DNA from: Pyxidicoccus trucidator
GTDB taxonomy: Bacteria > Myxococcota > Myxococcia > Myxococcales > Myxococcaceae
Length of the DNA: 64,000 bases
Assembly: GCF_010894435.1 (NCBI RefSeq)
Contig: NZ_JAAIXZ010000012.1
Coordinates: 1-64,000 of the forward strand
Direction: 5' to 3'
How positions within the stretch are numbered: position 1 is the first letter of the stretch; each line of letters starts with the position of its first letter. Positions 1 through 64,000 of the stretch are shown piece by piece. The notes under the pieces are model-generated. The model did no database searches and was not told the DNA's origin. It worked only from the letters and a program-made list of their open reading frames with translations. Both the position numbers and the translations under genes were made by a program.

Positions 1-128
1 GCGCAGCGCAACGAGTCAGCGCGCCGAGGCCACTGGCGCGCACACGGACGGCGCGCTCCTCCCCGCCACCGCGTCCGCAACCCCATGCGATGAGGCCGCA
101 TACCCGCATCTCGCGCAGTTCAACTAGA

Positions 129-2186
129 ATGCGCCACATGCGACGCGTCCTGCTGCTCCTCCCCCTCCTCGCGCTTGCTGGCTGCAAGAAAGAGACTGCC
201 CAGGGTGCCGTGAAGGTCACGGTGACCTACGAGGGATTCAAACCCGGCTGCGTGCGGGTGCAGGCCCGGGACGCGGATGGGAAGGGTGAGCCGCTCTCCG
301 AGGACCTGGACGGCAAGGGCGGCCCCGAGGGCGGCTCGCTCATCGTGGCCGTGTTCCCCCAGGACGGCTGGGGCAGCACGATTCAGGTGGAGGCCCAGGC
401 CTTCGAGCGAATCTGCGCAGGGAATCCCGTGGTGAGCAGCTCACAGCGCGTCACGGTGGTAGCGGGCGAGGCGACTCCCGCGGCGCTGCAGCTGCTCGCG
501 ACGGACCACGACCAGGATGGCTACGTGTCCATCCGCACCGGTGGCTCGGACTGCAATGACGACGTGCCCGCCATCAATCCGGGCGTGACGGAAGAGCGCT
601 GCAACGGCGTGGATGACAACTGCAATGGCCAGTCGGACCGGGAGGAGCTCCGGCTGGAGCAGACGTGCACGGAGGGCACGGGCTGCGAGGGCGTGCGCCA
701 GTGTGGCGACAACGGCCGGGTGGTCTGCTCCGTGCCGAACGCCATCCTCGCGTACCCGGACGTGGACCGGGATGGACACGGGGACAAGAACGCCGAGGCC
801 CAGACCTTCTGCAGCGGGCTTCCGGTTGGCTACGTCACCGGCCCGAACGATGACTGCAACGACAACAGTGTCACCGTGTACGCTGGAGCGCCGGAGCTCT
901 GCGACGGCCTGGACAACGACTGCGACGAGGCCGAGGACGAGACCTTTCCCCAGCTCGGAACGGCGTGTACCGACCCGGCCAGCCAGTGCGCCGGGCAGTT
1001 CCAGTGCAACGGAACCAACAGCGTCACGTGTGTGGCGACCCAGCCCATTCCCACCTTGTACCCGGATGACGATGGCGACGGGTATGGGCGGAACAGTGAC
1101 GCGCAGCAGACGTGTGGGCAGCCAACGGGCACCTTCGTCAGTCAGGGTGGCGACTGCGATGACGGCAATCGCTTCAGGCACCCCAACCGAGCGGAGGTGT
1201 GTGACGGGCTCGACAATGACTGCGACAACCAGCCCGAGGCTGCCGCCGTGTGTCCGGCGGGCGCACCCGCCTGGCAGCAACGTACCGTGGGCCCGAGTTC
1301 CCGGTCGTGGCAGTCCGTCTTCACCTCGGCTTCAGGTGAAGTAGGGGTCGTGGGGCACTTCGACGCCCGCGCCAGGCTCTTGCCGGGGGGAACTACCTTT
1401 CAGGAAACGACGACCGGCTGCAACCCCACCAACAGCGGCTGGAACACCTTGTGGCTCGACGAGGCCAACAATGGCCGCGGCTATTTCGGCTCCGCCGGGG
1501 GACGGCTGGTCTATCAGGACACGACGAATCAGAACTGCGCCTCGCAGCTCGACATCGACCGTCCGGTCGAGAGTCTCGTCGGCATCAGGAATGGCGGCAG
1601 CCTCGAGCTTCACGGAGTCACCTCTCCAGCCGGCCTCGAAGTGAATGGCTCCACGTTCATCTGGAACGGTGGCACCGGCCTGACCTACGGCACCACGGGA
1701 GTGTCCCCGCTGTACGACGTCCACGGCGTCTCCCGCGCCGCGCTCTTCGCCGTGGGTGGTTACGACGCGGGCGTAGGGGCAGCTGAGCCGCGCATCTACC
1801 GCTTCAACGTGACAACCGGGCAGTGGCAGACGGAGAACGTGCAATCCATCCCCGGACTGGCCCGACTCAACGGCGTCTGGGTCGTCAACGAGAGGGTCGC
1901 ATTCGCCGTGGGCAACTCCAACTCCGTCCTGAGGTGGAATGGAACGAGTTGGAGCAAGATGGACTTTCCCGATGACAACGTGGAGAGCCTGACCTCCGTC
2001 ATCGCCTTCGGCGCCAACCTGGCCTACGCCACCGCGTATAACGGCCGCATCTACCGCTACAACGGCCAGCGCTGGGAGGAGGTCTTCGAGGACACGAGCC
2101 TCCGCATCAACGACATCGCGGGCACCAGCCCCGCGGACCTCTGGGTGGTGGGCGAAAATGGTGCCATCCTCCACTGGCCCCAGTGA
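129..2186 (+). CDS. MopE-like Asp-rich lipoprotein
   Basis: Probably an exported, metal-binding surface lipoprotein. The start at 129 gives a short basic N-terminus, a Leu-rich segment and a lipobox ending LALAGC followed by KK; an in-frame ATG at 138 is equally possible and neither has a clear ribosome site. The middle of the protein holds three copies of the Asp-rich MopE-type pattern: a calcium-like loop (DHDQDG, DVDRDG, DDDGDG) followed some 20-40 residues later by a CDGLDNDCD-type motif. The C-terminal half has short WxWNG-like repeats (RWNGTSW, RYNGQRW) that resemble beta-propeller blades. MopE-type repeats are known from methanotroph copper proteins and are very common in myxobacterial exoproteins. 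The ligand and role here are unknown. The gene stands alone, converging on the methyltransferase gene to its right. Confidence 0.8.
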   Translation: MRHMRRVLLLLPLLALAGCKKETAQGAVKVTVTYEGFKPGCVRVQARDADGKGEPLSEDLDGKGGPEGGSLIVAVFPQDGWGSTIQVEAQAFERICAGNPVVSSSQRVTVVAGEATPAALQLLATDHDQDGYVSIRTGGSDCNDDVPAINPGVTEERCNGVDDNCNGQSDREELRLEQTCTEGTGCEGVRQCGDNGRVVCSVPNAILAYPDVDRDGHGDKNAEAQTFCSGLPVGYVTGPNDDCNDNSVTVYAGAPELCDGLDNDCDEAEDETFPQLGTACTDPASQCAGQFQCNGTNSVTCVATQPIPTLYPDDDGDGYGRNSDAQQTCGQPTGTFVSQGGDCDDGNRFRHPNRAEVCDGLDNDCDNQPEAAAVCPAGAPAWQQRTVGPSSRSWQSVFTSASGEVGVVGHFDARARLLPGGTTFQETTTGCNPTNSGWNTLWLDEANNGRGYFGSAGGRLVYQDTTNQNCASQLDIDRPVESLVGIRNGGSLELHGVTSPAGLEVNGSTFIWNGGTGLTYGTTGVSPLYDVHGVSRAALFAVGGYDAGVGAAEPRIYRFNVTTGQWQTENVQSIPGLARLNGVWVVNERVAFAVGNSNSVLRWNGTSWSKMDFPDDNVESLTSVIAFGANLAYATAYNGRIYRYNGQRWEEVFEDTSLRINDIAGTSPADLWVVGENGAILHWPQ

Positions 2187-2192
2187 CGAGAC

Positions 2193-2960
2193 TCAGCGCC
2201 CCCGCCGCGCCACCACGAAGCGGCGGGTGAAGAGGAACGGCGTGCCCCGCTCGTGCTTCGGGTAGGACTGGCGCAGCAGCGGCCTCAGCGTGTCGAGGAA
2301 GGCCCGCCCTTCCTCCTGCCCCAGCGCCGCCAGCACCGGCCGCAGCGTGGTGCCCAGCAGCCACTCCAGCACCGCGTCCTCGCCCGGCAGCACGTGCAGG
2401 TACGCCGTCTCCCACGCGTCCACCGTCAGCCCCAGGCCGGACAGCAGCGCCTCGTACGTGGCGAGCGACTCCGCGTGTCCCCGGCGCACCGCTTCCAGCT
2501 TCGCGGCGAAGCGCGGTAACGCCCGCACCTCGTCGATGTGCCGGTGCGAGGGCGCCTCGAAGTTGGCCGGCACCTGGAAGGCCAGCACTCCTCCCGGGGC
2601 CAGCTTCGCCACCAGTCGCGCCAGCAGCGCATCATGCGCTGGCACCCAGTGCAGCGCCGCGTTGGAGACGAGCACGTCCAGCGGCGCGGGCGGCTCCCAG
2701 CCCGCGAGGTCCGCCACCTCGAAGCGCAGGGACTCGGGGGGCGGACGGCGGCGTGCCTCTTCCACCATGGCGTCGGACGAGTCCACGCCGTACACCCGCG
2801 CGTCCTTCCACCGCCCGGCCAGCACGCGCGTCAGGTCTCCCGTGCCGCAGCCCAGGTCCGCCACGTGCGCGGGCGCGTCCACGTCCACCCGCATCAGCAA
2901 TTCGAAGAAGGGACGCTTCCGCTCGTCCCGGAACTGCGAGTACTGCGTCGGGTCCCACAT
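2193..2960 (-). CDS. tam: Trans-aconitate 2-methyltransferase family protein
   Basis: Cytosolic SAM-dependent methyltransferase. It matches the Tam family, which methylates trans-aconitate, in its opening MWDPTQYSQFRDER, the SAM-binding motif I DLGCGTGDLTR, the acidic motif II end (YGVDSS) and SNAALHWVP. The reading frame can be extended to a GTG at 2969, but that GTG lies inside the AGGAGG ribosome site. The ATG at 2960 sits 9-10 bases after AGGAGG and is the better start, giving 255 residues, the normal family length. The stop is 6 bases from the end of the convergent MopE-like gene. The substrate is inferred from family resemblance only; related methyltransferases act on other small carboxylates. 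Confidence 0.82.
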   Translation of the reverse strand: MWDPTQYSQFRDERKRPFFELLMRVDVDAPAHVADLGCGTGDLTRVLAGRWKDARVYGVDSSDAMVEEARRRPPPESLRFEVADLAGWEPPAPLDVLVSNAALHWVPAHDALLARLVAKLAPGGVLAFQVPANFEAPSHRHIDEVRALPRFAAKLEAVRRGHAESLATYEALLSGLGLTVDAWETAYLHVLPGEDAVLEWLLGTTLRPVLAALGQEEGRAFLDTLRPLLRQSYPKHERGTPFLFTRRFVVARRGR

Positions 2961-3021
2961 GGCGGCCACCTCCTGGCGGTGCGGCTGACATCGCGCCAGG
3001 AGGTGTAGCGCACCGGGCTGC

Positions 3022-5436
3022 TCAGCGCTTCACTCGCAGCACCTGGAAGCCCCGGCCGGACGTACCGAAGCCGCGCACATTGTCCATCCGCACCACCAGG
3101 TCGCCCGAGGGCAACACGCCCCACACGTCCGCCAGGGCGAAGGCGGTGCTGCTCAGCCGCTCGTAGCGCAGCGCTTCGCGCCACGTCACCCCGTCCCCGC
3201 TCGTGAAGAGGCGGGCGTACACGTCACCGGGCGCGTGGATGTCTCCCGCGCTCGCCCAGCCCGTCCCCATGGCCCAGCCGCCCCCAGGCACCGGCAGGAG
3301 GGAGTATGCGGGGCCCGGCAATTCCAGCAGCGCGTCCACGCGGCCACTCGGGAAGAGGCGCAGCAGCTTCGGGTGCTCGGGCTCGTACAGCGTGGACTGG
3401 CCCAGCAGCAGCGAGCCGTCCGCCTGCACCCCACCCGCCACGCCGTTGGCCGCGTACCCTCCGAATATCGACGTCCAGTTGCGCCCGCCATCCGTCGAGC
3501 GGAGCACCGCCGACTGGCTCTTGCTGCTCCCCAGCGTGGCCCACAGCGCGCCCGTCGTCGGCTCCGTGAACAGCGAGTAGCCATGCCGGTGCGCCGTGAG
3601 GGTGGAGCGCACCGTCCACGTGGCCCCGCCGTCCGTGCTGGCCCACAGGCGTGTCGGCGCGTTGGCGGAAGTGAAGGTCTGGTACTCGAGGAAGAAGAAC
3701 GTGCTCCCCAGCTCCGCGAAGCTTCGCGGGCCGTAGGCGCGGTAGCTCCCCAGGCTCACCGCGTTGCCCCACGTGCGTCCCCCATCCGTGGAGCGCTGGA
3801 GTTGGTAGACGCCGCTGCGGCTCGCCACCGCCAGCAACGTGCCGTTCTTCATCGCGGCCACCACCCAGAGGTTGCCGCCATTCTGCCCGCGCGCCGTGAA
3901 GGTGCGCCCACCGTCCGTGCTCGCCACCAGGTTCGAGCGGCCGCCGTCGAGCGCCAGCGCGTACACCGTACCCGCGCCGTCCACCGCGAGCACCTCGTGC
4001 GTGGTGTTGGTGTGCACCGGCTCCAGCGTGAAGCTTCCCGACGTGCCTCCGTCCGGCGGAGGCGTTCCGCCGTCCGTGTCCGTGCCTCCGTCCGTGCCTG
4101 GGGTGCCTCCGTCGGTGCCCGTGCCCCCATCCGTGCCCGGCGTGCCACCGTCGGTGCCCGTGCCGCCATCCGTGCCCGGCGTGCCGCCATCACTCCCCGA
4201 GCCACCATCCGGCGTGCCGCCATCCGAGCCGCCATCCGGTGGAGGCTGTGGCGTCACGGAGAGCGCCACTCGGGACACGGTGCCCCACGAGGCGGCATCG
4301 GGCGCGTTGCCATAGAGGCACGGCACCTCGGTGCTCTCCGCGGGCAGCACGTCCACCGCGTTGAGGTAGCCCTTGAACGTCGTGTCTCCGTCCAGCGTCA
4401 CCGCGCTTCCGAGGACTCCGTCGCGCAGCACGCGGACGCGCAGCTCGTAGTGCTCGTTCAGCACGCGCATGCGGTTGTAGAAGACATACAGCGTGTCGCC
4501 GATGCGCGTGGTCGCCGCCTGCATGGCCCAGTCCGACGCGCCCTCCACCAGGAGGCGTGGCCCGAAGGACGTACCGTCGAAGTGCCGGTAGTAGAGGCGC
4601 TCCGTCTCGTCCTTGTAGACGAGGTCGATGCCGCCCTTCCCGTCCTCCACCGCGCTCAGCGCCGCGCCGTGGTAGATGCCGTCGGAGAACGCGTCGCGCA
4701 CCGGCGACCACGTGTCCAGCGGGTCCGAGTCGTTGCGCACGCGCAGCCGCGTGGGCTCGAAGCCGTCGTGCATGGCGTAGAAGAAGACGAGCTTCGTCCC
4801 CACGCTCAAGAGCCGCCCACCCCCGCGGCGCTTCACCTGGCCCAGGTTCGGCTGGCGTACGAAGGTGGCGCCCCCATCCGTGGACGCCGTCACCACCGCC
4901 GTGGAGCTGCCGTCCGGCTCCAGGCGGAAGGCCTGCACCCACAGCCGCCCGTGCGAGTCCCGCGCCAGCAGCGCCCGCGAGAAGCCCGTGCTGTCGTCCG
5001 GCGTGTCCAACACGCGCACCGCCGGCTGCGGCACCCACGTGTCCGAGCCCGACTGGTAGCGCCACCACTGGAAGTACACGTCGTGCCGGCGCGACGGCGC
5101 CAGGCTGGGGCCCTCGTACGAATAGACGAGCGCCACGTCCCGCCCCACCGCGAGCAGCTCCGCCCGGTCCGTGTGCGTCGGGTCCGACTGCACGTCCGCC
5201 ACGCGTCGCACGCTGCGAAGCGCGTCCTCGGAGCGGTAGAGCACCAGGCCCTTGCCGTCCCTGCCTCCGTGCTGGATGGCCACCAGCCACGTCGGCGGAC
5301 GCCCGGAACCTGTCTCGATGCGAACAATGTGACGCTGGGCCGGGAGCGTGAGGGCATTGCCCCCGCTCACCGGAACCAGCGATGTGCCGCCCGCCGCCAA
5401 CACCGTGGCGAGCAGGGCACCAGCCAGCCCCGTCAT
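3022..5436 (-). CDS. Secreted BNR/sialidase-like repeat protein
   Basis: Exported protein of about 804 residues. The ATG at 5436 follows GGAGG with a 9-base spacer and opens a signal peptide; a farther start at 5457 is less likely. Asp-box (BNR) repeats of the form STDGGxTF or STDGGxTW occur in both halves, as in sialidase-like beta-propellers. The two halves are joined by a Thr/Asp/Gly linker at about 4030-4240 made of repeated TDGGT and PGTDGG units, a low-complexity hinge common in myxobacterial exoproteins. No sialidase catalytic set (Arg triad, Tyr/Glu) can be assigned by eye, so enzymatic activity is not claimed. It could equally be a carbohydrate-binding or structural exoprotein. Confidence 0.75.
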   Translation of the reverse strand: MTGLAGALLATVLAAGGTSLVPVSGGNALTLPAQRHIVRIETGSGRPPTWLVAIQHGGRDGKGLVLYRSEDALRSVRRVADVQSDPTHTDRAELLAVGRDVALVYSYEGPSLAPSRRHDVYFQWWRYQSGSDTWVPQPAVRVLDTPDDSTGFSRALLARDSHGRLWVQAFRLEPDGSSTAVVTASTDGGATFVRQPNLGQVKRRGGGRLLSVGTKLVFFYAMHDGFEPTRLRVRNDSDPLDTWSPVRDAFSDGIYHGAALSAVEDGKGGIDLVYKDETERLYYRHFDGTSFGPRLLVEGASDWAMQAATTRIGDTLYVFYNRMRVLNEHYELRVRVLRDGVLGSAVTLDGDTTFKGYLNAVDVLPAESTEVPCLYGNAPDAASWGTVSRVALSVTPQPPPDGGSDGGTPDGGSGSDGGTPGTDGGTGTDGGTPGTDGGTGTDGGTPGTDGGTDTDGGTPPPDGGTSGSFTLEPVHTNTTHEVLAVDGAGTVYALALDGGRSNLVASTDGGRTFTARGQNGGNLWVVAAMKNGTLLAVASRSGVYQLQRSTDGGRTWGNAVSLGSYRAYGPRSFAELGSTFFFLEYQTFTSANAPTRLWASTDGGATWTVRSTLTAHRHGYSLFTEPTTGALWATLGSSKSQSAVLRSTDGGRNWTSIFGGYAANGVAGGVQADGSLLLGQSTLYEPEHPKLLRLFPSGRVDALLELPGPAYSLLPVPGGGWAMGTGWASAGDIHAPGDVYARLFTSGDGVTWREALRYERLSSTAFALADVWGVLPSGDLVVRMDNVRGFGTSGRGFQVLRVKR

Positions 5437-5565
5437 TCCTGTCCCCCTCCGTGTCAACTCCCCGGAGGGAAGCTAGGACGGGGGTGCAGGAACGGAAACC
5501 GGGTCAGAACAACCACACGGCCCCATACGCCGGGCCCGCCAGCCTGCCTGCCGCCCGGTACACGC

Positions 5566-5578
5566 CCCCTTCGAGGGG
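5566..5578 (-). terminator. Weak candidate terminator hairpin
   Basis: CCCCT-TCG-AGGGG forms a 5-bp stem with a 3-base loop just past the stop codon of the small lipoprotein gene. There is no T-run, so termination is only a possibility. Confidence 0.3.
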
Positions 5579-5599
5579 AGCGCGCCCGGGAGGAAGTGA

Positions 5600-6367
5600 C
5601 TACTTCGTGCGACGACGCTTGGTGCCGGCGTCCGGAGCCGCGGTGCCGGCGTCGGCGCCGCCCGTGTCCCCGCCCGTCAGGCCACCGTCAGCGGCGATGC
5701 CACCGTCGCCCACGCCGGCATCCGCGCCAGCCGCACCGGCGCGCTGCACCGGGGGCGGCGGGTTGACCAGCGCCAGCGAGCCGAGGAACTCGTCCGAGCC
5801 CGGCGCGCCGATGCTCGGGTTGTAGAGGACGAGCATGGTGTAGAGGCGCGGGCCCACCAGGTAGTTGCGCGCCTTCACCTCGCCGTTGGGCGAGGACACC
5901 GTGTAGGACTTGCCGGGGTAGCCGTCGAGCGTGATTTCCTGCTCGTTGCTGACGGTGCCCTTGAGCTGGTTGTTGAGGCCGTCGCGGCCCTCGTTGAGGA
6001 AGGCCTCCGGAGGACGGGCGGCGACGACCTTCTCCGGGTAGTCCGCGATGCTGACGGAGAAGATGACGCCTTCCGGAGTCTGGAGCGAGTACGCCGCCGT
6101 GGCCACGTCGCCCGCGGGAATCGTGACCTTCTGCCGCTGGACCTGGGGCTGGCCGGGCATCTTCACCGAGAAGCCCTCTTCCGCGTTCACCGGCGTGAGC
6201 TGGGAGGCCGGGTCGGGCGTCGGGCCCCCCGTGTCACCGCCCTCGTTGGGCAGCTCCTCAATCGTGGAGGTGGCTTGCTGATTGTCGGTCTTCTGCTGAC
6301 CGGCGCACGCGGCGGCAATCAGCGCGAGGGTGGCAACGGCGGCGAGGAGACGGGACAACGAGGGCAT
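5600..6367 (-). CDS. Hypothetical lipoprotein with Gly/Asp/Ala-rich tail
   Basis: Not recognised. The ATG at 6367 has AGGAAG 7 bases upstream and is preferred over the GTG at 6373. The protein (255 residues) starts with a signal peptide ending IAAACAG, a clear lipobox, then a Gln/Thr/Glu-rich linker. A compact domain of about 150 residues follows, with a hydrophobic core and the motifs EGFSVKMPG and DGYPGKSYTV, reminiscent of small periplasmic domains found beside transporters. The tail is rich in DAG and DGG and ends in KRRRTK. It lies downstream of the liv operon on the same strand, 162 bases beyond the livF stop, so it may have its own promoter. Confidence 0.7.
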   Translation of the reverse strand: MPSLSRLLAAVATLALIAAACAGQQKTDNQQATSTIEELPNEGGDTGGPTPDPASQLTPVNAEEGFSVKMPGQPQVQRQKVTIPAGDVATAAYSLQTPEGVIFSVSIADYPEKVVAARPPEAFLNEGRDGLNNQLKGTVSNEQEITLDGYPGKSYTVSSPNGEVKARNYLVGPRLYTMLVLYNPSIGAPGSDEFLGSLALVNPPPPVQRAGAAGADAGVGDGGIAADGGLTGGDTGGADAGTAAPDAGTKRRRTK

Positions 6368-6529
6368 GGGCACGCTTCCTAAGTGAGGTTGAACGCGGTG
6401 CGTCGATGGACGCTAGACGAACTGCTTGCCTGCTGACTACCCGAGATTGAGGGGCTTGCCAGTTTCATTGCGACTTCTGCCGTCGGGGAGCGTCAGCGGG
6501 AGGACGTACCAGGAAGTCCCCCCGCGCCC

Positions 6530-7285
6530 CTATTCGCCCAGGTACGCGCGGCGGACTTCGGGGCTCTCCAGCAGCGCCTTGCCGGGCCCGGCCATCGCCA
6601 CCTCGCCGGTCTCCAGCACGTAGCCATAGTGGGCGCAGTTGAGTGCCAGGTGGGCGTTCTGCTCCACCAGCAGCACGCTCACCCCCGTGGCGTTCACCTC
6701 GCGCAGGGTGCGGAAGATGGTCTCCGTCACCTGCGGCGCCAGGCCCAGCGAGGGCTCGTCCAGGAGCAGCAGCTGGGGCCGGCTCAGCAGCGCGCGGGCA
6801 ATGGCCAGCATCTGCTGCTCGCCGCCGGACAGCGTGCCCGCCATCTGCTTGCGGCGCTCCTTGAGCACCGGGAAGAGCGTGAAGCCCTTCTCCATGTCCT
6901 GCTGGATGGCGGCCGTGTCCTTGCGCAGGTACGCGCCCAGCTCCAGGTTCTCCTGCACGGAGAGGTTGGGGAACACGCCCCGTCCCTCCGGCGCGTGCGC
7001 CATGCCGCGCGGCACCAGCTGGTGCGCCTTGAGGGACGTGGTGTCCTTGCCCTCCAGCGTAATCCGGCCGGCGCTGGGCTTGAGCATGCCGCTCACCGCG
7101 CGCAGGGTGCTCGTCTTGCCCGCGCCGTTGGCGCCGATGAGGGCCACCACCTCGCCCTTGCCCACCGTCAGCGACACACCCCTGAGCGCCTGGATGGCGC
7201 CGTAGTGCACCTTGATGCCGTCCACCGTCAGCAGCGGCGGGAAGGACTGACGCTCCCCGAGCTTCTTCACCTGCGCCTCGCTCAC
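6530..7285 (-). CDS. livF: Branched-chain amino-acid ABC transporter ATP-binding protein LivF
   Basis: One of the two cytoplasmic ATPases of a LivKHMGF-type importer for leucine, isoleucine, valine or related amides. Walker A is GANGAGKT, the signature is LSGGEQQ and Walker B is LLLLDEPS, followed by LLVEQN with the switch region. At 251 residues it is a typical LivF, shorter than LivG. The GTG start overlaps the livG stop as GTGA, so translation is coupled. It is the last gene of a five-gene leftward operon. Family membership is certain; the exact solute is inferred from the family. Confidence 0.93.
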   Translation of the reverse strand: MSEAQVKKLGERQSFPPLLTVDGIKVHYGAIQALRGVSLTVGKGEVVALIGANGAGKTSTLRAVSGMLKPSAGRITLEGKDTTSLKAHQLVPRGMAHAPEGRGVFPNLSVQENLELGAYLRKDTAAIQQDMEKGFTLFPVLKERRKQMAGTLSGGEQQMLAIARALLSRPQLLLLDEPSLGLAPQVTETIFRTLREVNATGVSVLLVEQNAHLALNCAHYGYVLETGEVAMAGPGKALLESPEVRRAYLGE

Positions 7286-8163
7286 GCCGCCCCTCCGTGA
7301 CTCTCCAGGTAGCTGTCACCCAGGTACGCCTCGATGACCTTCCTGTCGCTGCGAACCTGCGCCGGAGCCCCCCGGGCAATCGTCTCGCCGTGGTCCAGCA
7401 CCGTAATCTGCTCGCAGATGCCCATGACCAGCTTCATGTCGTGCTCAATCACCAGCACGCCCAGCTGGAAGTCGTCCCGCAGCTTGCGGATGAGCACCAT
7501 GAGGTCCGCCTTCTCGCGGGTGTTCATGCCCGCCGCCGGCTCGTCCAGCAGCAGCACCCGGGGCTTCGTGCCCAGCGCGCGGGCAATCTCCAGCCGGCGC
7601 TGCTCGCCATAGGGCAGGTTGCGCGCCTCCTCGTCGCGGCGGTGGGACAGGCCCATGACCTCGAGGAGATGCTCCGCCTGGCGCGTCAGCTCGCGCTCCT
7701 CCGCCTGGAAGTGCGGGGTGAGCAGCAGCGCCCGCCACCAGTCGCGGTAGTTGGCGACCGCGCCCTTCAGCTTCCCGCCCACGCCCAGGTCGTGCGGGTG
7801 CAGCGCGCCCTGCGCCCGGCACGCCACCTTCACGTTGTCCAGCGCGGTGAGCGCGCGGAACAGACGGATGTTCTGGAAGGTGCGCGCCAGGCCCAGGTGG
7901 TTGATTTGATGCGGCTTGCGCCCGTTCACCCGCTGCCCCGCCACGCGCACCTCGCCCTTCGTGGGCTGGTACACGCCGGTGAGCACGTTGAACGCGGTGG
8001 ACTTGCCCGCGCCATTGGGGCCGATGAGGCCCAGCAAGTCCCCCTGGCGCACGGTGAGGGAGAAGTCCGTCAGCGCCTTGAGGCCGCCGAACTGGATGCT
8101 CACCCCGTCCGCCTGGAGCAGCGGGGCCCCGGCCTCTTGATTCGCCTGCACCGCCGCGCTCAC
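7282..8163 (-). CDS. livG: Branched-chain amino-acid ABC transporter ATP-binding protein LivG
   Basis: Second ATPase of the importer. Walker A is GPNGAGKS, the signature is the LivG-type LPYGEQRR in place of LSGGQ, and Walker B is VLLLDEPAAG followed by NTREK, a typical LivG feature. The frame is open to a GTG at 8193, but a GTG at 8163 overlaps the livM stop as GTGA, the same coupling seen at livF, and is taken as the start (293 residues). The C-terminus carries the Liv-type extension after the helical domain. Confidence 0.93.
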   Translation of the reverse strand: MSAAVQANQEAGAPLLQADGVSIQFGGLKALTDFSLTVRQGDLLGLIGPNGAGKSTAFNVLTGVYQPTKGEVRVAGQRVNGRKPHQINHLGLARTFQNIRLFRALTALDNVKVACRAQGALHPHDLGVGGKLKGAVANYRDWWRALLLTPHFQAEERELTRQAEHLLEVMGLSHRRDEEARNLPYGEQRRLEIARALGTKPRVLLLDEPAAGMNTREKADLMVLIRKLRDDFQLGVLVIEHDMKLVMGICEQITVLDHGETIARGAPAQVRSDRKVIEAYLGDSYLESHGGAA

Positions 8164-9224
8164 GACAGCCCCCTGCGCCGGCGCGGAATCCACCGCGGCA
8201 GCACGTCCCAGAGTTCCCGGGTGCCGAACAGGCCCTGCGGCCGCGACAGCATCAGCACCACCAGCAGCAGGCCGTAGATGGGCATGCGAATCTGGTCCAC
8301 CTTCTGCGCCAGGGTGCTCTCCGTGCCCAGCAGGTTGAACGCCGAGCGCAGCCCCTCCGGCAGCAGCGTGAGGAAGATGGCGGCGACGATGGCGCCCGTG
8401 GTGGAGCCCAGGCCTCCCAGCACCACCATGACGACGATTTCCATCGACTTCACGAAGGTGAAGGAGCCGGGGTTGATGATGGGCACGAAGTGGGCGAACA
8501 GCCCGCCGGCGATGCCCGCGAAGAACGAGGAGATGACGAACGAGCGGACCTTGTAGCCGGTGGTGTCCACGCCCATGGCCTCGGCGGCCACCTCGTCCTC
8601 ACGGATGGCCCACAGGCTGCGGCCATGGCTGGAGCCGGCGATGCGCCGCGCCACCAGCACCACCAGGAAGACCCAGAAGTACACCATGTAGGGGGTGGAG
8701 ACCTGGGGGATGCCGGACAGGCCCAGCGCGCGGCCGAACGCGTCCGTGTTCTGCACCACCACGCGGATGATTTCGCCGAAGCCCAGCGTGACAATCGCCA
8801 GGTAGTCGCCGCGCAGCCGCAGCGAGGGCAGGCCCACCAGGAAGCCACACGCCGCCGCGGCCAGGCCGCCCGCCAGCAGCGCCACGGTGAAGAACACCTG
8901 GTCGCTGACCGCCACCGGGAGGAAGGACAGCGCCACCTCCTTGAGGCTCAGCGACAGCACACCGGAGATGTACGCCCCCACCGCCATGAAGCCCGCGTGG
9001 CCGATGGAGAACTGGCCCGTCATCCCGTTCACGATGTTGAGGCTCACCGCGAGGATGATGTTCACCCCCATCACCGACAGGAGGTACACGGCGAAGGGGG
9101 ACTCGTTGAGCAGCCAGTGGAACGCGGCCAGCACGGGCAGCGCCACCAGCACGGGGAAGATGCCGCGAAGCCAGGGAGGCAGGACCGAGTCGGCCTCGGG
9201 AGCGCGAAGCGCCGGGGTCTCCAT
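8160..9224 (-). CDS. livM: Branched-chain amino-acid ABC transporter permease LivM
   Basis: Inner-membrane permease, about 354 residues and strongly hydrophobic, with eight or more membrane segments. It carries the LivM hallmarks SLNIVNGMTGQFSIGHAGF and LPSLRLRGDYLAIVTLGFGEI. Its ATG shares one base with the livH stop (TGATG), so the two permeases are coupled. It works with LivH as the membrane channel fed by the lipoprotein LivK and powered by LivG and LivF. Confidence 0.93.
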   Translation of the reverse strand: METPALRAPEADSVLPPWLRGIFPVLVALPVLAAFHWLLNESPFAVYLLSVMGVNIILAVSLNIVNGMTGQFSIGHAGFMAVGAYISGVLSLSLKEVALSFLPVAVSDQVFFTVALLAGGLAAAACGFLVGLPSLRLRGDYLAIVTLGFGEIIRVVVQNTDAFGRALGLSGIPQVSTPYMVYFWVFLVVLVARRIAGSSHGRSLWAIREDEVAAEAMGVDTTGYKVRSFVISSFFAGIAGGLFAHFVPIINPGSFTFVKSMEIVVMVVLGGLGSTTGAIVAAIFLTLLPEGLRSAFNLLGTESTLAQKVDQIRMPIYGLLLVVLMLSRPQGLFGTRELWDVLPRWIPRRRRGLS

Positions 9225-10144
9225 CAGACCTTCTCCGCGGCGACACGGCCGAACAGGCCGCCCGGCTTCACCAGCAGCACCAGGATGAGGAAGCCGAAGG
9301 CCACCGCGTCACGCCAGGTGCTGGCCGCGTAGCCCACCACGAACTCCTCCACCAGCCCCAGCACCAGCGCGCCCACCACCGCGCCCGGCACGTGGCCGAT
9401 GCCGCCAATCACCGCCGCCACGAAGGCCTTGAGGCCCACGTACAGCCCCATCAGCGGGCTCACCGACGTGTCCTTGATTGCGTAGAGCAGGCCCGCGCCG
9501 GCCGCCAGCGCGCTGCTGAGCATGAACGTCAGGGCAATCACCCGGTCCGTGGGGATGCCCATCAGCGCCGCCACGCGGTGGTCCCAGGACACCGCGCGCA
9601 TCGCCCGGCCGAAGCGCGTGCGGAACACGAGGTACTGGAGCCCCACCATCAGCGCCACCGCGATGGCGAGGCTGATGACCTGCCAGTTCCACACGACGAC
9701 GTCGCGGTCGCCGATGACAATCCACTCCTTCGGCTCGATGACCTCCGGGAAGGCGCGCGGGGACGCGCCCGGCAGGAAGCCGATGTCGAGCTGGAAGCCG
9801 TAGGACAGCGCGAAGGAGATGCCGATGGCGGTGATGAGCGCCGTCAGGCGGGGCTTCTCGCGCAGCGGCCGGTAGGCGAAGCGCTCGATGAGGAAGCCGA
9901 GCAGCCCGCAGCCCAGCATGGCCACCGCGAAGATGATCGCCACGCCCAGGAGCGAGCCGCGGACCTCGCGACCGAGCGCGAAGGCGGTGGCGTAGCCCAT
10001 GTAGACGCCGACCATCATGACGTCGCCATGGGCGAAGTTGATGAGCTTGAGGACGCCGTACACCATCGTGTAGCCGAGCGCGACGAGCGCGTAGATGGTG
10101 CCGGCGGCCAGGCCGTTGATGAGGTGCTGGAGGAGCTGCGCCAT
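9224..10144 (-). CDS. livH: Branched-chain amino-acid ABC transporter permease LivH
   Basis: Inner-membrane permease of 306 residues. It opens with the LivH pattern (QHLINGLAAGTIYALVALGY, then LINFAHGD) and has the permease loop GIPTDRVIALTF. The start codon shares its A with the livK stop (TAATG). It pairs with LivM. Confidence 0.93.
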   Translation of the reverse strand: MAQLLQHLINGLAAGTIYALVALGYTMVYGVLKLINFAHGDVMMVGVYMGYATAFALGREVRGSLLGVAIIFAVAMLGCGLLGFLIERFAYRPLREKPRLTALITAIGISFALSYGFQLDIGFLPGASPRAFPEVIEPKEWIVIGDRDVVVWNWQVISLAIAVALMVGLQYLVFRTRFGRAMRAVSWDHRVAALMGIPTDRVIALTFMLSSALAAGAGLLYAIKDTSVSPLMGLYVGLKAFVAAVIGGIGHVPGAVVGALVLGLVEEFVVGYAASTWRDAVAFGFLILVLLVKPGGLFGRVAAEKV

Positions 10145-11355
10145 TAGGGGTTGATGGTGGTGACGTACTGCGTCTTGCCGTCCCCGACCTTCAGGACGAC
10201 CGCGGACTTCACGGCGTTGCGCTTGTTGTCCAGGGTGATGGTGCCCGCCACGCCCGGGAAGTCCTTCGTCTGGGCGATGGCGTCTCGCACGGACGGGCCG
10301 GTGAGGTCCTTCGCCCGCTTGAGGGACTCAATCGCCACGCGGGCCGCGTCAAAGCCCAGCGCCGCCAGCGCGTCCGGCACGGCGCCGTAGGCGGCCTTGT
10401 AGTCGGCGATGAACTTCTGCACGCGGGGGTCCGGGTTGTCCGGCGAGTAGTGGTTGGAGAAGTAGCTGCCCTGGATGGCGGTGCCGCCCAGCTCGAAGAG
10501 CTTCTCGGAGTCCCAGCCGTCGCCGCCCATCAGCGGAACCTTGAGCCCCACCTCGCGCGCCTGGCGGGCGATGATGCCCACCTCGCTGTAGTAGCCCGGC
10601 ACGTAGATGCCGTCCGGCTGCGTCTTGCGGATGGCGGTGAGCTGCGCGCGGTAGTCCGTGTCGCCCTGGCTGTAGCTCTCCGTGGTGGCGACCTTGCCAC
10701 CCATCTCCGTGAACTTGCGGTTGAAGACGTCCGTGAGGCCGATGGAGTAGGCGCTCTTGTTGTCCTGGAGCACCGCCACCTTGCTCAGCTTCAAATCTTC
10801 CCGGGCGAACTTCGCCATCACGAAGCCCTGGAACGGGTCGATGAAGCAGATGCGGAAGATGAAGTCGCCCTTCTCCGTGACGGTGGGGTTGGTGGACGAG
10901 GGCGTAATCATCGGCACGCCCGCGGCCTGCGCCTTCTCCGCCATGGCCAGCGAGTTGGACGAGGCCACGTCGCCGAGGATGAGGACCACCTTGTCCTGCG
11001 TAATCAGGCGGGTGGCGGCCTGGGCGGCCTCCTCGGGCTTGCTCTGGTTGTCGTAGACGCGAATCGCCAGCTTCTTGCCATTCACGCCGCCCGCGGCGTT
11101 GGCCTCCTTGATGGCCATCTCGATGCCGTTGCGGGTGGAGATGCCGAAGGTGGCCTGGCCGCCGGTGAGCGCGCCCACCTGGCCGAGGAGGATGACGTCG
11201 GAGCCGGCGGGGGCGTCACCGCCCGGAGCCGGGGTGGCGGGCTGGCCCTGCTGCGCGGTCTGCGCGCCCTCCGTTGGGGCGGGCTGCGTCTTCTTCTCGC
11301 AGGCGGCCGCCAGGACGGCGAGCGCGGCGAGCAGCATCGGGGCAAGGCGTCGCAT
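10144..11355 (-). CDS. livK: Branched-chain amino-acid ABC transporter substrate-binding lipoprotein
   Basis: Solute-binding component of the importer (type I periplasmic-binding fold, LivK/LivJ family), about 403 residues. The ATG at 11355 follows GGAGG by 10 bases; the frame extends to 11388 but without a ribosome site. The signal peptide ends VLAAACEKK, a lipobox, so the protein is probably anchored in a membrane by lipid. After a Pro/Gln/Ala-rich linker comes the fold with VILLGQVGALTGG, the motif TPSSTNPTVTEKGDFIFR and PGYYSEVGIIARQA. It is the first gene of the operon, behind the promoter at 11398-11426. Confidence 0.92.
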   Translation of the reverse strand: MRRLAPMLLAALAVLAAACEKKTQPAPTEGAQTAQQGQPATPAPGGDAPAGSDVILLGQVGALTGGQATFGISTRNGIEMAIKEANAAGGVNGKKLAIRVYDNQSKPEEAAQAATRLITQDKVVLILGDVASSNSLAMAEKAQAAGVPMITPSSTNPTVTEKGDFIFRICFIDPFQGFVMAKFAREDLKLSKVAVLQDNKSAYSIGLTDVFNRKFTEMGGKVATTESYSQGDTDYRAQLTAIRKTQPDGIYVPGYYSEVGIIARQAREVGLKVPLMGGDGWDSEKLFELGGTAIQGSYFSNHYSPDNPDPRVQKFIADYKAAYGAVPDALAALGFDAARVAIESLKRAKDLTGPSVRDAIAQTKDFPGVAGTITLDNKRNAVKSAVVLKVGDGKTQYVTTINP

Positions 11356-11397
11356 GCGGGGCTTCCCTCCAAGGGGGGATGACTGCAAAGCCCCGGT

Positions 11398-11426
11398 TTT
11401 CTAGGGGAGCCCCTTCCATGGGTCAA
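11398..11426 (-). promoter_or_regulatory. Sigma-70-like promoter of the liv operon
   Basis: On the minus strand a TTGACC box (11421-11426) and a TAGAAA box (11398-11403) are separated by exactly 17 bases, 43 bases upstream of the livK ATG. It is the clearest housekeeping-type promoter in the window. Confidence 0.65.
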
Positions 11427-11477
11427 GCTTGCAACCGAGGCCCCCCGCGTGCACACACCCGCCGTGCGGTGCGTCAG

Positions 11478-12185
11478 TCAGGAGTGGAGCCCATCCACCG
11501 GGCCTTCATGGAGCACCTCGCCCCGCTCCTCCACCTCCGCTGTCTCCCGGCGAACGGTGGTGTGCACCTGCCGCAGCTCCTCCTGGGTCGTCTTGGCGAG
11601 GGTGACCTCCTGCCAGACGTGGGCCGTCTTGGTGAACTCCACCCGCTCCTCGTACAGGGGGATGATGAAGGTGCTCTCCTCGAAGGGCACCACCCCGCCC
11701 GGCACCGGCCGGCCCTCCGCCGCCCGGGGGCGCTCGCTGCCCGGCTCCGCGGCCGGCAACCGCTCCACCACCAGCTCCTCGCGGCGCACGGGGATGGAGA
11801 AGTGCTTCACCTCCGTGCGCACCACCTTGTGGACGCGCAGCTGTCCCACCTCGTGCGGCACCGTGCGGGGGACGGCCTCCTCATGGGCCAGGGGGATGAC
11901 GATGTCCTGCGACTCCCCGAAGCCGTGGGTCCGCAGCGTCTCCGGGCGCCGGGCGTCCACCTCCGCGCGGGAGCCCGGCCCGGGCGCCACCTCGTCCCGG
12001 GTGAGGCCCAGGTGCACCTCGCCGTCGCGCACCGTCACCACGTCTCCATAGCGGGCCACATAGTCCCGCGCGCGCAGCACCCCGCGCTCGACGACGAAGG
12101 TGTCCGCGCCGCAGCCCACCACGGTGCCCAGCCGTGCGCCGTCCGCCGTGAAGACCCGCATCCCTTCCTGAACGTCCCAACGCAT
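11478..12185 (-). CDS. PRC-barrel/DUF2382-like stress protein
   Basis: About 235 residues from the ATG at 12185, which has GAGGAG 6 bases upstream; the frame is open farther up but that part lacks a ribosome site. Residues 1-65 look like a PRC-barrel (MRWDVQEGMRVFTADGARLG). The rest is a charged DUF2382/YsnF-like region with repeated patterns such as IPVRREELVVER and IIPLYEERVEF. DUF2382 proteins are linked to general stress in other bacteria; the molecular role is unknown. It resembles the divergent protein at 13123-13953 in both domains, so the two are probably paralogues. Confidence 0.75.
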   Translation of the reverse strand: MRWDVQEGMRVFTADGARLGTVVGCGADTFVVERGVLRARDYVARYGDVVTVRDGEVHLGLTRDEVAPGPGSRAEVDARRPETLRTHGFGESQDIVIPLAHEEAVPRTVPHEVGQLRVHKVVRTEVKHFSIPVRREELVVERLPAAEPGSERPRAAEGRPVPGGVVPFEESTFIIPLYEERVEFTKTAHVWQEVTLAKTTQEELRQVHTTVRRETAEVEERGEVLHEGPVDGLHS

Positions 12186-12227
12186 CAGGTGCTCCTCTCG
12201 AGTCGGCACGAGGCCCGGCGGACTTTG

Positions 12228-12263
12228 GATGAACCCGGGGATGAACCCGGGGATGAACCCGGG
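12228..12263. repeat. Three 12-bp direct repeats
   Basis: GATGAACCCGGG occurs three times head to tail, without a mismatch, in the gap between the stop of the small membrane protein and the start of the DUF2382-like gene. Each unit ends in the palindrome CCCGGG. Function unknown; it could be a slippage tract or a regulator site array. Confidence 0.6.
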
Positions 12264-12264
12264 C

Positions 12265-12774
12265 TCACCCGGGGGTGGACGCCAGCGCCTCGTGCCAGGG
12301 TTGTTCCCTGCCGCTGGGCCCCCGCCGGGGCCTCCACTCCGCCGTCCGGGGCACCTCGTGTCCGGACGCCTCCGGCTGCGTCGGCGCGCGCGGCGCCAGC
12401 ACCGCCAGCCGCCGTCGCCGCCGGGCCTCCCTGCGCCGGTCCGCCATCGGCTCGTCCGCGTCCTCCTCCGTGCCTTCCAGGGAGGAGGCGTCCGGAAGCT
12501 CGGGACGGGCCGGCGCCTCCAGGAGAGGCTCGGCCGGAGCCCCGGCCTTCTGCCCGGGGGCATCCTGGAGCCTGCGGCGCGCGAGCCCTCCGGCCACCAG
12601 CGCCCCCAGCAGTCCCGCCGTCCAGCCCACGCTGGCCGGGGAGCCTCCCTGCCGCAGGTGGAGGAACCGGCGCAGGCCTCCAAGCAGGAAGGGGGCTCCC
12701 ACGCCCGCCGCCGCGCCGCCCAGCAACAGCTCGCTCCAGCTTCCCCGCCGCATGCGCTGCTCATGGGTGCTCAT
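12265..12774 (-). CDS. Small membrane protein of unknown function
   Basis: Not recognised. 169 residues from the ATG at 12774. Two short hydrophobic Gly/Ala/Leu-rich segments (LLLGGAAAGVGAPFLLGGL and GLLGALVAGGL) near the N-terminus could span the membrane. The rest is a hydrophilic tail with many Arg, Pro and Glu residues, including RRREARRRRRL. It is the promoter-proximal gene of a leftward pair with the DUF2382-like gene (79-base gap holding the 12-bp repeats). The farther upstream part of the frame, to 13062, has no coding character and is left out. Confidence 0.6.
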   Translation of the reverse strand: MSTHEQRMRRGSWSELLLGGAAAGVGAPFLLGGLRRFLHLRQGGSPASVGWTAGLLGALVAGGLARRRLQDAPGQKAGAPAEPLLEAPARPELPDASSLEGTEEDADEPMADRRREARRRRRLAVLAPRAPTQPEASGHEVPRTAEWRPRRGPSGREQPWHEALASTPG

Positions 12775-13122
12775 CAAGGTCTCCCGCGTGGGCACTCGCG
12801 ACCTGTCGGGACGCGCGTACCGAAGGTGGGGTGGTCCGTCACGTGGTGGAAAGCCCCGGCCCCGGACACCCGCCTGACGGCGTGTTCCCTGCCCTGAGAG
12901 GGGGCGAGGAGGCATGCGTGCGTTCGGGCGGGCAGGCGCGTTGGCGAGCCCTCTCGCGGCGATGCCCGTCCACTGTCGTTCCGCCCACCCGCTCCCACCT
13001 TCCCGGTTGAAGCCCGGGGCGCATGCCACCCCCGGCCTCGTGCAGGGGCGCGAGGCAGGCAATCACCAGGGCTTGGGGGAGGCCGCCCCGGCACACCCCA
13101 CCCTGGTTACAAGGAGCCAGCC
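12775..13122. other. Divergent intergenic region, no gene seen
   Basis: The 348 bases between the leftward membrane-protein gene and the rightward DUF2382-like gene must hold both promoters. I see no convincing -35/-10 pair, no ECF-type motif and no supported small gene; the open frames here have no ribosome sites and look like G+C-rich chance frames. An AAGGAG ribosome site precedes the ATG at 13123. Confidence 0.5.
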
Positions 13123-13953
13123 ATGTTCCAGCGTACCGATGTGAGAGAAGGAATGGTCGTCCGCAGCATCGACGGCGAGAAGCTCGGCAAGGTCTTCGCC
13201 GTGGGCGACGGCGAGTTCCACATCGAGAAGGGCCTCTTCTTCCCGAAGGACTATCTGGTCCGGTACACGGAGATCAGCGACATCCGCGCCGGCGAAATCA
13301 TCCTCAACCACGGCAAGGAAGCGCTGAACAGCCTGTCGCGTGACGACAACCGCTACGGCACGACGGCGGGCATGGGCGTACCGGCCACGGGGAGCACCGC
13401 CACGGGCTACGACTCCACGGGGCTGGGCACGAGCGCGGACACCCTGGGGACGCGGGACACGTCGCTGTCCGGCAGCGGCCTGGGCACCGACACCCGCATG
13501 GGGCTCGGCGGCGAGCGCACCGTGACGGGCCGCACGGAGGACATCGCCATCCCCGTACACAAGGAGGAGCTGGACGTCCTCAAGCGCGAGACGCAGGCCG
13601 GCGAGGTCCGCGTCCGCAAGGACGTCGTCGAGGAGGAGAAGGTGGTGGACGTCCCGGTACGCCGCGAGCGCGTACGCGTGGAGCGCCGCGACGTGAGCCC
13701 GGACCGCCCGGCGATGAACGCCTCCTTCCAGGAAGAGACGGTCGTCGTCCCGCTGCGCGCCGAGGAGGTGGAGGTCCAGAAGCGCGCCGTGGTGGACGAG
13801 GAGGTCATCATCCACAAGGACGCCATCGAGGAGGAGCGCCGCGTCGCGGAGAGCGTCCGCCGCGAGGACGTCAGCGTCCGCACCGACGGGGACGTGGAAG
13901 GCTCGCGCACCCTGAACGCGCCCACGGATGACCCGCTCAAGCGCGGCTACTGA
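13123..13953 (+). CDS. PRC-barrel and DUF2382 (YsnF/AvaK-like) stress protein
   Basis: 276 residues. Residues 1-70 form a PRC-barrel-like unit (DVREGMVVRSIDGEKLGKVF). A Gly/Thr/Ser-rich linker follows (about 75-135), then a highly charged DUF2382 domain with alternating motifs IPVHKEELDVLKRE, VPVRRERVRVERR and VPLRAEEVEVQKR. Start chosen for the AAGGAG 9 bases upstream. It is divergent from, and similar in design to, the protein at 11478-12185. DUF2382 proteins are stress-related in several phyla; no enzymatic motif is visible. Confidence 0.82.
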   Translation: MFQRTDVREGMVVRSIDGEKLGKVFAVGDGEFHIEKGLFFPKDYLVRYTEISDIRAGEIILNHGKEALNSLSRDDNRYGTTAGMGVPATGSTATGYDSTGLGTSADTLGTRDTSLSGSGLGTDTRMGLGGERTVTGRTEDIAIPVHKEELDVLKRETQAGEVRVRKDVVEEEKVVDVPVRRERVRVERRDVSPDRPAMNASFQEETVVVPLRAEEVEVQKRAVVDEEVIIHKDAIEEERRVAESVRREDVSVRTDGDVEGSRTLNAPTDDPLKRGY

Positions 13954-14019
13954 GCCGTCGTACGCGGCGGCACAACCCCCGGGGCCCCCGGACCCTGGGG
14001 CGTCACGCCGTGACGCGAC

Positions 14020-14042
14020 ATGAAGCCGTGAAGCCGTGAAGC
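14020..14042 (+). repeat. Short TGAAGCCG direct repeats
   Basis: TGAAGCCG occurs three times in succession (last copy ends GCC) just before the terminator hairpin. Probably slippage; no function evident. Confidence 0.45.
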
Positions 14043-14043
14043 C

Positions 14044-14082
14044 AGCCCCCGGCCTCCCCTGTGAGGAGCGGGGGCTTTCTTC
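14044..14082 (+). terminator. Intrinsic terminator after the DUF2382 gene
   Basis: AGCCCCCG (14044-14051) pairs perfectly with CGGGGGCT (14069-14076), with an inner CCTC/GAGG stem, followed by TTTCTT. It lies between two convergent genes and could serve both. It is the best-formed terminator in the window. Confidence 0.75.
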
Positions 14083-14092
14083 GTCCGGAGCG

Positions 14093-15616
14093 TCAGCGCG
14101 CGGACTTCCGGGGGGGAGGGCGCACCTGCGTCTCCTCGCCCTCGATGCCCACCGGCACGCCCGGCCTGCCGGCCGCCTCGGTGCGGTCCAGCCGGTTGAA
14201 CTCGCGCAGCCGGTCCGGGAAGTGCCGCGAGGTGAGCCGCGACAGCTCCACGTCCTTCGCCGGGCGGCACACGTCCGCCAGCCGCTCCGCCATCTCCAGG
14301 GCGCTGCCGAAGCGCGCCTGCGGCTGCTTGGCCAGCGCCACCTCCAGCACGTCCCACAGGGGCAGCGGCAGGGCGTCCGGCCGGGGCAGCCGCTCGTCGC
14401 AGATGGCCTGCATGGAGGCCAGCTCGTCCCCGCGGTCGAACGCGCGGCGCCCGGTGAGCGCCTCGTAGAGGATGAGGCCCATGGCGAACAAGTCACTGCG
14501 CGCGTCCAGCCGCTGGCCCCGCGCCTGCTCCGGCGACATGTACAGCGGCTTGCCCTTGACGATTCCCGGCAGCGTCACCGTGCGCTGCGCCCGCGCCTTG
14601 GCCACGCCGAAGTCCAGCACCTTCACCCGCCCGTCGAACCCCACCATGAGGTTGTGCGGGGACAAGTCCCGGTGCACCAGCTGCAGCGGAGCGCCGTCCT
14701 CGCCCTTGAGGCCGTGCGCCGCGTGCAGCCCCTGCAGGGCCTGCACCACCACCGCCACCGCCGCCGCCGGCTCCAGCGGCCCCTTGAGGAAGCGGATGAG
14801 CCGGTCCAGGTCCACGCCGCGCACCAGCTCCATGGCGATGTAGTACGCGCCCTGCGCCTCGCCGAAGTCGTAGACGTGGACGAGGTTGGGGTGCGACAGC
14901 CGCAGGCCGATGCGCGCCTCGTCCAGGAACTGCTGGACGATGGAGGGGTCCGCCGTCAGGTGCGGGAGGATGCGCTTGAGCGCCACCAGCCGGCCCAGCC
15001 CCTCCGGCCCGCGCGCCCGCGCCACCAGCACCTGCGCCATGCCGCCGGTGCCCAGCGGCGTCACCACCTCGTACTTGCCGATGCGGCCGCGGGGCACCGG
15101 CGTGTCGTCCAGCGACAGCTCGTCCAGCCGCTCCAGCGCGCTCCGCCCGTCGGTGAGGGCCAGGAAGCTCAGCACCGCCGTGTCGAGCTGCTCGCCGATG
15201 GCCTCCACCAGCTTCATCACCAGCCCGCCGCCGTCCTCGAAGCCGCCCTCCACCGCCAGCCCCAGGCCCCCCAGCTCCAGCTTCCCCAGCTTCAGCCGGG
15301 TGCAGAAGAGCATCCGCCCGTTCTTCAGCCGGCGCGGCCCCGTCCAGTGCGCCGCCTCGAAGACGTCCACGCCCAAATCCCCCAGCACGCGCGTCAGCAC
15401 CGGGCCCCGCGTGCCTCGCAGGGACACGAAGCCCGCGGGCGCGTGCACCATCCGCGCGCACTGCGTGAGGAACACGTCGAGCCCGGCGTCCAAATCAAGC
15501 CCGCGCTCCAGGCAGTCCTCCAGGATGTCGTCCGACATCCGGTGGACGGCCACCAGGCCGCGCAGGAACGCGACCTCTGTCTGCAATGAAGGGAATTCCA
15601 CGGGTGCATTCAACAC
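14093..15616 (-). CDS. GAF-like/Ser-Thr protein kinase
   Basis: About 507 residues. Residues 1-180 look like a GAF-type sensory domain (FVSLRGTRG, FEAAHWTG), and residues 195-460 a protein kinase domain. The glycine loop is LGTGGMAQVLVAR, the ATP lysine VALKR, the catalytic loop VHRDLSPHN and the metal motif DFG, followed by YMSPEQARG. The lysine usual in HRDLKPxN is serine here, a variant frequent in myxobacterial kinases and compatible with the rest of the active site. The GTG start at 15616 has no clear ribosome site; a GTG five codons later is possible. Probably cytosolic. Substrates unknown. Confidence 0.82.
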   Translation of the reverse strand: MLNAPVEFPSLQTEVAFLRGLVAVHRMSDDILEDCLERGLDLDAGLDVFLTQCARMVHAPAGFVSLRGTRGPVLTRVLGDLGVDVFEAAHWTGPRRLKNGRMLFCTRLKLGKLELGGLGLAVEGGFEDGGGLVMKLVEAIGEQLDTAVLSFLALTDGRSALERLDELSLDDTPVPRGRIGKYEVVTPLGTGGMAQVLVARARGPEGLGRLVALKRILPHLTADPSIVQQFLDEARIGLRLSHPNLVHVYDFGEAQGAYYIAMELVRGVDLDRLIRFLKGPLEPAAAVAVVVQALQGLHAAHGLKGEDGAPLQLVHRDLSPHNLMVGFDGRVKVLDFGVAKARAQRTVTLPGIVKGKPLYMSPEQARGQRLDARSDLFAMGLILYEALTGRRAFDRGDELASMQAICDERLPRPDALPLPLWDVLEVALAKQPQARFGSALEMAERLADVCRPAKDVELSRLTSRHFPDRLREFNRLDRTEAAGRPGVPVGIEGEETQVRPPPRKSAR

Positions 15617-15654
15617 CCGCGGGCGCCAGTCCGGGAAGACGGGGTACGGCGGGA

Positions 15655-15948
15655 CTACACGCGCTCCCGGTCCTTCAGGGGAACACCGGAGGGCAGGTGC
15701 TCGGACGAGCCCTGGCGCAGCATGGGATGGCGCTCGTCCAGGAGGCCGTGGGCCTCCAGCACCCGTTCCAGATGCGCCACGCGCTCACGCAGCAGCGCCG
15801 TGTCGGTGACGCCAAGCTGCGCCTCACGCAGGCGGATGAAGGCCTCCACCAGCGGCTTGAGGGAGAAACGCAGCGTGAGCCCCGCGAAGGGGATGCCAAT
15901 CGTCATGGCGACGATGAGCACGGTGACGATGGCTTCGGTGGGGTCCAT
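15655..15948 (-). CDS. Small inner-membrane protein
   Basis: Not recognised. 97 residues from the ATG at 15948. Residues 5-27 are a strong transmembrane helix (IVTVLIVAMTIGIPFAGL); the rest is a charged, probably helical, cytoplasmic tail with heptad-like Leu spacing (LLRERVAHLERVLEAHGLL). It lies 38 bases upstream of the GAF-kinase gene, reading the same way, so the two could be co-transcribed. Confidence 0.6.
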   Translation of the reverse strand: MDPTEAIVTVLIVAMTIGIPFAGLTLRFSLKPLVEAFIRLREAQLGVTDTALLRERVAHLERVLEAHGLLDERHPMLRQGSSEHLPSGVPLKDRERV

Positions 15949-16025
15949 GGCGGTGCCTCGGGCGGACGACGGGGTCACCGCAGTCTACGCCCGGGCGTGG
16001 AAACCATTGCAGGCCCCCGGAGAGG

Positions 16026-16044
16026 CGGGCCCGGCCGGGGCCCG
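16026..16044 (-). terminator. Candidate terminator after dnaK
   Basis: CGGGCCC (16026-16032) and GGGCCCG (16038-16044) form a 7-bp stem with a 5-base loop directly past the dnaK stop. No T-run is visible. Confidence 0.45.
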
Positions 16045-16046
16045 GC

Positions 16047-17870
<1,824 letters not shown>

Positions 17871-17875
17871 GATGG

Positions 17876-18766
17876 TTACTGACTCCCCCCGGGAGAATCC
17901 TCGGGCTTCGGGGGCACGGTGGTCCCCTCTGCGACAGACGTGGAGGCCGACGCGGCCTCCGTGGACTCGCTGGCCGCGGGCGAGACAGGCTCGGCCACGG
18001 GCGCGACAGGCTCGGCCACGGGCTCGGGCGCGCGCGCGACGACGACCATGGCCGGACGCACCAGCCGCTCATTGAGGAAGAAGCCGCGGACGACCTCGAA
18101 CACCACGTGGCCGGCGGGCACCTCCGCCGTCTCCACCTGCTGAATCGCCTCGTGCATGCGCGGGTCGAACGGCTGGCCCTTCGCGCTGAAGGCCTTCACG
18201 CCATGGCGGCCGAGCGCGTCCTCGAAGGACTTGCGCGTCATGGCCACGCCCTTCTGGAAGCTGTCGATGTCCGGGGACTTCGAGGCCGCGTCGAGCGCGC
18301 GGTCCAGGTTGTCCATGACGGGGAGCAGGTCCTTGAGCAGCTTCTCCGAACCGAAGCGCTGGACCTCCTCCTTCTCCTTCTGCGCGCGCTTGCGGTAGTT
18401 CTCCAGGTCGGCCGCGGCGCGGACGGTGCGCTCCTGCGCGTCCTTGGTGCGCTCGTGCGTCTCGCGCAGGCGCTCCATCGTCTCGCGACTCTTGGCCTGG
18501 CTGAACTCGAGCTGTGCCTTGAGCGACTCCACCTCCTGCCGCAGCGCCGCCACTTCCTCGGACGGTGCCACGGCGGGAGCCGCGCCATCCTCGGCAGGAG
18601 GCGCCTCCTCGGTGGATTCCGCGGAGGCCGGGTCCGAGGCTTGCACCTCGATGACCGTCACCTCTTCCTCATCGTCCATGTGACGCTCGACGCTGGCGAC
18701 CGCCGCGTCGATGACGTCCTGCCCGATGTCCGTCTGGATGCTGCCCTTCTCGTTCGAGCCGGCCAC
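17876..18766 (-). CDS. grpE: GrpE nucleotide exchange factor, GrpS-like
   Basis: Nucleotide exchange factor for the DnaK encoded next. The GrpE core lies in the middle: a long coiled coil (about residues 70-130), [30 protein letters not shown], and the beta domain [22 protein letters not shown]. It is longer than usual (about 296 residues) because of an acidic N-terminal extension and an Ala/Pro/Glu-rich C-terminal tail. Start uncertain: the GTG at 18766 (reading [10 protein letters not shown]) is preferred; the frame stays open to a TTG at 18802. It is the first gene of a grpE-dnaK operon. Confidence 0.88.
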
Positions 18767-18870
18767 GGCGCGCACTATGTCACGCGCTCGGGGCCGTTCC
18801 AACTGGCGGAAACGACTGGCAGAACCCAGCCCCGGGGTGCGAGCGGGCTGGCTTCACACCTGACGGAACT

Positions 18871-19389
18871 TCACGCTCCGGCGGTGGGCTTCTTCGCCCG
18901 GCCAATCGTCTTCTTGGAACTCGAAGCACCCTTCTTCGCGGCCTTGGCCGCTGGACGGGCGACGGGGCTCTTGGCGGCGGCCTTCTTGCGGCCAATCGAC
19001 TTGGGAGCGGCCTTCTTCGCGGCGCGGGTGTCTGCCTTGGGCGTCCCGGCGGCGGGCGTGGAGGCGGGGGGCTTGGTGGCGGTGGAGGCCGTGCTGGCCT
19101 TCGGGCCCGCGCCCTCCTGTCCGGCGTCCTCGGGCTTGAAGGCGCGCTCGACGGCGCCCTCGACCTGACGCACGGCGGTCTCAATCTTCTCCGTCGCCAC
19201 CTTGCTGGTGGTGGCGGCCCAGGTGCGCAGCTGCTCCAGGCCCTCCTTCACCTTGGCCTGCTTCTGCGGGTCCTTCACCTCCTGGAGAAGGCGCTGGGCC
19301 TCACCGCGCAGGTCATCGGTGGTGCGCTTGAGCTCGTCACCGGTGCGCTTGAGGAAGTCCATCAGCTGCTTGTCCCACTTCTCGGCCAT
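18871..19389 (-). CDS. Phasin-like protein with histone-H1-like tail
   Basis: 172 residues from the ATG at 19389, which follows GGAGG by 8 bases. Residues 1-90 are an amphipathic helical region (KQLMDFLKRTGDELKRTTDD, then WAATTSKVATEKIETAV) like phasins or apolipoprotein-like coat proteins. Residues 100-172 are a Lys/Ala/Pro-rich tail with KKAAAKS and AAKKGAS units, as in H1-like DNA-binding tails. It may bind DNA, granules or membranes; function unknown. It lies just upstream of grpE on the same strand. Confidence 0.65.
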   Translation of the reverse strand: MAEKWDKQLMDFLKRTGDELKRTTDDLRGEAQRLLQEVKDPQKQAKVKEGLEQLRTWAATTSKVATEKIETAVRQVEGAVERAFKPEDAGQEGAGPKASTASTATKPPASTPAAGTPKADTRAAKKAAPKSIGRKKAAAKSPVARPAAKAAKKGASSSKKTIGRAKKPTAGA

Positions 19390-19628
19390 TGCTGTGTCCT
19401 CCGTGGGGCGACGGGGCCCCCTTCGAATCATTCCACTTCACGCCCACGGGGAGCGCAAAACCTTCCTGGGCTTTCTGGAATCACGCATGAGGGGCGTGTC
19501 GATTGCCTTTCGCCAGGAAGGGGCGTGTGGCGCATGTGTCACGAGCCCGTGCACGCGCGGGCCGGGAAGCGGTAGAGTTCGCCCGTTTCGGGTTCCCCTC
19601 CCTGGAGCCCGCGCCGGAGCCCGTCGAC

Positions 19629-21938
19629 ATGCTGTCTGCCCGAATGGCCGGGACGCTCGCCGTCCTCGTCTTGCTGAGCGCCTGTTCCGGAGGTCGCGGA
19701 GAACCGACGGATGGCCCCCTGCTGTCCGCCGTGGAGCTGTCCCCCACCTCGGTGGGTGTCCCCTACGAGGCCCGGCTGCCGGCCACCGGGGGCGCGGCGC
19801 CGCTGAGCTACTCGCTCAGGGGCACGCCCCCGCCGGGCTTCTCCTTCGACACGTCCGAGGCGAGGCTGATGGGCCCGGCCAGCGAGTCCGGCGAGTTCAA
19901 CATCACCGTGAGCGTCCGGGACTCGGTGGGCAGCGAGGACACCCGCACCTATGCGTTGAAGGTGTGGCCCGCGCCCGCGCTGTCCGACGGCAACGCGCCC
20001 GTCGCCACCGCGGGCGCCAGCTACGAGCACTCCTTCGTCGCGGTGGGTGGCCAGCCGCCGCTGCGCTGGTCCGTGGCGGGGGGGACGCTGCCCACCGGCC
20101 TGTCCCTCAGCTCCGAGGGTGTGCTGAGCGGCGTTCCCCAGGGCGAGGGCGCCTACTCCTTCACCTTGCGCGTGCAGGACGCCAGCGGGGCGGCGGCCCA
20201 GGCGCATCAGGGGCTGGCGGTCCTGGCCCCGGGCGGGAATCCGGACGGTGGCCCCAAGCCGGCCACCTTCCCGGTGGCGGTGGCCAACTGGAACATCGAG
20301 TGGTTCGGGGACCCGGTGCAGGACCCGGCCGACGATGCGCTGCAGCTCACCAATGCCCAGGCGGTCATCGCCGACGCGGGCGCGGACATCTGGGGTCTGG
20401 CCGAAATCGTCAGCACCGCGCAGTTCAACGAGCTGAAGGCGCGGCTGCCCGGCTACGACGGCTTCCTGGCGGACGACTCCAGCCAGGTGTCCTCCGGCTC
20501 GAGCTACTACAGCTCCGGCGAGCAGAAGCTGGGCGTGCTCTTCAAGTCGGACGTGGTGCGGGTGCTGCGGGCCGAGGTGGTCCTGACGGATTACAACTTC
20601 GACTTCGCCGGGAGGCCCCCGCTGCGGGTGGACCTGCGCGTCACCCGGAACGGCTCCAGCGTGGACATGAGCGTGATGGTGGTGCACCTGAAGGCCACCA
20701 CGAGCAGCCCTGCCTCGGACGACCACGCCCGGCGACTGGCCGCGGCCGGGCGGCTGAAGAGCTACCTGGACGACCAGCTGCCCACGCAGCGGGTCATGGT
20801 GGTGGGCGACTGGAATGACGACGTGGACACGTCCACGGTGTCGGGGCTGGACACGCCCTTCCGCAACTTCGTCAACGACACGTCCCGCTATACGTTCACC
20901 ACGCAGGCCCTGTCCCTGGCGAACGAGGGCAGCACGGCACGGCGCTCCACCTTCATCGACCACCAGCTCGCCACCAACGAGATGATGGCAAACTACGTCC
21001 CCAGCTCCACCCGGGTGATTCGGCCGACATTCACCGGCTACTCTTCCAACACGTCGGACCACTACCCCATCTTCAGCCGCTTCGACTTCGGCCAGGGCAA
21101 GGCCCTCCGGCTCACCGCACCCAATGGCGGCGAGACGCTCACCTCGGGCACGACGTACGACATCACCTGGACGTCGAACGGCATCGACACGGTGCGGCTG
21201 CGGTACTCGCTCGACAACGGCCAGACGTGGAATGACCTCGTCGCGTCCACGCCCGCCGCCTCCGGGAGCTACCGGTGGACGGTGCCCACGGCGCAGTCCG
21301 GCGGCGCGCGCGTGCAGGTGAGCGACACGGGTGACGCCAGCTTCTCCGATGCCAGCGACAGCACCTTCCTGCTGAACCGCACCGCGCCCCGGGTCTTCAT
21401 CAACGAGTACCTGCCTCAGCCCAACTTCAAGCCGGGGACCAGCACCCTGGACTTCGACCAGACGTTCGTGGAGCTGCTCAACACGGGGACCACCGCCGTG
21501 GACATCAGCGGCTGGAAGCTTCACGACGACAAGTCCTACGTCGGTGCGACCCCCGCGACGGACCCCGCGCGACACATCTTCCCCGCCGGCACCGTGCTCC
21601 AACCGGGGCGGGTGTACACCGTCTACTCGGGGGCCACCGCCGTGCCCACGGGCGCCACCAATGCCACCTTCGCCAACGGCGTGAACAGCACCAATGGGCA
21701 ATACACCGGACTGCGCTTCGACCGGGGCCGCAACGTGGGCGGCATCGGCGACTCCGTATACCTCGTCCTGCCGGACGGCACCGTGGAGGACAGCACCAGC
21801 TACGCGGACACCATCCAGGGCACGTCCTACAACCGGAGCCCGGACGCCAGCTCCACCGACTCCTGGGTACTGCACACCACCCTGTCCACCAGCCTCACCG
21901 CCTCGCCCGGTCGGCGCGCCAACGGCTCGGCGTTCTAG
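19629..21938 (+). CDS. Secreted nuclease-fold lipoprotein with Ig-like and lamin-tail domains
   Basis: About 769 residues. The ATG at 19629 follows CGGAG by 9 bases and opens a lipoprotein signal ending VLLSACSGG. Two immunoglobulin-like putative-Ig (He_PIG-type) domains follow at about 30-200. Next is an endonuclease/exonuclease/phosphatase fold with VANWNIEWFGD, WGLAEIV, VMVVHLKATT, VVGDWNDD and a terminal SDHYPI, which covers the catalytic Asn, Glu, His and Asp set expected for the family. After a fibronectin-like module (LTAPNGGETL) comes a C-terminal lamin-tail domain (VFINEYLPQP, FVELLNTG, ISGWKLHDD). It is probably an extracellular or surface nuclease or phosphodiesterase. Confidence 0.82.
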   Translation: MLSARMAGTLAVLVLLSACSGGRGEPTDGPLLSAVELSPTSVGVPYEARLPATGGAAPLSYSLRGTPPPGFSFDTSEARLMGPASESGEFNITVSVRDSVGSEDTRTYALKVWPAPALSDGNAPVATAGASYEHSFVAVGGQPPLRWSVAGGTLPTGLSLSSEGVLSGVPQGEGAYSFTLRVQDASGAAAQAHQGLAVLAPGGNPDGGPKPATFPVAVANWNIEWFGDPVQDPADDALQLTNAQAVIADAGADIWGLAEIVSTAQFNELKARLPGYDGFLADDSSQVSSGSSYYSSGEQKLGVLFKSDVVRVLRAEVVLTDYNFDFAGRPPLRVDLRVTRNGSSVDMSVMVVHLKATTSSPASDDHARRLAAAGRLKSYLDDQLPTQRVMVVGDWNDDVDTSTVSGLDTPFRNFVNDTSRYTFTTQALSLANEGSTARRSTFIDHQLATNEMMANYVPSSTRVIRPTFTGYSSNTSDHYPIFSRFDFGQGKALRLTAPNGGETLTSGTTYDITWTSNGIDTVRLRYSLDNGQTWNDLVASTPAASGSYRWTVPTAQSGGARVQVSDTGDASFSDASDSTFLLNRTAPRVFINEYLPQPNFKPGTSTLDFDQTFVELLNTGTTAVDISGWKLHDDKSYVGATPATDPARHIFPAGTVLQPGRVYTVYSGATAVPTGATNATFANGVNSTNGQYTGLRFDRGRNVGGIGDSVYLVLPDGTVEDSTSYADTIQGTSYNRSPDASSTDSWVLHTTLSTSLTASPGRRANGSAF

Positions 21939-21948
21939 GCGGGAGGGC

Positions 21949-21980
21949 GCTCCCGAGGGAAGGTTCCACTCCCCGGGAGC
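21949..21980 (+). terminator. Terminator hairpin after the nuclease-fold gene
   Basis: GCTCCCG-A-GGGA pairs with TCCC-CGGGAGC around a 9-base loop, giving an 11-bp stem with one bulged base. No T-run follows. Confidence 0.55.
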
Positions 21981-22078
21981 ACGGTGTTCCGGCGCGCGCA
22001 GCGGTCAGGCGCGGCGGTCCGCCCACGTCGGCCCGGACGGGCCCGTGCCCCGGCGGAGCAGGCGCTCCCTCCGGTGGT

Positions 22079-22109
22079 CGGGCCCTGCCTCTATATAAGG
22101 AGGGGCCCG
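22079..22109 (+). promoter_or_regulatory. Hairpin around the ribosome site of the following gene
   Basis: CGGGCCC (22079-22085) and GGGCCCG (22103-22109) form a perfect 7-bp stem that ends 2 bases before the ATG at 22112. The AAGGAGG ribosome site lies in its loop and stem edge and could also pair with CCTC inside the loop. The loop contains TATATAA. Control of translation is inferred only. Confidence 0.35.
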
Positions 22110-22111
22110 CC

Positions 22112-22771
22112 ATGGTGGAGACGCTCACGCTGTACCGCCCGGTGGGGTTGAAGGAGACGGAGCTCGTGCTGGCCAGGGGCTGCACGGGCTTCCCGCCCCG
22201 GCTGCCGGACCAACCCCTCTTCTACCCCGTCATGAACGCGGCCTACGCGCGGCAGATTGCGCGTGACTGGAACGCGCCGGACGCGGGCTCGGGGCACGTG
22301 GGCTTCGTCACCGCCTTCGACGTGGACGCGGCGTACCTCGCCCGCTTCCCCGTGCGGACGGTGGGCGCCCGGGGGCACCAGGAGCTGTGGGTGCCGGCGG
22401 AGGAGCTGGAGGACTTCAACGCCCACCTGGTTGGCCCGGTGCGCTTCACCGAAGTCTGGTACGGCCCGGCCTACCGGGGACCGGACTCGCCACTGGGGCC
22501 GCTGGAGTCGCAGCTGGGCGGCCTGGGTGAGCGGGCCGGGGTGTCCGACGCGCGGCTGGGGGAGGTGCTCCACGCCTGTCAGGCCGCTGTCCTCTGCAAC
22601 GCGGGCTGGTGGGAGTCCACCCCGGCGCAGGCGCAGGGGATGGAGGAGCGCGTCCGGGCGGAGCTGCTCACCCGGATCCACGCGGCCTGGGCGACCGGGT
22701 TCCCGGCGTGGCCCCTGCCCGAGCGGGGTCCACGAGCCGAAAGGGCCTCACCTCTGCACGTGCAGAGGTAG
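22112..22771 (+). CDS. ADP-ribosylation/crystallin J1-like protein, 3' end in repeat
   Basis: 219 residues. The opening LYRPVGLKETELVLARGCTG, the block FPPRLPDQPLFYPV and YARQIARDWN, and the later HQELWVPAEELEDFN match small proteins usually named 'ADP-ribosylation/crystallin J1', whose activity has not been shown. An AAGGAGG site precedes the ATG. The last residues (ASPLHVQR) and the stop are encoded by the first unit of the palindrome array at 22750, so the native C-terminus may have been replaced when the repeat entered or expanded. It reads toward the sigma factor operon but is separated from it by the array. Confidence 0.65.
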   Translation: MVETLTLYRPVGLKETELVLARGCTGFPPRLPDQPLFYPVMNAAYARQIARDWNAPDAGSGHVGFVTAFDVDAAYLARFPVRTVGARGHQELWVPAEELEDFNAHLVGPVRFTEVWYGPAYRGPDSPLGPLESQLGGLGERAGVSDARLGEVLHACQAAVLCNAGWWESTPAQAQGMEERVRAELLTRIHAAWATGFPAWPLPERGPRAERASPLHVQR

Positions 22772-23013
22772 AGGCCCCCTCCCGGCCTCAAGGGCTTCAC
22801 CTCTGCACGTGCAGAGGTAGGGGCCCCCTCCCGGCCTCATGGGCTTCACCTCTGCACGTGCAGAGGTAGGGCCCCCTCCCGGCCTCAAGGGCTTCACCTC
22901 TGCACGTGCAGAGGTAGGGCCCCCCTCCTGGCCTCATGGGCTTCACCTCTGCACGTGCAGAGGTAAGGGCCCCCTCCCGGCCTCAAGGGCTTCACCTCTG
23001 CACGTGCAGAGGT
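22750..23013. repeat. Six tandem 49-bp units with a perfect 20-bp palindrome
   Basis: The palindrome ACCTCTGCACGTGCAGAGGT occurs without a mismatch at 22750, 22799, 22848, 22896, 22945 and 22994, a period of 49, 49, 48, 49 and 49 bases. The spacers are nearly identical to each other (GGCCCCCTCCCGGCCTCA, then AGGGCTTC or TGGGCTTC), and the A/T at that place alternates A, T, A, T, A, so the array grew by duplicating 98-bp dimers. The core is CACGTG. The first unit forms the 3' end of the preceding gene. Each copy can form a 10-bp hairpin in RNA or act as a dimer-binding site in DNA. Confidence 0.9.
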
Positions 23014-23210
23014 GAGGGGTCCCCACCCCAGGTCGTTTGCGGCCGTATGACCGCCTCCGCGCAACGAATTCTGGCCTCCGTTTCAAGAAATCGACGGCTC
23101 TTCGTTCCAGCCGGCGACCCAGATGTGGAGCACAGTCCGTATCCCTTTTTGTGAGGGAGACGGACAGCCGGGCACGGGGCCCGAGCCGGCTCGGCTGGGA
23201 CGGAGACTCC
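22772..23210. other. Intergenic region holding the palindrome array and the sigma-operon leader
   Basis: The first 240 bases are the array; the remaining 200 (23014-23210) are unique and carry no supported gene. A TCCCT/AGGGA hairpin with a T-rich loop lies at 23143-23156. I see no clear promoter of a known class, although the sigma factor operon must start here. Confidence 0.5.
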
Positions 23211-23903
23211 GTGCTGCCAGGAAACGACAGGTCCGTCTTGGAGGCGTTCCGCCGGGGGGACGCCGCCGTGCTCACCCAGGTCTATCGGGCCTACTCGCCG
23301 GAGGTGCTTCGGTACCTCTCGCGGCGGTTCGCGGTAGGGGGCGACGGAGGGACGCGGACGGTGGCCCTCTCCGCGTTGGACCTGGATGCCGCGCACCAGG
23401 AGACCTTCGTCCGGGCCTTCCGCCCCAACATGCGGCAGGCCTACGACGGGGTACGCCCCTACCTGGGCTTCCTGCTGACGGTGGCCCGCTCGACGGCCAT
23501 CGACCTGATGCGGGCGTCGGGGCGCGTGGCGCGCGAGGCCGTCGCCATGGACGACGCTCCCGAGCTGACGCACCTGCCCACCGAGAGCCGGAGCCCGGAA
23601 GAGGAGGCGCTGGGCACGGAGGTGCGCACGCTGGTGCGCCGCTTCCTGGACGCCCTGCCGGAAGAGGGGCGCGCACTGGCGCAGCTGCGCTTCGTGGAGG
23701 GGCTGTCGCAGGAATCCGCCGCCGAGCAGCTCCAGCTCACCCGGGGAGAGGTCCGGGTGCGTGAGAAGCGGCTGCGGACGCAGTTCACGGAGCATCTGAA
23801 GGCCTCGGGCTGGCTGGAAGCCTCGGCCGAGCCCGGGCGGATGGAGCTGGGAGTCCTCCTGGCCTCGCTCGCCCTGTGCGCGATAGGGAGCATGCCATCA
23901 TGA
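23211..23903 (+). CDS. ECF-like RNA polymerase sigma factor
   Basis: 230 residues from the GTG at 23211, which has GGAG 5 bases upstream; the frame is open to 23037 but that stretch lacks a ribosome site and coding character. Region 2 covers about residues 17-105 (VLRYLSRRF, AHQETFVRAFRP, VRPYLGFLLTVARSTAIDLM). Region 4 covers 137-192 (LDALPEEGRALAQLRFVEGL, then SQESAAEQL and the recognition helix). Region 2.2 is unusual, with a Gly-rich insert near residue 43. The last 20 residues are hydrophobic (GVLLASLALCAIGS), odd for a sigma factor. The stop overlaps the anti-sigma ATG as ATGA, so the three genes to 26367 form a coupled operon. Confidence 0.82.
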   Translation: MLPGNDRSVLEAFRRGDAAVLTQVYRAYSPEVLRYLSRRFAVGGDGGTRTVALSALDLDAAHQETFVRAFRPNMRQAYDGVRPYLGFLLTVARSTAIDLMRASGRVAREAVAMDDAPELTHLPTESRSPEEEALGTEVRTLVRRFLDALPEEGRALAQLRFVEGLSQESAAEQLQLTRGEVRVREKRLRTQFTEHLKASGWLEASAEPGRMELGVLLASLALCAIGSMPS

Positions 23904-24652
23904 GGTGGTACGAGAGACACATCGACGCCAGCCTGCCGCGCTGGTCTCAGGGAGCGCTGTCCTCCCGCGAGTCCGCCCGCCTGCTGCGCCATGCTCATGC
24001 GTGCACGCGCTGCGGGTTCCGGTACGAGCGCTGGGCCCAGGCGCACCGCGGCCTCGAGGGCGGCGACCTGGACCAGCCCTCGTCCGCGGAGCGCATGGCG
24101 CTGACCGAGGGCGGCCTGGCGGCGGCCCTGGCCGCGGCGGCTCCCGAGGAGTCCTCGGCGCGCTGGCCCTCGCTGGCCCTGCTCGGCGGCGCGCTGGCCG
24201 CCGCCTTCCTGGCGGTGGTGCTGGTGCCCACCATCACCCCCAACGAGTTCGGCGTCCGCGGCGCGGGCACGCCCCCGCCCGCCGTGGCGCTGCGCATCTT
24301 CTGCGCCACCGCCGGCCAGCCCCTGCGCGAGCTGCACGCGGGGGACAGCTGCCAGGCAGGCGCCATGCTGGCCTTCGCCGCGGGTGGCAACTCGCCCTAC
24401 ACCCACGTCGCTGTCCAGGTCCGCGGCGCGAAGAAGGCGGAGGTCATGGCCGGCCCCTTCGTCCTGACCGGCCCTGTAGGCAAGGAAGGCCCCGTGGAGC
24501 TGACCGTCCCCATGCCCCAGGCGGCCGGGGTGGTGGAAGTCACCGCGGCCTTCGCGGACCGCCCGGCCGCGGCCCTGGCGGCCCTCCGCGGTGAGCAGCA
24601 CGAAGGGTCTGTGGTGCTGAAGCAGGAGGTAAAGGTAGAGGACGGCCCATGA
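23900..24652 (+). CDS. Zinc-type membrane anti-sigma factor
   Basis: 250 residues from the ATG at 23900, which overlaps the sigma stop. The N-terminal domain carries the anti-sigma zinc motif Hx3Cx2C (H31, C35, C38; HAHACTRC). A transmembrane helix lies at about 90-112 (LALLGGALAAAFLAVVLVP). A periplasmic domain of about 135 residues follows with two Cys (IFCATAG, GDSCQAG) that could bond, and a beta-rich pattern. By analogy with ZAS anti-sigma factors the cytosolic part should hold the sigma factor inactive until the outer domain senses a signal. The frame extends to 23876 but the coupled start is preferred. The stop overlaps the caspase ATG. Confidence 0.75.
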   Translation: MRWYERHIDASLPRWSQGALSSRESARLLRHAHACTRCGFRYERWAQAHRGLEGGDLDQPSSAERMALTEGGLAAALAAAAPEESSARWPSLALLGGALAAAFLAVVLVPTITPNEFGVRGAGTPPPAVALRIFCATAGQPLRELHAGDSCQAGAMLAFAAGGNSPYTHVAVQVRGAKKAEVMAGPFVLTGPVGKEGPVELTVPMPQAAGVVEVTAAFADRPAAALAALRGEQHEGSVVLKQEVKVEDGP

Positions 24653-26367
24653 GAAAGTTGGGACTGCTCCTGGGAGCCGTCGCGCTGCTCTCCGCCGAGG
24701 GCGCCTCGGCGCAGGGAGCGGTGGTACGCCGCGCGCTCGTCATCGCCCACAACGGGAGCGATGACCCGTCGCTGCCGGACCTGCGCTTCGCGGATGACGA
24801 CGGCGTGCTGTGGGCGGAGACGCTCCAGCGGCTGGGCGTGGAGACGACGCTGCTGGTGGACCCGGACGACGTGACGCGCGCCGGGGCCCGGCCCGTGCTG
24901 GCCGGCGCCCGCCCGCCCACGCCAGACGAGGTGAAGCGCGAGGTGGCGCGGCTGCGCGCGGCCAGCCTGGCCGATGACGAGCTGGGAAGGCAGACGGACG
25001 TGCTCGTCGTCTACGTGGGCCATGGCAACACGGACGAGGCCGGACGCGCCTACTTCACCCTCGCCGGAGGCCGCCTGGACAAGGCGAGCCTCTATGCCGA
25101 CGTGGTGGACCCGCTCGCCGCGGACTACACGCACGTCATCGTCGACGCATGCCGCGCCTCGGGCGTGGTGGGCAGCCGCGGTGGCGGGACGGACGCGGCG
25201 GTGCTGGCGGAGCTGCGCGGCATGCTCGCGCGCGAGCAACTGGCCACCCGGCCCACCGTGGGCGCCGTCTTCGCCGAGAGCGACGACGGCGAGACGCACG
25301 AGTGGTCCCGCATCCGCGCCGGCGTCTTCAGCCACGTGGCGCGCTCGGGCCTCATGGGCGCCGCGGACATCAACGGCGACGGCCGCGTGGAGTACAGCGA
25401 GCTGGGCGCCTTCGTCTCCGCGTCGCTGCAGGGCGTGAAGGGCCTGCCCGCGCGGCTCACCATCCACGCCTTCGCGCCCACCGGCGAGCCCCGGCGCCCG
25501 CTGGTGGGCCCCGCGCCGAGGGGCCCCAGCCTCACCCTGCCCTCCGGCTTCGAGCACTCGCGCATCTCCGTGGAGGATTCGGACGGGCGGCGGCTCGCGG
25601 ACGTGCGGCGCTCGGAGGACCAGTACGTGCTGCTGCGCCTGCCCGAACGCGAGGTGTACTGGATTCGCACCCCGGACTCCGAGGCGCGCATCACCCTGGC
25701 GGAGCTGTCCACCGGCGTGCCGGCCATGGCCGCGCGCGAGCTGCAGGAGCGCGGCCCCGCCGAGGAGGCGCTGCGCCGCGGCCTGTTCGCGGTGCCCCTG
25801 GACAAGCACTTCTACGAGCAATACGTCGCCGCCGCCGGGCTGGTGCCGGTGGACCTGGCCCGGGCCTTTCCCCCCGCCGAGGGCGGCACGCTGCCGCACG
25901 CGCTGCTCCGCCAGCCGGCGAGGGGGTGGGATTTGGGCCTGACGGCACTGCGGGCCCCGCTGGGGTTGAACACCCTGTCCACCGGGCCCAGCGTGGCGCT
26001 GCGCCTGGAGCTGGCGCCCTTCCTCTATTACGGCGTGCGGGGCACCTACGCGCTGACGCCGGTGGCCCGCGACGGCTTCCGCCTGCACCGCGCCACGGTG
26101 CAGGGCCTGGTGGGCACGGAGGGGCTGTACCGCACGCCGCTGTTCCTGGAGGCAGGCGCGGGCTGGGGCGTGCTGGGAGTGACGAAGGGCGCGCTGCGGA
26201 TGGGCGACCCGCTGGTGCTCACCACGCACGCGGCGGCGGGGGTGATGGCGAAGGTGTCGGGGCTGAGGCTGCGGCTGGCGGCGACGCTGTCCGCGGACCG
26301 CGTCACCCTCAATGGCAAGGACTACTGGGACCCGTCCTACGGCGTGGAGCTGGCGCTGCGGCGCTAA
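24649..26367 (+). CDS. Exported caspase-like (C14) peptidase with C-terminal beta domain
   Basis: 572 residues. A signal peptide (1-22, ending GASAQG) precedes a caspase-fold domain (about 25-265). The catalytic His lies in VVYVGHGN (H125) and the Cys in VIVDACRAS (C168), with a DINGDGRVEYSE calcium-like loop after it at 240-251. The dyad is intact, so activity is plausible. Residues 420-572 look like a beta-rich or barrel-like region with alternating hydrophobic strands (LELAPFLYYGVRGTY, LRLRLAATLS). Translation is coupled to the anti-sigma gene. A periplasmic or envelope protease tied to a sigma/anti-sigma pair suggests control of stress or death signalling, but substrate and role are inferred. 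Confidence 0.78.
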   Translation: MRKLGLLLGAVALLSAEGASAQGAVVRRALVIAHNGSDDPSLPDLRFADDDGVLWAETLQRLGVETTLLVDPDDVTRAGARPVLAGARPPTPDEVKREVARLRAASLADDELGRQTDVLVVYVGHGNTDEAGRAYFTLAGGRLDKASLYADVVDPLAADYTHVIVDACRASGVVGSRGGGTDAAVLAELRGMLAREQLATRPTVGAVFAESDDGETHEWSRIRAGVFSHVARSGLMGAADINGDGRVEYSELGAFVSASLQGVKGLPARLTIHAFAPTGEPRRPLVGPAPRGPSLTLPSGFEHSRISVEDSDGRRLADVRRSEDQYVLLRLPEREVYWIRTPDSEARITLAELSTGVPAMAARELQERGPAEEALRRGLFAVPLDKHFYEQYVAAAGLVPVDLARAFPPAEGGTLPHALLRQPARGWDLGLTALRAPLGLNTLSTGPSVALRLELAPFLYYGVRGTYALTPVARDGFRLHRATVQGLVGTEGLYRTPLFLEAGAGWGVLGVTKGALRMGDPLVLTTHAAAGVMAKVSGLRLRLAATLSADRVTLNGKDYWDPSYGVELALRR

Positions 26368-26405
26368 ACGGGGCGGGCCGGTTGCCCCTCGAAAGAGACT
26401 GAGTC

Positions 26406-28268
26406 ATGGGACGTAGCTGGATGGCGGTGCTCCTGGTCGCCGTGGGGTGTGACGGCATCGACCTGGAGCAGCTCGTCAAGCAACACCCGCCCCTCACCCG
26501 GTTCGCCGAGGAGCCCGCGGGGGCGAACTGCCCCCACGGCGGGCACTCCGTGCGCACGGGCCTGGACGTGGACGAAGACGGCACGCTCGCGGACACCGAG
26601 GTGACGACCACCGAGTACGTCTGCGCCTCGGCCCTCCCGGGCGTACTGGTGCGGCGGCAGTCGATTCCTCCAGGAGCGCAGTGCCCGCACGGCGGCCAGC
26701 TCTTCCGCGCCGGGCATGACCTGAACGGCAACGACGAGCTGGAGGACTCTGAAGTCACCCGCGAGGTCATCGGCTGCACGGAGCCGGAGGCCGTCATCAC
26801 CCGCGTGCGCGCCCTGCCTCCGGAGCAGGACTTCTGCGAGGTCGCCGGCCACGCGGTAGAGGCCGGACCGGACCTGGACCGGGATGGCGTGCTGGACGAC
26901 AGCGAGCGCCGGGCCCAGGTCTTCTCCTGCGAGGACGCGTCCGCGATTCGCCTCCACCAAATCGAGGAGCCCACCACCACGGCGTGCCCTGCCGGGAGCA
27001 CCCGCGTGGACGTGGGCACGGACCGCGACGGAGACGGCACCTTCGAGAGCGACGAGGTGGCCATGAGCATGTTCGTGTGCCGGCCGCTCCAGACGTTCGA
27101 CGGGACGTACACCGTGCGGAACGCGGCGGACCTCGCGGCGCTCCAAGGCATCTCCCGCATCCGGGGCATGCTCGAGGTCATCGCCACGTCCCTCACCGAG
27201 GTGGACCTCCCCCACCTGATGGTGGTGGAGGCCACCATCGTCATCCGCGGCAACCCGGCCCTGAAGAGCGTCCAGCTGCGGGGGCTGCGCTTCGTGGACC
27301 GGGACCTGCTCGTCCATGGGAACCCGCTCCTGGAGACGCTCGTGGCGGGCTCGCACGAGGAGGCGCTGTGGCTGGGAAGCCACCTGACGGTGGAGGACAA
27401 CGCCCGGCTCTCCACCCTTGCCGGCCTGAGCACCATCATCCCGGACCGCGGCGTCACTGTGGGTGACAACCCCCTGCTCGAGGTCGCGGGCTCCTTTGAC
27501 CGCGTCTACGAGCTCCGGGGCAATGTCACCCTGCGGAACAACCCGCGGCTGCTGGCCCTGCCCTTCACGAGCCTGGAGCAGGTGGGCGGCACCCTGGAAA
27601 TCCTCAACAACGACGCCCTGACCTCCATTGCAGGCATGCCCCTGAAGACTGTCGGTGGAGACCTCCGCATCGAGGGCAACGACGTGCTGGGCGACCTGTT
27701 CGGCCTGTCGGAGCTCACGTCCATCAACGGCAGGCTCGACGTCCGGGAGAACGCGGCGCTGCACTCCATGAACGGCCTGCAAGAGCTCACGCGCGCCGGG
27801 GCCATCTCCATCGTCGGGAACCCGAACCTGGGAGCCGCGGGCGACTTCCTCTCGCTCCAGACGCTGGAGCAGGAGCTCTACATCGGCGGCAACGACAAGC
27901 TGGCCTTCCTGGGCACGCTGGGCACGTTCCGACACACGGGCAGCCTCATCATCATGGCCAACCCCCTGCTCAAAAGCCTGAGCGGGCTCGAGCACGTCCG
28001 GAGCCTGGGCCTCCTGCACATCCACAACAGCAACGGGCTGACGAGCCTGGCCGCCCTGAGCGGGCTCCAGGACCTGGAGGAGCTGCGGGTGACCTTCAAC
28101 GGATACCTGGCGAAGCTGGACCTGGACGGCCTCACGCGGGTGACTCGCGCCTTCAAGGTCGTGGAGAACCCGCGCCTGCCCACGTGCTGGGCCACGACAC
28201 TCGCGGCGCGGACCTTCCCGGGCCAACCCGACATCACCCGGAACGACAGCACCGCGACCTGTGACTGA
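26406..28268 (+). CDS. DUF7151-like/L-domain repeat lipoprotein, paralogue 1
   Basis: 620 residues. A short N-terminus ends in VAVGCDG, a likely lipobox, followed by IDLEQLVKQH, shared by all three paralogues. Residues 35-235 hold five repeats of about 50 residues of the form 'CPHGGxxxxxGxDxDxDGxLxDxEVTxTEYVC', the DUF7151 pattern with calcium-like Asp positions and paired Cys. From about 240 to 600 come leucine-rich, receptor L-domain-like repeats (LxIxxNPxLxxL), closing with NPRLPTC and a final TC. Probably a surface lipoprotein with an adhesive or sensory function. It starts 38 bases after the caspase gene on the same strand and could be in its operon. Confidence 0.75.
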   Translation: MGRSWMAVLLVAVGCDGIDLEQLVKQHPPLTRFAEEPAGANCPHGGHSVRTGLDVDEDGTLADTEVTTTEYVCASALPGVLVRRQSIPPGAQCPHGGQLFRAGHDLNGNDELEDSEVTREVIGCTEPEAVITRVRALPPEQDFCEVAGHAVEAGPDLDRDGVLDDSERRAQVFSCEDASAIRLHQIEEPTTTACPAGSTRVDVGTDRDGDGTFESDEVAMSMFVCRPLQTFDGTYTVRNAADLAALQGISRIRGMLEVIATSLTEVDLPHLMVVEATIVIRGNPALKSVQLRGLRFVDRDLLVHGNPLLETLVAGSHEEALWLGSHLTVEDNARLSTLAGLSTIIPDRGVTVGDNPLLEVAGSFDRVYELRGNVTLRNNPRLLALPFTSLEQVGGTLEILNNDALTSIAGMPLKTVGGDLRIEGNDVLGDLFGLSELTSINGRLDVRENAALHSMNGLQELTRAGAISIVGNPNLGAAGDFLSLQTLEQELYIGGNDKLAFLGTLGTFRHTGSLIIMANPLLKSLSGLEHVRSLGLLHIHNSNGLTSLAALSGLQDLEELRVTFNGYLAKLDLDGLTRVTRAFKVVENPRLPTCWATTLAARTFPGQPDITRNDSTATCD

Positions 28269-28316
28269 GCGCGGCTGGCCGGGCCACGTCCTCCGGGACG
28301 AAGAAGAGAGGCAGTG

Positions 28317-30344
28317 ATGCGTTGGACCTGGATGGTGGTACTCGCGCTGGCCACGGGCTGCGAAGGCATCGACCTGGAGCAGTTGGTGAAGCAGCACGAT
28401 TCGCTCACGCGCGTCACGCCGGAGCCGCCCGGCGTCCACTGCCCGCACGGGGGCACGGTGCTGCAAGGCGGCCCGGACCTGGATGACGATGGCGTGCTCG
28501 ACGACGCCGAAGTCACCAGCACCACGTACTCCTGCACCACCGTGCTGACTCGCAGGCGCGAGGAGCAGGCCGGCGCCCACTGCGAGCACGGCGGCCAGGC
28601 GGTGCAGAGCGGCGTGGACCTGGACTCCAGTGGCGTGCTCGAGGACATCGAGGTGACGACCACCGAGTACGTCTGCGCCACGCCCATCCCCGGCCTGCTG
28701 GTGCGCTCCCGGCCTGTGCCTCCGGGTGAGCGATGTCCCCTTGGAGGCCAGGTCACCCATGCCGGGCACGACACCAACGGCGACGAAGTCCTGGACGACG
28801 GAGAGGTGACCCGTGAGGTGTACGGCTGCACCGAGACGGCCCCGGTGCTCGCGCGGCTGAGCGTGCGGCCCTTCCGTGCCTTCGACGGGTGCGGCATGGA
28901 CGGCACCACCGTGATGGCGGGCGAGGACTTCAATGGGAACGACGCGCTGGAGGACAGCGAGGTGCGAGGTGAGCGCGGGGCCTGCATCAACCTCAACCAG
29001 GCGCGGCTGCTCCAGCGTCCGGAGCCGGCCGGCGCCGCGTGCGTGCGCGGTGGCACCCTGGTGGGCCTGGGCGAGGACCTCGACGGGAACGAGACGCTCG
29101 ACGAGCGGGAGGTGGTGACCCGCCTGTATGTCTGCCATCCCACCCTGACGTACGAAGGCGACTACCGGGTGGACGACCCGGCGGACCTCGAGGCGCTGCG
29201 GGGCGTCTCCCACGTGCGCGGCCATCTCACCGTCGAGGGCGAGTCCGTCACGGAGCTGGTGCTCCCGGGACTCGTCGCGGTGGAGGGCTCGCTGCGCATC
29301 TGGATGACCCAGGCCCTGACGCGCGTGGAGCTGAGGGGCCTGCGCTTCGTGGGCGGGGAGCTGAGCATCAACGACAACGGCCAGCTCGAGACGCTGGTGG
29401 TGGGCTCGGACGCGGAGGACCCCCTGCTGTATCCGGTCTGGGTGGGCTTCCGCCTGAACATCTCCTCCAACCCGCGACTCCAGACGCTGGCGGGACTGGC
29501 CCCCGTGGCGCCCCGCTGGTCCTTCTCCCTGGGCTCCAACGACATGCTCCAGGACCCAGGGGAGCTGCCGAACATCATGAACCTCGAGGGCGTGTCCATC
29601 TTCAAGAACCCCGCCCTGCGGACGCTCCCGCTGCCGAACCTGCAAACGCTGAGCGGGTCGCTGTACATCCTCGACAACCCGTCGCTCACCTCGCTGGGCT
29701 CCATCTTCCGCCTGCAAAGTGTCGGAGGAGACGTCAACATCGAGAACAACGCCTCGCTGCGCAACCTCACGGGGCTCCGGGTCCAGAGCGTGGGCGGCAG
29801 CTTCTCCGTCCTGTCCAACCCGCTGTTGGCGGAGCTGGGCGACGTCCGGCTGAAGCAGGCGGGCTCCCTCCGCATCAGCACCAACCCCGTCCTCCTGCGA
29901 GTGGGCCCCATACCCTCGTTGGAGCTCGTGAGGGACGAGTTCCTCATCCAGAACAACCCGAAGCTGACCAGCGTGGAGGGCCTGCCCCTGCTCCGGCACG
30001 TGAAGCGGCTCTTCATCGGCGACAACCCGCTGCTGACGGGTCTGACGGGCTTCGCGCGGCTCTTGTCGCTGAAGGAGTTGGACCTGCGGCAGAACGATGC
30101 GCTGGTGAGTCTGGCCGACCTGAAGGTCCTGCGTGAGCTGGAGTCGCTGTTCATCCTGAGGAGTCCGGAGCTGACCCGCCTGGGCATGGACGAGCTGGCC
30201 CGGGTGACTTCGCTCTTCCATGTCATGGACAACCCGAAGCTGCCTACCTGCCTGGCCTCGACGCTCGCGAGCGCCGTGTATCACGGCCTCCCCGCTGGGC
30301 GGGTCATCACGGGCAATGACGATGGCGCGACCTGTGAGCGCTAG
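28317..30344 (+). CDS. DUF7151-like/L-domain repeat lipoprotein, paralogue 2
   Basis: 675 residues from the ATG at 28317 (a GTG one codon earlier is also in frame; AGAGAGG lies upstream). The lipobox region is LALATGCEG, then the shared IDLEQLVKQH. DUF7151-like repeats fill about 35-280 and L-domain/leucine-rich repeats 285-650, with the family ending NPKLPTCLAS. The DNA of its first repeats is nearly identical to that of the third paralogue (for example the same 45 or so bases at 28477 and 30559), pointing to recent duplication or gene conversion. It lies 48 bases after paralogue 1. Confidence 0.75.
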   Translation: MRWTWMVVLALATGCEGIDLEQLVKQHDSLTRVTPEPPGVHCPHGGTVLQGGPDLDDDGVLDDAEVTSTTYSCTTVLTRRREEQAGAHCEHGGQAVQSGVDLDSSGVLEDIEVTTTEYVCATPIPGLLVRSRPVPPGERCPLGGQVTHAGHDTNGDEVLDDGEVTREVYGCTETAPVLARLSVRPFRAFDGCGMDGTTVMAGEDFNGNDALEDSEVRGERGACINLNQARLLQRPEPAGAACVRGGTLVGLGEDLDGNETLDEREVVTRLYVCHPTLTYEGDYRVDDPADLEALRGVSHVRGHLTVEGESVTELVLPGLVAVEGSLRIWMTQALTRVELRGLRFVGGELSINDNGQLETLVVGSDAEDPLLYPVWVGFRLNISSNPRLQTLAGLAPVAPRWSFSLGSNDMLQDPGELPNIMNLEGVSIFKNPALRTLPLPNLQTLSGSLYILDNPSLTSLGSIFRLQSVGGDVNIENNASLRNLTGLRVQSVGGSFSVLSNPLLAELGDVRLKQAGSLRISTNPVLLRVGPIPSLELVRDEFLIQNNPKLTSVEGLPLLRHVKRLFIGDNPLLTGLTGFARLLSLKELDLRQNDALVSLADLKVLRELESLFILRSPELTRLGMDELARVTSLFHVMDNPKLPTCLASTLASAVYHGLPAGRVITGNDDGATCER

Positions 30345-30399
30345 CCGTGCCACCGCGACGAAGGCCTCGGCCGTATGGCCCGCCTGGAGGGACGTAGCG

Positions 30400-32424
30400 A
30401 TGCGTTGGACCTGGATGGCGGTGCTCGTGCTGGCGGCGGGGTGCGGCGGCATCGAGCTGGAGCAACTCCTGAAGCAGCATGCGGCGCGCACGCGGGTCAT
30501 GCCGGAGCAGCCCGGCGTCCACTGCCCGCACGGGGGCCAGGCGGTGCAGAGCGGCCTGGACCTGGATGACGATGGCGTGCTCGACGACGCCGAAGTCACC
30601 AGCACCGAGTACGTCTGCGCCACCGTGCTGACCCTCGTGCACGAGGAGCAGGCCGGCGTCCACTGCGAGCACGGCGGCCAGGCGGTGCGGAGCGGCGTGG
30701 ACCTGGACGCCAGTGGCGTACTCGACGACGTCGAGGTGACGAGCACCGAGTACGTCTGCGCCACGCCCGTCCCCGGCCTGCTGGTGCGCACCCGTCAGGT
30801 GCCTCCCGGGGAGCGGTGCCCCAACGGCGGCCAGGTCTCCCACGCGGGGAACGACACCAACGGCGACGGTGTCCTCGACGACGGCGAGATTACCCGCGAG
30901 GTGTACGGCTGCACCGAGACGGCCCCGGTGCTCGTGCGCCTCTCCACCCTTCCCCCGCTCGCCGGCTTCTGCAACTCGGAGGGCACCGAGGTGGAGGCGG
31001 GCCCGGACGTGGACCGGGACGGCGTGCTCGATGCCTCCGAGGTCCAGGCCTATACGCGGTTGTGCCTGAACACGCTCGCGGTCTGGGCGCGGCAGCGCCC
31101 GGAGCCGGCCGGCAGCCAGTGCACGGTGACGGGCACGTCGGTGCTGGTGGGCGTGGACAGCAACGGAGACGGGACGCTCGGCGAAGACGAGGCCCATGAG
31201 AAGCTCTACGTCTGCGAGCCGGCTCACACCTTCGATGGGACGTACGAGGTGGCGGGCGCCGAGGACCTCGCCGTGCTCCAGGGCATCACCCGCATCCGCG
31301 GGGGCCTCTTCATCCGGGGCACGGCGCTCCAGGAGGTGGTCCTCCCGGGCCTCGTGTCCGTGGAGGGCCGGCTCTCCATCACGTCCAACCCGGACCTGCT
31401 GCGCGCGTCCCTCACCTCGCTGCGCTACGTGGGTGAGCAGCTGGACGTCAGCGGCAACCCCGTCCTGGAGACGCTGGAGCTTGGCGGTGCCCGCGAGCGG
31501 CGACTGTCGGTGGAGACCGACCTGGAGGTGTCGTCCAACCCCCGGCTGCTCAACCTGAGCGGGCTGCGGTTCGTGGCCCCGGCGCGCAACCTCACCGTGA
31601 GCGGCAACACCTCCCTCGAGTCGCTCGAAGGGCTCGACCAGGTCACCGTGCTCACGGGCAGCTTCACCATCAGCGGGAATGTCTCGCTCCCGCGCATCGT
31701 CCTGCCGAAGCTGGAGGCCATCGGCGCGGTCCTGCACATCTCCGACAACGACTCGCTCACCGCCCTGGGCGACCTCAGCGGACTGAGGACCGTCGGAGAG
31801 GACGTGGTCATCACCAACAATGATGCGCTGGTGGACCTGTCGGGGATGCCCATCCTGCACGTCGTCGGTGAGAGCCTCCGCGTGCACGGCAACGACGGAC
31901 TCCTGAGCACCGAAGGGCTCGGCCACCTGCGCCGGCTGCGCCACCTCGCCTTCTTCGACAACGCGCAGCTGGAGACGGCGGGACACCTGCCCATGCTGGA
32001 GTCCATCGACTACGGGCTCGCCATCCAGGGCAACCCGAAGCTGGTGAGCGTGAGCAACCTTCCCATGCTCACCCACGTGGGCAATCTCGTGTCCATCTCC
32101 GAGAACCCGCTGCTCACCCAGGTGCAGGGCCTGGAGCGGCTGCTGCGCCTGAAGCAGCTCACCGTGGCGAACAACGCCGCCCTCACGAGCCTGAGCGGGC
32201 TGGCCGGCCTGCGCGAACTGGAGGACCTGACGGTGCGGGACAACGCGGAGCTGCTCCGCCTGGACCTGGACGGACTGGCCACCGTGTCGACGCGCTTCAC
32301 CGTCGCCTACAACCCGAAGCTGCCCCGGTGCCTGGCCGCGTCGCTGGCGGAGTCCGCCTACAAGGGCTCGCCGGACGACCAGGTCATCGAGGGCAACGAC
32401 GACGTCGCCACCTGCGGCCCGTAG
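30400..32424 (+). CDS. DUF7151-like/L-domain repeat lipoprotein, paralogue 3
   Basis: 674 residues from the ATG at 30400, which follows GGAGGGA; the frame extends to 30220 inside the preceding gene and that part is ignored. The lipobox region is LVLAAGCGG followed by IELEQLLKQH. Five or six DUF7151-like repeats lie at about 35-275 (CPHGGQAVQSGLDLDDDG type), then leucine-rich L-domain repeats to the end, closing NPKLPRCLAASLA. Repeats 1 and 2 within this protein are almost copies of each other. It lies 55 bases after paralogue 2 and ends the tandem set. Confidence 0.75.
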   Translation: MRWTWMAVLVLAAGCGGIELEQLLKQHAARTRVMPEQPGVHCPHGGQAVQSGLDLDDDGVLDDAEVTSTEYVCATVLTLVHEEQAGVHCEHGGQAVRSGVDLDASGVLDDVEVTSTEYVCATPVPGLLVRTRQVPPGERCPNGGQVSHAGNDTNGDGVLDDGEITREVYGCTETAPVLVRLSTLPPLAGFCNSEGTEVEAGPDVDRDGVLDASEVQAYTRLCLNTLAVWARQRPEPAGSQCTVTGTSVLVGVDSNGDGTLGEDEAHEKLYVCEPAHTFDGTYEVAGAEDLAVLQGITRIRGGLFIRGTALQEVVLPGLVSVEGRLSITSNPDLLRASLTSLRYVGEQLDVSGNPVLETLELGGARERRLSVETDLEVSSNPRLLNLSGLRFVAPARNLTVSGNTSLESLEGLDQVTVLTGSFTISGNVSLPRIVLPKLEAIGAVLHISDNDSLTALGDLSGLRTVGEDVVITNNDALVDLSGMPILHVVGESLRVHGNDGLLSTEGLGHLRRLRHLAFFDNAQLETAGHLPMLESIDYGLAIQGNPKLVSVSNLPMLTHVGNLVSISENPLLTQVQGLERLLRLKQLTVANNAALTSLSGLAGLRELEDLTVRDNAELLRLDLDGLATVSTRFTVAYNPKLPRCLAASLAESAYKGSPDDQVIEGNDDVATCGP

Positions 32425-32455
32425 GCGCGGCGGCGGCTGGAAGTCCTGAGGACGG

Positions 32456-32475
32456 GCACCGCTTCCGCGCGGTGC
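32456..32475 (+). terminator. Terminator hairpin after the lipoprotein train
   Basis: GCACCGC-TTCCGC-GCGGTGC forms a perfect 7-bp stem with a 6-base loop, followed by TTGCC. It lies 31 bases past the third paralogue and probably closes the transcript. Confidence 0.55.
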
Positions 32476-32526
32476 TTGCCCGTGCCGGAAGCGCGGCCCT
32501 ACAGTGCCACCCGTGCCCAGGTCGCC

Positions 32527-34257
32527 ATGTCGAACCCGAGTCCGCCGGCGCTGATGGAGCCCACCCCTCCCGCGCTCGCGCCGCCTCCCTCCCCCGCTCC
32601 GGTGCCCTCTCGCGCGAGCCGGCTGGCCCCCTGGCTGGCCGCCCTTGGGGGGCTGGGCTGGTTCCTGTGGCTGGGCGGGGGCAACGTGCTGCCGCCCACG
32701 CGCATCGCCTGGATGATGCGCGAGGACTGGGCGGGCCACATCTTCGGCTGGCTCTTCTACCGCAACGCCCCCTGGGGCCTGCCGCTGTCGTCCTCGCCCA
32801 ACCAGCTCTACCCCTACGGCACCTCCGTGGCGCTCACGGACGGCAACCCGCTGGTGGCGGTGCTGCTCAAGCCCTTCAGCCCGCTGCTGCCCGCGGACTT
32901 CCAGTACACGGGCCTGTGGCTGGGGCTGTGCTTCGCGCTGATGGGGTACTTCGGCGCGCGGCTGGTGGCGCTGGTGTCACCGCGCCCGGTGCCCCAGGTG
33001 CTGGGGGGCCTGCTGCTGGCCCTCGCGCCTCCCATGGCGGCGCGCTTCGGCCACCCGACGCTGTGCGCGCACTGGCTGCTGGTGGCCATGCTGTGGCTGC
33101 ACCTGCGCGACGTGCCGGATGCCCGCGCCGCGAGGCGGACGCTGGCCCTGGCCGCCCTCTTCAACGCGGTGGGCGCGGGCACCCACCCGTACCTCGTGGC
33201 CATGCTCGCGCCGCTCGCGGTGGCGCTGGCCGTGCGGCTGGCGCTCGGCCGGGTGCTCGGGTGGGGCGCGGCGCTGGCGGCGGCGGTGGGCGTGCTGGTG
33301 CTGGACGTGCTCGTCTTCGCCCTCTTCGGCTACTTCGGCGGCAGCGGGCTGGGGGCAGAAGGCTTCGGCGACTTCTCCGCGGACCTGGCCGCGCTGTTCA
33401 ACCCCATGGGCTGGTCTCGGCTGCTGCCCACGCTGCGGGCGGCGCCGAGGCAGGGCGAGGGCTATGGCTACCTCGGAGCCGGCGCGCTGCTGCTGCTGAC
33501 CCTGTCCCTGGTCGCCACCGTGTTCCGCTTCCGCGAATTGCGCGCCGTGCCCTGGCGCAGGGGCGTGCCGCTGGCGGTGGTGGTGCTGCTGATGGCCGTC
33601 TACGCGCTGTCCTGGCGCGTGACGTGGACGGGACAGCAGGTGGCGGACCTGGGCGCGCTGTATGGGCCCCTCTCCCGGCTGACGTCGGCCTTCCGCTCGT
33701 CGGGGCGCTTCGTGTGGCCGCTGTGCTACCTGTTGGTGACGGGGGCCATGCTGCTGTGGCTGCGGCTGTGGCGCGAGCGTCCCTGGGTGGGCACCGTGGC
33801 GCTGGGGCTGGCCGTCGCGGTGCAGGCGTATGACTGGCGCGCGGAGCGGAGCCCGCTGCAGCGGACCGGAGACTTCCGCCGGCTCCAGGCGCCCGAGTGG
33901 CAGGAGCTGCGGGGCGCCTACCGCCACCTCGCCCTCTTCCCGCCGCACGTCCAGTGGGTGTGCCGCTATGACGAGCCGGTGGTGAACGCGCTGGGCTACA
34001 CGGCCTACCGGCTGGGGCTCACCTTCAACAGCGGCTATGCCTCGCGCACCCCGCCGGAGCTGGCGCGGGAGTGCCAGGCGCCGCTCCGCCCCGGGGGCGT
34101 GGACGCGGACACAGCGTATGTGGTGGCGCCCGAGGCGCTCGCATCCTTCCTTCAGCAGGGCGCGCGCTGTGGCGTGATAGAGGGGTTATCGGTGTGCGTG
34201 GCCGGGCACCGGACGGACGCCTTCGCCCGGGCGCTGGAACGCCAGCCGCTGCGGTAG
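32527..34257 (+). CDS. DUF6311-type multi-pass membrane protein
   Basis: About 576 residues from the ATG at 32527; a GTG or ATG up to 32476 is also in frame. After a Pro/Ala/Ser-rich N-terminus come roughly ten membrane helices. The block GGNVLPPTRIAWMMREDWAG, the phrase HIFGWLFYRNAPWG and SVALTDGNPLVAVLLKPFSP match the DUF6311 family, which is usually placed near the polytopic GT-C glycosyltransferase superfamily because of an early Asp-containing loop (here MREDWAGH). The C-terminal 120 residues are soluble and probably periplasmic. A role in surface polysaccharide or lipid glycosylation is inference. Confidence 0.75.
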   Translation: MSNPSPPALMEPTPPALAPPPSPAPVPSRASRLAPWLAALGGLGWFLWLGGGNVLPPTRIAWMMREDWAGHIFGWLFYRNAPWGLPLSSSPNQLYPYGTSVALTDGNPLVAVLLKPFSPLLPADFQYTGLWLGLCFALMGYFGARLVALVSPRPVPQVLGGLLLALAPPMAARFGHPTLCAHWLLVAMLWLHLRDVPDARAARRTLALAALFNAVGAGTHPYLVAMLAPLAVALAVRLALGRVLGWGAALAAAVGVLVLDVLVFALFGYFGGSGLGAEGFGDFSADLAALFNPMGWSRLLPTLRAAPRQGEGYGYLGAGALLLLTLSLVATVFRFRELRAVPWRRGVPLAVVVLLMAVYALSWRVTWTGQQVADLGALYGPLSRLTSAFRSSGRFVWPLCYLLVTGAMLLWLRLWRERPWVGTVALGLAVAVQAYDWRAERSPLQRTGDFRRLQAPEWQELRGAYRHLALFPPHVQWVCRYDEPVVNALGYTAYRLGLTFNSGYASRTPPELARECQAPLRPGGVDADTAYVVAPEALASFLQQGARCGVIEGLSVCVAGHRTDAFARALERQPLR

Positions 34258-34352
34258 CGGGCGGGCAGCCGGTCGGTCCTCCTTCCGGGCGGACATGCCC
34301 GGCGAGGTCAGGAGATGGACACCCTCCTGGGGAAAGGCAGCATCGGAGACGT

Positions 34353-35741
34353 ATGGGAAGCGAGGACGTCGTCACAGCGCTGCGCCGGGTACCGCTGTTC
34401 TCCCGGCTCACCGACGAGCAGCTCGGGTGGATTGCCGACCATGGCCGGCAGCTCCACTTCACGGCGGGCATGCGCATCGCCGCGCAGGGAGACCCGGCGG
34501 ACGGCCTGTCCGTCATCCTGGAAGGCAGCACCGAGTGGACGCGCCGCGTGGGCGCGCAGGAGGTCCCCACCGCGATGCTGAAGGCGGGCGACCTCTTCGG
34601 CGAGCTCATCCTCTTCCTGAACTCGCCCCACCCCACCACCGGCCGCGCGGTGACGGACGTGCGGCTGTTCCGCCTGGAGCCGGCCACCTTCTGGGAGCTG
34701 CTGCGCGTGGCGCCGGTGCTCATGCGGGGGCTGATGGAGCTGGCCTCGCAGCGCTCGCAGCCCCACGAGACGAGCTCCCGGCAGCAGGCGGAGCTGCTGT
34801 CCGCCGGGCAGCTGGCGGCGGGCGTGGCGGGAGAGCTGGACAACCCCTCCTCGTCCGCCCGCCGGAGCGCGGCGCGGCTGCGCGAGACGCTGCACACGCT
34901 GTCGGCGCGGGCCATGGCGCTCGGCGAGCAGAACCTGTCCTCGGCGCAGCGCGGAGCCCTGCTCGCCCTGCCCCGCGAGGCCGCCGAGCGCGGCAGGACG
35001 TCCCCGCTGCTGGAGCCCGTGGCGAGGGCGGTGCGCGAGGAGTCGCTGGGAAGCTGGCTGGAGTCGCACGGGGTGGCGGAGGCGTGGGAGGCGGCGCCCG
35101 TGCTGGTGGCCTCGGGGCTGGACGTGGCGTGGCTGGAGTCGGTGTCCACGCGGGTGGGCGAGGCGCTGCTGGGCGACGTGCTCGCGTGGCTGGTGGCGGC
35201 GGTGACGGGCGACGTGCTGCTGGCCGAGGTGGAGCGCGGCACGGCGCGAGTCTCCACCCTGGTGGAGGCGATGAAGGCCTACAGCTTCCTGGACCCGATG
35301 CCGGCCCAGGAGGCGGACCTGCACGACGGCCTGGAGCGCGCGCTGGCGGTGCTGGACCACCGGCTGTCGGGCGGCACCATCACCGTGGAGCGCCAGTACG
35401 AGCGGAGCCTGCCGCGGCTGAAGGTGGAGGACGGCGCGCTGGAAGAGGTGTGGACGCAGCTGGTGCTCAACGCGGTGCAGGCGCTGGGTGAGGGCGGCGG
35501 GCGCGTGCGCCTGCGCACCTGGGCCGAGCCGACGCGCGTGGTGGTGGAAATCTCGGACGACGGGCCGGGCATTCCGAAGGACCTCATGCCGCGCGTCTTC
35601 GAGCCCTTCTTCAGCACGAAGCCCGAGGCCGCGGGCCTGGGGCTGGACGTCAGCCGCCGCATCATCGAGCGGCACGGCGGAGACCTGCGCGTGCTCTCCG
35701 AGCCCGGTGGCACGCGCGTCCAGGTGCGCCTTCCCGTGTAG
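34353..35741 (+). CDS. cNMP-binding histidine-kinase-like protein lacking the phospho-acceptor His
   Basis: 462 residues from the ATG at 34353 (GGAG 4 bases upstream). Residues 5-125 are a cyclic-nucleotide-binding/CRP-type domain (VPLFSRLTDEQLGWIADHGR, then AGDLFGELILF). At 150-180 is the dimerisation helix, but the usual AHELNNP block reads VAGELDNP: Gly160 (GGA at 34830-34832) stands where the phospho-acceptor His should be. Residues 350-462 are a complete HATPase domain with N373 (LVLNAVQAL), DDGPGIP, FEPFFSTK and GLGLDVS. It may bind ATP and regulate a partner without self-phosphorylation on the usual site. No response regulator lies next to it. Confidence 0.78.
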   Translation: MGSEDVVTALRRVPLFSRLTDEQLGWIADHGRQLHFTAGMRIAAQGDPADGLSVILEGSTEWTRRVGAQEVPTAMLKAGDLFGELILFLNSPHPTTGRAVTDVRLFRLEPATFWELLRVAPVLMRGLMELASQRSQPHETSSRQQAELLSAGQLAAGVAGELDNPSSSARRSAARLRETLHTLSARAMALGEQNLSSAQRGALLALPREAAERGRTSPLLEPVARAVREESLGSWLESHGVAEAWEAAPVLVASGLDVAWLESVSTRVGEALLGDVLAWLVAAVTGDVLLAEVERGTARVSTLVEAMKAYSFLDPMPAQEADLHDGLERALAVLDHRLSGGTITVERQYERSLPRLKVEDGALEEVWTQLVLNAVQALGEGGGRVRLRTWAEPTRVVVEISDDGPGIPKDLMPRVFEPFFSTKPEAAGLGLDVSRRIIERHGGDLRVLSEPGGTRVQVRLPV

Positions 35742-35975
35742 TGGGGAAGTCGGGACAGGTGCCCGGATGTCCGGCGCCGCACGGGCGCGGCATCCACCGG
35801 GTGACGGAAGCGGCGTGTCGAGGGGCCGAGAGCGTCGCCCGCTGCACGTGTGGCCGGCGGGCGGATGGGCAGCGGCGGCCCGGAGGCGTGGACTGCCGGT
35901 CCCCCCGTGTCACGCCGACCCGCGTGTACACTGAAGCCCTCGCGGCGTCCGCTTCATCGCGGACAGGAGGCTCGC

Positions 35976-36473
35976 ATGTCCGGTGAGATTCAGGGCGCCT
36001 GGTTCAAGGCCATTCTCGGCTCGATGACCGCGGCCTCCTCGCGATTCCCCGAGCACCAGGTCCGCATCAACAGCATGCGAGATGACACCTGGTACGCGTG
36101 GGAGGACTACGTCCGCATGGCGGGCGAGCTCCAGGCGGCGCTGGGAGACCGGGCGGTGGAGGCGATTGCCCAGCGCTCGGCGATGCGCATGCTGCCGCTG
36201 GCGCGCTCGGTGGGCTTCGACTCGGTGGAGAAGGTGTTCGGCGACTTCGACGCGCTCGTGCGCGGCATGGTGAGAGGCCTGCCGGCGACGGACTCCACGC
36301 GCACCGTGTCCTTCATGCCCCTGACGGCGGAGCTGGAGACCACGACGCGCCTGCCCAACTCGCTGCTGCTGGGCACCTTCCGGGGGCTGCTCATGGGCTT
36401 CGGGAAGATTGTCACCGAGGCGAAGGTGACGACGCGCGGAGGGCTGCGGCGGTTCTCGCTCCGGTGGATGTGA
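35976..36473 (+). CDS. Hypothetical cytosolic protein
   Basis: Not recognised with confidence. 165 residues from the ATG at 35976, which follows GGACAGGAGG; the farther frame to 35850 lacks a ribosome site. The middle (RDDTWYAWEDYVRMAGELQA, later MRMLPLARSVGFDSVEKVFG) is helical, and the C-terminal third looks beta-rich. It recalls short Myxococcales-restricted proteins with a heme-NO-binding-like layout, but no heme His can be pointed to. It lies 37 bases upstream of the oxidoreductase gene and may share its transcript. Confidence 0.6.
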   Translation: MSGEIQGAWFKAILGSMTAASSRFPEHQVRINSMRDDTWYAWEDYVRMAGELQAALGDRAVEAIAQRSAMRMLPLARSVGFDSVEKVFGDFDALVRGMVRGLPATDSTRTVSFMPLTAELETTTRLPNSLLLGTFRGLLMGFGKIVTEAKVTTRGGLRRFSLRWM

Positions 36474-36510
36474 CGCGCACGGGCCGGCGGGCTCTGGCAG
36501 GCTCGCGTCC

Positions 36511-37521
36511 ATGGTGCGCATCGGCGTCATCGGGACGAAGTGGGGCCTCATGCACGTGGGGGCCTTCCGCGCGGCGGGCGCGGAGGTGGCGGCCCTCTGC
36601 GGACAGCGCCTGGACAACACGCGCGCGGTGGCGGCACGCGAGGGCATCCCCCTGGCCACCACGGACCTGGGCGAGCTGTGCGCCGCCGTGGACGCGGTGG
36701 TGGTGGCCTCGCCCGACGGCGTCCACCGGACCCACGTGGAGGCGGCGCTGAACGCGGGCCTTCCTGTCCTCTGTGAGAAGCCGCTGACGCGCACCGTCGA
36801 GGAGGCTCGCGCGCTGCTGGCCCGCGCCCGCTCCGCCACGAGCCCGAGCGCGGTGAACTTCCCCTACCGCATGCTGCCCCCGGTGCGCGCGCTGAAGGCG
36901 TGGCTCGCGGAGCGGCCGGTGCGCCACCTCGCCCTCACCCTGCGCAATGGCTTCGCGTCGGATGAGGGGGACACCGCCGGGCCCCTGCTCGGCGCCTCGG
37001 GCGACTGGGGCGGCATGTCCCACATCATCGACGCGGCGCTGTGGCTCGCGGGGGCCGCTCCCGTCTGGGTGCAGGCGTCACTGTCCGGCCGGCCCGTCCA
37101 CACCGCCGCGCTGCACGTGGGGCTGTCCTCGGGCGCGGTGCTGGTGCTCACCCACGCGGCCTGCCCGGAGCCGGGCATCCACGGAGGCTGGACGTTGCTG
37201 GGGGGCGGGTGGGAGGCGGGCTTCTCCGGTGGCTACGTGCCGTCACGCGGAGGCTGGTGCGTGTCCCCGGTGCGCGGCTTCGAGCACGGCACGTGGACGG
37301 ACATCGCCCCGGGCCTGGAGCCACACCCCGGCGAGCGCGAGCCCTGGGCGCAGGCCCACGTCGAGGGCGCGCGTCGGTTCCTCGACGTGCTGCGAGGCGG
37401 GCCGCGTGACGGGCTGGCCACGCTGGAGGAAGGCGCCACGGTGCAGGAGGTGCTGGCCGCGGCCATGCTGTCCGAGGAGCAGGGCCGGCGAATCCCCCTG
37501 GAATCGCGCCCGGGGGCATGA
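36511..37521 (+). CDS. Gfo/Idh/MocA family oxidoreductase
   Basis: NAD(P)-dependent dehydrogenase, 336 residues. The N-terminal Rossmann fold reads IGVIGTKWGLMHVGAFRAAG; the second strand ends at VVASPDGVH, and the family motif EKP is present (VLCEKPLT). The C-terminal half carries the substrate domain with GGMSHIIDAALWLAG, where the family's substrate-pocket His can be placed. Substrate, perhaps a sugar or polyol, cannot be told from sequence. Confidence 0.85.
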   Translation: MVRIGVIGTKWGLMHVGAFRAAGAEVAALCGQRLDNTRAVAAREGIPLATTDLGELCAAVDAVVVASPDGVHRTHVEAALNAGLPVLCEKPLTRTVEEARALLARARSATSPSAVNFPYRMLPPVRALKAWLAERPVRHLALTLRNGFASDEGDTAGPLLGASGDWGGMSHIIDAALWLAGAAPVWVQASLSGRPVHTAALHVGLSSGAVLVLTHAACPEPGIHGGWTLLGGGWEAGFSGGYVPSRGGWCVSPVRGFEHGTWTDIAPGLEPHPGEREPWAQAHVEGARRFLDVLRGGPRDGLATLEEGATVQEVLAAAMLSEEQGRRIPLESRPGA

Positions 37522-37653
37522 AGGCCGTCCGGCGCAGCGAAGTCCCCTGCACTCACGCCCCAGACAGGTCTCGCCCTACCTGAAAAGAGGGGTGGTAGCT
37601 TCCGCACGCCCGAAGTCACCCGGGCACCTCCCCCTTTTTCCGAGGAGCGCACG

Positions 37654-38433
37654 ATGCCCGCGGTGGACAAGCACGCGGTGGGAACCCCCACCTGGATCGA
37701 CCTGATGACGCCGGACCTGGAGAAGGCCCGCGCCTTCTACGGCGGTCTGTTCGGCTGGAAGTTCCTCGTCGGTCCGAAGGAGACGGGCCACTACACGATG
37801 TGCCAGCTCGACGGCCGCAACGTCGCCGGCATGGGACAGCGTCCGCCCGACGCGGAGTACCCTTCCATGTGGAGCCTCTACTTCCAGGTGGATGACATCG
37901 ACGCGTTCGCCGCGCGCATCCGGCAGCACGGCGGCCACGTGGGAATGGGCCCCATGGACGTCATGGAGGAAGGGCGGATGGCCATCTGCTCGGACCCCAC
38001 GGGCGCGCACTTCGGGATGTGGCAGTCGAAGAAGCACAAGGGCGCGCAGTGGGTGGACGAGCCCGGCGCCATGTCGTGGCACGAGGTGAACACGCGCGAT
38101 GGAGCCCGCGCGCGCGACTTCTACGCCGCCGTCTTCGGGCTGGAGCCGAAGAAGGTGGAGGGCATGGAGTACTGGTCGATGCACAAGGGCCCGAAGGCCG
38201 TGGCCGGCGTCAGCCAGATGGGCAAGGCGTGGCCCGCCGACCTGCCCCCGCACTGGATGAACTACTTCGCGGTGGCGGACACGGACGCGGCGGTGAAGAA
38301 GGCGAAGGAGCTGGGCGGCACGGTCCATGTCGGGCCGATGGATACGCCCTACGGCCGCATGGCGGTGGTCACCGACCCGGCCGGAGCGGCCTTCACCGTG
38401 ATGAAGCTGTCCCCGCTCGCCCAGGGCATGTAG
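37654..38433 (+). CDS. Twin-VOC (glyoxalase/bleomycin-resistance fold) protein
   Basis: 259 residues with two tandem VOC domains. Domain 1 runs about 10-125 (GTPTWIDLMTPDLEKARAFY, then MAICSDPTGAHFGMWQ), domain 2 about 138-255 (WHEVNTRDGARARDFYAAVF, then MAVVTDPAGAAFTVM). CGAGGAG lies 8 bases before the ATG. Many such actinobacterial and myxobacterial proteins are annotated as hydroxylases or as VOC proteins without known substrate, and nothing here is more specific. Confidence 0.88.
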   Translation: MPAVDKHAVGTPTWIDLMTPDLEKARAFYGGLFGWKFLVGPKETGHYTMCQLDGRNVAGMGQRPPDAEYPSMWSLYFQVDDIDAFAARIRQHGGHVGMGPMDVMEEGRMAICSDPTGAHFGMWQSKKHKGAQWVDEPGAMSWHEVNTRDGARARDFYAAVFGLEPKKVEGMEYWSMHKGPKAVAGVSQMGKAWPADLPPHWMNYFAVADTDAAVKKAKELGGTVHVGPMDTPYGRMAVVTDPAGAAFTVMKLSPLAQGM

Positions 38434-38441
38434 CTCCCTCG

Positions 38442-38475
38442 GCGCCGTGACGGGCCACCTTGCCCGCCACGGCGC
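38442..38475 (+). terminator. Long terminator hairpin after the VOC gene
   Basis: GCGCCGTG-A-CGGGC pairs with GCCCG-C-CACGGCGC around a 6-base loop, giving 13 pairs interrupted by one A/C mismatch. No T-run follows. Confidence 0.6.
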
Positions 38476-38495
38476 ACCTGCATCAGAGTTGCCGC

Positions 38496-39320
38496 ATGCC
38501 CACCGCATGCGCCCTGGTGCTCGCGTCCGTGCTCACGGCCGCCGCGCCGTCCGCCCCCGCTCTCGAAGCCGACCTGGACAAAGCGCCTCCCGCCGCGCCG
38601 TCAGCGGCGGCGCCCACCGCGACGAAGGTCCTGCCCGAGCTGTATGCCCTGGGCCTGAAGCCACGCGTGGCCACCTCCTTCCCACTACTGCGCACCCGCC
38701 GCGACGACGCGGAGACGGTGGCGAAGCTGCGCGCGGGGAGCACCATCACCCTGCTGGCCACGGACGGTGGGTGGTACCTCGTCCAGTCGGAGACGCGGCT
38801 GCTCGGCTGGGCACGCGCGGGCACGCTCGCAAAGAGCCTGGAGGTGATGAAGAAGGCCGGCGTTCCCGACAAGCGCGGCCAGCTCCTGGTCCTGCAGCTC
38901 CGTCTGCGAGCGGTGATGGGGGCGACTCCAGACGAGAGTCATGCGCCCTGGCTGCCGTCCGACTCCGGCCTCATCCTCCAGAACGAGTCCGCCGGCACCC
39001 ACGAGACCTACCACCTGTGTCCGGACGGCCGTGGGGCGCTCGCCTTCCTCGTCGATGACCACACGAAGTACGGCACCTGGACGCTCGACGGGGACACGCT
39101 GAAGCTGGAGCTCACCCGGGAAACAAGACGGGAAGGCGTGGGCGAGCCCGTGCCCATGCCGGAGGGACAGGAAGGACTGCCGACGTACAGCGAGTACAAA
39201 GACTCCGAAGAAGCGATTGAGGAGTCCGCCTCGCTCTTGTGGGCCGAGGTCCTGGAGGACCTGAAGAACCCCTCTCCCAGCTTCTTCACCCCGATTCGCG
39301 GCACGCCCACGTGCCGTTGA
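38496..39320 (+). CDS. Exported SH3-type protein of unknown function
   Basis: 274 residues from the ATG at 38496, which begins a signal peptide (ACALVLASVLTAAAPSAPA); the frame is open to 38460. An Ala/Pro linker is followed by a bacterial SH3-like unit at about 45-100 (LRTRRDDAETVAKLRAGSTI, DGGWYLVQ). The remaining 170 residues have a lipocalin- or beta-sandwich-like pattern (GTWTLDGDTLKLEL) and two Cys. Not recognised beyond this. Probably periplasmic or on the cell surface. Confidence 0.65.
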   Translation: MPTACALVLASVLTAAAPSAPALEADLDKAPPAAPSAAAPTATKVLPELYALGLKPRVATSFPLLRTRRDDAETVAKLRAGSTITLLATDGGWYLVQSETRLLGWARAGTLAKSLEVMKKAGVPDKRGQLLVLQLRLRAVMGATPDESHAPWLPSDSGLILQNESAGTHETYHLCPDGRGALAFLVDDHTKYGTWTLDGDTLKLELTRETRREGVGEPVPMPEGQEGLPTYSEYKDSEEAIEESASLLWAEVLEDLKNPSPSFFTPIRGTPTCR

Positions 39321-39479
39321 GCGCCCGACAGCCCCCGGCCGCCGCCCCGCTCCCCCGCCTGCTCAGCACCCCTCCGCTTTCGCCCGGCCACCAACCCGCT
39401 TATCCCGAGAGCACCCACCTTGCGTCGCGCGCCCATTCGTTGCGTGATGGCCCCCTGACGTAGCGCCCCGCGAGCCGAC

Positions 39480-41042
39480 ATGTCGTCCATTCCCGCCGAC
39501 CCCGCCCGAGCCTCCCGTCTCGCCGAGCCGTGGCTCGAGGAGCTCGACATCCTCGTCCGGGCCCGCTACCCGCTCCTCTACCTCGTGTCCTGGGAAGAGC
39601 ACCGGGTGGACGCCATCCTCGCCGAGCTGGCCCGTGCGCACGGCAAGGCGCTCTTCCACTGGTCCATCACCAAGGGCCTGCGCAACGTGGGCTCATCCCG
39701 CGCCGCGCCGCTTCCCGAGGACACGCGCTCCCCCGTGGACGCGCTGGCCGCCATCGAGAAGCTGGGCGAGCCCGCGCTGGTGGTGCTCAAGGACTTCCAT
39801 CCCTACCTGGAGGAGAAGGGCGTGGTGCGGGCGCTGCGGGAGCTGGCCCACTTCCTCAAGAGCACCTTCACCACCGTCATCCTCCTGTCCCCCTCGCTCA
39901 GCATCCCCATCGAGTTGGAGAAGGAGGTCTCCGTCATCGACGTACCCATGCCCGGGTACAACGACTTGATGCGGCTGCTGCGGGAAATCGTCTCGCTGGT
40001 GCGCAGGAACAACAAGGCCACCATCGAGCTGTCGCGCGAACACGCGGACCAGCTCATCAAGGCGGCGCTCGGGCTGACGCTGTCCGAGGCGGAGAACGCC
40101 TTCGCCAAGGCCATCGCCGCCGACGGCAAGCTGGGCCCCGAGGACATCAAGCGCATCCAGGACGAGAAGCGGCAGGTGATTCGCAAGAGCGGCCTGCTCG
40201 AGTACTACCCGCCCGAGGAGAGCCTGGGCAACGTGGGAGGGCTGACCAACCTGAAGGCGTGGCTGAGCCAGCGCACCGCCGCCTTCGGAGAGCGCGCCCG
40301 CCAGTTCGGCCTGCCCGAGCCCCGGGGCCTGCTGCTGCTGGGCGTGCAGGGCTGCGGCAAGAGCCTCACCGCGAAGGCTGTCTCCGCGCACTGGAACCTG
40401 CCGCTCTTGCGGCTGGACATGGGGCGCATCTTCAGCGGGCTGATTGGCTCGTCCGAGGAGAACCTGCGCAAGGCCATCCGCGTGGCGGAGGGCGTGGCGC
40501 CGGTGGTGCTGTGGGTGGACGAAATCGAGAAGGGCCTGTCGGGCGTGGCCTCCTCCAGCTCGGGGGACAGCGGCGTGTCGGCGCGCGTGTTCGGCACGCT
40601 GCTCACCTGGCTCCAGGAGAAGACGGCGCCCGTCTTCGTGGTGGCCACCGCCAACCGCATCGACGGCCTGCCGCCCGAGGTGCTCCGCAAGGGGCGCTTC
40701 GACGAAATCTTCTTCATCGACCTGCCCGAGCAGACCGAGCGTCAGGACATCTTCCGCATCCACCTGCAGCGCCGGAAGCGGGAGCCCTCCGCCTTCGGCC
40801 TGGAGGAACTGGCCACGCTCACCCAGGGCTTCAGCGGCGCGGAGATAGAGCAGGCGGTCATCGCCGGGCTGTACGAGGCCTTCGCCGAGGGAAAGGAACT
40901 GGGCCAGCAGCACCTGGTGCGCGTCGTCCAGGACACCTTCCCCCTGTCGGTGACGATGAGGGACGAGATTGGCCGGCAGCGCGAGTGGGCCCGGGGCCGT
41001 GCCCGCCCGGCCTCGACCGGCACTCTCGGGAGTCCGCGATGA
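39480..41042 (+). CDS. Ycf46-like AAA ATPase
   Basis: 520 residues, cytosolic. An N-terminal Rossmann-like domain (about 20-170, [18 protein letters not shown]) is followed by an AAA module. Walker A is GVQGCGKS at about 288-295, Walker [11 protein letters not shown] at about 342-351, sensor 1 [12 protein letters not shown], and the arginine-finger block [12 protein letters not shown]. The same design is seen in cyanobacterial and plastid Ycf46. In a subset of bacteria these ATPases are coupled to a membrane partner. Its stop overlaps the next ATG (ATGA), and the partner's membrane anchor suggests a complex at the inner membrane; the function is unknown. Confidence 0.82.
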
Positions 41043-41728
41043 CGTCCAAGCTCTCGCGCTTCCTCCACCTGGAGCGCGCGCGCACCGGGCGCCCGGAGTC
41101 GGAGACGTCCTCCCCGGTGCAGAGCGGGGGCCGCTTCGAGGACCCGCAGGAGCGACGAGAGACGCAGGAAGCCGACGTTCCCGAGGCCCACCTGGAGCGC
41201 TTCAAGGGCCAGCCGCCCGTGGGGCTCGCGGACGTCCCCGAGGACGACGTGCGGCGCTTCCCCCGCTGCATGCTGTGCGAGTCGGAGAACGGCCGCTTCG
41301 CGCAGGCGTGCGGCGTCTGCGGCGCGGACCTGGGGACGCCCGAGCAGCTCGAGTTCAACGAGCGCCTCTGGCAGGAGCGGAAGAAGGGGCTGAGCCGGAC
41401 GATTGAGGACGAAGCCGAGGCGCTGCGTCAGCTCGAAGCGCGGCGGCGAGAGGATGCGGAGCACTTCAATCGCCAGCTGGAGAAGCTGCGCGCGGAGGAA
41501 GGCTCGTATCGCTGGATGCGCGTCTTCGCCCGGCACTCGACGGTGGGCACGGCGCTGCTGGCGCTCCTCCCCCATCCGCTCCTGAAGGGGTTGATGCTGG
41601 CAACGCTCATCGCCCTGCCGGTGGGCCTCTGGCGCTATGGCCACGGCCTGACGAAGCTCGGGGGCCTCGTGCTGGGCCTCTTCTTCCTCTCTCTGTTCTT
41701 CCCCGGCAGGTCCTACGGGCGGCACTGA
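41039..41728 (+). CDS. Zinc-ribbon membrane protein coupled to the AAA ATPase
   Basis: 229 residues from the ATG at 41039, which overlaps the ATPase stop. Residues 1-75 are hydrophilic and low in complexity. A CxxC-x12-CxxC zinc ribbon lies at about 77-95 (CMLCES, CGVCGADL), followed by a coiled coil at about 105-150. Two hydrophobic stretches near the C-terminus (ALLALLPHPLLKGLMLATLI and KLGGLVLGLFFLSLFFPG) look membrane-bound. No known family; the coupling implies it works with the ATPase, perhaps as its membrane anchor. Confidence 0.72.
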   Translation: MTSKLSRFLHLERARTGRPESETSSPVQSGGRFEDPQERRETQEADVPEAHLERFKGQPPVGLADVPEDDVRRFPRCMLCESENGRFAQACGVCGADLGTPEQLEFNERLWQERKKGLSRTIEDEAEALRQLEARRREDAEHFNRQLEKLRAEEGSYRWMRVFARHSTVGTALLALLPHPLLKGLMLATLIALPVGLWRYGHGLTKLGGLVLGLFFLSLFFPGRSYGRH

Positions 41729-41751
41729 GCTCCGGACGAAGCGCCCGGAGC
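41729..41751. terminator. Bidirectional terminator hairpin
   Basis: GCTCCGG (41729-41735) pairs with CCGGAGC (41745-41751) between two convergent genes, giving a 7-bp stem. No T-run, so strength is uncertain. Confidence 0.45.
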
Positions 41752-41763
41752 CCCTCCAACGCC

Positions 41764-42936
41764 TCAGCCCGCCCGGCCGAGCGCCGCCACCGCCGCAGCC
41801 ATCACCTGCTTCACCGGGACACCGGCGGCCTCCGCCACCTGCCGGCAGTCCTCGAACTCCGGGTGCGCATTCAGCACGGCGCCCCCGCGCAGGCCGCGCT
41901 TGACGCGGACCTTCCCCCACGGCGTCTCCACCTCCACCCAGTCGCGCTCCAGCGCCTGCCGCTCCACGCGGTGGTAGCGCACGCCCAGCGTGGTGGACTC
42001 GCGCAGCACCGCGTCCACCACGGCCTCGCGCTTCCCACCCTCCACCAGCGCGCCCAGCAGGTGCCCGGGCCGGCTCTTCTTCATCACCACCGGCGCCACC
42101 CACGTGTCCAGCGCGCCCACCGCGAGCAGCCGCTCCACCAGGTGTCCCAGGAGCTGCGGCGTGGCGTCGTCCAGGTTGGCCTCCACCACCCACAGCCCCT
42201 CGGTGCGGGCCTCCTCCATGCGCCCCAGCGACGCGCGCAGCACGTTGGGCCTGTCCTTGAAGTCCTTCGTCCCCACGCCGTAGCCCACCTTCTCCACGAT
42301 GAAGTCCGGAGGGTGGCCGATGTGCGCGAGCACCTTGAGCAGCGCCGCGCCGGTGGGCGTCGTCAGCTCGCCCACGCCCTCGAAGCGCACGGGGACGTCG
42401 CGGAGCAGCTCCAGCGTGGCGGGCACGGGAATGGGCATGTTGCCGTGGGCCACGCGGATGGTGCCGCTGCCCAGCGGAGGCGGGGCCGCGTACACCTCCG
42501 GGTTGCCCAGCAGCTCCAGCACCACCGCCGCGCCGCAGATGTCGACGATGGAGTCCACCGCCCCCACCTCGTGGAAGTGGATGTCGTCGATGGACACGCC
42601 GTGCACCTTCGCCTCGGCCTCGCCGATGGCGCGGAACACCGCCAGCGCGCGCTCCTTCGCGCGGGCCGGCAGCGTGGGCGCCGCTTCAATCAGCTTCCGG
42701 ATGTCCGAGTAGGCCCGGTGCGGGTGCGCCTCGCGCGCGTCCAGCACCACGTCCAGGTGCGTGCCGCTGATGGCGTGGCGCACCGCGCGCTGCACCGCCA
42801 GCTTCCACCCCGGCACGCTCAGCCCGCTCAGCGCGTGCTCAAGCTCCGAGGGCAAGAGCCCCAGGTCCACGCCCGCCGCCAGGAACATGTCCCCGGCGAT
42901 GCCGCCCACCGGCTCCAGGTAGAGGATGCGTCGCAT
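41764..42936 (-). CDS. larC: Nickel-pincer cofactor biosynthesis protein LarC
   Basis: 390 residues. The opening ILYLEPVGGIAGDMFLAAGV and the later FHEVGAVDSIVDICGAA, plus the C-terminal NAHPEFEDC, match LarC (DUF111/TIGR00299), the CTP-dependent nickel insertase that finishes the nickel-pincer cofactor of lactate racemase-type enzymes. It is one uninterrupted frame, unlike the frameshift-linked larC1/larC2 of Lactiplantibacillus. The ATG lies 1 base after the larB stop, so the pair is coupled. No larA or larE is in the window; the client racemase must be elsewhere. Confidence 0.88.
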   Translation of the reverse strand: MRRILYLEPVGGIAGDMFLAAGVDLGLLPSELEHALSGLSVPGWKLAVQRAVRHAISGTHLDVVLDAREAHPHRAYSDIRKLIEAAPTLPARAKERALAVFRAIGEAEAKVHGVSIDDIHFHEVGAVDSIVDICGAAVVLELLGNPEVYAAPPPLGSGTIRVAHGNMPIPVPATLELLRDVPVRFEGVGELTTPTGAALLKVLAHIGHPPDFIVEKVGYGVGTKDFKDRPNVLRASLGRMEEARTEGLWVVEANLDDATPQLLGHLVERLLAVGALDTWVAPVVMKKSRPGHLLGALVEGGKREAVVDAVLRESTTLGVRYHRVERQALERDWVEVETPWGKVRVKRGLRGGAVLNAHPEFEDCRQVAEAAGVPVKQVMAAAVAALGRAG

Positions 42937-42937
42937 G

Positions 42938-43690
42938 TCACCGCCGTCCCTTCGTGCGGGAGATGAGCGCCGCGTAGAAGCCGCCGCCGAAGCCGTTGTC
43001 GATATTCACCGTGGCCACGTTGGAGGCGCACGAGTTCACCATGGCCAGCAGCGCGGACACGCCCCCGAAGTTGGCGCCGTAGCCCACGGACGTCGGCACC
43101 GCCACCACGGGGATGCCCACCAGCCCGCCCAGCGCGCTCGCCAGCGCGCCCTCCATGCCCGCCACCACCACGGCGACGTGGCACGCCTGGATTTCCTCCC
43201 GGCGCCGCAGCAGCCGGTGGATGCCGGCCACGCCCACGTCATAGACGCGCACCACCTCCGCGCCCATGGCCTGGGCGGTGAGCGCCGCCTCCTCCGCCAC
43301 GGGAATGTCGCTGGTGCCGGCCGTCACCACCGCCACCTTCCCCGCGCGCACCTTGCCCTGCTTCAAGTGGAAGATGCGGGCCACGGAGTGGTACTCGCCC
43401 TTGGGGAAGCGGGCCACCAGCGCCTCGGCCTTGTCCGGCTGCAGCCGCGTCACCAGCACCGTCTGCTTGCGCTCCACCAGCGCGCCGACGATGCCCAGCA
43501 ACTGCTCCACCGTCTTCGGCTCGCCCAGCACCACCTCGGGGAAGCCGAAGCGCAGGTTGCGGTGGGTGTCGAGCGTCGCGTAGCCCAGCTCGGCGAAGGG
43601 CAAATCCTTCAGCTTCCCCACTGCGTCGTCCACCGACACGCGGCCCGACTTCACGCTCCCGAGGAGCTGCTTCAGCGCCTTCTCGTCCAT
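42938..43690 (-). CDS. larB: Nickel-pincer cofactor biosynthesis protein LarB
   Basis: 250 residues from the ATG at 43690; the frame is open to 43879 inside the cheC-type gene but that part is ignored. The protein matches the LarB/PurE-like family in FAELGYATLDTHRNLRFGFP, the TAGTSDIPVAEEAA block, VAGMEGALASALGGLVG and IPVVAVPTSVGYG. LarB carboxylates and hydrolyses nicotinic acid adenine dinucleotide in nickel-pincer cofactor synthesis. It follows the CheC-type gene by 25 bases and precedes larC by 1, so it lies at the end of the chemosensory gene run. That position is worth noting because the two functions seem unrelated. Confidence 0.87.
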   Translation of the reverse strand: MDEKALKQLLGSVKSGRVSVDDAVGKLKDLPFAELGYATLDTHRNLRFGFPEVVLGEPKTVEQLLGIVGALVERKQTVLVTRLQPDKAEALVARFPKGEYHSVARIFHLKQGKVRAGKVAVVTAGTSDIPVAEEAALTAQAMGAEVVRVYDVGVAGIHRLLRRREEIQACHVAVVVAGMEGALASALGGLVGIPVVAVPTSVGYGANFGGVSALLAMVNSCASNVATVNIDNGFGGGFYAALISRTKGRR

Positions 43691-43715
43691 GGGCGCCCGT
43701 CTACCGCGAAACGGG

Positions 43716-44300
43716 CTACACGCCCAGCCGCGCCAGCAGGGTCCGTGCGCTGTCCCGCTCCAGCAGCAGCAGCAACTGTCCACCCACGGGCGGCACCGTG
43801 GCCGCCTGGAAGCGGGCCTCCAGCACCACGCCGTGGGCCATGTCGGCCGTCGCCAGGGCCAGCGCGCCCCCGGTGCCACCGCGCCGCAGGGTGGGCACCG
43901 TGGGCATCAGCTTCCAGCCCGTCAGCCGTCCCAGCGCGGACAGGCAGGCGCTCGCCGCGATGTTGGCGACCTCCGCCACCACGCTGTCGCGCTCGGCCTG
44001 GTCCACCGACTGGCTTCCCAGCAGCAGCGACTCCAGCGCGCCGGCATCCGCCCGGGGCAGCACCAGCAGCAGGGTGCCGTGCAGCTCGCCGCGGATGCCC
44101 AGCGACGCCGACACCACCTGCGCGTCCGGGCCCAGCAGCGCGCCGACGTCCGCGCCACCGAGCTGCACCCGGGGGATGGAGAGGTCCACCTGCCGCCCGC
44201 CCATCAGCCGGGAGAGCGCATTGGCGGCGTGGCCGCAGCCGATGTTGGCCACCTCGCGCAGGGCATCCACTTGCGCGTCGTTGGGGAGGGGCAGGCTCAC
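43716..44300 (-). CDS. difG: CheC-type CheY-P phosphatase, DifG-like
   Basis: 194 residues, cytosolic. It carries two CheC active-site helices of the form ExxN: EVANIGCGHAANAL at about 16-29 and EVANIAASACLSAL at about 109-122, so it should be a two-site CheC that removes phosphate from CheY-like proteins. It overlaps the CheA gene by 4 bases. In the M. xanthus dif cluster the CheC homologue DifG and CheY homologue DifD lower exopolysaccharide production; assignment to DifG rests on gene order and family. Confidence 0.85.
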   Translation of the reverse strand: MSLPLPNDAQVDALREVANIGCGHAANALSRLMGGRQVDLSIPRVQLGGADVGALLGPDAQVVSASLGIRGELHGTLLLVLPRADAGALESLLLGSQSVDQAERDSVVAEVANIAASACLSALGRLTGWKLMPTVPTLRRGGTGGALALATADMAHGVVLEARFQAATVPPVGGQLLLLLERDSARTLLARLGV

Positions 44301-46687
44301 GCGGACAGTAACCTCGGCACGTCCAGGATGAACACCGGGCGGCCACTTCCGAGGATGGTGACGCCCGACAGTCCGGGCAGCAAGTCGAGCGGCCGGGACA
44401 GCGGCTTGAGCACCACCTCTTCCTGGCCCAGCAGCCGGTCCACCGCCAGGGCGACCCGCCCGGAGTCCGCGTCCATCACCACGAAGGGCCGCGCGCCCTG
44501 ACGCACGGGGGCGGGCACGCCCACCAGCGTGTCCAGCGAATGCACGGGCAGCAGCGAGTTGCCATGGGGCAGCAGCGCCGTCTCACGGCTGCGGCTGAGC
44601 AGGTCGCCGTCCGCCTCCGTCGCGCCCACCACCTTGGCGATGGGCAGGCCGAACACCTCCTCGCCCACCTCCACCAGCAGCAGGTGCACCACGGCCACCG
44701 TCAGCGGCAGCCGCAACGTGAAGCGCGTGCCCCGGCCCTTCTCGCTGTCGATTTCGAGCGTGCCGCCGACGTTCTCCACCACCCGCTTCACCGCGTCCAT
44801 GCCCACGCCGCGGCCGGAGATGTCGGTGATGTCCTTGGCGGTGGACACGCCCGGCAGGCACGACAGCAGGAAGGCCTCGCGGTCTGTCAGCCGCGCCGCG
44901 GTGTCCACGGAGAGCAGCCCCTTGGCCACCGCCGAGGTCTTCAGCTTCGCGGGGTCCATGCCCCGGCCGTCGTCCTCGATTTCGACGATGACGCGGTCCC
45001 TGGCGCGCTTCACCGCCACCAGCACGCGCCCGCGCGGGCCCTTCTTCGCGGCGACGCGCTCCTCGGGGGACTCCAGCCCGTGGTCGATGCAGTTGCGCAG
45101 CAGGTGCATCAGCGGGTCCGCGAGCTCGTCGAGGATGGCCCGGTCCAGCTCGATTTCCGCGCCGGTGATGACCAGGTCGACCTCGCGCTCCTTGCGGCGG
45201 GCGATGTCTCGCGCCGCGCGGGGCAGCCGGTCGGTGATGAGCGACAGCGGCGTCATGCGCGCCGTCATCACCTTGTCGTGCAGGTCCTTCACCAGCGTGT
45301 GCAGCCGGTAGACGCCCTCCTCCAGCGCGGGGCGGGTGTTCTCCGGCAGCACCTTGCCCACCTCGCGCAGGCGGGCCGTGGCGAGCATCAGCTCGCCCAC
45401 CGTGTCCAGGAAGTAGTCGAGCAGCTCCGTGCGCACGCGCACCGTGCGCGCCGAGGCGTCCGGGTTGGCGCGAGCGCTCTCGGCCACCGGGGAGGGCGCG
45501 ACCACCGGGGCGGGCGCGGCCACCGCGGGCTTCACCGAGACGACGTCCACCTCGGCCACGTTCTTCAGCGAGGCGTGGATGCCGGCGTCGCCCGCCGTCG
45601 TCTCCAGCTCCAACTGGATGTAGCCGTCGGGGATGCGGCCGGCCTTCAGCTCCTCCAGCGCGGGCCGCAGGTCCACCAGCGTGCCCAGGTTGGTGAGCCG
45701 CTTGTGCACCAGGAACGCGCGCACGCCGGGCACCTGGCAGGTGGGGGAGATGCGCAGCCGTACCGACCAGCGCTGCAGCGCGCCACGCGTGTCCGGCGCG
45801 GGGGTGGCCACCGCGGTCGGCGCGCTCGCGGACGCCTTCAGTCCATCGCCAAGGTCCGTCGACGCCGGAGCCACCAGCCCCAGCGCCACCGCGACGGCGG
45901 CCACCGCGCCTGGAGCGGCCCCCACCGAGAGCTCCCCGGACGAGGCCGGCGCCTCGGAGGAGACACTGGCCGGAGCGAGCAGGTCCGGCGGCAGGCCCAG
46001 GCCCGGCACATCCACCGGGGCCCCTGCCAGCCCGACGACGGCCGGCGGGCGCGATGCGGGCGAGGACGCGGAGGCGCCCTCATCCCCACCGGAAACCCGG
46101 ACCCCACCCGACTGCGCGGTGGAACCCGTCGCACTGGAGGCCGCATCACCGCCCGTGCCGCCTGAGCCCGTGCCGCCAGCCGCCGCGGTGCCACCGGAGG
46201 AGCCCGTGCCCGCCGACGCGCCGGCCCCCTCCTCCCCGTCGGAGCCACCGGCCGGCTTCAGCGCGGTGACCTTGGCGACGCGGGTGGCGGCCAGGGCCTG
46301 GCCCGTCATGGCGGTGACGCGAGCGCCGAGCTGGGCGAGCAGCGCCGAGGCATCCTCGGGCGGCTTGTTCTCCGCCACGGCCCGCACCTGCGCGAGCATG
46401 GTGTCCGCGGCGGTGAGGAGCAGGTCCACCACGTCGCGGTCCAGCCGCCCGCGGTCCTGCCGGACGGCGTCGACCAGGTCCTCCACGCGGTGGGCGAGGA
46501 TGGCAATGGACTCGAAGCCCATGGACGACGCCATGCCCTTGACCGAGTGGGCATGGCGGAACATGGAGTCCACCACGCTGGCGGTACCCTCGCGCTCCAG
46601 TTGCACGAGGTCCCTGCCGAGCGCCTCGAGGTGGTCGCTGGCCTCCGAGATGAAGAGGCCAAGGTAGCGGGACATGTCCATCGTCAT
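44297..46687 (-). CDS. difE: CheA-type histidine kinase, DifE-like
   Basis: 796 residues. The HPt domain (about 1-125) has its phospho-acceptor His in FRHAHSVKGMASSMG. A long Ala/Gly/Ser/Pro-rich linker (about 130-310) follows, then a small domain with KRLTNLGTLVDL at about 310-375. Next come a dimerisation domain (LDTVGELMLATARL), the HATPase domain with LLRNCIDHGLE, DDGRGMDP and GRGVGMDAV, and a C-terminal CheW-like regulatory domain. No receiver domain. It is expected to pass phosphate to the CheY-type protein encoded just upstream. The linker is much longer than in enteric CheA. Gene order MCP, CheW, CheY, CheA, CheC equals that of the dif exopolysaccharide pathway. Confidence 0.88.
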   Translation of the reverse strand: MTMDMSRYLGLFISEASDHLEALGRDLVQLEREGTASVVDSMFRHAHSVKGMASSMGFESIAILAHRVEDLVDAVRQDRGRLDRDVVDLLLTAADTMLAQVRAVAENKPPEDASALLAQLGARVTAMTGQALAATRVAKVTALKPAGGSDGEEGAGASAGTGSSGGTAAAGGTGSGGTGGDAASSATGSTAQSGGVRVSGGDEGASASSPASRPPAVVGLAGAPVDVPGLGLPPDLLAPASVSSEAPASSGELSVGAAPGAVAAVAVALGLVAPASTDLGDGLKASASAPTAVATPAPDTRGALQRWSVRLRISPTCQVPGVRAFLVHKRLTNLGTLVDLRPALEELKAGRIPDGYIQLELETTAGDAGIHASLKNVAEVDVVSVKPAVAAPAPVVAPSPVAESARANPDASARTVRVRTELLDYFLDTVGELMLATARLREVGKVLPENTRPALEEGVYRLHTLVKDLHDKVMTARMTPLSLITDRLPRAARDIARRKEREVDLVITGAEIELDRAILDELADPLMHLLRNCIDHGLESPEERVAAKKGPRGRVLVAVKRARDRVIVEIEDDGRGMDPAKLKTSAVAKGLLSVDTAARLTDREAFLLSCLPGVSTAKDITDISGRGVGMDAVKRVVENVGGTLEIDSEKGRGTRFTLRLPLTVAVVHLLLVEVGEEVFGLPIAKVVGATEADGDLLSRSRETALLPHGNSLLPVHSLDTLVGVPAPVRQGARPFVVMDADSGRVALAVDRLLGQEEVVLKPLSRPLDLLPGLSGVTILGSGRPVFILDVPRLLSA

Positions 46688-46737
46688 GACCCGGCCTCGT
46701 CACCACCAGAGGAGCAGCCGCCGTGGGGCGACACCGC

Positions 46738-47106
46738 TCAAGTCTCTCCCAGGACCTTCTTCACCACCGCCAGCACGTCCTCGGCTCGGAACGGCTTGAC
46801 GATGAAGTCCGAGGCGCCCGCCTCGATGGCCTCCATCACCAGGCTCTCCTGCCCGAGCGCCGAGCACATGATGACGACGGCGCTGCTGTCCGCCTTGATG
46901 ATTTCCCGGGTCGCCTCGATGCCGCTCTTGAACGGCATGACGATGTCCATCGTCGTGAGGTCGGGCTTGAGTTCCTTGTACTTCTCGACAGCTTCCAGCC
47001 CGTTGGCGGCCTCGCCGACGACCTCGAAACCTCCAGACGCAAAGATGTCCTTGATCATGTTGCGCATGAAGATGGCGTCGTCGACGACCAGGACCCGCTT
47101 AGCCAT
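46738..47106 (-). CDS. difD: CheY-type response regulator, DifD-like
   Basis: 122 residues, a stand-alone receiver domain. The acidic pocket is VLVVDDAIF, the phospho-acceptor Asp lies in LTTMDIVMP, Ser/Thr is in VIMCSALGQ and the conserved Lys in DFIVKPF. No output domain, so it acts by binding or as a phosphate sink. Gene order points to DifD. Confidence 0.9.
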   Translation of the reverse strand: MAKRVLVVDDAIFMRNMIKDIFASGGFEVVGEAANGLEAVEKYKELKPDLTTMDIVMPFKSGIEATREIIKADSSAVVIMCSALGQESLVMEAIEAGASDFIVKPFRAEDVLAVVKKVLGET

Positions 47107-47176
47107 GTGAAGAACTCCGCCTCCGAATCACCTAGAGGAGCGCGGACACTAGCATCCGCGCTTTCCAGGGGGCTAC

Positions 47177-47599
47177 TCACTTGGAATGGGTGAACAAGGC
47201 AACCACCGCGGCGTCCAGCCCCTCGGGGTCCAGGACGGTTACTCCCAGACCACCCAACCGGGCGACTCCCCGGATGGCGGGTGTCAGCTTCCCGGGCGCC
47301 GCGCTGACCCTCTCCACCGCCTCGATACCGTCTACATCCGTCACCAGCAGCCCCAAGTCACGCCGGCCCCGGTCCAATAGCACCACCCGTGCCGACGGCG
47401 TGGGGCCCTCCGGGAGGCTCAGGAGCTGCCGCAATTCCACCACCGTCACGACCCGGCCGCGAAGATTCATCACCCCGGTAATCGCCGAGGGGGCGCGGGG
47501 CACCCGGGTGAAGCGCTCCGGAGGCACGACGACCTCCCGCACCGCCGATAGCGGCAGCCCGTAGCGCTCTTTCTCCACCCGGAAGATGACGTGCCGCAC
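47177..47599 (-). CDS. difC: CheW-type adaptor, DifC-like
   Basis: 140 residues. The CheW fold shows in [39 protein letters not shown] and [20 protein letters not shown]. It should bridge the MCP and the CheA-type kinase. The start is a GTG at 47599 without a strong ribosome site. DifC is the expected orthologue from gene order. Confidence 0.85.
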
Positions 47600-47650
47600 A
47601 GGAGTAACGTTCTATCAGCTTTGAAATGGCTGGAACGCGGAGCCCTCTCG

Positions 47651-48265
47651 CTATCGCTTGGACCGGGACGCAGCCGCCGTGCCACGCCGCGTCGCGGCAG
47701 CCGGGACCTTCTTCGCCGCCGCCTTCTTCGTGGCAGCCGACTTCGCCACCACGTTCTTCTTCGCCGGAGTCTTCTTCACCGCAGCCGACTTCGCCACCAC
47801 GTTCTTCGCCGGAGTCTTCTTCACGGGGGCCGGCTTCGACAGGGCCTTCTTCGCGGCGGCCGGTTTCGACACCACGTTGGCCGCGCCGCCCATCGCCTTG
47901 AGCACCCGCTGGGGGGCCACGGCGCGGAAGCTCTCGTGCACCCACTGGCCGAGCAGCTCCACGGGGACGTCGTCGCCGACCTTGAAGGTGGACGTCACCC
48001 AGCCGCTCTTGCCCATGCCGTACCCGGTGGGCGCGGTGAAGGGGAGCGTCAGCGCCGCCTCGTTGGAGTCCGGCAGCTTGGTGGTGACGGTGAGCCCCGC
48101 GTCCTCCAGCACCAGGATGGCGAACATCTTCCCCTTCACCTTGGCGGCGCGGTGGCCCCAGGGGAAGTCCTCGGTGGCCTCGGGCAGCGCGAGCATCACC
48201 TCGCGCAGGCGGTCCTCGGCGGCCTTCAGCTTCGGGTCCGGATTCGTGAGGGGAATCGTGCTCAT
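47651..48265 (-). CDS. MmcQ/YjbR family protein with histone-H1-like tail
   Basis: 204 residues. Residues 12-125 are a MmcQ/YjbR fold ([40 protein letters not shown]). Residues 130-204 are a Lys/Ala/Pro tail of repeated [10 protein letters not shown] and [12 protein letters not shown] units, as in bacterial H1-like DNA-binding proteins; the tail recalls that of the phasin-like protein at 18871-19389. It occupies the place of difB in the dif order, between the MCP and the CheW-type gene, and its ATG overlaps the MCP stop. DNA binding is inferred from the tail. Confidence 0.75.
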
Positions 48266-49644
48266 GGGCTCAGGCGGAAGCTGCGCACGACGCTCTGCAG
48301 CTCGACGGAGAGGTTGGTCAGCTCGCTGGCCAGCGACGTCATGCGCGACACGGCGGCCGTCTGCTCCTGGATGACTTCCTGGATGGCCTCGGTGGAGGAC
48401 GCGTTGTTGCGCGCCACCAGCTTGATTTCCTCGATGGCCTTCACCATCTCCTCGCTGCCCTTGAGCTGCTCGCGGGTGCTGTCGGAGATGAGGTGCACCT
48501 TCTCCGCGCCCTTGCGGATGGTGTCGGTGATGGCGCCCATGGAGCGGACGATGTTGCCCAGGTCCTCGCGGCCCTCGGCCAGCTCGGCGATTCCTTCCTT
48601 CATGGCGCTGACCACGGAGGAGGACTGCCCGGAGATGTCGCGCGCCAGCTTGGAGATCTGCTCGGCGGACCGGCCGGCGCTCTCCGCCAGCTTGCGGACC
48701 TCATCGGCGACCACCGCGAAGCCGCGGCCGTACTCACCGGCGCGGGCCGCTTCGATGGTGGCGTTGAGCGCGAGCAGGTTGGTCTGCTGCGCCACCTGGG
48801 TAATCGCGTCGACAATCTTGGAGATTTCCTGCGTCTTCTCGCCGAAGGCGAACACCTGCTGGCTGGCGGACTCGATGCGGTTGAAGACCTTCTTCACCTT
48901 GTCGCCGGCCAGCCGCGCGGCCTTGGAGCCATCCTCGGCCGCGCCGCTCGTCTCGGCCGTCGTCTTCGCGGCGTCCTCGGCGCTGGCGGTGGTGCGCTGG
49001 ATGCTGCCGGCCATCTCGGTGATGACCTTCGAGGCCTTGGACACGAGCTGCGACTGCGACTCGGCGCCGGAGGCAATCTTGTTCATCGACGAGCCCACCT
49101 CCTCGGTGGACCCGTTGACGTTCTCCGCCGAGCGCTGCAGGTCGATGGCGGTATCGGCCACGCTCTTGGCCGTCTCCTGAATCTTGCCCACCAGCTCGCG
49201 CAGGTTCTCCTGCATGCGGGTGATGGCGCCGGTCAGCTCGTCGATTTCGTCGCGGGTGCTGCCACCCTCGGCGGCCACCGGCTTGGACAGGTCGCCCTGG
49301 GAGATTTCGTAGGCGGAGCGGCTGAGGACCTTCACGCGGGTGACGCGCGCGAGCAGCGAGGGCAGCAGCGCCGCCGCGGCGCCGGTGATGAAGATGGCGA
49401 CACCGCCACGGACGAGGTCCTTCCAGATGCCGGGCCCGGGGGCCAGCTCCCGGAAGAGGATGTCCGAGGTGAACATCCACACGGTGAGGAGCATCCCAAG
49501 GACGACGTAGCCGTTGAGAATCTTCCGGTGGAGGGAGACCTCACGCGTGGAACGGGGGCTGTCCACGGCCCGCAGCAGTCGCTGGACGGGCTCGCGGCGG
49601 GGAGTGAGTCCGGGGGAGGTGTCGTCACGAAGGGGACGGCGCAC
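48262..49644 (-). CDS. difA: Methyl-accepting chemotaxis protein, DifA-like
   Basis: 460 residues. Two N-terminal membrane helices (about 46-65 and 80-100; [12 protein letters not shown] and [14 protein letters not shown]) enclose a very short outer loop of about 22 residues, then a HAMP-like domain and a long signalling coiled coil. The kinase-contact hairpin is [20 protein letters not shown] followed by [16 protein letters not shown] receptor with almost no periplasmic part is the known hallmark of M. xanthus DifA, which senses type IV pilus signals. The start is a GTG; a later start just before the first helix is possible. It follows thiL by 9 bases. Confidence 0.88.
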
Positions 49645-49653
49645 GGGTTGCTT

Positions 49654-50649
49654 TCAGGGGGAAAGAAGCGTCACGGGTTTAGCCTTGCTGTTCGGCAGGG
49701 TCAATCCGGCGACAGGCTGGCGGAAGTGGTCGAACCCCTGCGGTGGTGGGAGAACGCGGCCTGTCGCATCCTGGCAAACCCACCCTTTCCCCTCGGAGAA
49801 GTGGCCAATCCGGGTGACGGGCTGGTCCGCCCGGGCGCACGCGCGCTCGAATGCCCGGCTGCGTCCCGAGGGAACGGCCAGCAGCAGCTCATAGTCCTCG
49901 CCTCCGGCCAGTGCGCCCTGGGGCCCGAGCGCCTTGCGCACCGCGGCCGTCATGGGCAGCCGCTCCAGCTCCACCGTGGCTCGCACCCGTGACGCCGCGC
50001 ACAGGTGGCCCAGGTCCTGCGCCAGGCCATCGGACACGTCGAGCGCCGCGGAGGCGAAGCGGGAGGCCAGCCGTCCCAGCGCCACGCGAGGCTCGGGACG
50101 GCGCTGGCGGCGCACGGCGGGGCCGCGCTTCAGGCCCGCGCGCAGGTGCACCAGACCCAGGCGCGCGTCGCCGAGGGTGCCGGACACATAGAGGAGGTCT
50201 CCAGGCCGGGCCCCCGCGCGGGTGAGGGGTGGGCGGGACAGCTCGCCCGCGGCGGTGAGGGTGATGGACAGCTCGCGCGCGGAGGTGAAGTTGCCGCCAA
50301 CCAGGAAGATTCTGTGCGCGCGGGCCAGCGCCGCCATGCCGCGCGCGAGGCCCGCCAGGTCGCGGAGGGGGAAGTCCTTCGGCAGCGCGAGCGCGCAGAC
50401 GAACCAGCGCGGGGTGGCGCCCATGGACGCGAGGTCGGAGAGGTTCACCGCCAGGGCCTTGTGGCCGATGTCCCCGGGCGAGAAGGCCGCGCGGGTGAAG
50501 TGGACGTCCTCCACCACGGCGTCGGTGGTGACGCACAGCGCGCCGCGCGAAGGGGCGAGCACGGCGCAGTCGTCCCCGGGCCCCACGGGCACGCGGGCCC
50601 GTGGAAAGTGGCTCAGGAAGCGGCGGATGAAGTCGAACTCACCGGGCAT
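49654..50649 (-). CDS. thiL: Thiamine-monophosphate kinase
   Basis: 331 residues; phosphorylates thiamine monophosphate to the diphosphate cofactor. It is recognised by GEFDFIRRF, VPVGPGDDCAVL, TTDAVVEDVHF, NLSDLASMGATPRW and LYVSGTLGDARLG, all conserved in ThiL with the Asp residues that bind magnesium. It lies between the cyclase gene (9 bases) and the MCP gene (9 bases), so a housekeeping enzyme is embedded in the signalling run. Confidence 0.9.
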   Translation of the reverse strand: MPGEFDFIRRFLSHFPRARVPVGPGDDCAVLAPSRGALCVTTDAVVEDVHFTRAAFSPGDIGHKALAVNLSDLASMGATPRWFVCALALPKDFPLRDLAGLARGMAALARAHRIFLVGGNFTSARELSITLTAAGELSRPPLTRAGARPGDLLYVSGTLGDARLGLVHLRAGLKRGPAVRRQRRPEPRVALGRLASRFASAALDVSDGLAQDLGHLCAASRVRATVELERLPMTAAVRKALGPQGALAGGEDYELLLAVPSGRSRAFERACARADQPVTRIGHFSEGKGWVCQDATGRVLPPPQGFDHFRQPVAGLTLPNSKAKPVTLLSP

Positions 50650-50658
50650 CCGAATCCC

Positions 50659-52692
50659 CTACTTGCTGTCGAGCACGAAGACGCCATCCCAGTCCTCGGG
50701 CGGCGGCGAGAGGAGCATGGACTCGCAGCGCGCGGCGAAGCGGGCCGAGGCCTTGTCCTCCGGAGACGCGAGGAAGGCGAGGCGCGCGGCGGCGAAGTCG
50801 CGCTCCCGGTAGAGGGCGAGCCCCTCGGCGAAGCGCGCGAGGTGGGGCGGGGGCGGAGTGTCCGCCCGGCCGACGAGCTCGAACACGCGGACCGGCTGCT
50901 GCTTGCCCTTGACGCGCACAAGGTCCAGCTCGCGTGCCCGCACCACGCCGCGCGCGGCGGTGAGGGTGTCCTCGGCCACCAGGGTGCGGGTGCCGTAGAA
51001 CTTGGCGGCGCCCTCCAGCCGCGAGGCGAGGTTCACCGCGTCGCCGATGACGGTGTAGTCCTGGGCCACGCTGGAGCCGATGTTGCCGGCGATGGCCTGC
51101 CCGGTGTTGATGCCGATGCGGCAGTCGAGCCGGGGCAGCCCCCGCGCCTCGAACATGGGCGCGAGCCGCTCCACCACCGCCACCAGGTCCAGCGCGGTGA
51201 GGCACGCGCGCGCCGCGTGGTCTTCTTGCGGAAGCGGCGCGTTCCAGAAGCACATGATGGCGTCGCCGATGAACTTGTCGAGCGTCGCACCGTGCTGGGT
51301 CAGCACCCCCGTCGCCTGCTCGAAGTAGGTGTTGAGGAGGGCGACGAGCTCTTCCGGGCTCATCTGCTCGCTCATGGAGGTGAAGCCCACCAGGTCGCTG
51401 AAGAGCACGGTGAGCATCTTCCGCTCGCCGCCGGGAGCGGCCTTCTCAGGGTGCTTGAGGAGCTCGTCCACCACCTGGGGTGAGAGGTAGCGCTTGAAGA
51501 GGCCCTTGATCTGGTCCCTCTGCCGCAGGCCGCCGACCATCTCATTGAAGGACTGCGCCACCCGGCCCACCTCGTCCGTGCCCCGCACGGGCACCTCGAC
51601 GGAGAGGTCCCCCAGGCGCACCCGGTCCACCGCCGCCTCCAATTGCACGAGCGGCGCCGCCATGCTCCGCGCCATGAACACCGCCGCCGCCAGCGCGAAG
51701 AGCGCCATGCCCACGGCGGTGGGGATGAACCAGCGATGAAAGCGCTGGAGGATGGGGTTGATCTCCGCGTCGAAGTCGCGCAGCACGAACACCTGGCCGA
51801 TGCTGGCGCCGTCCACGCCGCGCAGCACGTCCTCTCGCACGAGGTAGTGCGTGTCCCCGAGGTACAAGTCGCGGGCCTGACCCGGCTGCCAGCCGTCGCT
51901 CTCGAACCGGGTGCCGACAGGGACCTGTGAGGCCAGCGCTCCGTCCGTGGCGCGCACGGCGAAGCGGGCGCGGGTGTCCGCCACCTGGGGGCTGGAGGCG
52001 CGCGGTTCCGTCAGGTCCTCCAGCAGCACGTCCCCCACCCACTGGCCGGACAGCACCACGCCCACCACGACCACCTTGTCCTTGTCCCGCCGCGCACCAG
52101 TGGCCGGCTGGGCGTGGACGAGCATCAGGTCGCCCTCGCGGAGCTGCTCCGGGGGGACGAAGGTGAAGGGCAGCGCGCGGAGCTGGGCGGGAGACCAGAG
52201 CGCGGAGGCCGGGCCGCCGCGCAGCGCCGTGTCGAGCAGGGGGATGGACAGCGGCCCGTCGCCCAGCTGCTCCGAGTCCGCGCGGGTGTAGACGAGGCGG
52301 CCGCTGGCATTGAAGAAGGCCCAGGGCAGCAGGGCGCCGCGGCTCCAGCCGAAGGCCTCGGTGTCCGCGGAGTCGATGACCTCGCGGGCGCTGACGATGC
52401 CCTCCGTCTCCGAGCTCGCGTCGCCGAGCCCGGCCTCGGCGTCCAAGGAGTTCACCGACAGGGACATCTCCTTGAAGGAGCGGTCCCGCGTCCGCGTCTC
52501 GGCCACGTCGCGGGTGCGCTTCTGGCTGGCCCGGGCGCGCTGCTGAAAGTCCTCCAGCGTGCGCTCCAGGTAGCTGGCGATCTTCTCCTCCGCCGCCGCC
52601 CGCACCACGAAGGTGGTGAGCAGCAGCGCCGAGGCGAGCGCCGTCCCCGCGAGCGCCATGAAGGCGAGGCTGAGCTTCCGGGAGAGCGTCAC
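50659..52692 (-). CDS. Membrane adenylate/guanylate cyclase with HAMP domain
   Basis: 677 residues from a GTG. N-terminal membrane helix at about 8-33, a periplasmic sensor domain (about 35-330), a second helix at about 333-352 and a HAMP domain (ARSMAAPLVQLEAAVDRVRL). The class III cyclase domain (about 420-610) has the metal Asp in LFSDLVGFTS and GDAIMCFW, and the transition-state block DAVNLASRLE with Asn and Arg, so it looks active. The substrate-specifying residues suggest adenylate (a Lys in LDKFIGD), but this was read by eye. Linked to thiL and the MCP by 9-base gaps. Confidence 0.86.
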   Translation of the reverse strand: MTLSRKLSLAFMALAGTALASALLLTTFVVRAAAEEKIASYLERTLEDFQQRARASQKRTRDVAETRTRDRSFKEMSLSVNSLDAEAGLGDASSETEGIVSAREVIDSADTEAFGWSRGALLPWAFFNASGRLVYTRADSEQLGDGPLSIPLLDTALRGGPASALWSPAQLRALPFTFVPPEQLREGDLMLVHAQPATGARRDKDKVVVVGVVLSGQWVGDVLLEDLTEPRASSPQVADTRARFAVRATDGALASQVPVGTRFESDGWQPGQARDLYLGDTHYLVREDVLRGVDGASIGQVFVLRDFDAEINPILQRFHRWFIPTAVGMALFALAAAVFMARSMAAPLVQLEAAVDRVRLGDLSVEVPVRGTDEVGRVAQSFNEMVGGLRQRDQIKGLFKRYLSPQVVDELLKHPEKAAPGGERKMLTVLFSDLVGFTSMSEQMSPEELVALLNTYFEQATGVLTQHGATLDKFIGDAIMCFWNAPLPQEDHAARACLTALDLVAVVERLAPMFEARGLPRLDCRIGINTGQAIAGNIGSSVAQDYTVIGDAVNLASRLEGAAKFYGTRTLVAEDTLTAARGVVRARELDLVRVKGKQQPVRVFELVGRADTPPPPHLARFAEGLALYRERDFAAARLAFLASPEDKASARFAARCESMLLSPPPEDWDGVFVLDSK

Positions 52693-52697
52693 GGCGC

Positions 52698-53402
52698 TTA
52701 GGGAGCCTTGCCCGAGTAGTCCGGCCGGGGGCCGTACTTCTTGCCGCGCTTGTCCAGGTGGCTGTCGTCGACGCGCGTCTCCACGAGCCGCAGCGTGGCC
52801 GTGCTGGCGCGGCCCGCCTCCACGACGACCTCCGCGCGGGAGATGTCGCTCTTCTCGTCCCGCCGATGCACGGCGAAGATGGGATGGCGCCCGGGAGGCA
52901 CGCCGCGCAGCACGAAGCGCCCGTCCTTGTCCGTCACCGCGAAGGCGCGGTTGGGCACCACCACCAGCGTCGCCACCATCTGCTCGTGGATGTCGCAGTA
53001 GACGTCGATGATGCCCGTCTTCTTGAACGTCTCCACGTACTTCTCGCCCGGCCGGTTCTTGCCCGCGTCGAACTTGCGAGCCACCGAGCGCGAGAAGACG
53101 TTGTGCAGCACCACGTCCTTGTTCTCGAACTCCACCTTCTGCCCCGCGACGATGGGCAGCACGCTGGGGAAGAACGTCTTGTCGCGCTGGCTCATCCGCG
53201 CCACCTCGGCCGGAGGCTCTTCCGTGTAGCCGGTGAGGTAGACCACCACGCCGGAGCGGTCCGCCTTCGGCTGCGGCTTCCCATCCGGTCCAATGACCGA
53301 GATTTCCACCACGCCCTCGACGCGGCCCGGCTCGGCGGCCCCGGCGAGCGGCGCGGCCAGCAGGAGCACCAGGAGGAGGGGTTTCAGAGCGCGACTGCCC
53401 AT
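52698..53402 (-). CDS. Exported cupredoxin-like copper protein
   Basis: 234 residues from the ATG at 53402; a longer frame to 53783 is the shadow of the neighbouring gene. After a signal peptide (LVLLLAAPLAGAAE) comes a plastocyanin/azurin-like domain with all four type-1 copper ligands: His in VVLHNVFS and Cys, His and Met in DVYCDIHEQM. The C-terminal third is a carboxypeptidase-regulatory-like beta-sandwich (DKDGRFVLRGVPPGRHPIFA). It is periplasmic and probably carries electrons or binds copper. The start overlaps the end of the next gene upstream by 19 bases. Confidence 0.8.
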   Translation of the reverse strand: MGSRALKPLLLVLLLAAPLAGAAEPGRVEGVVEISVIGPDGKPQPKADRSGVVVYLTGYTEEPPAEVARMSQRDKTFFPSVLPIVAGQKVEFENKDVVLHNVFSRSVARKFDAGKNRPGEKYVETFKKTGIIDVYCDIHEQMVATLVVVPNRAFAVTDKDGRFVLRGVPPGRHPIFAVHRRDEKSDISRAEVVVEAGRASTATLRLVETRVDDSHLDKRGKKYGPRPDYSGKAP

Positions 53403-54151
53403 ATGAGCCTCGGCATGAAGCGGGGGGTTTCGGAGGACACGGCCGTCAGGCCGAACATTGTGCCAGCGGTCAGCCAGGTCCGGCCGAAGGACCACGCCAC
53501 GCTCGGGCCGACGAAGAGGTGCGGGTCCTGGTCCAGCTCCCGCAGGCCGAACTCGCCGAAGGACTCGAGCGACAGCCGCAGCTCGTCCGGGATGAGGGGA
53601 TAGGACACCCCGGCGGAGTACGTCCCGAGGACGCGGGCCGGCCCCCCGTCGCCGCGCAGCGCGGGGATGCCCACCTGCAAGCCGAGGTCGAGCACCAGCC
53701 GCAGCCCGCTCTCCAGTTGGTACGAGCCGACGACGTCCACGTCCACGCGCGACGGGCCCGCCGTGTCGATGGCCTGGTGCCACACCGCGCGCACCAGCGG
53801 CTGGAAGGCGCGGTCATCGCCCCGGGGGAAGAGCCGGTAGCGGAAGTCGGCCTCGAAGGACTCGAGCTCGGTGACGTCGCGGTTGGCGCGCACCTGGAAG
53901 GGGATGGCCAGCTCCAGGTGCTGGCTCAGCCCGAGGACGGGGCCCCACCATATCCAGTACGCCGAGGGCCGCTCGGGAAACGCGGGAGCGCGGCTCCGGG
54001 CCCACAGCCACTGCTCCAGCTCGACATCGCCCTTGGGCGTGATTTCGGTGTCGAACGTCCAGATGAAGGGGCGACGGCCGGCCTCCGCGGGTGCGGCCCA
54101 CGCCAGCCCCACGAGACATGCCATCACTGCCGCCAGGCGGGCTGCGCGCAT
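53384..54151 (-). CDS. Outer-membrane beta-barrel-like protein
   Basis: 255 residues from the ATG at 54151 (GGAG 5 bases upstream; the frame to 54202 is not used). After a signal peptide (ACLVGLAWAAPAEA) come alternating hydrophobic strands typical of a barrel (LELAIPFQVRANRD, FEADFRYRLFP, LRLSLESFGEFGL), ending with a strand-like hydrophobic block RLIWAVAL. No family recognised. It is the first gene of the run that passes through the cyclase, thiL and the dif-like genes. Confidence 0.65.
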   Translation of the reverse strand: MRAARLAAVMACLVGLAWAAPAEAGRRPFIWTFDTEITPKGDVELEQWLWARSRAPAFPERPSAYWIWWGPVLGLSQHLELAIPFQVRANRDVTELESFEADFRYRLFPRGDDRAFQPLVRAVWHQAIDTAGPSRVDVDVVGSYQLESGLRLVLDLGLQVGIPALRGDGGPARVLGTYSAGVSYPLIPDELRLSLESFGEFGLRELDQDPHLFVGPSVAWSFGRTWLTAGTMFGLTAVSSETPRFMPRLIWAVAL

Positions 54152-54221
54152 TGAATCTCCCCGCCCCCGGACCTCGGGGACGCCTGCGCGAGTGACTATC
54201 ACAGGCCGTCCGCCGTCGAAC

Positions 54222-55154
54222 CTACTCGCTGCGCCGGTCTTCCTCTCCGAAGAGCTGGCTGAGGCTCACGTCGAGCTGGCTGTCCAGCACGGACAGGAAG
54301 CTCTGGAAGCCTCCGGCGGAGAGGTTCAGCCGGGCCTGCAGGTGGCGCCGGGTCTCCTCGTAGATGTGCTGCCGCGCGCTCTTCACCCAGCGCGACACGG
54401 TGGACTGGTTCACCCGCAGCAGCGCGCCCAACTCCGTGGTGGACAGCCGGTCGACGAAGTAGAGGCGGAGCAGGTGCCGCTCGTCGGAGGACAGCGTGGC
54501 GAAGGCCTCGCGCAGGGCCTGGCGGAACTCCACCTGGTGGCGCTGCTTGATGAGGTCCAGCTCCGCGTCGATGCCCGGCGAGGGGAGCGCCTCGAGCACC
54601 TCGGCCACGTGCTCGTCGGAGGCGGGCCTGTCGGCGGCGCGGAGCTTGAGGGCAATGCGCACGGCGGTGACCCGCACCCAGCTCATCAGCGCGCCCCGGC
54701 CGCTGTAGTCCAGGATTCGCGGCGCGTTGTCGGGCGTGCGGAGCAGGAGCTTCACGCGCGTCAATTGACAGACGTCATCGAGCTCCGCCGAGGACTGTTT
54801 CAGATAGGCGAGCAGTCCCGGCAGCTTCGCCAGGTAATGCTGCTCGAAGACCTCCGTCGCGGTGGGAAGGCCCTGCACGCACGCGCACGCGAGATAGAGC
54901 TCCTCCAGCGAGAGCAGCTCGAGGAGCGCGGTGATGGAAGTGTCGGGGCCCGCCTCGGGCAGCCGCTCGGCGAGGTGCTTCACGAACAGCGCGGGAGGAA
55001 GCGACACGGTATTCCACCGCGCGCGTGAGGAATTCCACGCACGGTTGAGAAGACTTTCGAGCGCGGGGATGTCCCCTGGAGCCACCTGCCGTCCCCTGGC
55101 ATGTGCCAGAAGTGTTGCCACCAGCTCCGGCGCGTCTCCCATGGTGTGCCCCAT
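54222..55154 (-). CDS. Sigma-70 factor of the Myxococcales family 1 type
   Basis: 310 residues. The N-terminal 120 residues contain helical motifs specific to the family (LLELLSLEELYLACACVQGL, then FEQHYLAKLPGLLAYLKQ). Region 2 (about 125-165, LDDVCQLTRVKLL, MSWVRVTAVRIAL) and region 4 (about 210-265, LSSDERHLLRLYFVDRLSTT, NQSTVSRWVK) are clear. This matches the TIGR03001-type sigma factors known only from Myxococcales. It is divergent from the giant kinase-STAND gene 78 bases away, whose first 60 residues include an Hx3Cx2C motif like that of anti-sigma factors, so the two may be partners. Confidence 0.8.
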   Translation of the reverse strand: MGHTMGDAPELVATLLAHARGRQVAPGDIPALESLLNRAWNSSRARWNTVSLPPALFVKHLAERLPEAGPDTSITALLELLSLEELYLACACVQGLPTATEVFEQHYLAKLPGLLAYLKQSSAELDDVCQLTRVKLLLRTPDNAPRILDYSGRGALMSWVRVTAVRIALKLRAADRPASDEHVAEVLEALPSPGIDAELDLIKQRHQVEFRQALREAFATLSSDERHLLRLYFVDRLSTTELGALLRVNQSTVSRWVKSARQHIYEETRRHLQARLNLSAGGFQSFLSVLDSQLDVSLSQLFGEEDRRSE

Positions 55155-55232
55155 CCCCTCGCACCCCGTCGGCGGGCGAGGGGGGTGTTGAAAAGCTGTC
55201 AGTCTGTTTGCGAGACTCTCGCACCACTCACC
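55155..55232. promoter_or_regulatory. Divergent sigma/kinase promoter region
   Basis: 78 bases shared by two divergent genes. No clear promoter box or operator was found; the kinase ATG has no good ribosome site, which would fit a leaderless transcript. Confidence 0.35.
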
Positions 55233-58200
55233 ATGACTTCGTCAAACCCGGCCCACGCGGGGGCGGCCGGCCCCCCTTGTCTGTCCGATGAGCTCCTGGT
55301 GGCATTGATTGAAGGCCGGCTGTCTTCCACCACGCTGGCCGACGTCCACCTCCACGCCGCCGGGTGTGAGGCCTGCCGGACCCTGATGGCCACCGTCGCC
55401 CGGGGTGGCCTGGCCGGAGTGGCGGAAGTGCAGGCAGTCCGTCCGGAGGACCATACCCAGACACTGCCCGGAGCCGTTCCGGCGGCGTTGCCCCCGGCCG
55501 AAGCGAAGCCGCCTCCCGCCGAAGCGGTGCCACCTCCCGGGGCGCCATGGACACCTCCCGCCGAGTTCGACGAGTTCCAGCTCGGGCCGCAGCTGGGCCG
55601 GGGCGGCATGGGCGTCGTGTACCTGGCGCGTGACAAGTCCCTGGGCCGGCGCGTCGCGGTGAAGTTCATTGCCTCCTCCCACCAGCCCCGAGCCTCGGTC
55701 CGCGCGCGCTTCGAGACGGAGGCGAGGGCCATCGCCCGCCTGCAGCACCCCAACGTCGTCACGGTGTTCCGCATCGGCACGGCGGGGGGCCAGCCGTACA
55801 TCGTCTCCGAGTACATCCTCGGGCGAAGCCTCTCGCAGCTGCCGTTGCCCCTGCCCTGGCGACGGGTGCTCACGTTGGGGTTGGGCCTTGCTCGCGGGCT
55901 CGCGGCGGCGCACCGCCAGGGCGTGCTGCACCGGGACCTCAAGCCGTCGAACGCACTCGTCACCGATGACGGCGTGGTGAAGCTGCTCGACTTCGGGCTG
56001 GCCGAGTACTTCGACCTGAACGCCTCCGCGCTGCCCGCCCGAGCGCGCGCCCACGCGGGTACGCCGCGCTACATGGCGCCCGAGCTGCTCCGCGGCGAGC
56101 CCTCGTCCCCCCAGAGCGACCTCTACGCGCTCGGCGTCACCCTCTACGAGCTGTGCACGGGCAGCGTGCCGCCGGGTGCTCCGGCCAGGATGCTGTCCAG
56201 CGGCGCCGGGGGCACGGTGGTGACAGGCCCGGAGAGCGAACCGCCGCCGCTCCCGCCGGACGTCGATGCGGAGCTTGCCACGCTCATCCGCCACTGCCTC
56301 GCGCCCGACCCGGCCGAGCGCCCCGCGTCGGCCGACCTCCTCCGCGAGGCCCTGGAGCGCCTGGAGCAGATGTACTCGGCGGCGCCGCTCGCGGCCGGCA
56401 ATCCCTACCGGGGGCTCGCGCCCTTCGAGGCGGAGCACCGTTCGCTGTTCTTCGGCCGCGACGCCGACATCCGCGCGGTCATCGAGCGGCTGCGCCTGCA
56501 GCCCATGGTGCTCGTTGCGGGCGACTCAGGCGTGGGCAAGTCCTCGCTGTGCCGGGCCGGCGTGCTGCCCCGGGTGGCCGCAGGCGAGCTGGATGCGAAC
56601 CGGGACATGGCCACGGTGACGCTCTGGCCGGGGCCCCGGCCGCTCCAGGCGCTCGCAGCGGCACTGGCGCCCAGGCTGGACATGAAGGAGGCGGACATCG
56701 TCCTCGCGTTGACGGGGATGGATGGCTGGCTGGGGCCGGCGTTGCGCACGGCGCACCAGGGAAGGCGCGGACTGCTCATCTTCATCGACCAGATGGAGGA
56801 GCTGCTCACGCAGTCCGAGCCCCTGCAGGCCGCGCGCTTCGCGCACGTGCTGGGCGAGCTGGCCCTGCCCTGCCCCGGGGTGCGGGTGCTCCTGTCGGTG
56901 CGCGGCGACTTCCTGACGAGCATCTGCTCACTGCCCGGCCTGGGAGAGGACGCCGAGCGCGGGCTCTACGTCCTCCGCCCGCTGGCACCCGCGGGCGTGC
57001 GCGAGGCCATCGTCGGTCCGGCGCGAAGTCGGGGTGTGGCCTTCGAATCCGAGGAGCTCATCCAGACGCTGGTCAAATCCATGGCGCACGGAGAGGGCAG
57101 CCTGCCCCTCCTCCAGTTCGCACTTGCGGAGCTGTGGGAACGGCGCAACCCGGCGCACAGCCGCATCACCCGGGTGGCGCTGGAGGAGATGGGCGGCGTG
57201 GCCGGAGCGCTGTCCCGGCACGCGGACGGGGTGCTCGCGAGGCTGACGTTGGTGGAGAAGCAGGCGGCGCGAAGTCTGCTGCTGCACCTGGTGACGGAGG
57301 ACGGCACTCGGGTGGAGGTGGGTGAGGAGGAGCTGATGCCGACGCGGGACGCAGCGCCCCGCACGGCGCTGCGCGCGCTCACCGAGGGGCGGCTGCTCCA
57401 CGCGCACACGGTGAATGGCGAAGCCCGGTACGTGATTGCGCACGACTCGCTCATCGGAAGCTGGGGCACGCTGCGCAACTGGAGGGACCGCGACATCGGC
57501 CAGCGCGCGGTGCGCGAGCGCGTGGAGACGGCCAGCGCCGAGTGGGAGCGCCTGTCACGAGCCCGCGAGACGCTGTGGGGACAGCGGCACATCGACGAGG
57601 CCCGCGCGCTGGACCCCGTCACGCTGGGCCCCCGGGAGCGAGCGTTCCTCACAGCGTCGAGGCGAGCACTGCGGCTCCAGCGGTGGGGCAAGGCCTTCGT
57701 CGCGCTCGGAGTCGTGCTCGCCCTCGTCGCGGTCCATGGCGGCCTTCGCCTGCATGGATACCTGGAGGACGCGCAGTTCATCGCAGGCCAACTCACGGCG
57801 GCCGAGGCAGACTTCGTGGCGGGGGAGCACCTGGCGGAGACGGCCCTGGCACTTCGCGAGGAAGCGCTCCCCCTGTTCGACGGCCGGACCGCTCCTTCGG
57901 CGGGTACGTCGGAGCATGACCTCTGGACTCTTCCCGGGAAGCTCTGGACCCGGGCGCGTCAGCTGCGCAAGCATGCCGACGGGGCCTTCGCCCGTGCCAC
58001 CAACTCACTGGAGAAGGCGCTCGAACGCCAGCGGAGCCACGGGGACGCGCGCCGGCTCCTCGCGAAGGTCGTCTACAAGCGGATGGAACTCGCCGAGGAC
58101 TTCCACCTGGAAGAACCGGCCGCCGAGCTGCGAGAGCGGCTGGAACGGGTGGTGGACGAGACGGACGAAGAAGGCTGGCTGTACCGGCTCAATGCCAAAG

Positions 58201-59282
58201 CGAGGCTTGAGGTGGTGACGGAGCCTCCGGGCGCACGCGTCGAGGTCAGCCTCTATGTGAAAGATGACCAGGGCGCGCTGCGCCTCGAGCCCCAGACGCC
58301 ACTCGGCACGACGCCCGTTGTCGGCTCGCTGAGCGCGGGCTCGTATCTCCTTCGCCTCACCCTGCCCGACCACGCTCCTGTCGACGTGCCGGTGCACCTC
58401 ACGCGCGGGGGAAATGAGAAGGTCCAGCTTTCGCTGCCGACCTCCGTTCCGGACGGATATGCGTATGTGCCACCGGGGTGCTTCCTGCTGGGCAGCGCCG
58501 ACGTCGAGCCAATGCGGATGTTCCAGCGAGCCTCGCCGCTCCACCGACTCTGCTTCCGTGCGGGCTACCTCATCGGGCGAACGGAGGTGACTTTCGGCGA
58601 CTGGTTGACCTATCTGGACTCCCTCCCTCCTGGAGCCACGGCGAGACGCATCCTCGAAGAGCCGCGCGCCAACGGCAGCGGCAAGGCCATTACCCTGCGG
58701 CACCAGCCCGGCGCAGGTTGGACGTTCTCCCTGCACCTCACGGGTGAGTCCAATCTCTCCGCGCGTGAGGACGAACCGTTCCACTACCCGGAGAGGGCTC
58801 GGCGCCGTACCGCCAACTGGCGCAAGTTCCCACTGTCCGGGGTCTCCGCAGACGACCTCGTGGACTACTTCAAATGGCTGGACCACCCGGAGCGCCTTCC
58901 TGGAGCGCGCCTGTGCAGCGACCAGGAGTGGGAGTACGCCGCACGGGGGGCCGATGGTCGCGACTACCCCCACGGCAACAGCCTGGAGCCGGACGACGCC
59001 AACATCGACGCGACCTATGGACGTGTACCTTTGGCCTTCGGCCCCGACGAGGTCGGCTCGCATCCGACGTCGGTGAGCCCCTTCGGGCTCATGGACATGG
59101 TGGGCAATGCCCTGGAGCTCACACGACCCGTGACGGGGGACCTGGGCAGCATCGTCGTGAAGGGCGGAGCCTGGTACTACGACTCCGACACCGCGCGCGC
59201 GGCCAACCGCAGCACGGGAGACCCCATCCTCCGCGATGCACTGGTGGGCGTGCGCGTCTGCGCCCCGCTCTCACCCCGGTAG
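55233..59282 (+). CDS. Zinc-finger/Ser-Thr kinase/STAND NTPase/PEGA/SUMF1-like fusion protein
   Basis: 1349 residues from the ATG at 55233. Residues 15-60 carry Hx3Cx2C (H41, C45, C48) like a ZAS anti-sigma. The kinase domain spans 115-380 with LGRGGMGVVYLAR, K144, HRDLKPSN (233-240) and DFG (253-255), so it should be active. A STAND-type NTPase follows with NPYRGLAPFEAEH, Walker A GDSGVGKSS (430-438) and Walker B LLIFIDQMEE. One membrane helix lies at about 815-838. A PEGA-like domain at about 991-1070 (EPPGARVEV) precedes a formylglycine-enzyme/SUMF1-like domain at 1072-1347 (CSDQEWEYAARG, DMVGNALELTR). The orientation suggests the PEGA and SUMF1 parts face the periplasm and the kinase and NTPase the cytosol. 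SUMF1 in such fusions may be a binding domain rather than an enzyme. Confidence 0.85.
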   Translation: MTSSNPAHAGAAGPPCLSDELLVALIEGRLSSTTLADVHLHAAGCEACRTLMATVARGGLAGVAEVQAVRPEDHTQTLPGAVPAALPPAEAKPPPAEAVPPPGAPWTPPAEFDEFQLGPQLGRGGMGVVYLARDKSLGRRVAVKFIASSHQPRASVRARFETEARAIARLQHPNVVTVFRIGTAGGQPYIVSEYILGRSLSQLPLPLPWRRVLTLGLGLARGLAAAHRQGVLHRDLKPSNALVTDDGVVKLLDFGLAEYFDLNASALPARARAHAGTPRYMAPELLRGEPSSPQSDLYALGVTLYELCTGSVPPGAPARMLSSGAGGTVVTGPESEPPPLPPDVDAELATLIRHCLAPDPAERPASADLLREALERLEQMYSAAPLAAGNPYRGLAPFEAEHRSLFFGRDADIRAVIERLRLQPMVLVAGDSGVGKSSLCRAGVLPRVAAGELDANRDMATVTLWPGPRPLQALAAALAPRLDMKEADIVLALTGMDGWLGPALRTAHQGRRGLLIFIDQMEELLTQSEPLQAARFAHVLGELALPCPGVRVLLSVRGDFLTSICSLPGLGEDAERGLYVLRPLAPAGVREAIVGPARSRGVAFESEELIQTLVKSMAHGEGSLPLLQFALAELWERRNPAHSRITRVALEEMGGVAGALSRHADGVLARLTLVEKQAARSLLLHLVTEDGTRVEVGEEELMPTRDAAPRTALRALTEGRLLHAHTVNGEARYVIAHDSLIGSWGTLRNWRDRDIGQRAVRERVETASAEWERLSRARETLWGQRHIDEARALDPVTLGPRERAFLTASRRALRLQRWGKAFVALGVVLALVAVHGGLRLHGYLEDAQFIAGQLTAAEADFVAGEHLAETALALREEALPLFDGRTAPSAGTSEHDLWTLPGKLWTRARQLRKHADGAFARATNSLEKALERQRSHGDARRLLAKVVYKRMELAEDFHLEEPAAELRERLERVVDETDEEGWLYRLNAKARLEVVTEPPGARVEVSLYVKDDQGALRLEPQTPLGTTPVVGSLSAGSYLLRLTLPDHAPVDVPVHLTRGGNEKVQLSLPTSVPDGYAYVPPGCFLLGSADVEPMRMFQRASPLHRLCFRAGYLIGRTEVTFGDWLTYLDSLPPGATARRILEEPRANGSGKAITLRHQPGAGWTFSLHLTGESNLSAREDEPFHYPERARRRTANWRKFPLSGVSADDLVDYFKWLDHPERLPGARLCSDQEWEYAARGADGRDYPHGNSLEPDDANIDATYGRVPLAFGPDEVGSHPTSVSPFGLMDMVGNALELTRPVTGDLGSIVVKGGAWYYDSDTARAANRSTGDPILRDALVGVRVCAPLSPR

Positions 59283-59310
59283 GTCCTTGTGGAAGCGCCT
59301 TCCCGACCTG

Positions 59311-59356
59311 CCCCGGGGAGACCTGTACGAATCCATGCATAGGTCTCCAGCCGGGG
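59311..59356 (+). terminator. Terminator hairpin after the kinase-STAND gene
   Basis: GGAGACCT (59317-59324) pairs with AGGTCTCC (59341-59348) and the stem continues CCCCGG (59311-59316)/CCGGGG (59351-59356) with a 2-base bulge, 14 pairs in all. A second hairpin, AGGCGCC/GGCGCCT at 59373-59397, follows just before the ribosome site of the next gene. Confidence 0.55.
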
Positions 59357-59420
59357 GGCTCCTCTCCCTTGAAGGCGCCAGATTCATGCCGGCGCCTCAT
59401 CTCAACGGAGAGGTACGTCG

Positions 59421-60488
59421 ATGAACGCGCTGAAGAAGTCCCTGCTCACCTTCGTGTGCCTGCTGCTCTGCCCGCCGGTGTTCGCAGCCGCCCCGGCGCC
59501 CCTCCCCACCGCCAAGGGTCGGACAGGCCGTGTTGGCACCACGACAGCGGTCCTCGACCGGTACGCACTCCGGTGCCAGGGGCGGGCGCCCCAGCGAGAT
59601 GTCAGGACCCAGAGCACGGCGTTGTGGGGCACGAAGCTGACCTGGGACCCAGAGCAGGTGACGGACGAGCGGCGCAGCGTGCTCGCGTCCATTGACGGCG
59701 AGGCGGTGCGGAAGGCCGCGGCCGGGGTGAAGGCGCTGCGGCTGGAGGAGGGTCGGCTGGTGGTCTGGCCCGAGTCCTCCAGTGACGTCGTCGGCACGGT
59801 GCTCCAGGGAACGGACACCGAGAACAACCCGGTGGAGGTCGCCATCTGCGGCGCCGAGCCCTCGGCCGACGACCCCTCGGTGGAGTGGTACCGCATCGAG
59901 GCCTGGAACGCGGTGGCCCAGGAGTGGGAGAACCCGTGCCAGGCCAACGCCCTTGCACACTCGCCCCGGGCATTGGCGGTGAGCGGAGTCTGGGACATCA
60001 CCGGGGCGCGTCAGGATGTGCCGGGCCGGGTGACACTGGCCTGTGAGACTGGCGCCATCAGCAAGTGCGTGAACTGGGGGTACAAGCCGTGGGCCGAGCG
60101 TGATGGGAAGTCGCTGGCGGACCTGCACCAGGCGTGCACGCGGATGGCGCGCGCGGACTACTGCGGCAATGGCCGGAGCCACACGCTGAACGGCACCGAC
60201 ATCGACATGTACGACGCCTTCGGCATGCTCAAGCGGACGACACACGCTTCGTCGAGTTGGAACCCGGCGCATGCTTCGTTTGAAGCGGCGTGGGCTCCGG
60301 ACGGCGCGGCCTGCCTGGCGCGGACCCGGTATGGACAGACGCTGGAGTCCATCATGCGGGAGTGCCCCGGCCGCTTCCGCACGGACGGCGCGGTGGACTT
60401 CGAAGACGGCGACCGCTGCGTGGTGCGACGCGAGAACGTGACTCCCGGGACGGTGCTGCTGCGCAACCGTTCCTACGGGAAGCACTGA
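59421..60488 (+). CDS. ADYC-domain exported protein
   Basis: 355 residues. A signal peptide (LLTFVCLLLCPPVFAAA) precedes a domain with the ADYCGNG motif at about 250 that names the ADYC family, plus several conserved Cys (C at about 53, 151, 173 and others) that probably bond. GGAGAGG precedes the ATG. ADYC proteins are known mainly from myxobacteria and have no assigned function. The gene lies between the kinase-STAND fusion and the TPR-CHAT gene, set off by hairpins on both sides. Confidence 0.75.
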   Translation: MNALKKSLLTFVCLLLCPPVFAAAPAPLPTAKGRTGRVGTTTAVLDRYALRCQGRAPQRDVRTQSTALWGTKLTWDPEQVTDERRSVLASIDGEAVRKAAAGVKALRLEEGRLVVWPESSSDVVGTVLQGTDTENNPVEVAICGAEPSADDPSVEWYRIEAWNAVAQEWENPCQANALAHSPRALAVSGVWDITGARQDVPGRVTLACETGAISKCVNWGYKPWAERDGKSLADLHQACTRMARADYCGNGRSHTLNGTDIDMYDAFGMLKRTTHASSSWNPAHASFEAAWAPDGAACLARTRYGQTLESIMRECPGRFRTDGAVDFEDGDRCVVRRENVTPGTVLLRNRSYGKH

Positions 60489-60513
60489 GACATCGTCACC
60501 GAGGCACAACATG

Positions 60514-60542
60514 AGGGACCCGCGAGGAACTCTCGGGTCCCT
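60514..60542 (+). terminator. Terminator hairpin before the TPR-CHAT gene
   Basis: AGGGACCCG (60514-60522) pairs perfectly with CGGGTCCCT (60534-60542) around an 11-base loop, followed by a mildly T-rich stretch. It probably separates the ADYC and TPR-CHAT transcripts. Confidence 0.6.
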
Positions 60543-60574
60543 GGTCCGTCATTTCAATCATTGAGGGGGCACAC

Positions 60575-63500
60575 ATGAGGAGCGTGCTGGGTTGGACGAT
60601 GGTCGTCGTCCTGTGCTGTGCGCCGCGTGTTGCGGCGGCCGAGGAGGCAACGGATGCGCGGTTGCTGGAAGCCAAGACGGCATTCGATGAGGCAGCCAAG
60701 CTTCGAAAGGCTGACCAGATCGCTGAAGCCATTCTACAAAGCGAGCGCGCACTCACGCTGCGAGAGGCAGCGCTCGGCGCCTCGCATCCAGAGGTGGCCA
60801 CCTCTCTTAATCAATTGGGTGGCCTTTATCGGCGAAAGAGGGACATGTCACGGGTGGAGCCTCTCCTTCAACGCGCTCTTGCCATTCGGGAAGCAGCCCT
60901 CGGCCAGAATCATCTCGACGTCGCCGACTCGCTCACCAGCCTTGCTTGGCTCTATTCCTCCCAAGAACTGCATGCGCGCGCCGAGCCGCTATTTGAGCGC
61001 GCGCTTGCCATTCGAGAGGCACTCCTAGGTCAGAACCATCCCGACGTCGCTGCTGCGCTCGACCACCTCGCCTCGCTCTATGCCTTCCAGGGTCTGCATG
61101 CACGCGCCGAACCACTATTTGAGCGCGCACTCGCCATTCGGGAAGCCCTTCCAGGCCAGAACCATTCCAGCATCGCTGCCTCGCTCACCAGCCTCGCCTT
61201 GGTCTACTCCTCCCGGGGGCAGCGTGCTCGTGCCAGGCCACTATATGAGCGCGCACTCGCCATTCAGGAAGCCTCCCTGGGCAAGAACCATCCCGACGTC
61301 GCTGCCGCGCTCGACCACCTCGCCTCGTTCTATAATTTCCAAGGGCTGCATGCCCGCGCCGAGCCGCTGTATGAGCGCGCGCTCGCCATTCAAGAAGCTA
61401 CACTGGGCAAGAACCATCCCGATGTCGTCGACTCACTCACAAACCTTGCTCGGGCCTACTTCTTCCAAGGGCTGCATGCTCGCGCCGAGCCACTGTTTGA
61501 GCGCGCGCTCGCCATTCAAGAAGCCACACTGGGCAAGAACCATCCCGACGTCGCCGACTCGCTCAACAACCTCTCCTCGCTCTACATCAACCAGCGACTG
61601 CTTGCTCGCGCCAAGCCGCTGATTGAGCGCACGCTCATAATTTGGGAAGCGCTCGGAAAACATTCCAGTGTTGCTGCGTCACTCGACAGCCTTGCCCGAA
61701 TCTACATCAACGAGGGGTTGCACACTCGGGCCGAGCAACTGATGAAGCGCGCGCTCGCCATTCGAGAGGCGACTCTGGGCAAGGACCATCCCGACGTCGC
61801 CGACTCGCTCATCAGCCTCGCCGGGCTCTACGACGCGCAGGGGCTCTCCGCTCGCGCAGTGGCTTTGCAGGAGCGCGCGCTCGCAATCTGTGAAGCTGAT
61901 CATGGTAAAAACGACATCAGTACAGCCAACTCAAGCACCAACCTCGCTAGCCTCTACTTCCACCAGGGCGCCTACGCCCGGGCCGAGACATTGGAGAAGC
62001 GCGCTATCTCCATTTGGGAGTCTTCCCCCAACAGGTATTATCCCCTCGGTATAGATTCGCTCTACAGCAGCCTTGCGCGGAGCCAACTTGCTCAGCACCG
62101 GCTTGACGAGGCCGTTCCACTTCTGACACACGCATTCGCACTTTCCGAAGAACGCCTGCGACAGGAATCGCTCGACTTCTCTGAATCACGCTTGGAGAGA
62201 TTCCTCCGGCGTCTCCGCTATGACGAGGAATACATCTATGCCATTGCCCGCGCGCATCCCGACAACGTCGGCGTGCAGCGACTGGCCCTCTCCTCCGTGC
62301 TGCTGCGCAAGGGCCGCTCCGTCGAGCAGATTGCCGACACCTCTCGCACTGTCTATCGCAGTCTCGGCCCTCAGGACCGTGACACCTTCGAACGACTGCG
62401 CGGCCTGCGCACTCAACTAGCCCAACTTTCTCTCAAGGGTCCAGGCTCACTTACCCCCGCTGACTACCAGCAGCGCATGAAGATCCTTGCCGACCAGGGT
62501 GACGCGCTCGAGGCTGATCTTGCCAGGCGCTCCGCGCCCCTGCGTGCACTGACCACGTTGCCGTCCCCCAGCGAGATCGTTGAGCGCGTTGCCGCCACCC
62601 TCCCTCCAGACGGCGCCCTCATTGAGTTCATCGCCTACGCGGACCGCCCCCTTGTCCAAAGCCGGCTGGTACGCCTGCCACAACATCCTTCCCAGCTTCG
62701 CTATCTCGCACTGATTCTCTTCCCGGATTCGAGCATCCGCATTCTCGACCTCGGCCCCGCGGACCGCATCGACCGTGCTGCCTCGAAGCTACGCAATGCC
62801 CTGGCCCGCCGTGACGCCGACTACCATCGTCCCGCACAGGATCTCTACGACCTCGCCTTCCGGCCCCTCCTGCCGCTCCTCGGTGATGCCCGCCGCATAT
62901 TCCTGGCTCCGGATGGCCAGCTCGGCCTCATTCCCTTCGACACGCTCCATGATGGCGAGCGATTCCTCACCGAGGCCTTCGACTTCTCCTACCTCACCTC
63001 CGGGAAAGACCTGCTGCCTCGGCCCCAGGGACTCTCTTCGGCGCAATCCGTGGTCGTCTTCGCCGACCCTGCCTTCGAAGCTCGGCTGGACACAACCTCA
63101 TCAACAACCAGCAATACCCCCTCCGACGTCCAGCGTTCCCCTGCCGTCGAGCGCTTCTTCTCGACACTGCGGAAACGCTGGGCCGGTGAACCCTGGACGC
63201 CGCTGCCCGGCACTCGCCAGGAAGCCGCGGCCATCCAGCGTCTTCTCCCTCAGGCGCAACTTTTTCTCGGCGCCGAAGCCACGAAGCAGCGACTCCTCCA
63301 GCTCATCACGCCAGGCATCCTCCACATCGCCGCCCACGGCTTCTTTCTGGATGACGCCGCAGCCACACCGGACGCCCGTGCCGTCGGCCACTTTGGCGGC
63401 CAGGGTCGCGGCACTCCGGCTTCGGTCCCAGCCGACCCGCTGCTCCGCTCCGGCCTCGTCCTCGCGGGTGCCCAGGCCCCCACGACGAGCGACTCCGGCA

Positions 63501-63907
63501 CGTCCAACACCCAGGCCGAAAACTCCATGGTCACCGCCCTCGAGTTCGCGGGCCTCAACCTCTGGGGCACCCAGCTCGTCGTCCTGTCCGCCTGCGATAC
63601 GGGCCGTGGCGACGTGAGGCTCGGTCAGGGCGTCTACGGCCTGCGCCGCGCCTTCATCATCGCGGGCGCGGAAACGGTGGTGATGAGCCTGTGGAAGGTG
63701 AACGACGACATCACCCGCCTGTTGATGGAAGACTATTACCGTCACTTGCTGGCTGGCCAAGGCCGGGCCGAAGCCCTACGCGACGCGATGCGGACCCTGC
63801 GCCAGACCCACCCGCATCCCTACTATTGGGCGCCCTTCATTGCACTGGGCCGTGACGCGCCGCTGCAATCGCTCACACCCGCCCCTGCGGAACAGCCCGG
63901 CCAGTAG
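60575..63907 (+). CDS. Exported TPR-CHAT peptidase
   Basis: 1110 residues. A signal peptide (MVVVLCCAPRVAAAEE) precedes about ten tetratricopeptide repeats of the 42-residue kind (LTSLAWLYSSQ, RAEPLFERALAIRE) at about 50-500, then a helical region and a C-terminal CHAT domain (about 760-1100). The catalytic His is in HIAAHGFF (H921) and the Cys in VLSACDTG (C1007); both are intact, so it should be a clan CD peptidase like separase and caspases. At DNA level the repeats are nearly identical over 126 bp (for example 61381 and 61507), and base use is richer in A and T than in neighbours, hinting at recent origin or transfer. CHAT proteins elsewhere act with TPR partners in defence and death pathways; here sensor and peptidase are one chain. 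Confidence 0.85.
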   Translation: MRSVLGWTMVVVLCCAPRVAAAEEATDARLLEAKTAFDEAAKLRKADQIAEAILQSERALTLREAALGASHPEVATSLNQLGGLYRRKRDMSRVEPLLQRALAIREAALGQNHLDVADSLTSLAWLYSSQELHARAEPLFERALAIREALLGQNHPDVAAALDHLASLYAFQGLHARAEPLFERALAIREALPGQNHSSIAASLTSLALVYSSRGQRARARPLYERALAIQEASLGKNHPDVAAALDHLASFYNFQGLHARAEPLYERALAIQEATLGKNHPDVVDSLTNLARAYFFQGLHARAEPLFERALAIQEATLGKNHPDVADSLNNLSSLYINQRLLARAKPLIERTLIIWEALGKHSSVAASLDSLARIYINEGLHTRAEQLMKRALAIREATLGKDHPDVADSLISLAGLYDAQGLSARAVALQERALAICEADHGKNDISTANSSTNLASLYFHQGAYARAETLEKRAISIWESSPNRYYPLGIDSLYSSLARSQLAQHRLDEAVPLLTHAFALSEERLRQESLDFSESRLERFLRRLRYDEEYIYAIARAHPDNVGVQRLALSSVLLRKGRSVEQIADTSRTVYRSLGPQDRDTFERLRGLRTQLAQLSLKGPGSLTPADYQQRMKILADQGDALEADLARRSAPLRALTTLPSPSEIVERVAATLPPDGALIEFIAYADRPLVQSRLVRLPQHPSQLRYLALILFPDSSIRILDLGPADRIDRAASKLRNALARRDADYHRPAQDLYDLAFRPLLPLLGDARRIFLAPDGQLGLIPFDTLHDGERFLTEAFDFSYLTSGKDLLPRPQGLSSAQSVVVFADPAFEARLDTTSSTTSNTPSDVQRSPAVERFFSTLRKRWAGEPWTPLPGTRQEAAAIQRLLPQAQLFLGAEATKQRLLQLITPGILHIAAHGFFLDDAAATPDARAVGHFGGQGRGTPASVPADPLLRSGLVLAGAQAPTTSDSGTSNTQAENSMVTALEFAGLNLWGTQLVVLSACDTGRGDVRLGQGVYGLRRAFIIAGAETVVMSLWKVNDDITRLLMEDYYRHLLAGQGRAEALRDAMRTLRQTHPHPYYWAPFIALGRDAPLQSLTPAPAEQPGQ

Positions 63908-63930
63908 CCGCGGCGCCTCTCGCCTTCATG

Positions 63931-63953
63931 GAATGCCCCGCAATGGGGCATTC
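63931..63953 (+). terminator. Hairpin after the TPR-CHAT gene
   Basis: GAATGCCCC-GCAAT-GGGGCATTC is a perfect 9-bp stem with a 5-base loop, 24 bases past the stop. No T-run. The rest of the window after it holds no gene. Confidence 0.6.
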
Positions 63954-64000
63954 GCACCCGTCGAGGCAGCAGGGCCCATTCCGGTCCGCGACTCCGGGGC

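Follow-up and report, generated by a model that had tools for sequence, protein, structure and literature searches.

A membrane Ser/Thr kinase–STAND NTPase with a zinc anti-sigma-like element, and its pairing with TIGR03001 sigma factors in Myxococcota

Genes and domains at the locus

The window analysed is a 64,000-nucleotide stretch of Pyxidicoccus trucidator DNA (contig NZ_JAAIXZ010000012.1, positions 1 to 64,000), in which a sigma factor gene, a multidomain kinase gene, an ADYC-domain gene and a TPR-CHAT gene lie in succession (Table 1). The start codon of the kinase gene was placed at 55233; a start at the alternative ATG further upstream, at 55101, would make the frame run into the sigma gene.

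Table 1. Features of the locus, in window coordinates
Feature	Position	Strand	Details
ZAS-kinase-nSTAND1-TM-PEGA-FGE protein	55233..59282	+	single open frame, 1349 aa
ZAS element, C16-x24-H41-x3-C45-x2-C48	55278..55376	+	residues 16-48; zf-HC2 match and motif
Ser/Thr protein kinase domain	55578..56345	+	residues 116-371; Pfam Pkinase, 159.8 bits
nSTAND1 NTPase domain	56403..57566	+	residues 391-778; Pfam PF20703, 318 bits
Membrane helix, single	57690..57752	+	residues ~820-840; hydropathy
PEGA-like segment, weak	58302..58439	+	residues 1024-1069; 16.8 bits
FGE/SUMF1-like (C-type lectin fold) ectodomain	58464..59258	+	residues 1078-1342; FGE-sulfatase, 85.2 bits
TIGR03001 (Sig-70_gmx1) sigma factor	54222..55154	-	310 aa; 307.9 bits
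Divergent intergenic region	55155..55232	.	78 bp, between sigma and kinase genes
ADYC-domain (PF20032) protein	59421..60488	+	355 aa; conserved partner gene
TPR-CHAT (caspase-like peptidase family) protein	60575..63907	+	1110 aa; CHAT, 252 bits

A first-pass annotation had described the kinase gene product as a five-part protein, and Pfam together with hydropathy bears this out for the zinc element, kinase, nSTAND1 NTPase, membrane helix and FGE/SUMF1-like domain. The kinase domain has a PknB-like fold and is complete, as had been claimed, with K144, E163 and the HRD and DFG motifs all kept on residue inspection. The Walker A motif said to be intact is present (GDSGVGKSS, residues 430-438), as is Walker B (FIDQMEEL, residues ~514-523), and these residues are also conserved in A2. 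Hydropathy likewise gives the one membrane helix that had been proposed. The PEGA domain stood in part: a segment is found at the position listed, but its Pfam score lies below the cut-off of 20.8 bits.

The divergently oriented gene predicted to encode a Myxococcales-type sigma factor proved to be a member of TIGR03001 (curated NCBIfam cut-off, 154.6 bits) on the opposite strand, 78 bases from the kinase gene. A MAFFT alignment of the intergenic region from 17 loci, inspected by eye, gave no convincing shared promoter motif. The family is present in 108 of the 195 Myxococcota genomes searched, reaching 15 members above the cut-off in one genome (G057); the term TIGR03001 was not found in the literature searched.

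Zinc anti-sigma (ZAS) domains have an upstream ligand followed by Hx3Cx2C, a spacing known from ChrR and RsrA. The anti-sigma-like Hx3Cx2C noticed earlier is part of such a signature, as Cys16 is the fourth ligand and makes C-x24-H-x3-C-x2-C complete. Pfam zf-HC2 matches residues 20-49 with 21.4 bits, just below its cut-off of 22.2. The zinc motif is above chance because all 11 kinases beside TIGR03001 genes in this genome have it; it is also found in kinases beside 37 of the 38 sigma genes of four near-closed genomes (at L275 the first ligand is His), and in full in 60/60 kinases beside sigma genes at 60 further loci. In the 93-row alignment used below, which was partly selected by the ZAS motif, motif invariance is partly built in.

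A profile of the ZAS element reaches solved anti-sigma factors. The search returned seven sequences up to E 1, only 3hug and 8rlz falling below E 0.01. The best match (3hug, E 1.9e-5), with the PDB entry name 'probable conserved membrane protein', is presumably RslA; the remainder are DdvA (8rlz, E 0.002), a CHAT-domain entry matched through a segment identical to DdvA (8rot, E 0.04), two ChrR sequences (2q1z, E 0.046), RsiW (5wuq, E 0.91) and one ferritin. RslA, ChrR and RsiW are related to ZAS by profile, but none of their entries is named as a kinase fusion, whereas ZAS and kinase form one chain here. In the AlphaFold model of the ZAS region helices are present, with no clear fourth helix, and the linker (residues 60-103) has pLDDT <50, making it a low-confidence stretch. 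As helix 4 makes 12 of the top 14 contact predictions of class I anti-sigma factors, to sigma region 2 (PMC7406223), this feature of the model counts against an anti-sigma role.

Pairing of TIGR03001 sigma factors with ZAS-kinases

Conserved pairing in relatives had been set beforehand as a test, and the pairing was found throughout the phylum, following the zinc domain. A ZAS-kinase gene lies near 125 of the 131 TIGR03001 genes examined, in three layouts. In the genome of origin all 11 TIGR03001 genes are near a kinase gene, and every such kinase has the four-ligand ZAS; 14 ZAS kinases are present among at least 154 kinase matches, and 11 of the 14 are sigma-linked (hypergeometric P 2e-14). 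When kinase and full motif had to lie on one reading frame, pairing was found for 37/38 sigma genes in the four near-closed genomes and for 60/61 at the 60 further loci; the same one-frame check gave 17/21 in further families of Myxococcota together with sparse genera. The layouts are about equally frequent (18, 18 and 19 of 55 hits), so adjacency has survived rearrangement. Exceptions comprise sigma genes without a nearby kinase (L056, L057, L199, L226), a sigma gene whose adjacent kinases have no ZAS (L198), three ZAS-kinases of the genome of origin that have no sigma gene (L052-L054), and a homologue that has Tyr in place of one zinc Cys although the sigma gene next to it is intact (L027).

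Within the kinase-STAND family, the ZAS element and the sigma gene are gained and lost together. A sigma gene is present at 20 of the 21 loci with ZAS and at none of the 38 without it. At L061 the kinase is otherwise complete, only its ZAS segment being missing together with the sigma gene; at L076 a kinase-STAND gene has ZAS and the sigma gene is absent. As relatives throughout the phylum keep the pairing and it follows ZAS, the view that the ZAS-bearing protein would control the TIGR03001 sigma factor is well supported.

Co-variation of the two partners was analysed in 93 pairs. The sigma and ZAS distance matrices correlate at 0.858, a value reached by 0/1000 within-genome partner shuffles; a study of class I anti-sigma/ECF pairs gives 0.82, with controls of 0.5-0.6 (PMC7406223). 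Over all pairs the sigma-ZAS correlation exceeds the sigma-kinase correlation and is reached by 0/500 variability-matched kinase subsets, 0/278 contiguous kinase windows and 0/500 random subsets. Among distant pairs only (sigma distance >0.5), sigma-ZAS (0.369) falls below sigma-kinase (0.532), and matched kinase subsets reach the sigma-ZAS value in 293/300 cases. Co-inheritance alone may therefore explain the co-evolution signal, and the excess of sigma-ZAS over sigma-kinase, being reversed among distant pairs, was dropped as evidence of contact. Mean-field DCA of ZAS against sigma gave no interpretable contact set from these 93 pairs (effective number ~70).

Ectodomain and neighbouring genes

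The single membrane helix suggests that the FGE/SUMF1-like domain lies outside the membrane, so the ectodomain part of the earlier description stands, but without the enzyme's cysteine pair. A working formylglycine enzyme (SUMF1) has a catalytic cysteine pair, and this pair is absent here, no Cys being present between residues 1229 and 1342. The domain is therefore more likely a binding domain than an enzyme. Foldseek matches this end of the protein to TvpA (2y3c). The fold would fit a target of a diversity-generating retroelement (DGR), yet a 203-base search of the genome of origin, with 40 of 139 candidates scored, found no template repeat, and a DGR is unsupported for this gene; the matches were the C10 paralogue (68%), a weak one inside the C13 homologue, and short ones up to E 1.

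The ADYC-domain gene adjoins nearly all FGE-bearing family members, and its product is apparently secreted, the N-terminus being signal-peptide-like by eye. An open reading frame at 59397-60512 on the minus strand was rejected as a gene, as it runs antisense to the ADYC gene (third-position GC, 0.65 vs 0.89). No mention of the term 'ADYC domain' was found in the literature searched. The TPR-CHAT protein has the CHAT His and Cys motifs and a signal-peptide-like N-terminus (by eye). Its gene stands beside most sigma-linked members of the kinase-STAND family, and relatives occur at 15 of the 17 distinct ZAS-bearing loci (at five of these 15 the stretch read covered only the TPR part) and at both ZAS-lost loci. 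Outside the clade, a close CHAT relative was found at 0/36 ZAS-less kinase-STAND loci (L085 removed; 21 with ~1.5 kb flanks). Cys16, the ADYC-domain gene and the TPR-CHAT gene as a conserved neighbour were all absent from the first-pass annotation.

Possible modes of sigma control and comparison with known systems

The protein is probably a membrane sensor kinase that serves as its own anti-sigma factor and releases its sigma factor when a signal arrives from outside. The N-terminal ZAS would tether the TIGR03001 sigma factor, the product of the divergent gene, to the membrane; the association of the two is strongly supported, and the contact is a prediction from it. The FGE/C-type-lectin ectodomain and the ADYC partner would read a signal beyond the cytoplasmic membrane. 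By analogy with the domain families, signal binding would lead to nucleotide exchange and clustering of nSTAND1, so that kinase domains meet and phosphorylate each other. Phosphorylation of ZAS, of the ~40-residue disordered linker or of the bound sigma factor might then release the sigma factor, which would go on to transcribe its target genes.

A possible but doubtful alternative, which overlaps with the anti-sigma kinase, is a conflict receptor for antiphage defence or kin recognition: FGE would sense a foreign ligand, STAND would cluster, TPR-CHAT would be the effector, and the sigma factor would only set expression of the locus. The link to programmed death drawn in the first-pass annotation is conjectural, but the TPR-CHAT neighbour, with the distribution given above, lends a role in conflict more plausibility. 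In multicellular bacteria, nSTAND1, kinase, CHAT and C-type-lectin/FGE domains are described from putative conflict loci (PMC10907252, PMC8195603), whose proteins include DGR targets, and the present locus shares these domains. DdvA, a myxobacterial anti-sigma factor, also has a CHAT-domain entry among its PDB matches, and DdvS is described as the driver of an antiphage island. However, 25/33 PADLOC matches, among the matches listed, align to the kinase domain, the TPR-CHAT protein looks secreted, and 0/36 ZAS-less loci outside the clade gave a close CHAT relative in the flanks covered. Unlike in those conflict proteins, a sigma gene is the paired output here, and the template-repeat search in this genome was negative.

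It is rather unlikely that ZAS is a docking site rather than an inhibitor, with the kinase phosphorylating and activating the sigma factor as in PknT-EcfP and PknS-EcfK. Activation of sigma factors by Ser/Thr kinases has precedent (PMC8999054, PMC8103513, PMC13147305), and the ZAS model has no clear helix 4. A candidate phosphorylation site, Ser285, lies C-terminal to region 4 within a conserved tail rich in Ser and is invariant in 93/93 of the sigma factors aligned, although this invariance may reflect a mere helix cap. In ECF43 factors, of which EcfP and EcfK are examples, a Hanks-type kinase gene lies beside the sigma gene as here, but these factors are without the DAED motif and acquire charge through phosphorylation. 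No such swap of DAED for uncharged phosphorylatable residues is seen in TIGR03001 factors: the acidic pair of region 2.2 is kept (104/104 and 92/104 at the two positions, both in 92/104), and they do not resemble ECF43 factors needing phosphorylation for charge. In addition, the named PDB relatives of ZAS are anti-sigma factors, and the available descriptions of PknT and PknS name no anti-sigma domain, whereas ZAS is on the kinase here.

It is very improbable that ZAS is a zinc module with a structural or redox-sensing role and no relation to sigma, inherited within an old duplicated ZAS-kinase/sigma block: co-inheritance can yield the sigma-ZAS correlation, as the distant pairs indicate, and ZAS-kinases without a nearby sigma gene exist (L052-L054, L076), but the pairing persists through three layouts and into other families of the phylum, and ZAS and the sigma gene go missing jointly while the remaining kinase is retained.

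Two routes from Ser/Thr kinases to sigma control appear in the literature consulted, phosphorylation of the sigma factor or of a separate anti-sigma factor. In Mycobacterium tuberculosis, PknB is described as phosphorylating the anti-sigma factor RshA, by which SigH is freed; the same trio is in one pathway, but PknB and RshA are separate proteins and kinase and ZAS here are one chain. DdvA/DdvS of Myxococcus xanthus (8rlz, 8rot) is likewise a myxobacterial transmembrane anti-sigma and sigma pair. The likeness lies in this pairing and in the ZAS profile match; available descriptions of DdvA name no kinase or STAND NTPase, and CHAT is a separate protein here. No account of one protein uniting a kinase with an anti-sigma domain was found in the literature searched, which did not extend to the ECF reclassification of 2021 (NAR gkaa1229) or to two papers on DdvA/DdvS. 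Kinase and anti-sigma-like domain in a single chain would be a variant of kinase-linked sigma control.

More broadly, and tentatively, there may be a phylum-wide Myxococcota class of kinases with their own anti-sigma domain, each tied to a dedicated TIGR03001 sigma factor. In one branch of it, an immune-receptor-like STAND NTPase with a lectin-fold ectodomain would take the place of the usual TPR sensor half, accompanied by a secreted ADYC co-sensor and a secreted TPR-CHAT peptidase; such STAND receptors would act through a programme of transcription and not through a killing domain fused to them. This suggests that myxobacteria wire immune-receptor-like sensors directly to gene control. If confirmed, each ZAS-kinase would have an obvious first target, and a STAND receptor would have transcription as its output. 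Genes are paired at both ends of the protein, ZAS with sigma and FGE with ADYC, which makes input and output directly testable.

Architecture of the window protein and its sigma-factor neighbor

The five-part chain described in the first-pass annotation is recovered by Pfam and hydropathy, which give a zinc motif, a kinase, an nSTAND1 domain (named in PMC8195603, according to an excerpt of that paper), one membrane helix and an FGE-sulfatase domain in the window protein (see the table). Two extracytoplasmic modules had been proposed: the SUMF1-like end agrees with the FGE match, whereas the PEGA segment is matched only below threshold. A complete kinase and an intact Walker A had also been claimed; the key kinase and NTPase residues are unbroken in the window protein and conserved across the 11-row alignment A2. 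Given the single membrane helix, the parts that precede it (zinc element, kinase and STAND domain) are expected in the cytoplasm and the FGE end outside.

Features of the locus and of the window protein
Feature	Position	Strand	Basis or remark
TIGR03001 sigma-factor gene	54222-55154	-	clear family member
Window protein gene	55233-59282	+	open frame, 1349 residues
zf-HC2	residues 20-49		Pfam, slightly below its cut-off
Pkinase	residues 116-371		Pfam
nSTAND1	residues 391-778		Pfam, E 2e-94
Single membrane helix	residues ~820-840		hydropathy
PEGA segment	residues 1024-1069		Pfam, sub-threshold
FGE-sulfatase domain	residues 1078-1342		Pfam
ADYC gene	59421-60488	+	355 aa; ADYC domain E 8e-55; signal-peptide-like start (by eye)
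TPR-CHAT gene	60575-63907	+	signal-peptide-like start (by eye); CHAT-like His and Cys motifs

The divergent sigma gene of Myxococcales type, as first described, belongs to the NCBIfam family TIGR03001 (Sig-70_gmx1) and lies 78 bases from the window protein gene. Both acidic positions of region 2.2 are retained in 92 of 104 TIGR03001 sigma factors, whereas ECF43 factors are without the DAED motif (excerpts of PMC8999054 and PMC8103513), which argues against simple EcfP-type activation. Ser285 (54300-54302, minus strand), located in a conserved Ser-rich C-terminal tail downstream of region 4, is invariant in all 93 aligned TIGR03001 factors and is a candidate phosphorylation site. Its invariance could favor some phosphorylation of the sigma factor, but a mere helix cap would also fit. 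A protein with HAMP and adenylate/guanylate cyclase domains is encoded near the locus (50659-52692, minus strand).

Pairing of sigma-factor and kinase genes in Myxococcota

In the 12.67-Mb genome of Pyxidicoccus trucidator, which has at least 154 kinase matches, a kinase gene lies near each of the 11 TIGR03001 genes, and every one of these kinases bears the zinc anti-sigma element (ZAS). Scoring of 150 of 651 candidates in this genome found at least 14 ZAS-kinases. Three of them (L052 on contig C5, L053 on C20 and L054 on C1) are orphans with no sigma gene nearby, and their target may be a sigma factor encoded elsewhere.

The sigma-kinase pairing is phylum-wide. A full-motif kinase in one reading frame is present near 37 of 38 sigma genes in four near-closed genomes (exception, L056), near 60 of 61 at 60 further loci picked for genome spread before their neighbors were read (L226 unpaired), and at 17 of 21 places in other families of the phylum and sparse genera. 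The four unpaired places comprise a ZAS in a neighboring frame (L197), a kinase running past the contig end (L196), a sigma gene with ZAS-less kinases (L198) and a sigma gene with no kinase nearby (L199). Pairing, whose absence in relatives had been named as an argument against a functional link, is in total found for 125 of 131 TIGR03001 genes in the P. trucidator genome, the near-closed genomes, the 60 loci and the 21 places. Besides L056, L226 and L199, a sigma gene without a nearby kinase occurs at L057 (genome G034, outside the 131-gene sets).

A count by distance only over ten genomes gave at least 55 of 70 sigma genes paired, most unpaired ones falling in two fragmented assemblies; layouts among the 55 are divergent (18), kinase-first (18) and kinase-second (19). 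Of 195 Myxococcota genomes, 108 contain TIGR03001, as against none of 14 control genomes (E 1e-40), and a plasmid search yielded one weak match, in Granulicella. Seven of nine other scanned sigma-linked kinases (L011-L013, L017-L020; L021 was left out of the scan) end in TPR repeats, not in STAND-FGE, and the sensor half, as judged from these sequences, is therefore interchangeable.

The zinc element as a putative anti-sigma domain

The Hx3Cx2C motif noticed at first is present, and alignment adds a fourth invariant ligand, giving C-x24-H-x3-C-x2-C at constant spacing in the 11 P. trucidator kinases near TIGR03001 genes. The complete motif is found on 60 of 60 kinases next to sigma genes at the further loci and on 37 of 37 in the near-closed genomes. 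In a 93-row set, which was partly motif-selected, the zinc ligands are invariant, with the first Cys in 92 rows and one gap; the first ligand is His in at least two homologues (L192, L275). At L027 (G012:C110), the third ligand is changed from Cys to Tyr and the sigma gene is still there.

Searching the Protein Data Bank with a ZAS profile returned seven sequences with E up to 1: 3hug ('probable conserved membrane protein', E 1.9e-5), which we take to be RslA; DdvA (0.002); a CHAT-domain protein matched over the same segment as DdvA (0.04); ChrR, twice (0.05); ferritin (0.38); and RsiW (0.91). The zinc element of the window protein thus looks like an anti-sigma domain. An AlphaFold model predicts three helices over residues 19-56 (block pLDDT mostly ~83) and, with pLDDT below 50 for residues 60-103, no clear fourth helix.

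Distances among sigma factors and among ZAS correlate at 0.858 over 93 pairs (104 before sigma factors at least 90% identical were dropped). Within-genome partner shuffles average 0.333, and none of 1000 reaches 0.858. The published value for ECF factors with class I anti-sigma domains is 0.82, with controls at 0.5-0.6 (excerpt of PMC7406223). No length- or variability-matched kinase part tried equals the ZAS correlation, but the order flips when only distant pairs are taken (ZAS 0.369 vs kinase 0.532); the correlation therefore reads as that of a co-inherited block, which would fit contact but does not prove it. Mean-field direct coupling analysis of the 93 pairs (effective number ~70) yielded no interpretable contacts.

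Among homologues of the kinase and nSTAND1 part, a TIGR03001 gene is found at 20 of 21 loci with ZAS (L076 lacks one) and at none of 38 without, 21 of the latter being covered by flanks of ~1.5 kb; at ZAS-less loci with at least ~4.5 kb on either side the count is 0 of 15. Fisher P is 8e-15, and 3e-9 for the restricted set, for loci that are not independent by descent and include a few records that may repeat species already counted; L030, where the contig ends, was excluded. L061 shares 65% identity with the window protein and keeps the remainder of it, but both the zinc segment and the neighboring sigma gene are missing. A tree was built from 44 STAND domains, omitting rows whose first matched stretch is below 300 residues; in it, 13 ZAS-bearing rows and the ZAS-lost L061 and L087 form one group (94/91), with L061 and L087 nested in a 99/99 subgroup. 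By this topology, ZAS was probably gained once and later lost together with the sigma gene, in two losses that may be one event (46/50). L078, recorded as Comamonas sp. KCTC 72670, clusters within sequences of myxobacteria, which probably points to a wrong name or to contamination.

Ectodomain, downstream partners and a possible mechanism

The ADYC and TPR-CHAT genes lie downstream of the window protein gene in the same direction. The TPR-CHAT protein carries His and Cys motifs that look CHAT-like. Just beyond the window end (L262, G000:C12:63000-76000), a second ADYC gene is followed by a second TPR-CHAT gene, the pair thus occurring twice in the locus. An open frame antisense to the ADYC gene (59397-60512, minus strand) was rejected as spurious.

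Of the six ADYC matches in the P. trucidator genome, five are no more than ~6 kb away from one of the four kinase-STAND-FGE genes (chance ~2e-11), and four of its 27 CHAT matches are close to the two STAND loci that are sigma-linked (chance ~2e-6). Across the family, an ADYC gene is present at 17 of 17 distinct listed ZAS-bearing loci, the two ZAS-lost loci and 29 of the 36 that remain, counts that leave out the repeat L077 and the ZAS-bearing L085 (gene cut by the contig end, ADYC not seen). The ADYC-less loci L086, L090 and L092 also lack an FGE match, and for L037, L039, L041 and L083 the stretch read is short-flanked or stops where the contig does. TPR-CHAT relatives occur at 15 of 17 ZAS-bearing loci (five, L063, L064, L070, L071 and L075, with the TPR part alone inside the stretch read), 2 of 2 ZAS-lost loci and 0 of 36 others. 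By these neighbor counts, ZAS goes with the sigma gene and FGE goes with the ADYC gene.

For residues 842-1349, AlphaFold gives a good model (pLDDT 86). Foldseek gave 13 matches with E <0.001, including EgtB and Treponema TvpA, with STAT3 in the last two places; a search by sequence profile recovers ToxD, SUMF2, OvsA, CalU17, PvdO and SUMF1, among others. A sequence scan found no Cys in residues 1229-1342 of the FGE domain, the region that holds the catalytic Cys pair in SUMF1, and the FGE end is taken as a binding domain.

In the proposed mechanism, ZAS would hold the sigma factor, the ectodomain and the ADYC protein would sense a signal, STAND clustering would activate the kinase, and phosphorylation would release the sigma factor. 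Sequence evidence covers the architecture, the unbroken motifs, the gene pairing and the joint absence of ZAS and sigma gene. A precedent for the release step is the action of PknB on RshA, which frees SigH (excerpts of PMC8999054 and PMC13147305). The nearest relative in spirit is DdvA of Myxococcus xanthus, whose zinc segment also occurs in the CHAT-domain PDB entry; it is called a transmembrane anti-sigma factor in the title of a 2024 paper (reference list of PMC12288465), and its partner DdvS is the sigma factor that governs an antiphage island (excerpt of PMC12288465). In a multicellular bacterium, DGR loci are listed with nSTAND1, kinase, CHAT and lectin/FGE domains (excerpt of PMC10907252). 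No description of a kinase-anti-sigma fusion paired with TIGR03001 was found in the literature examined, available partly as excerpts and with the main ECF classification paper outside it.

At three sites in the P. trucidator genome (C13 ~34126-37047, C23 ~84556-87414 and C28 ~54038-56992), a weak ZAS match (E 0.006-0.03) and a CHAT match agree in strand and in the length of their open frame; three ZAS-CHAT proteins resembling DdvA may therefore be encoded there.
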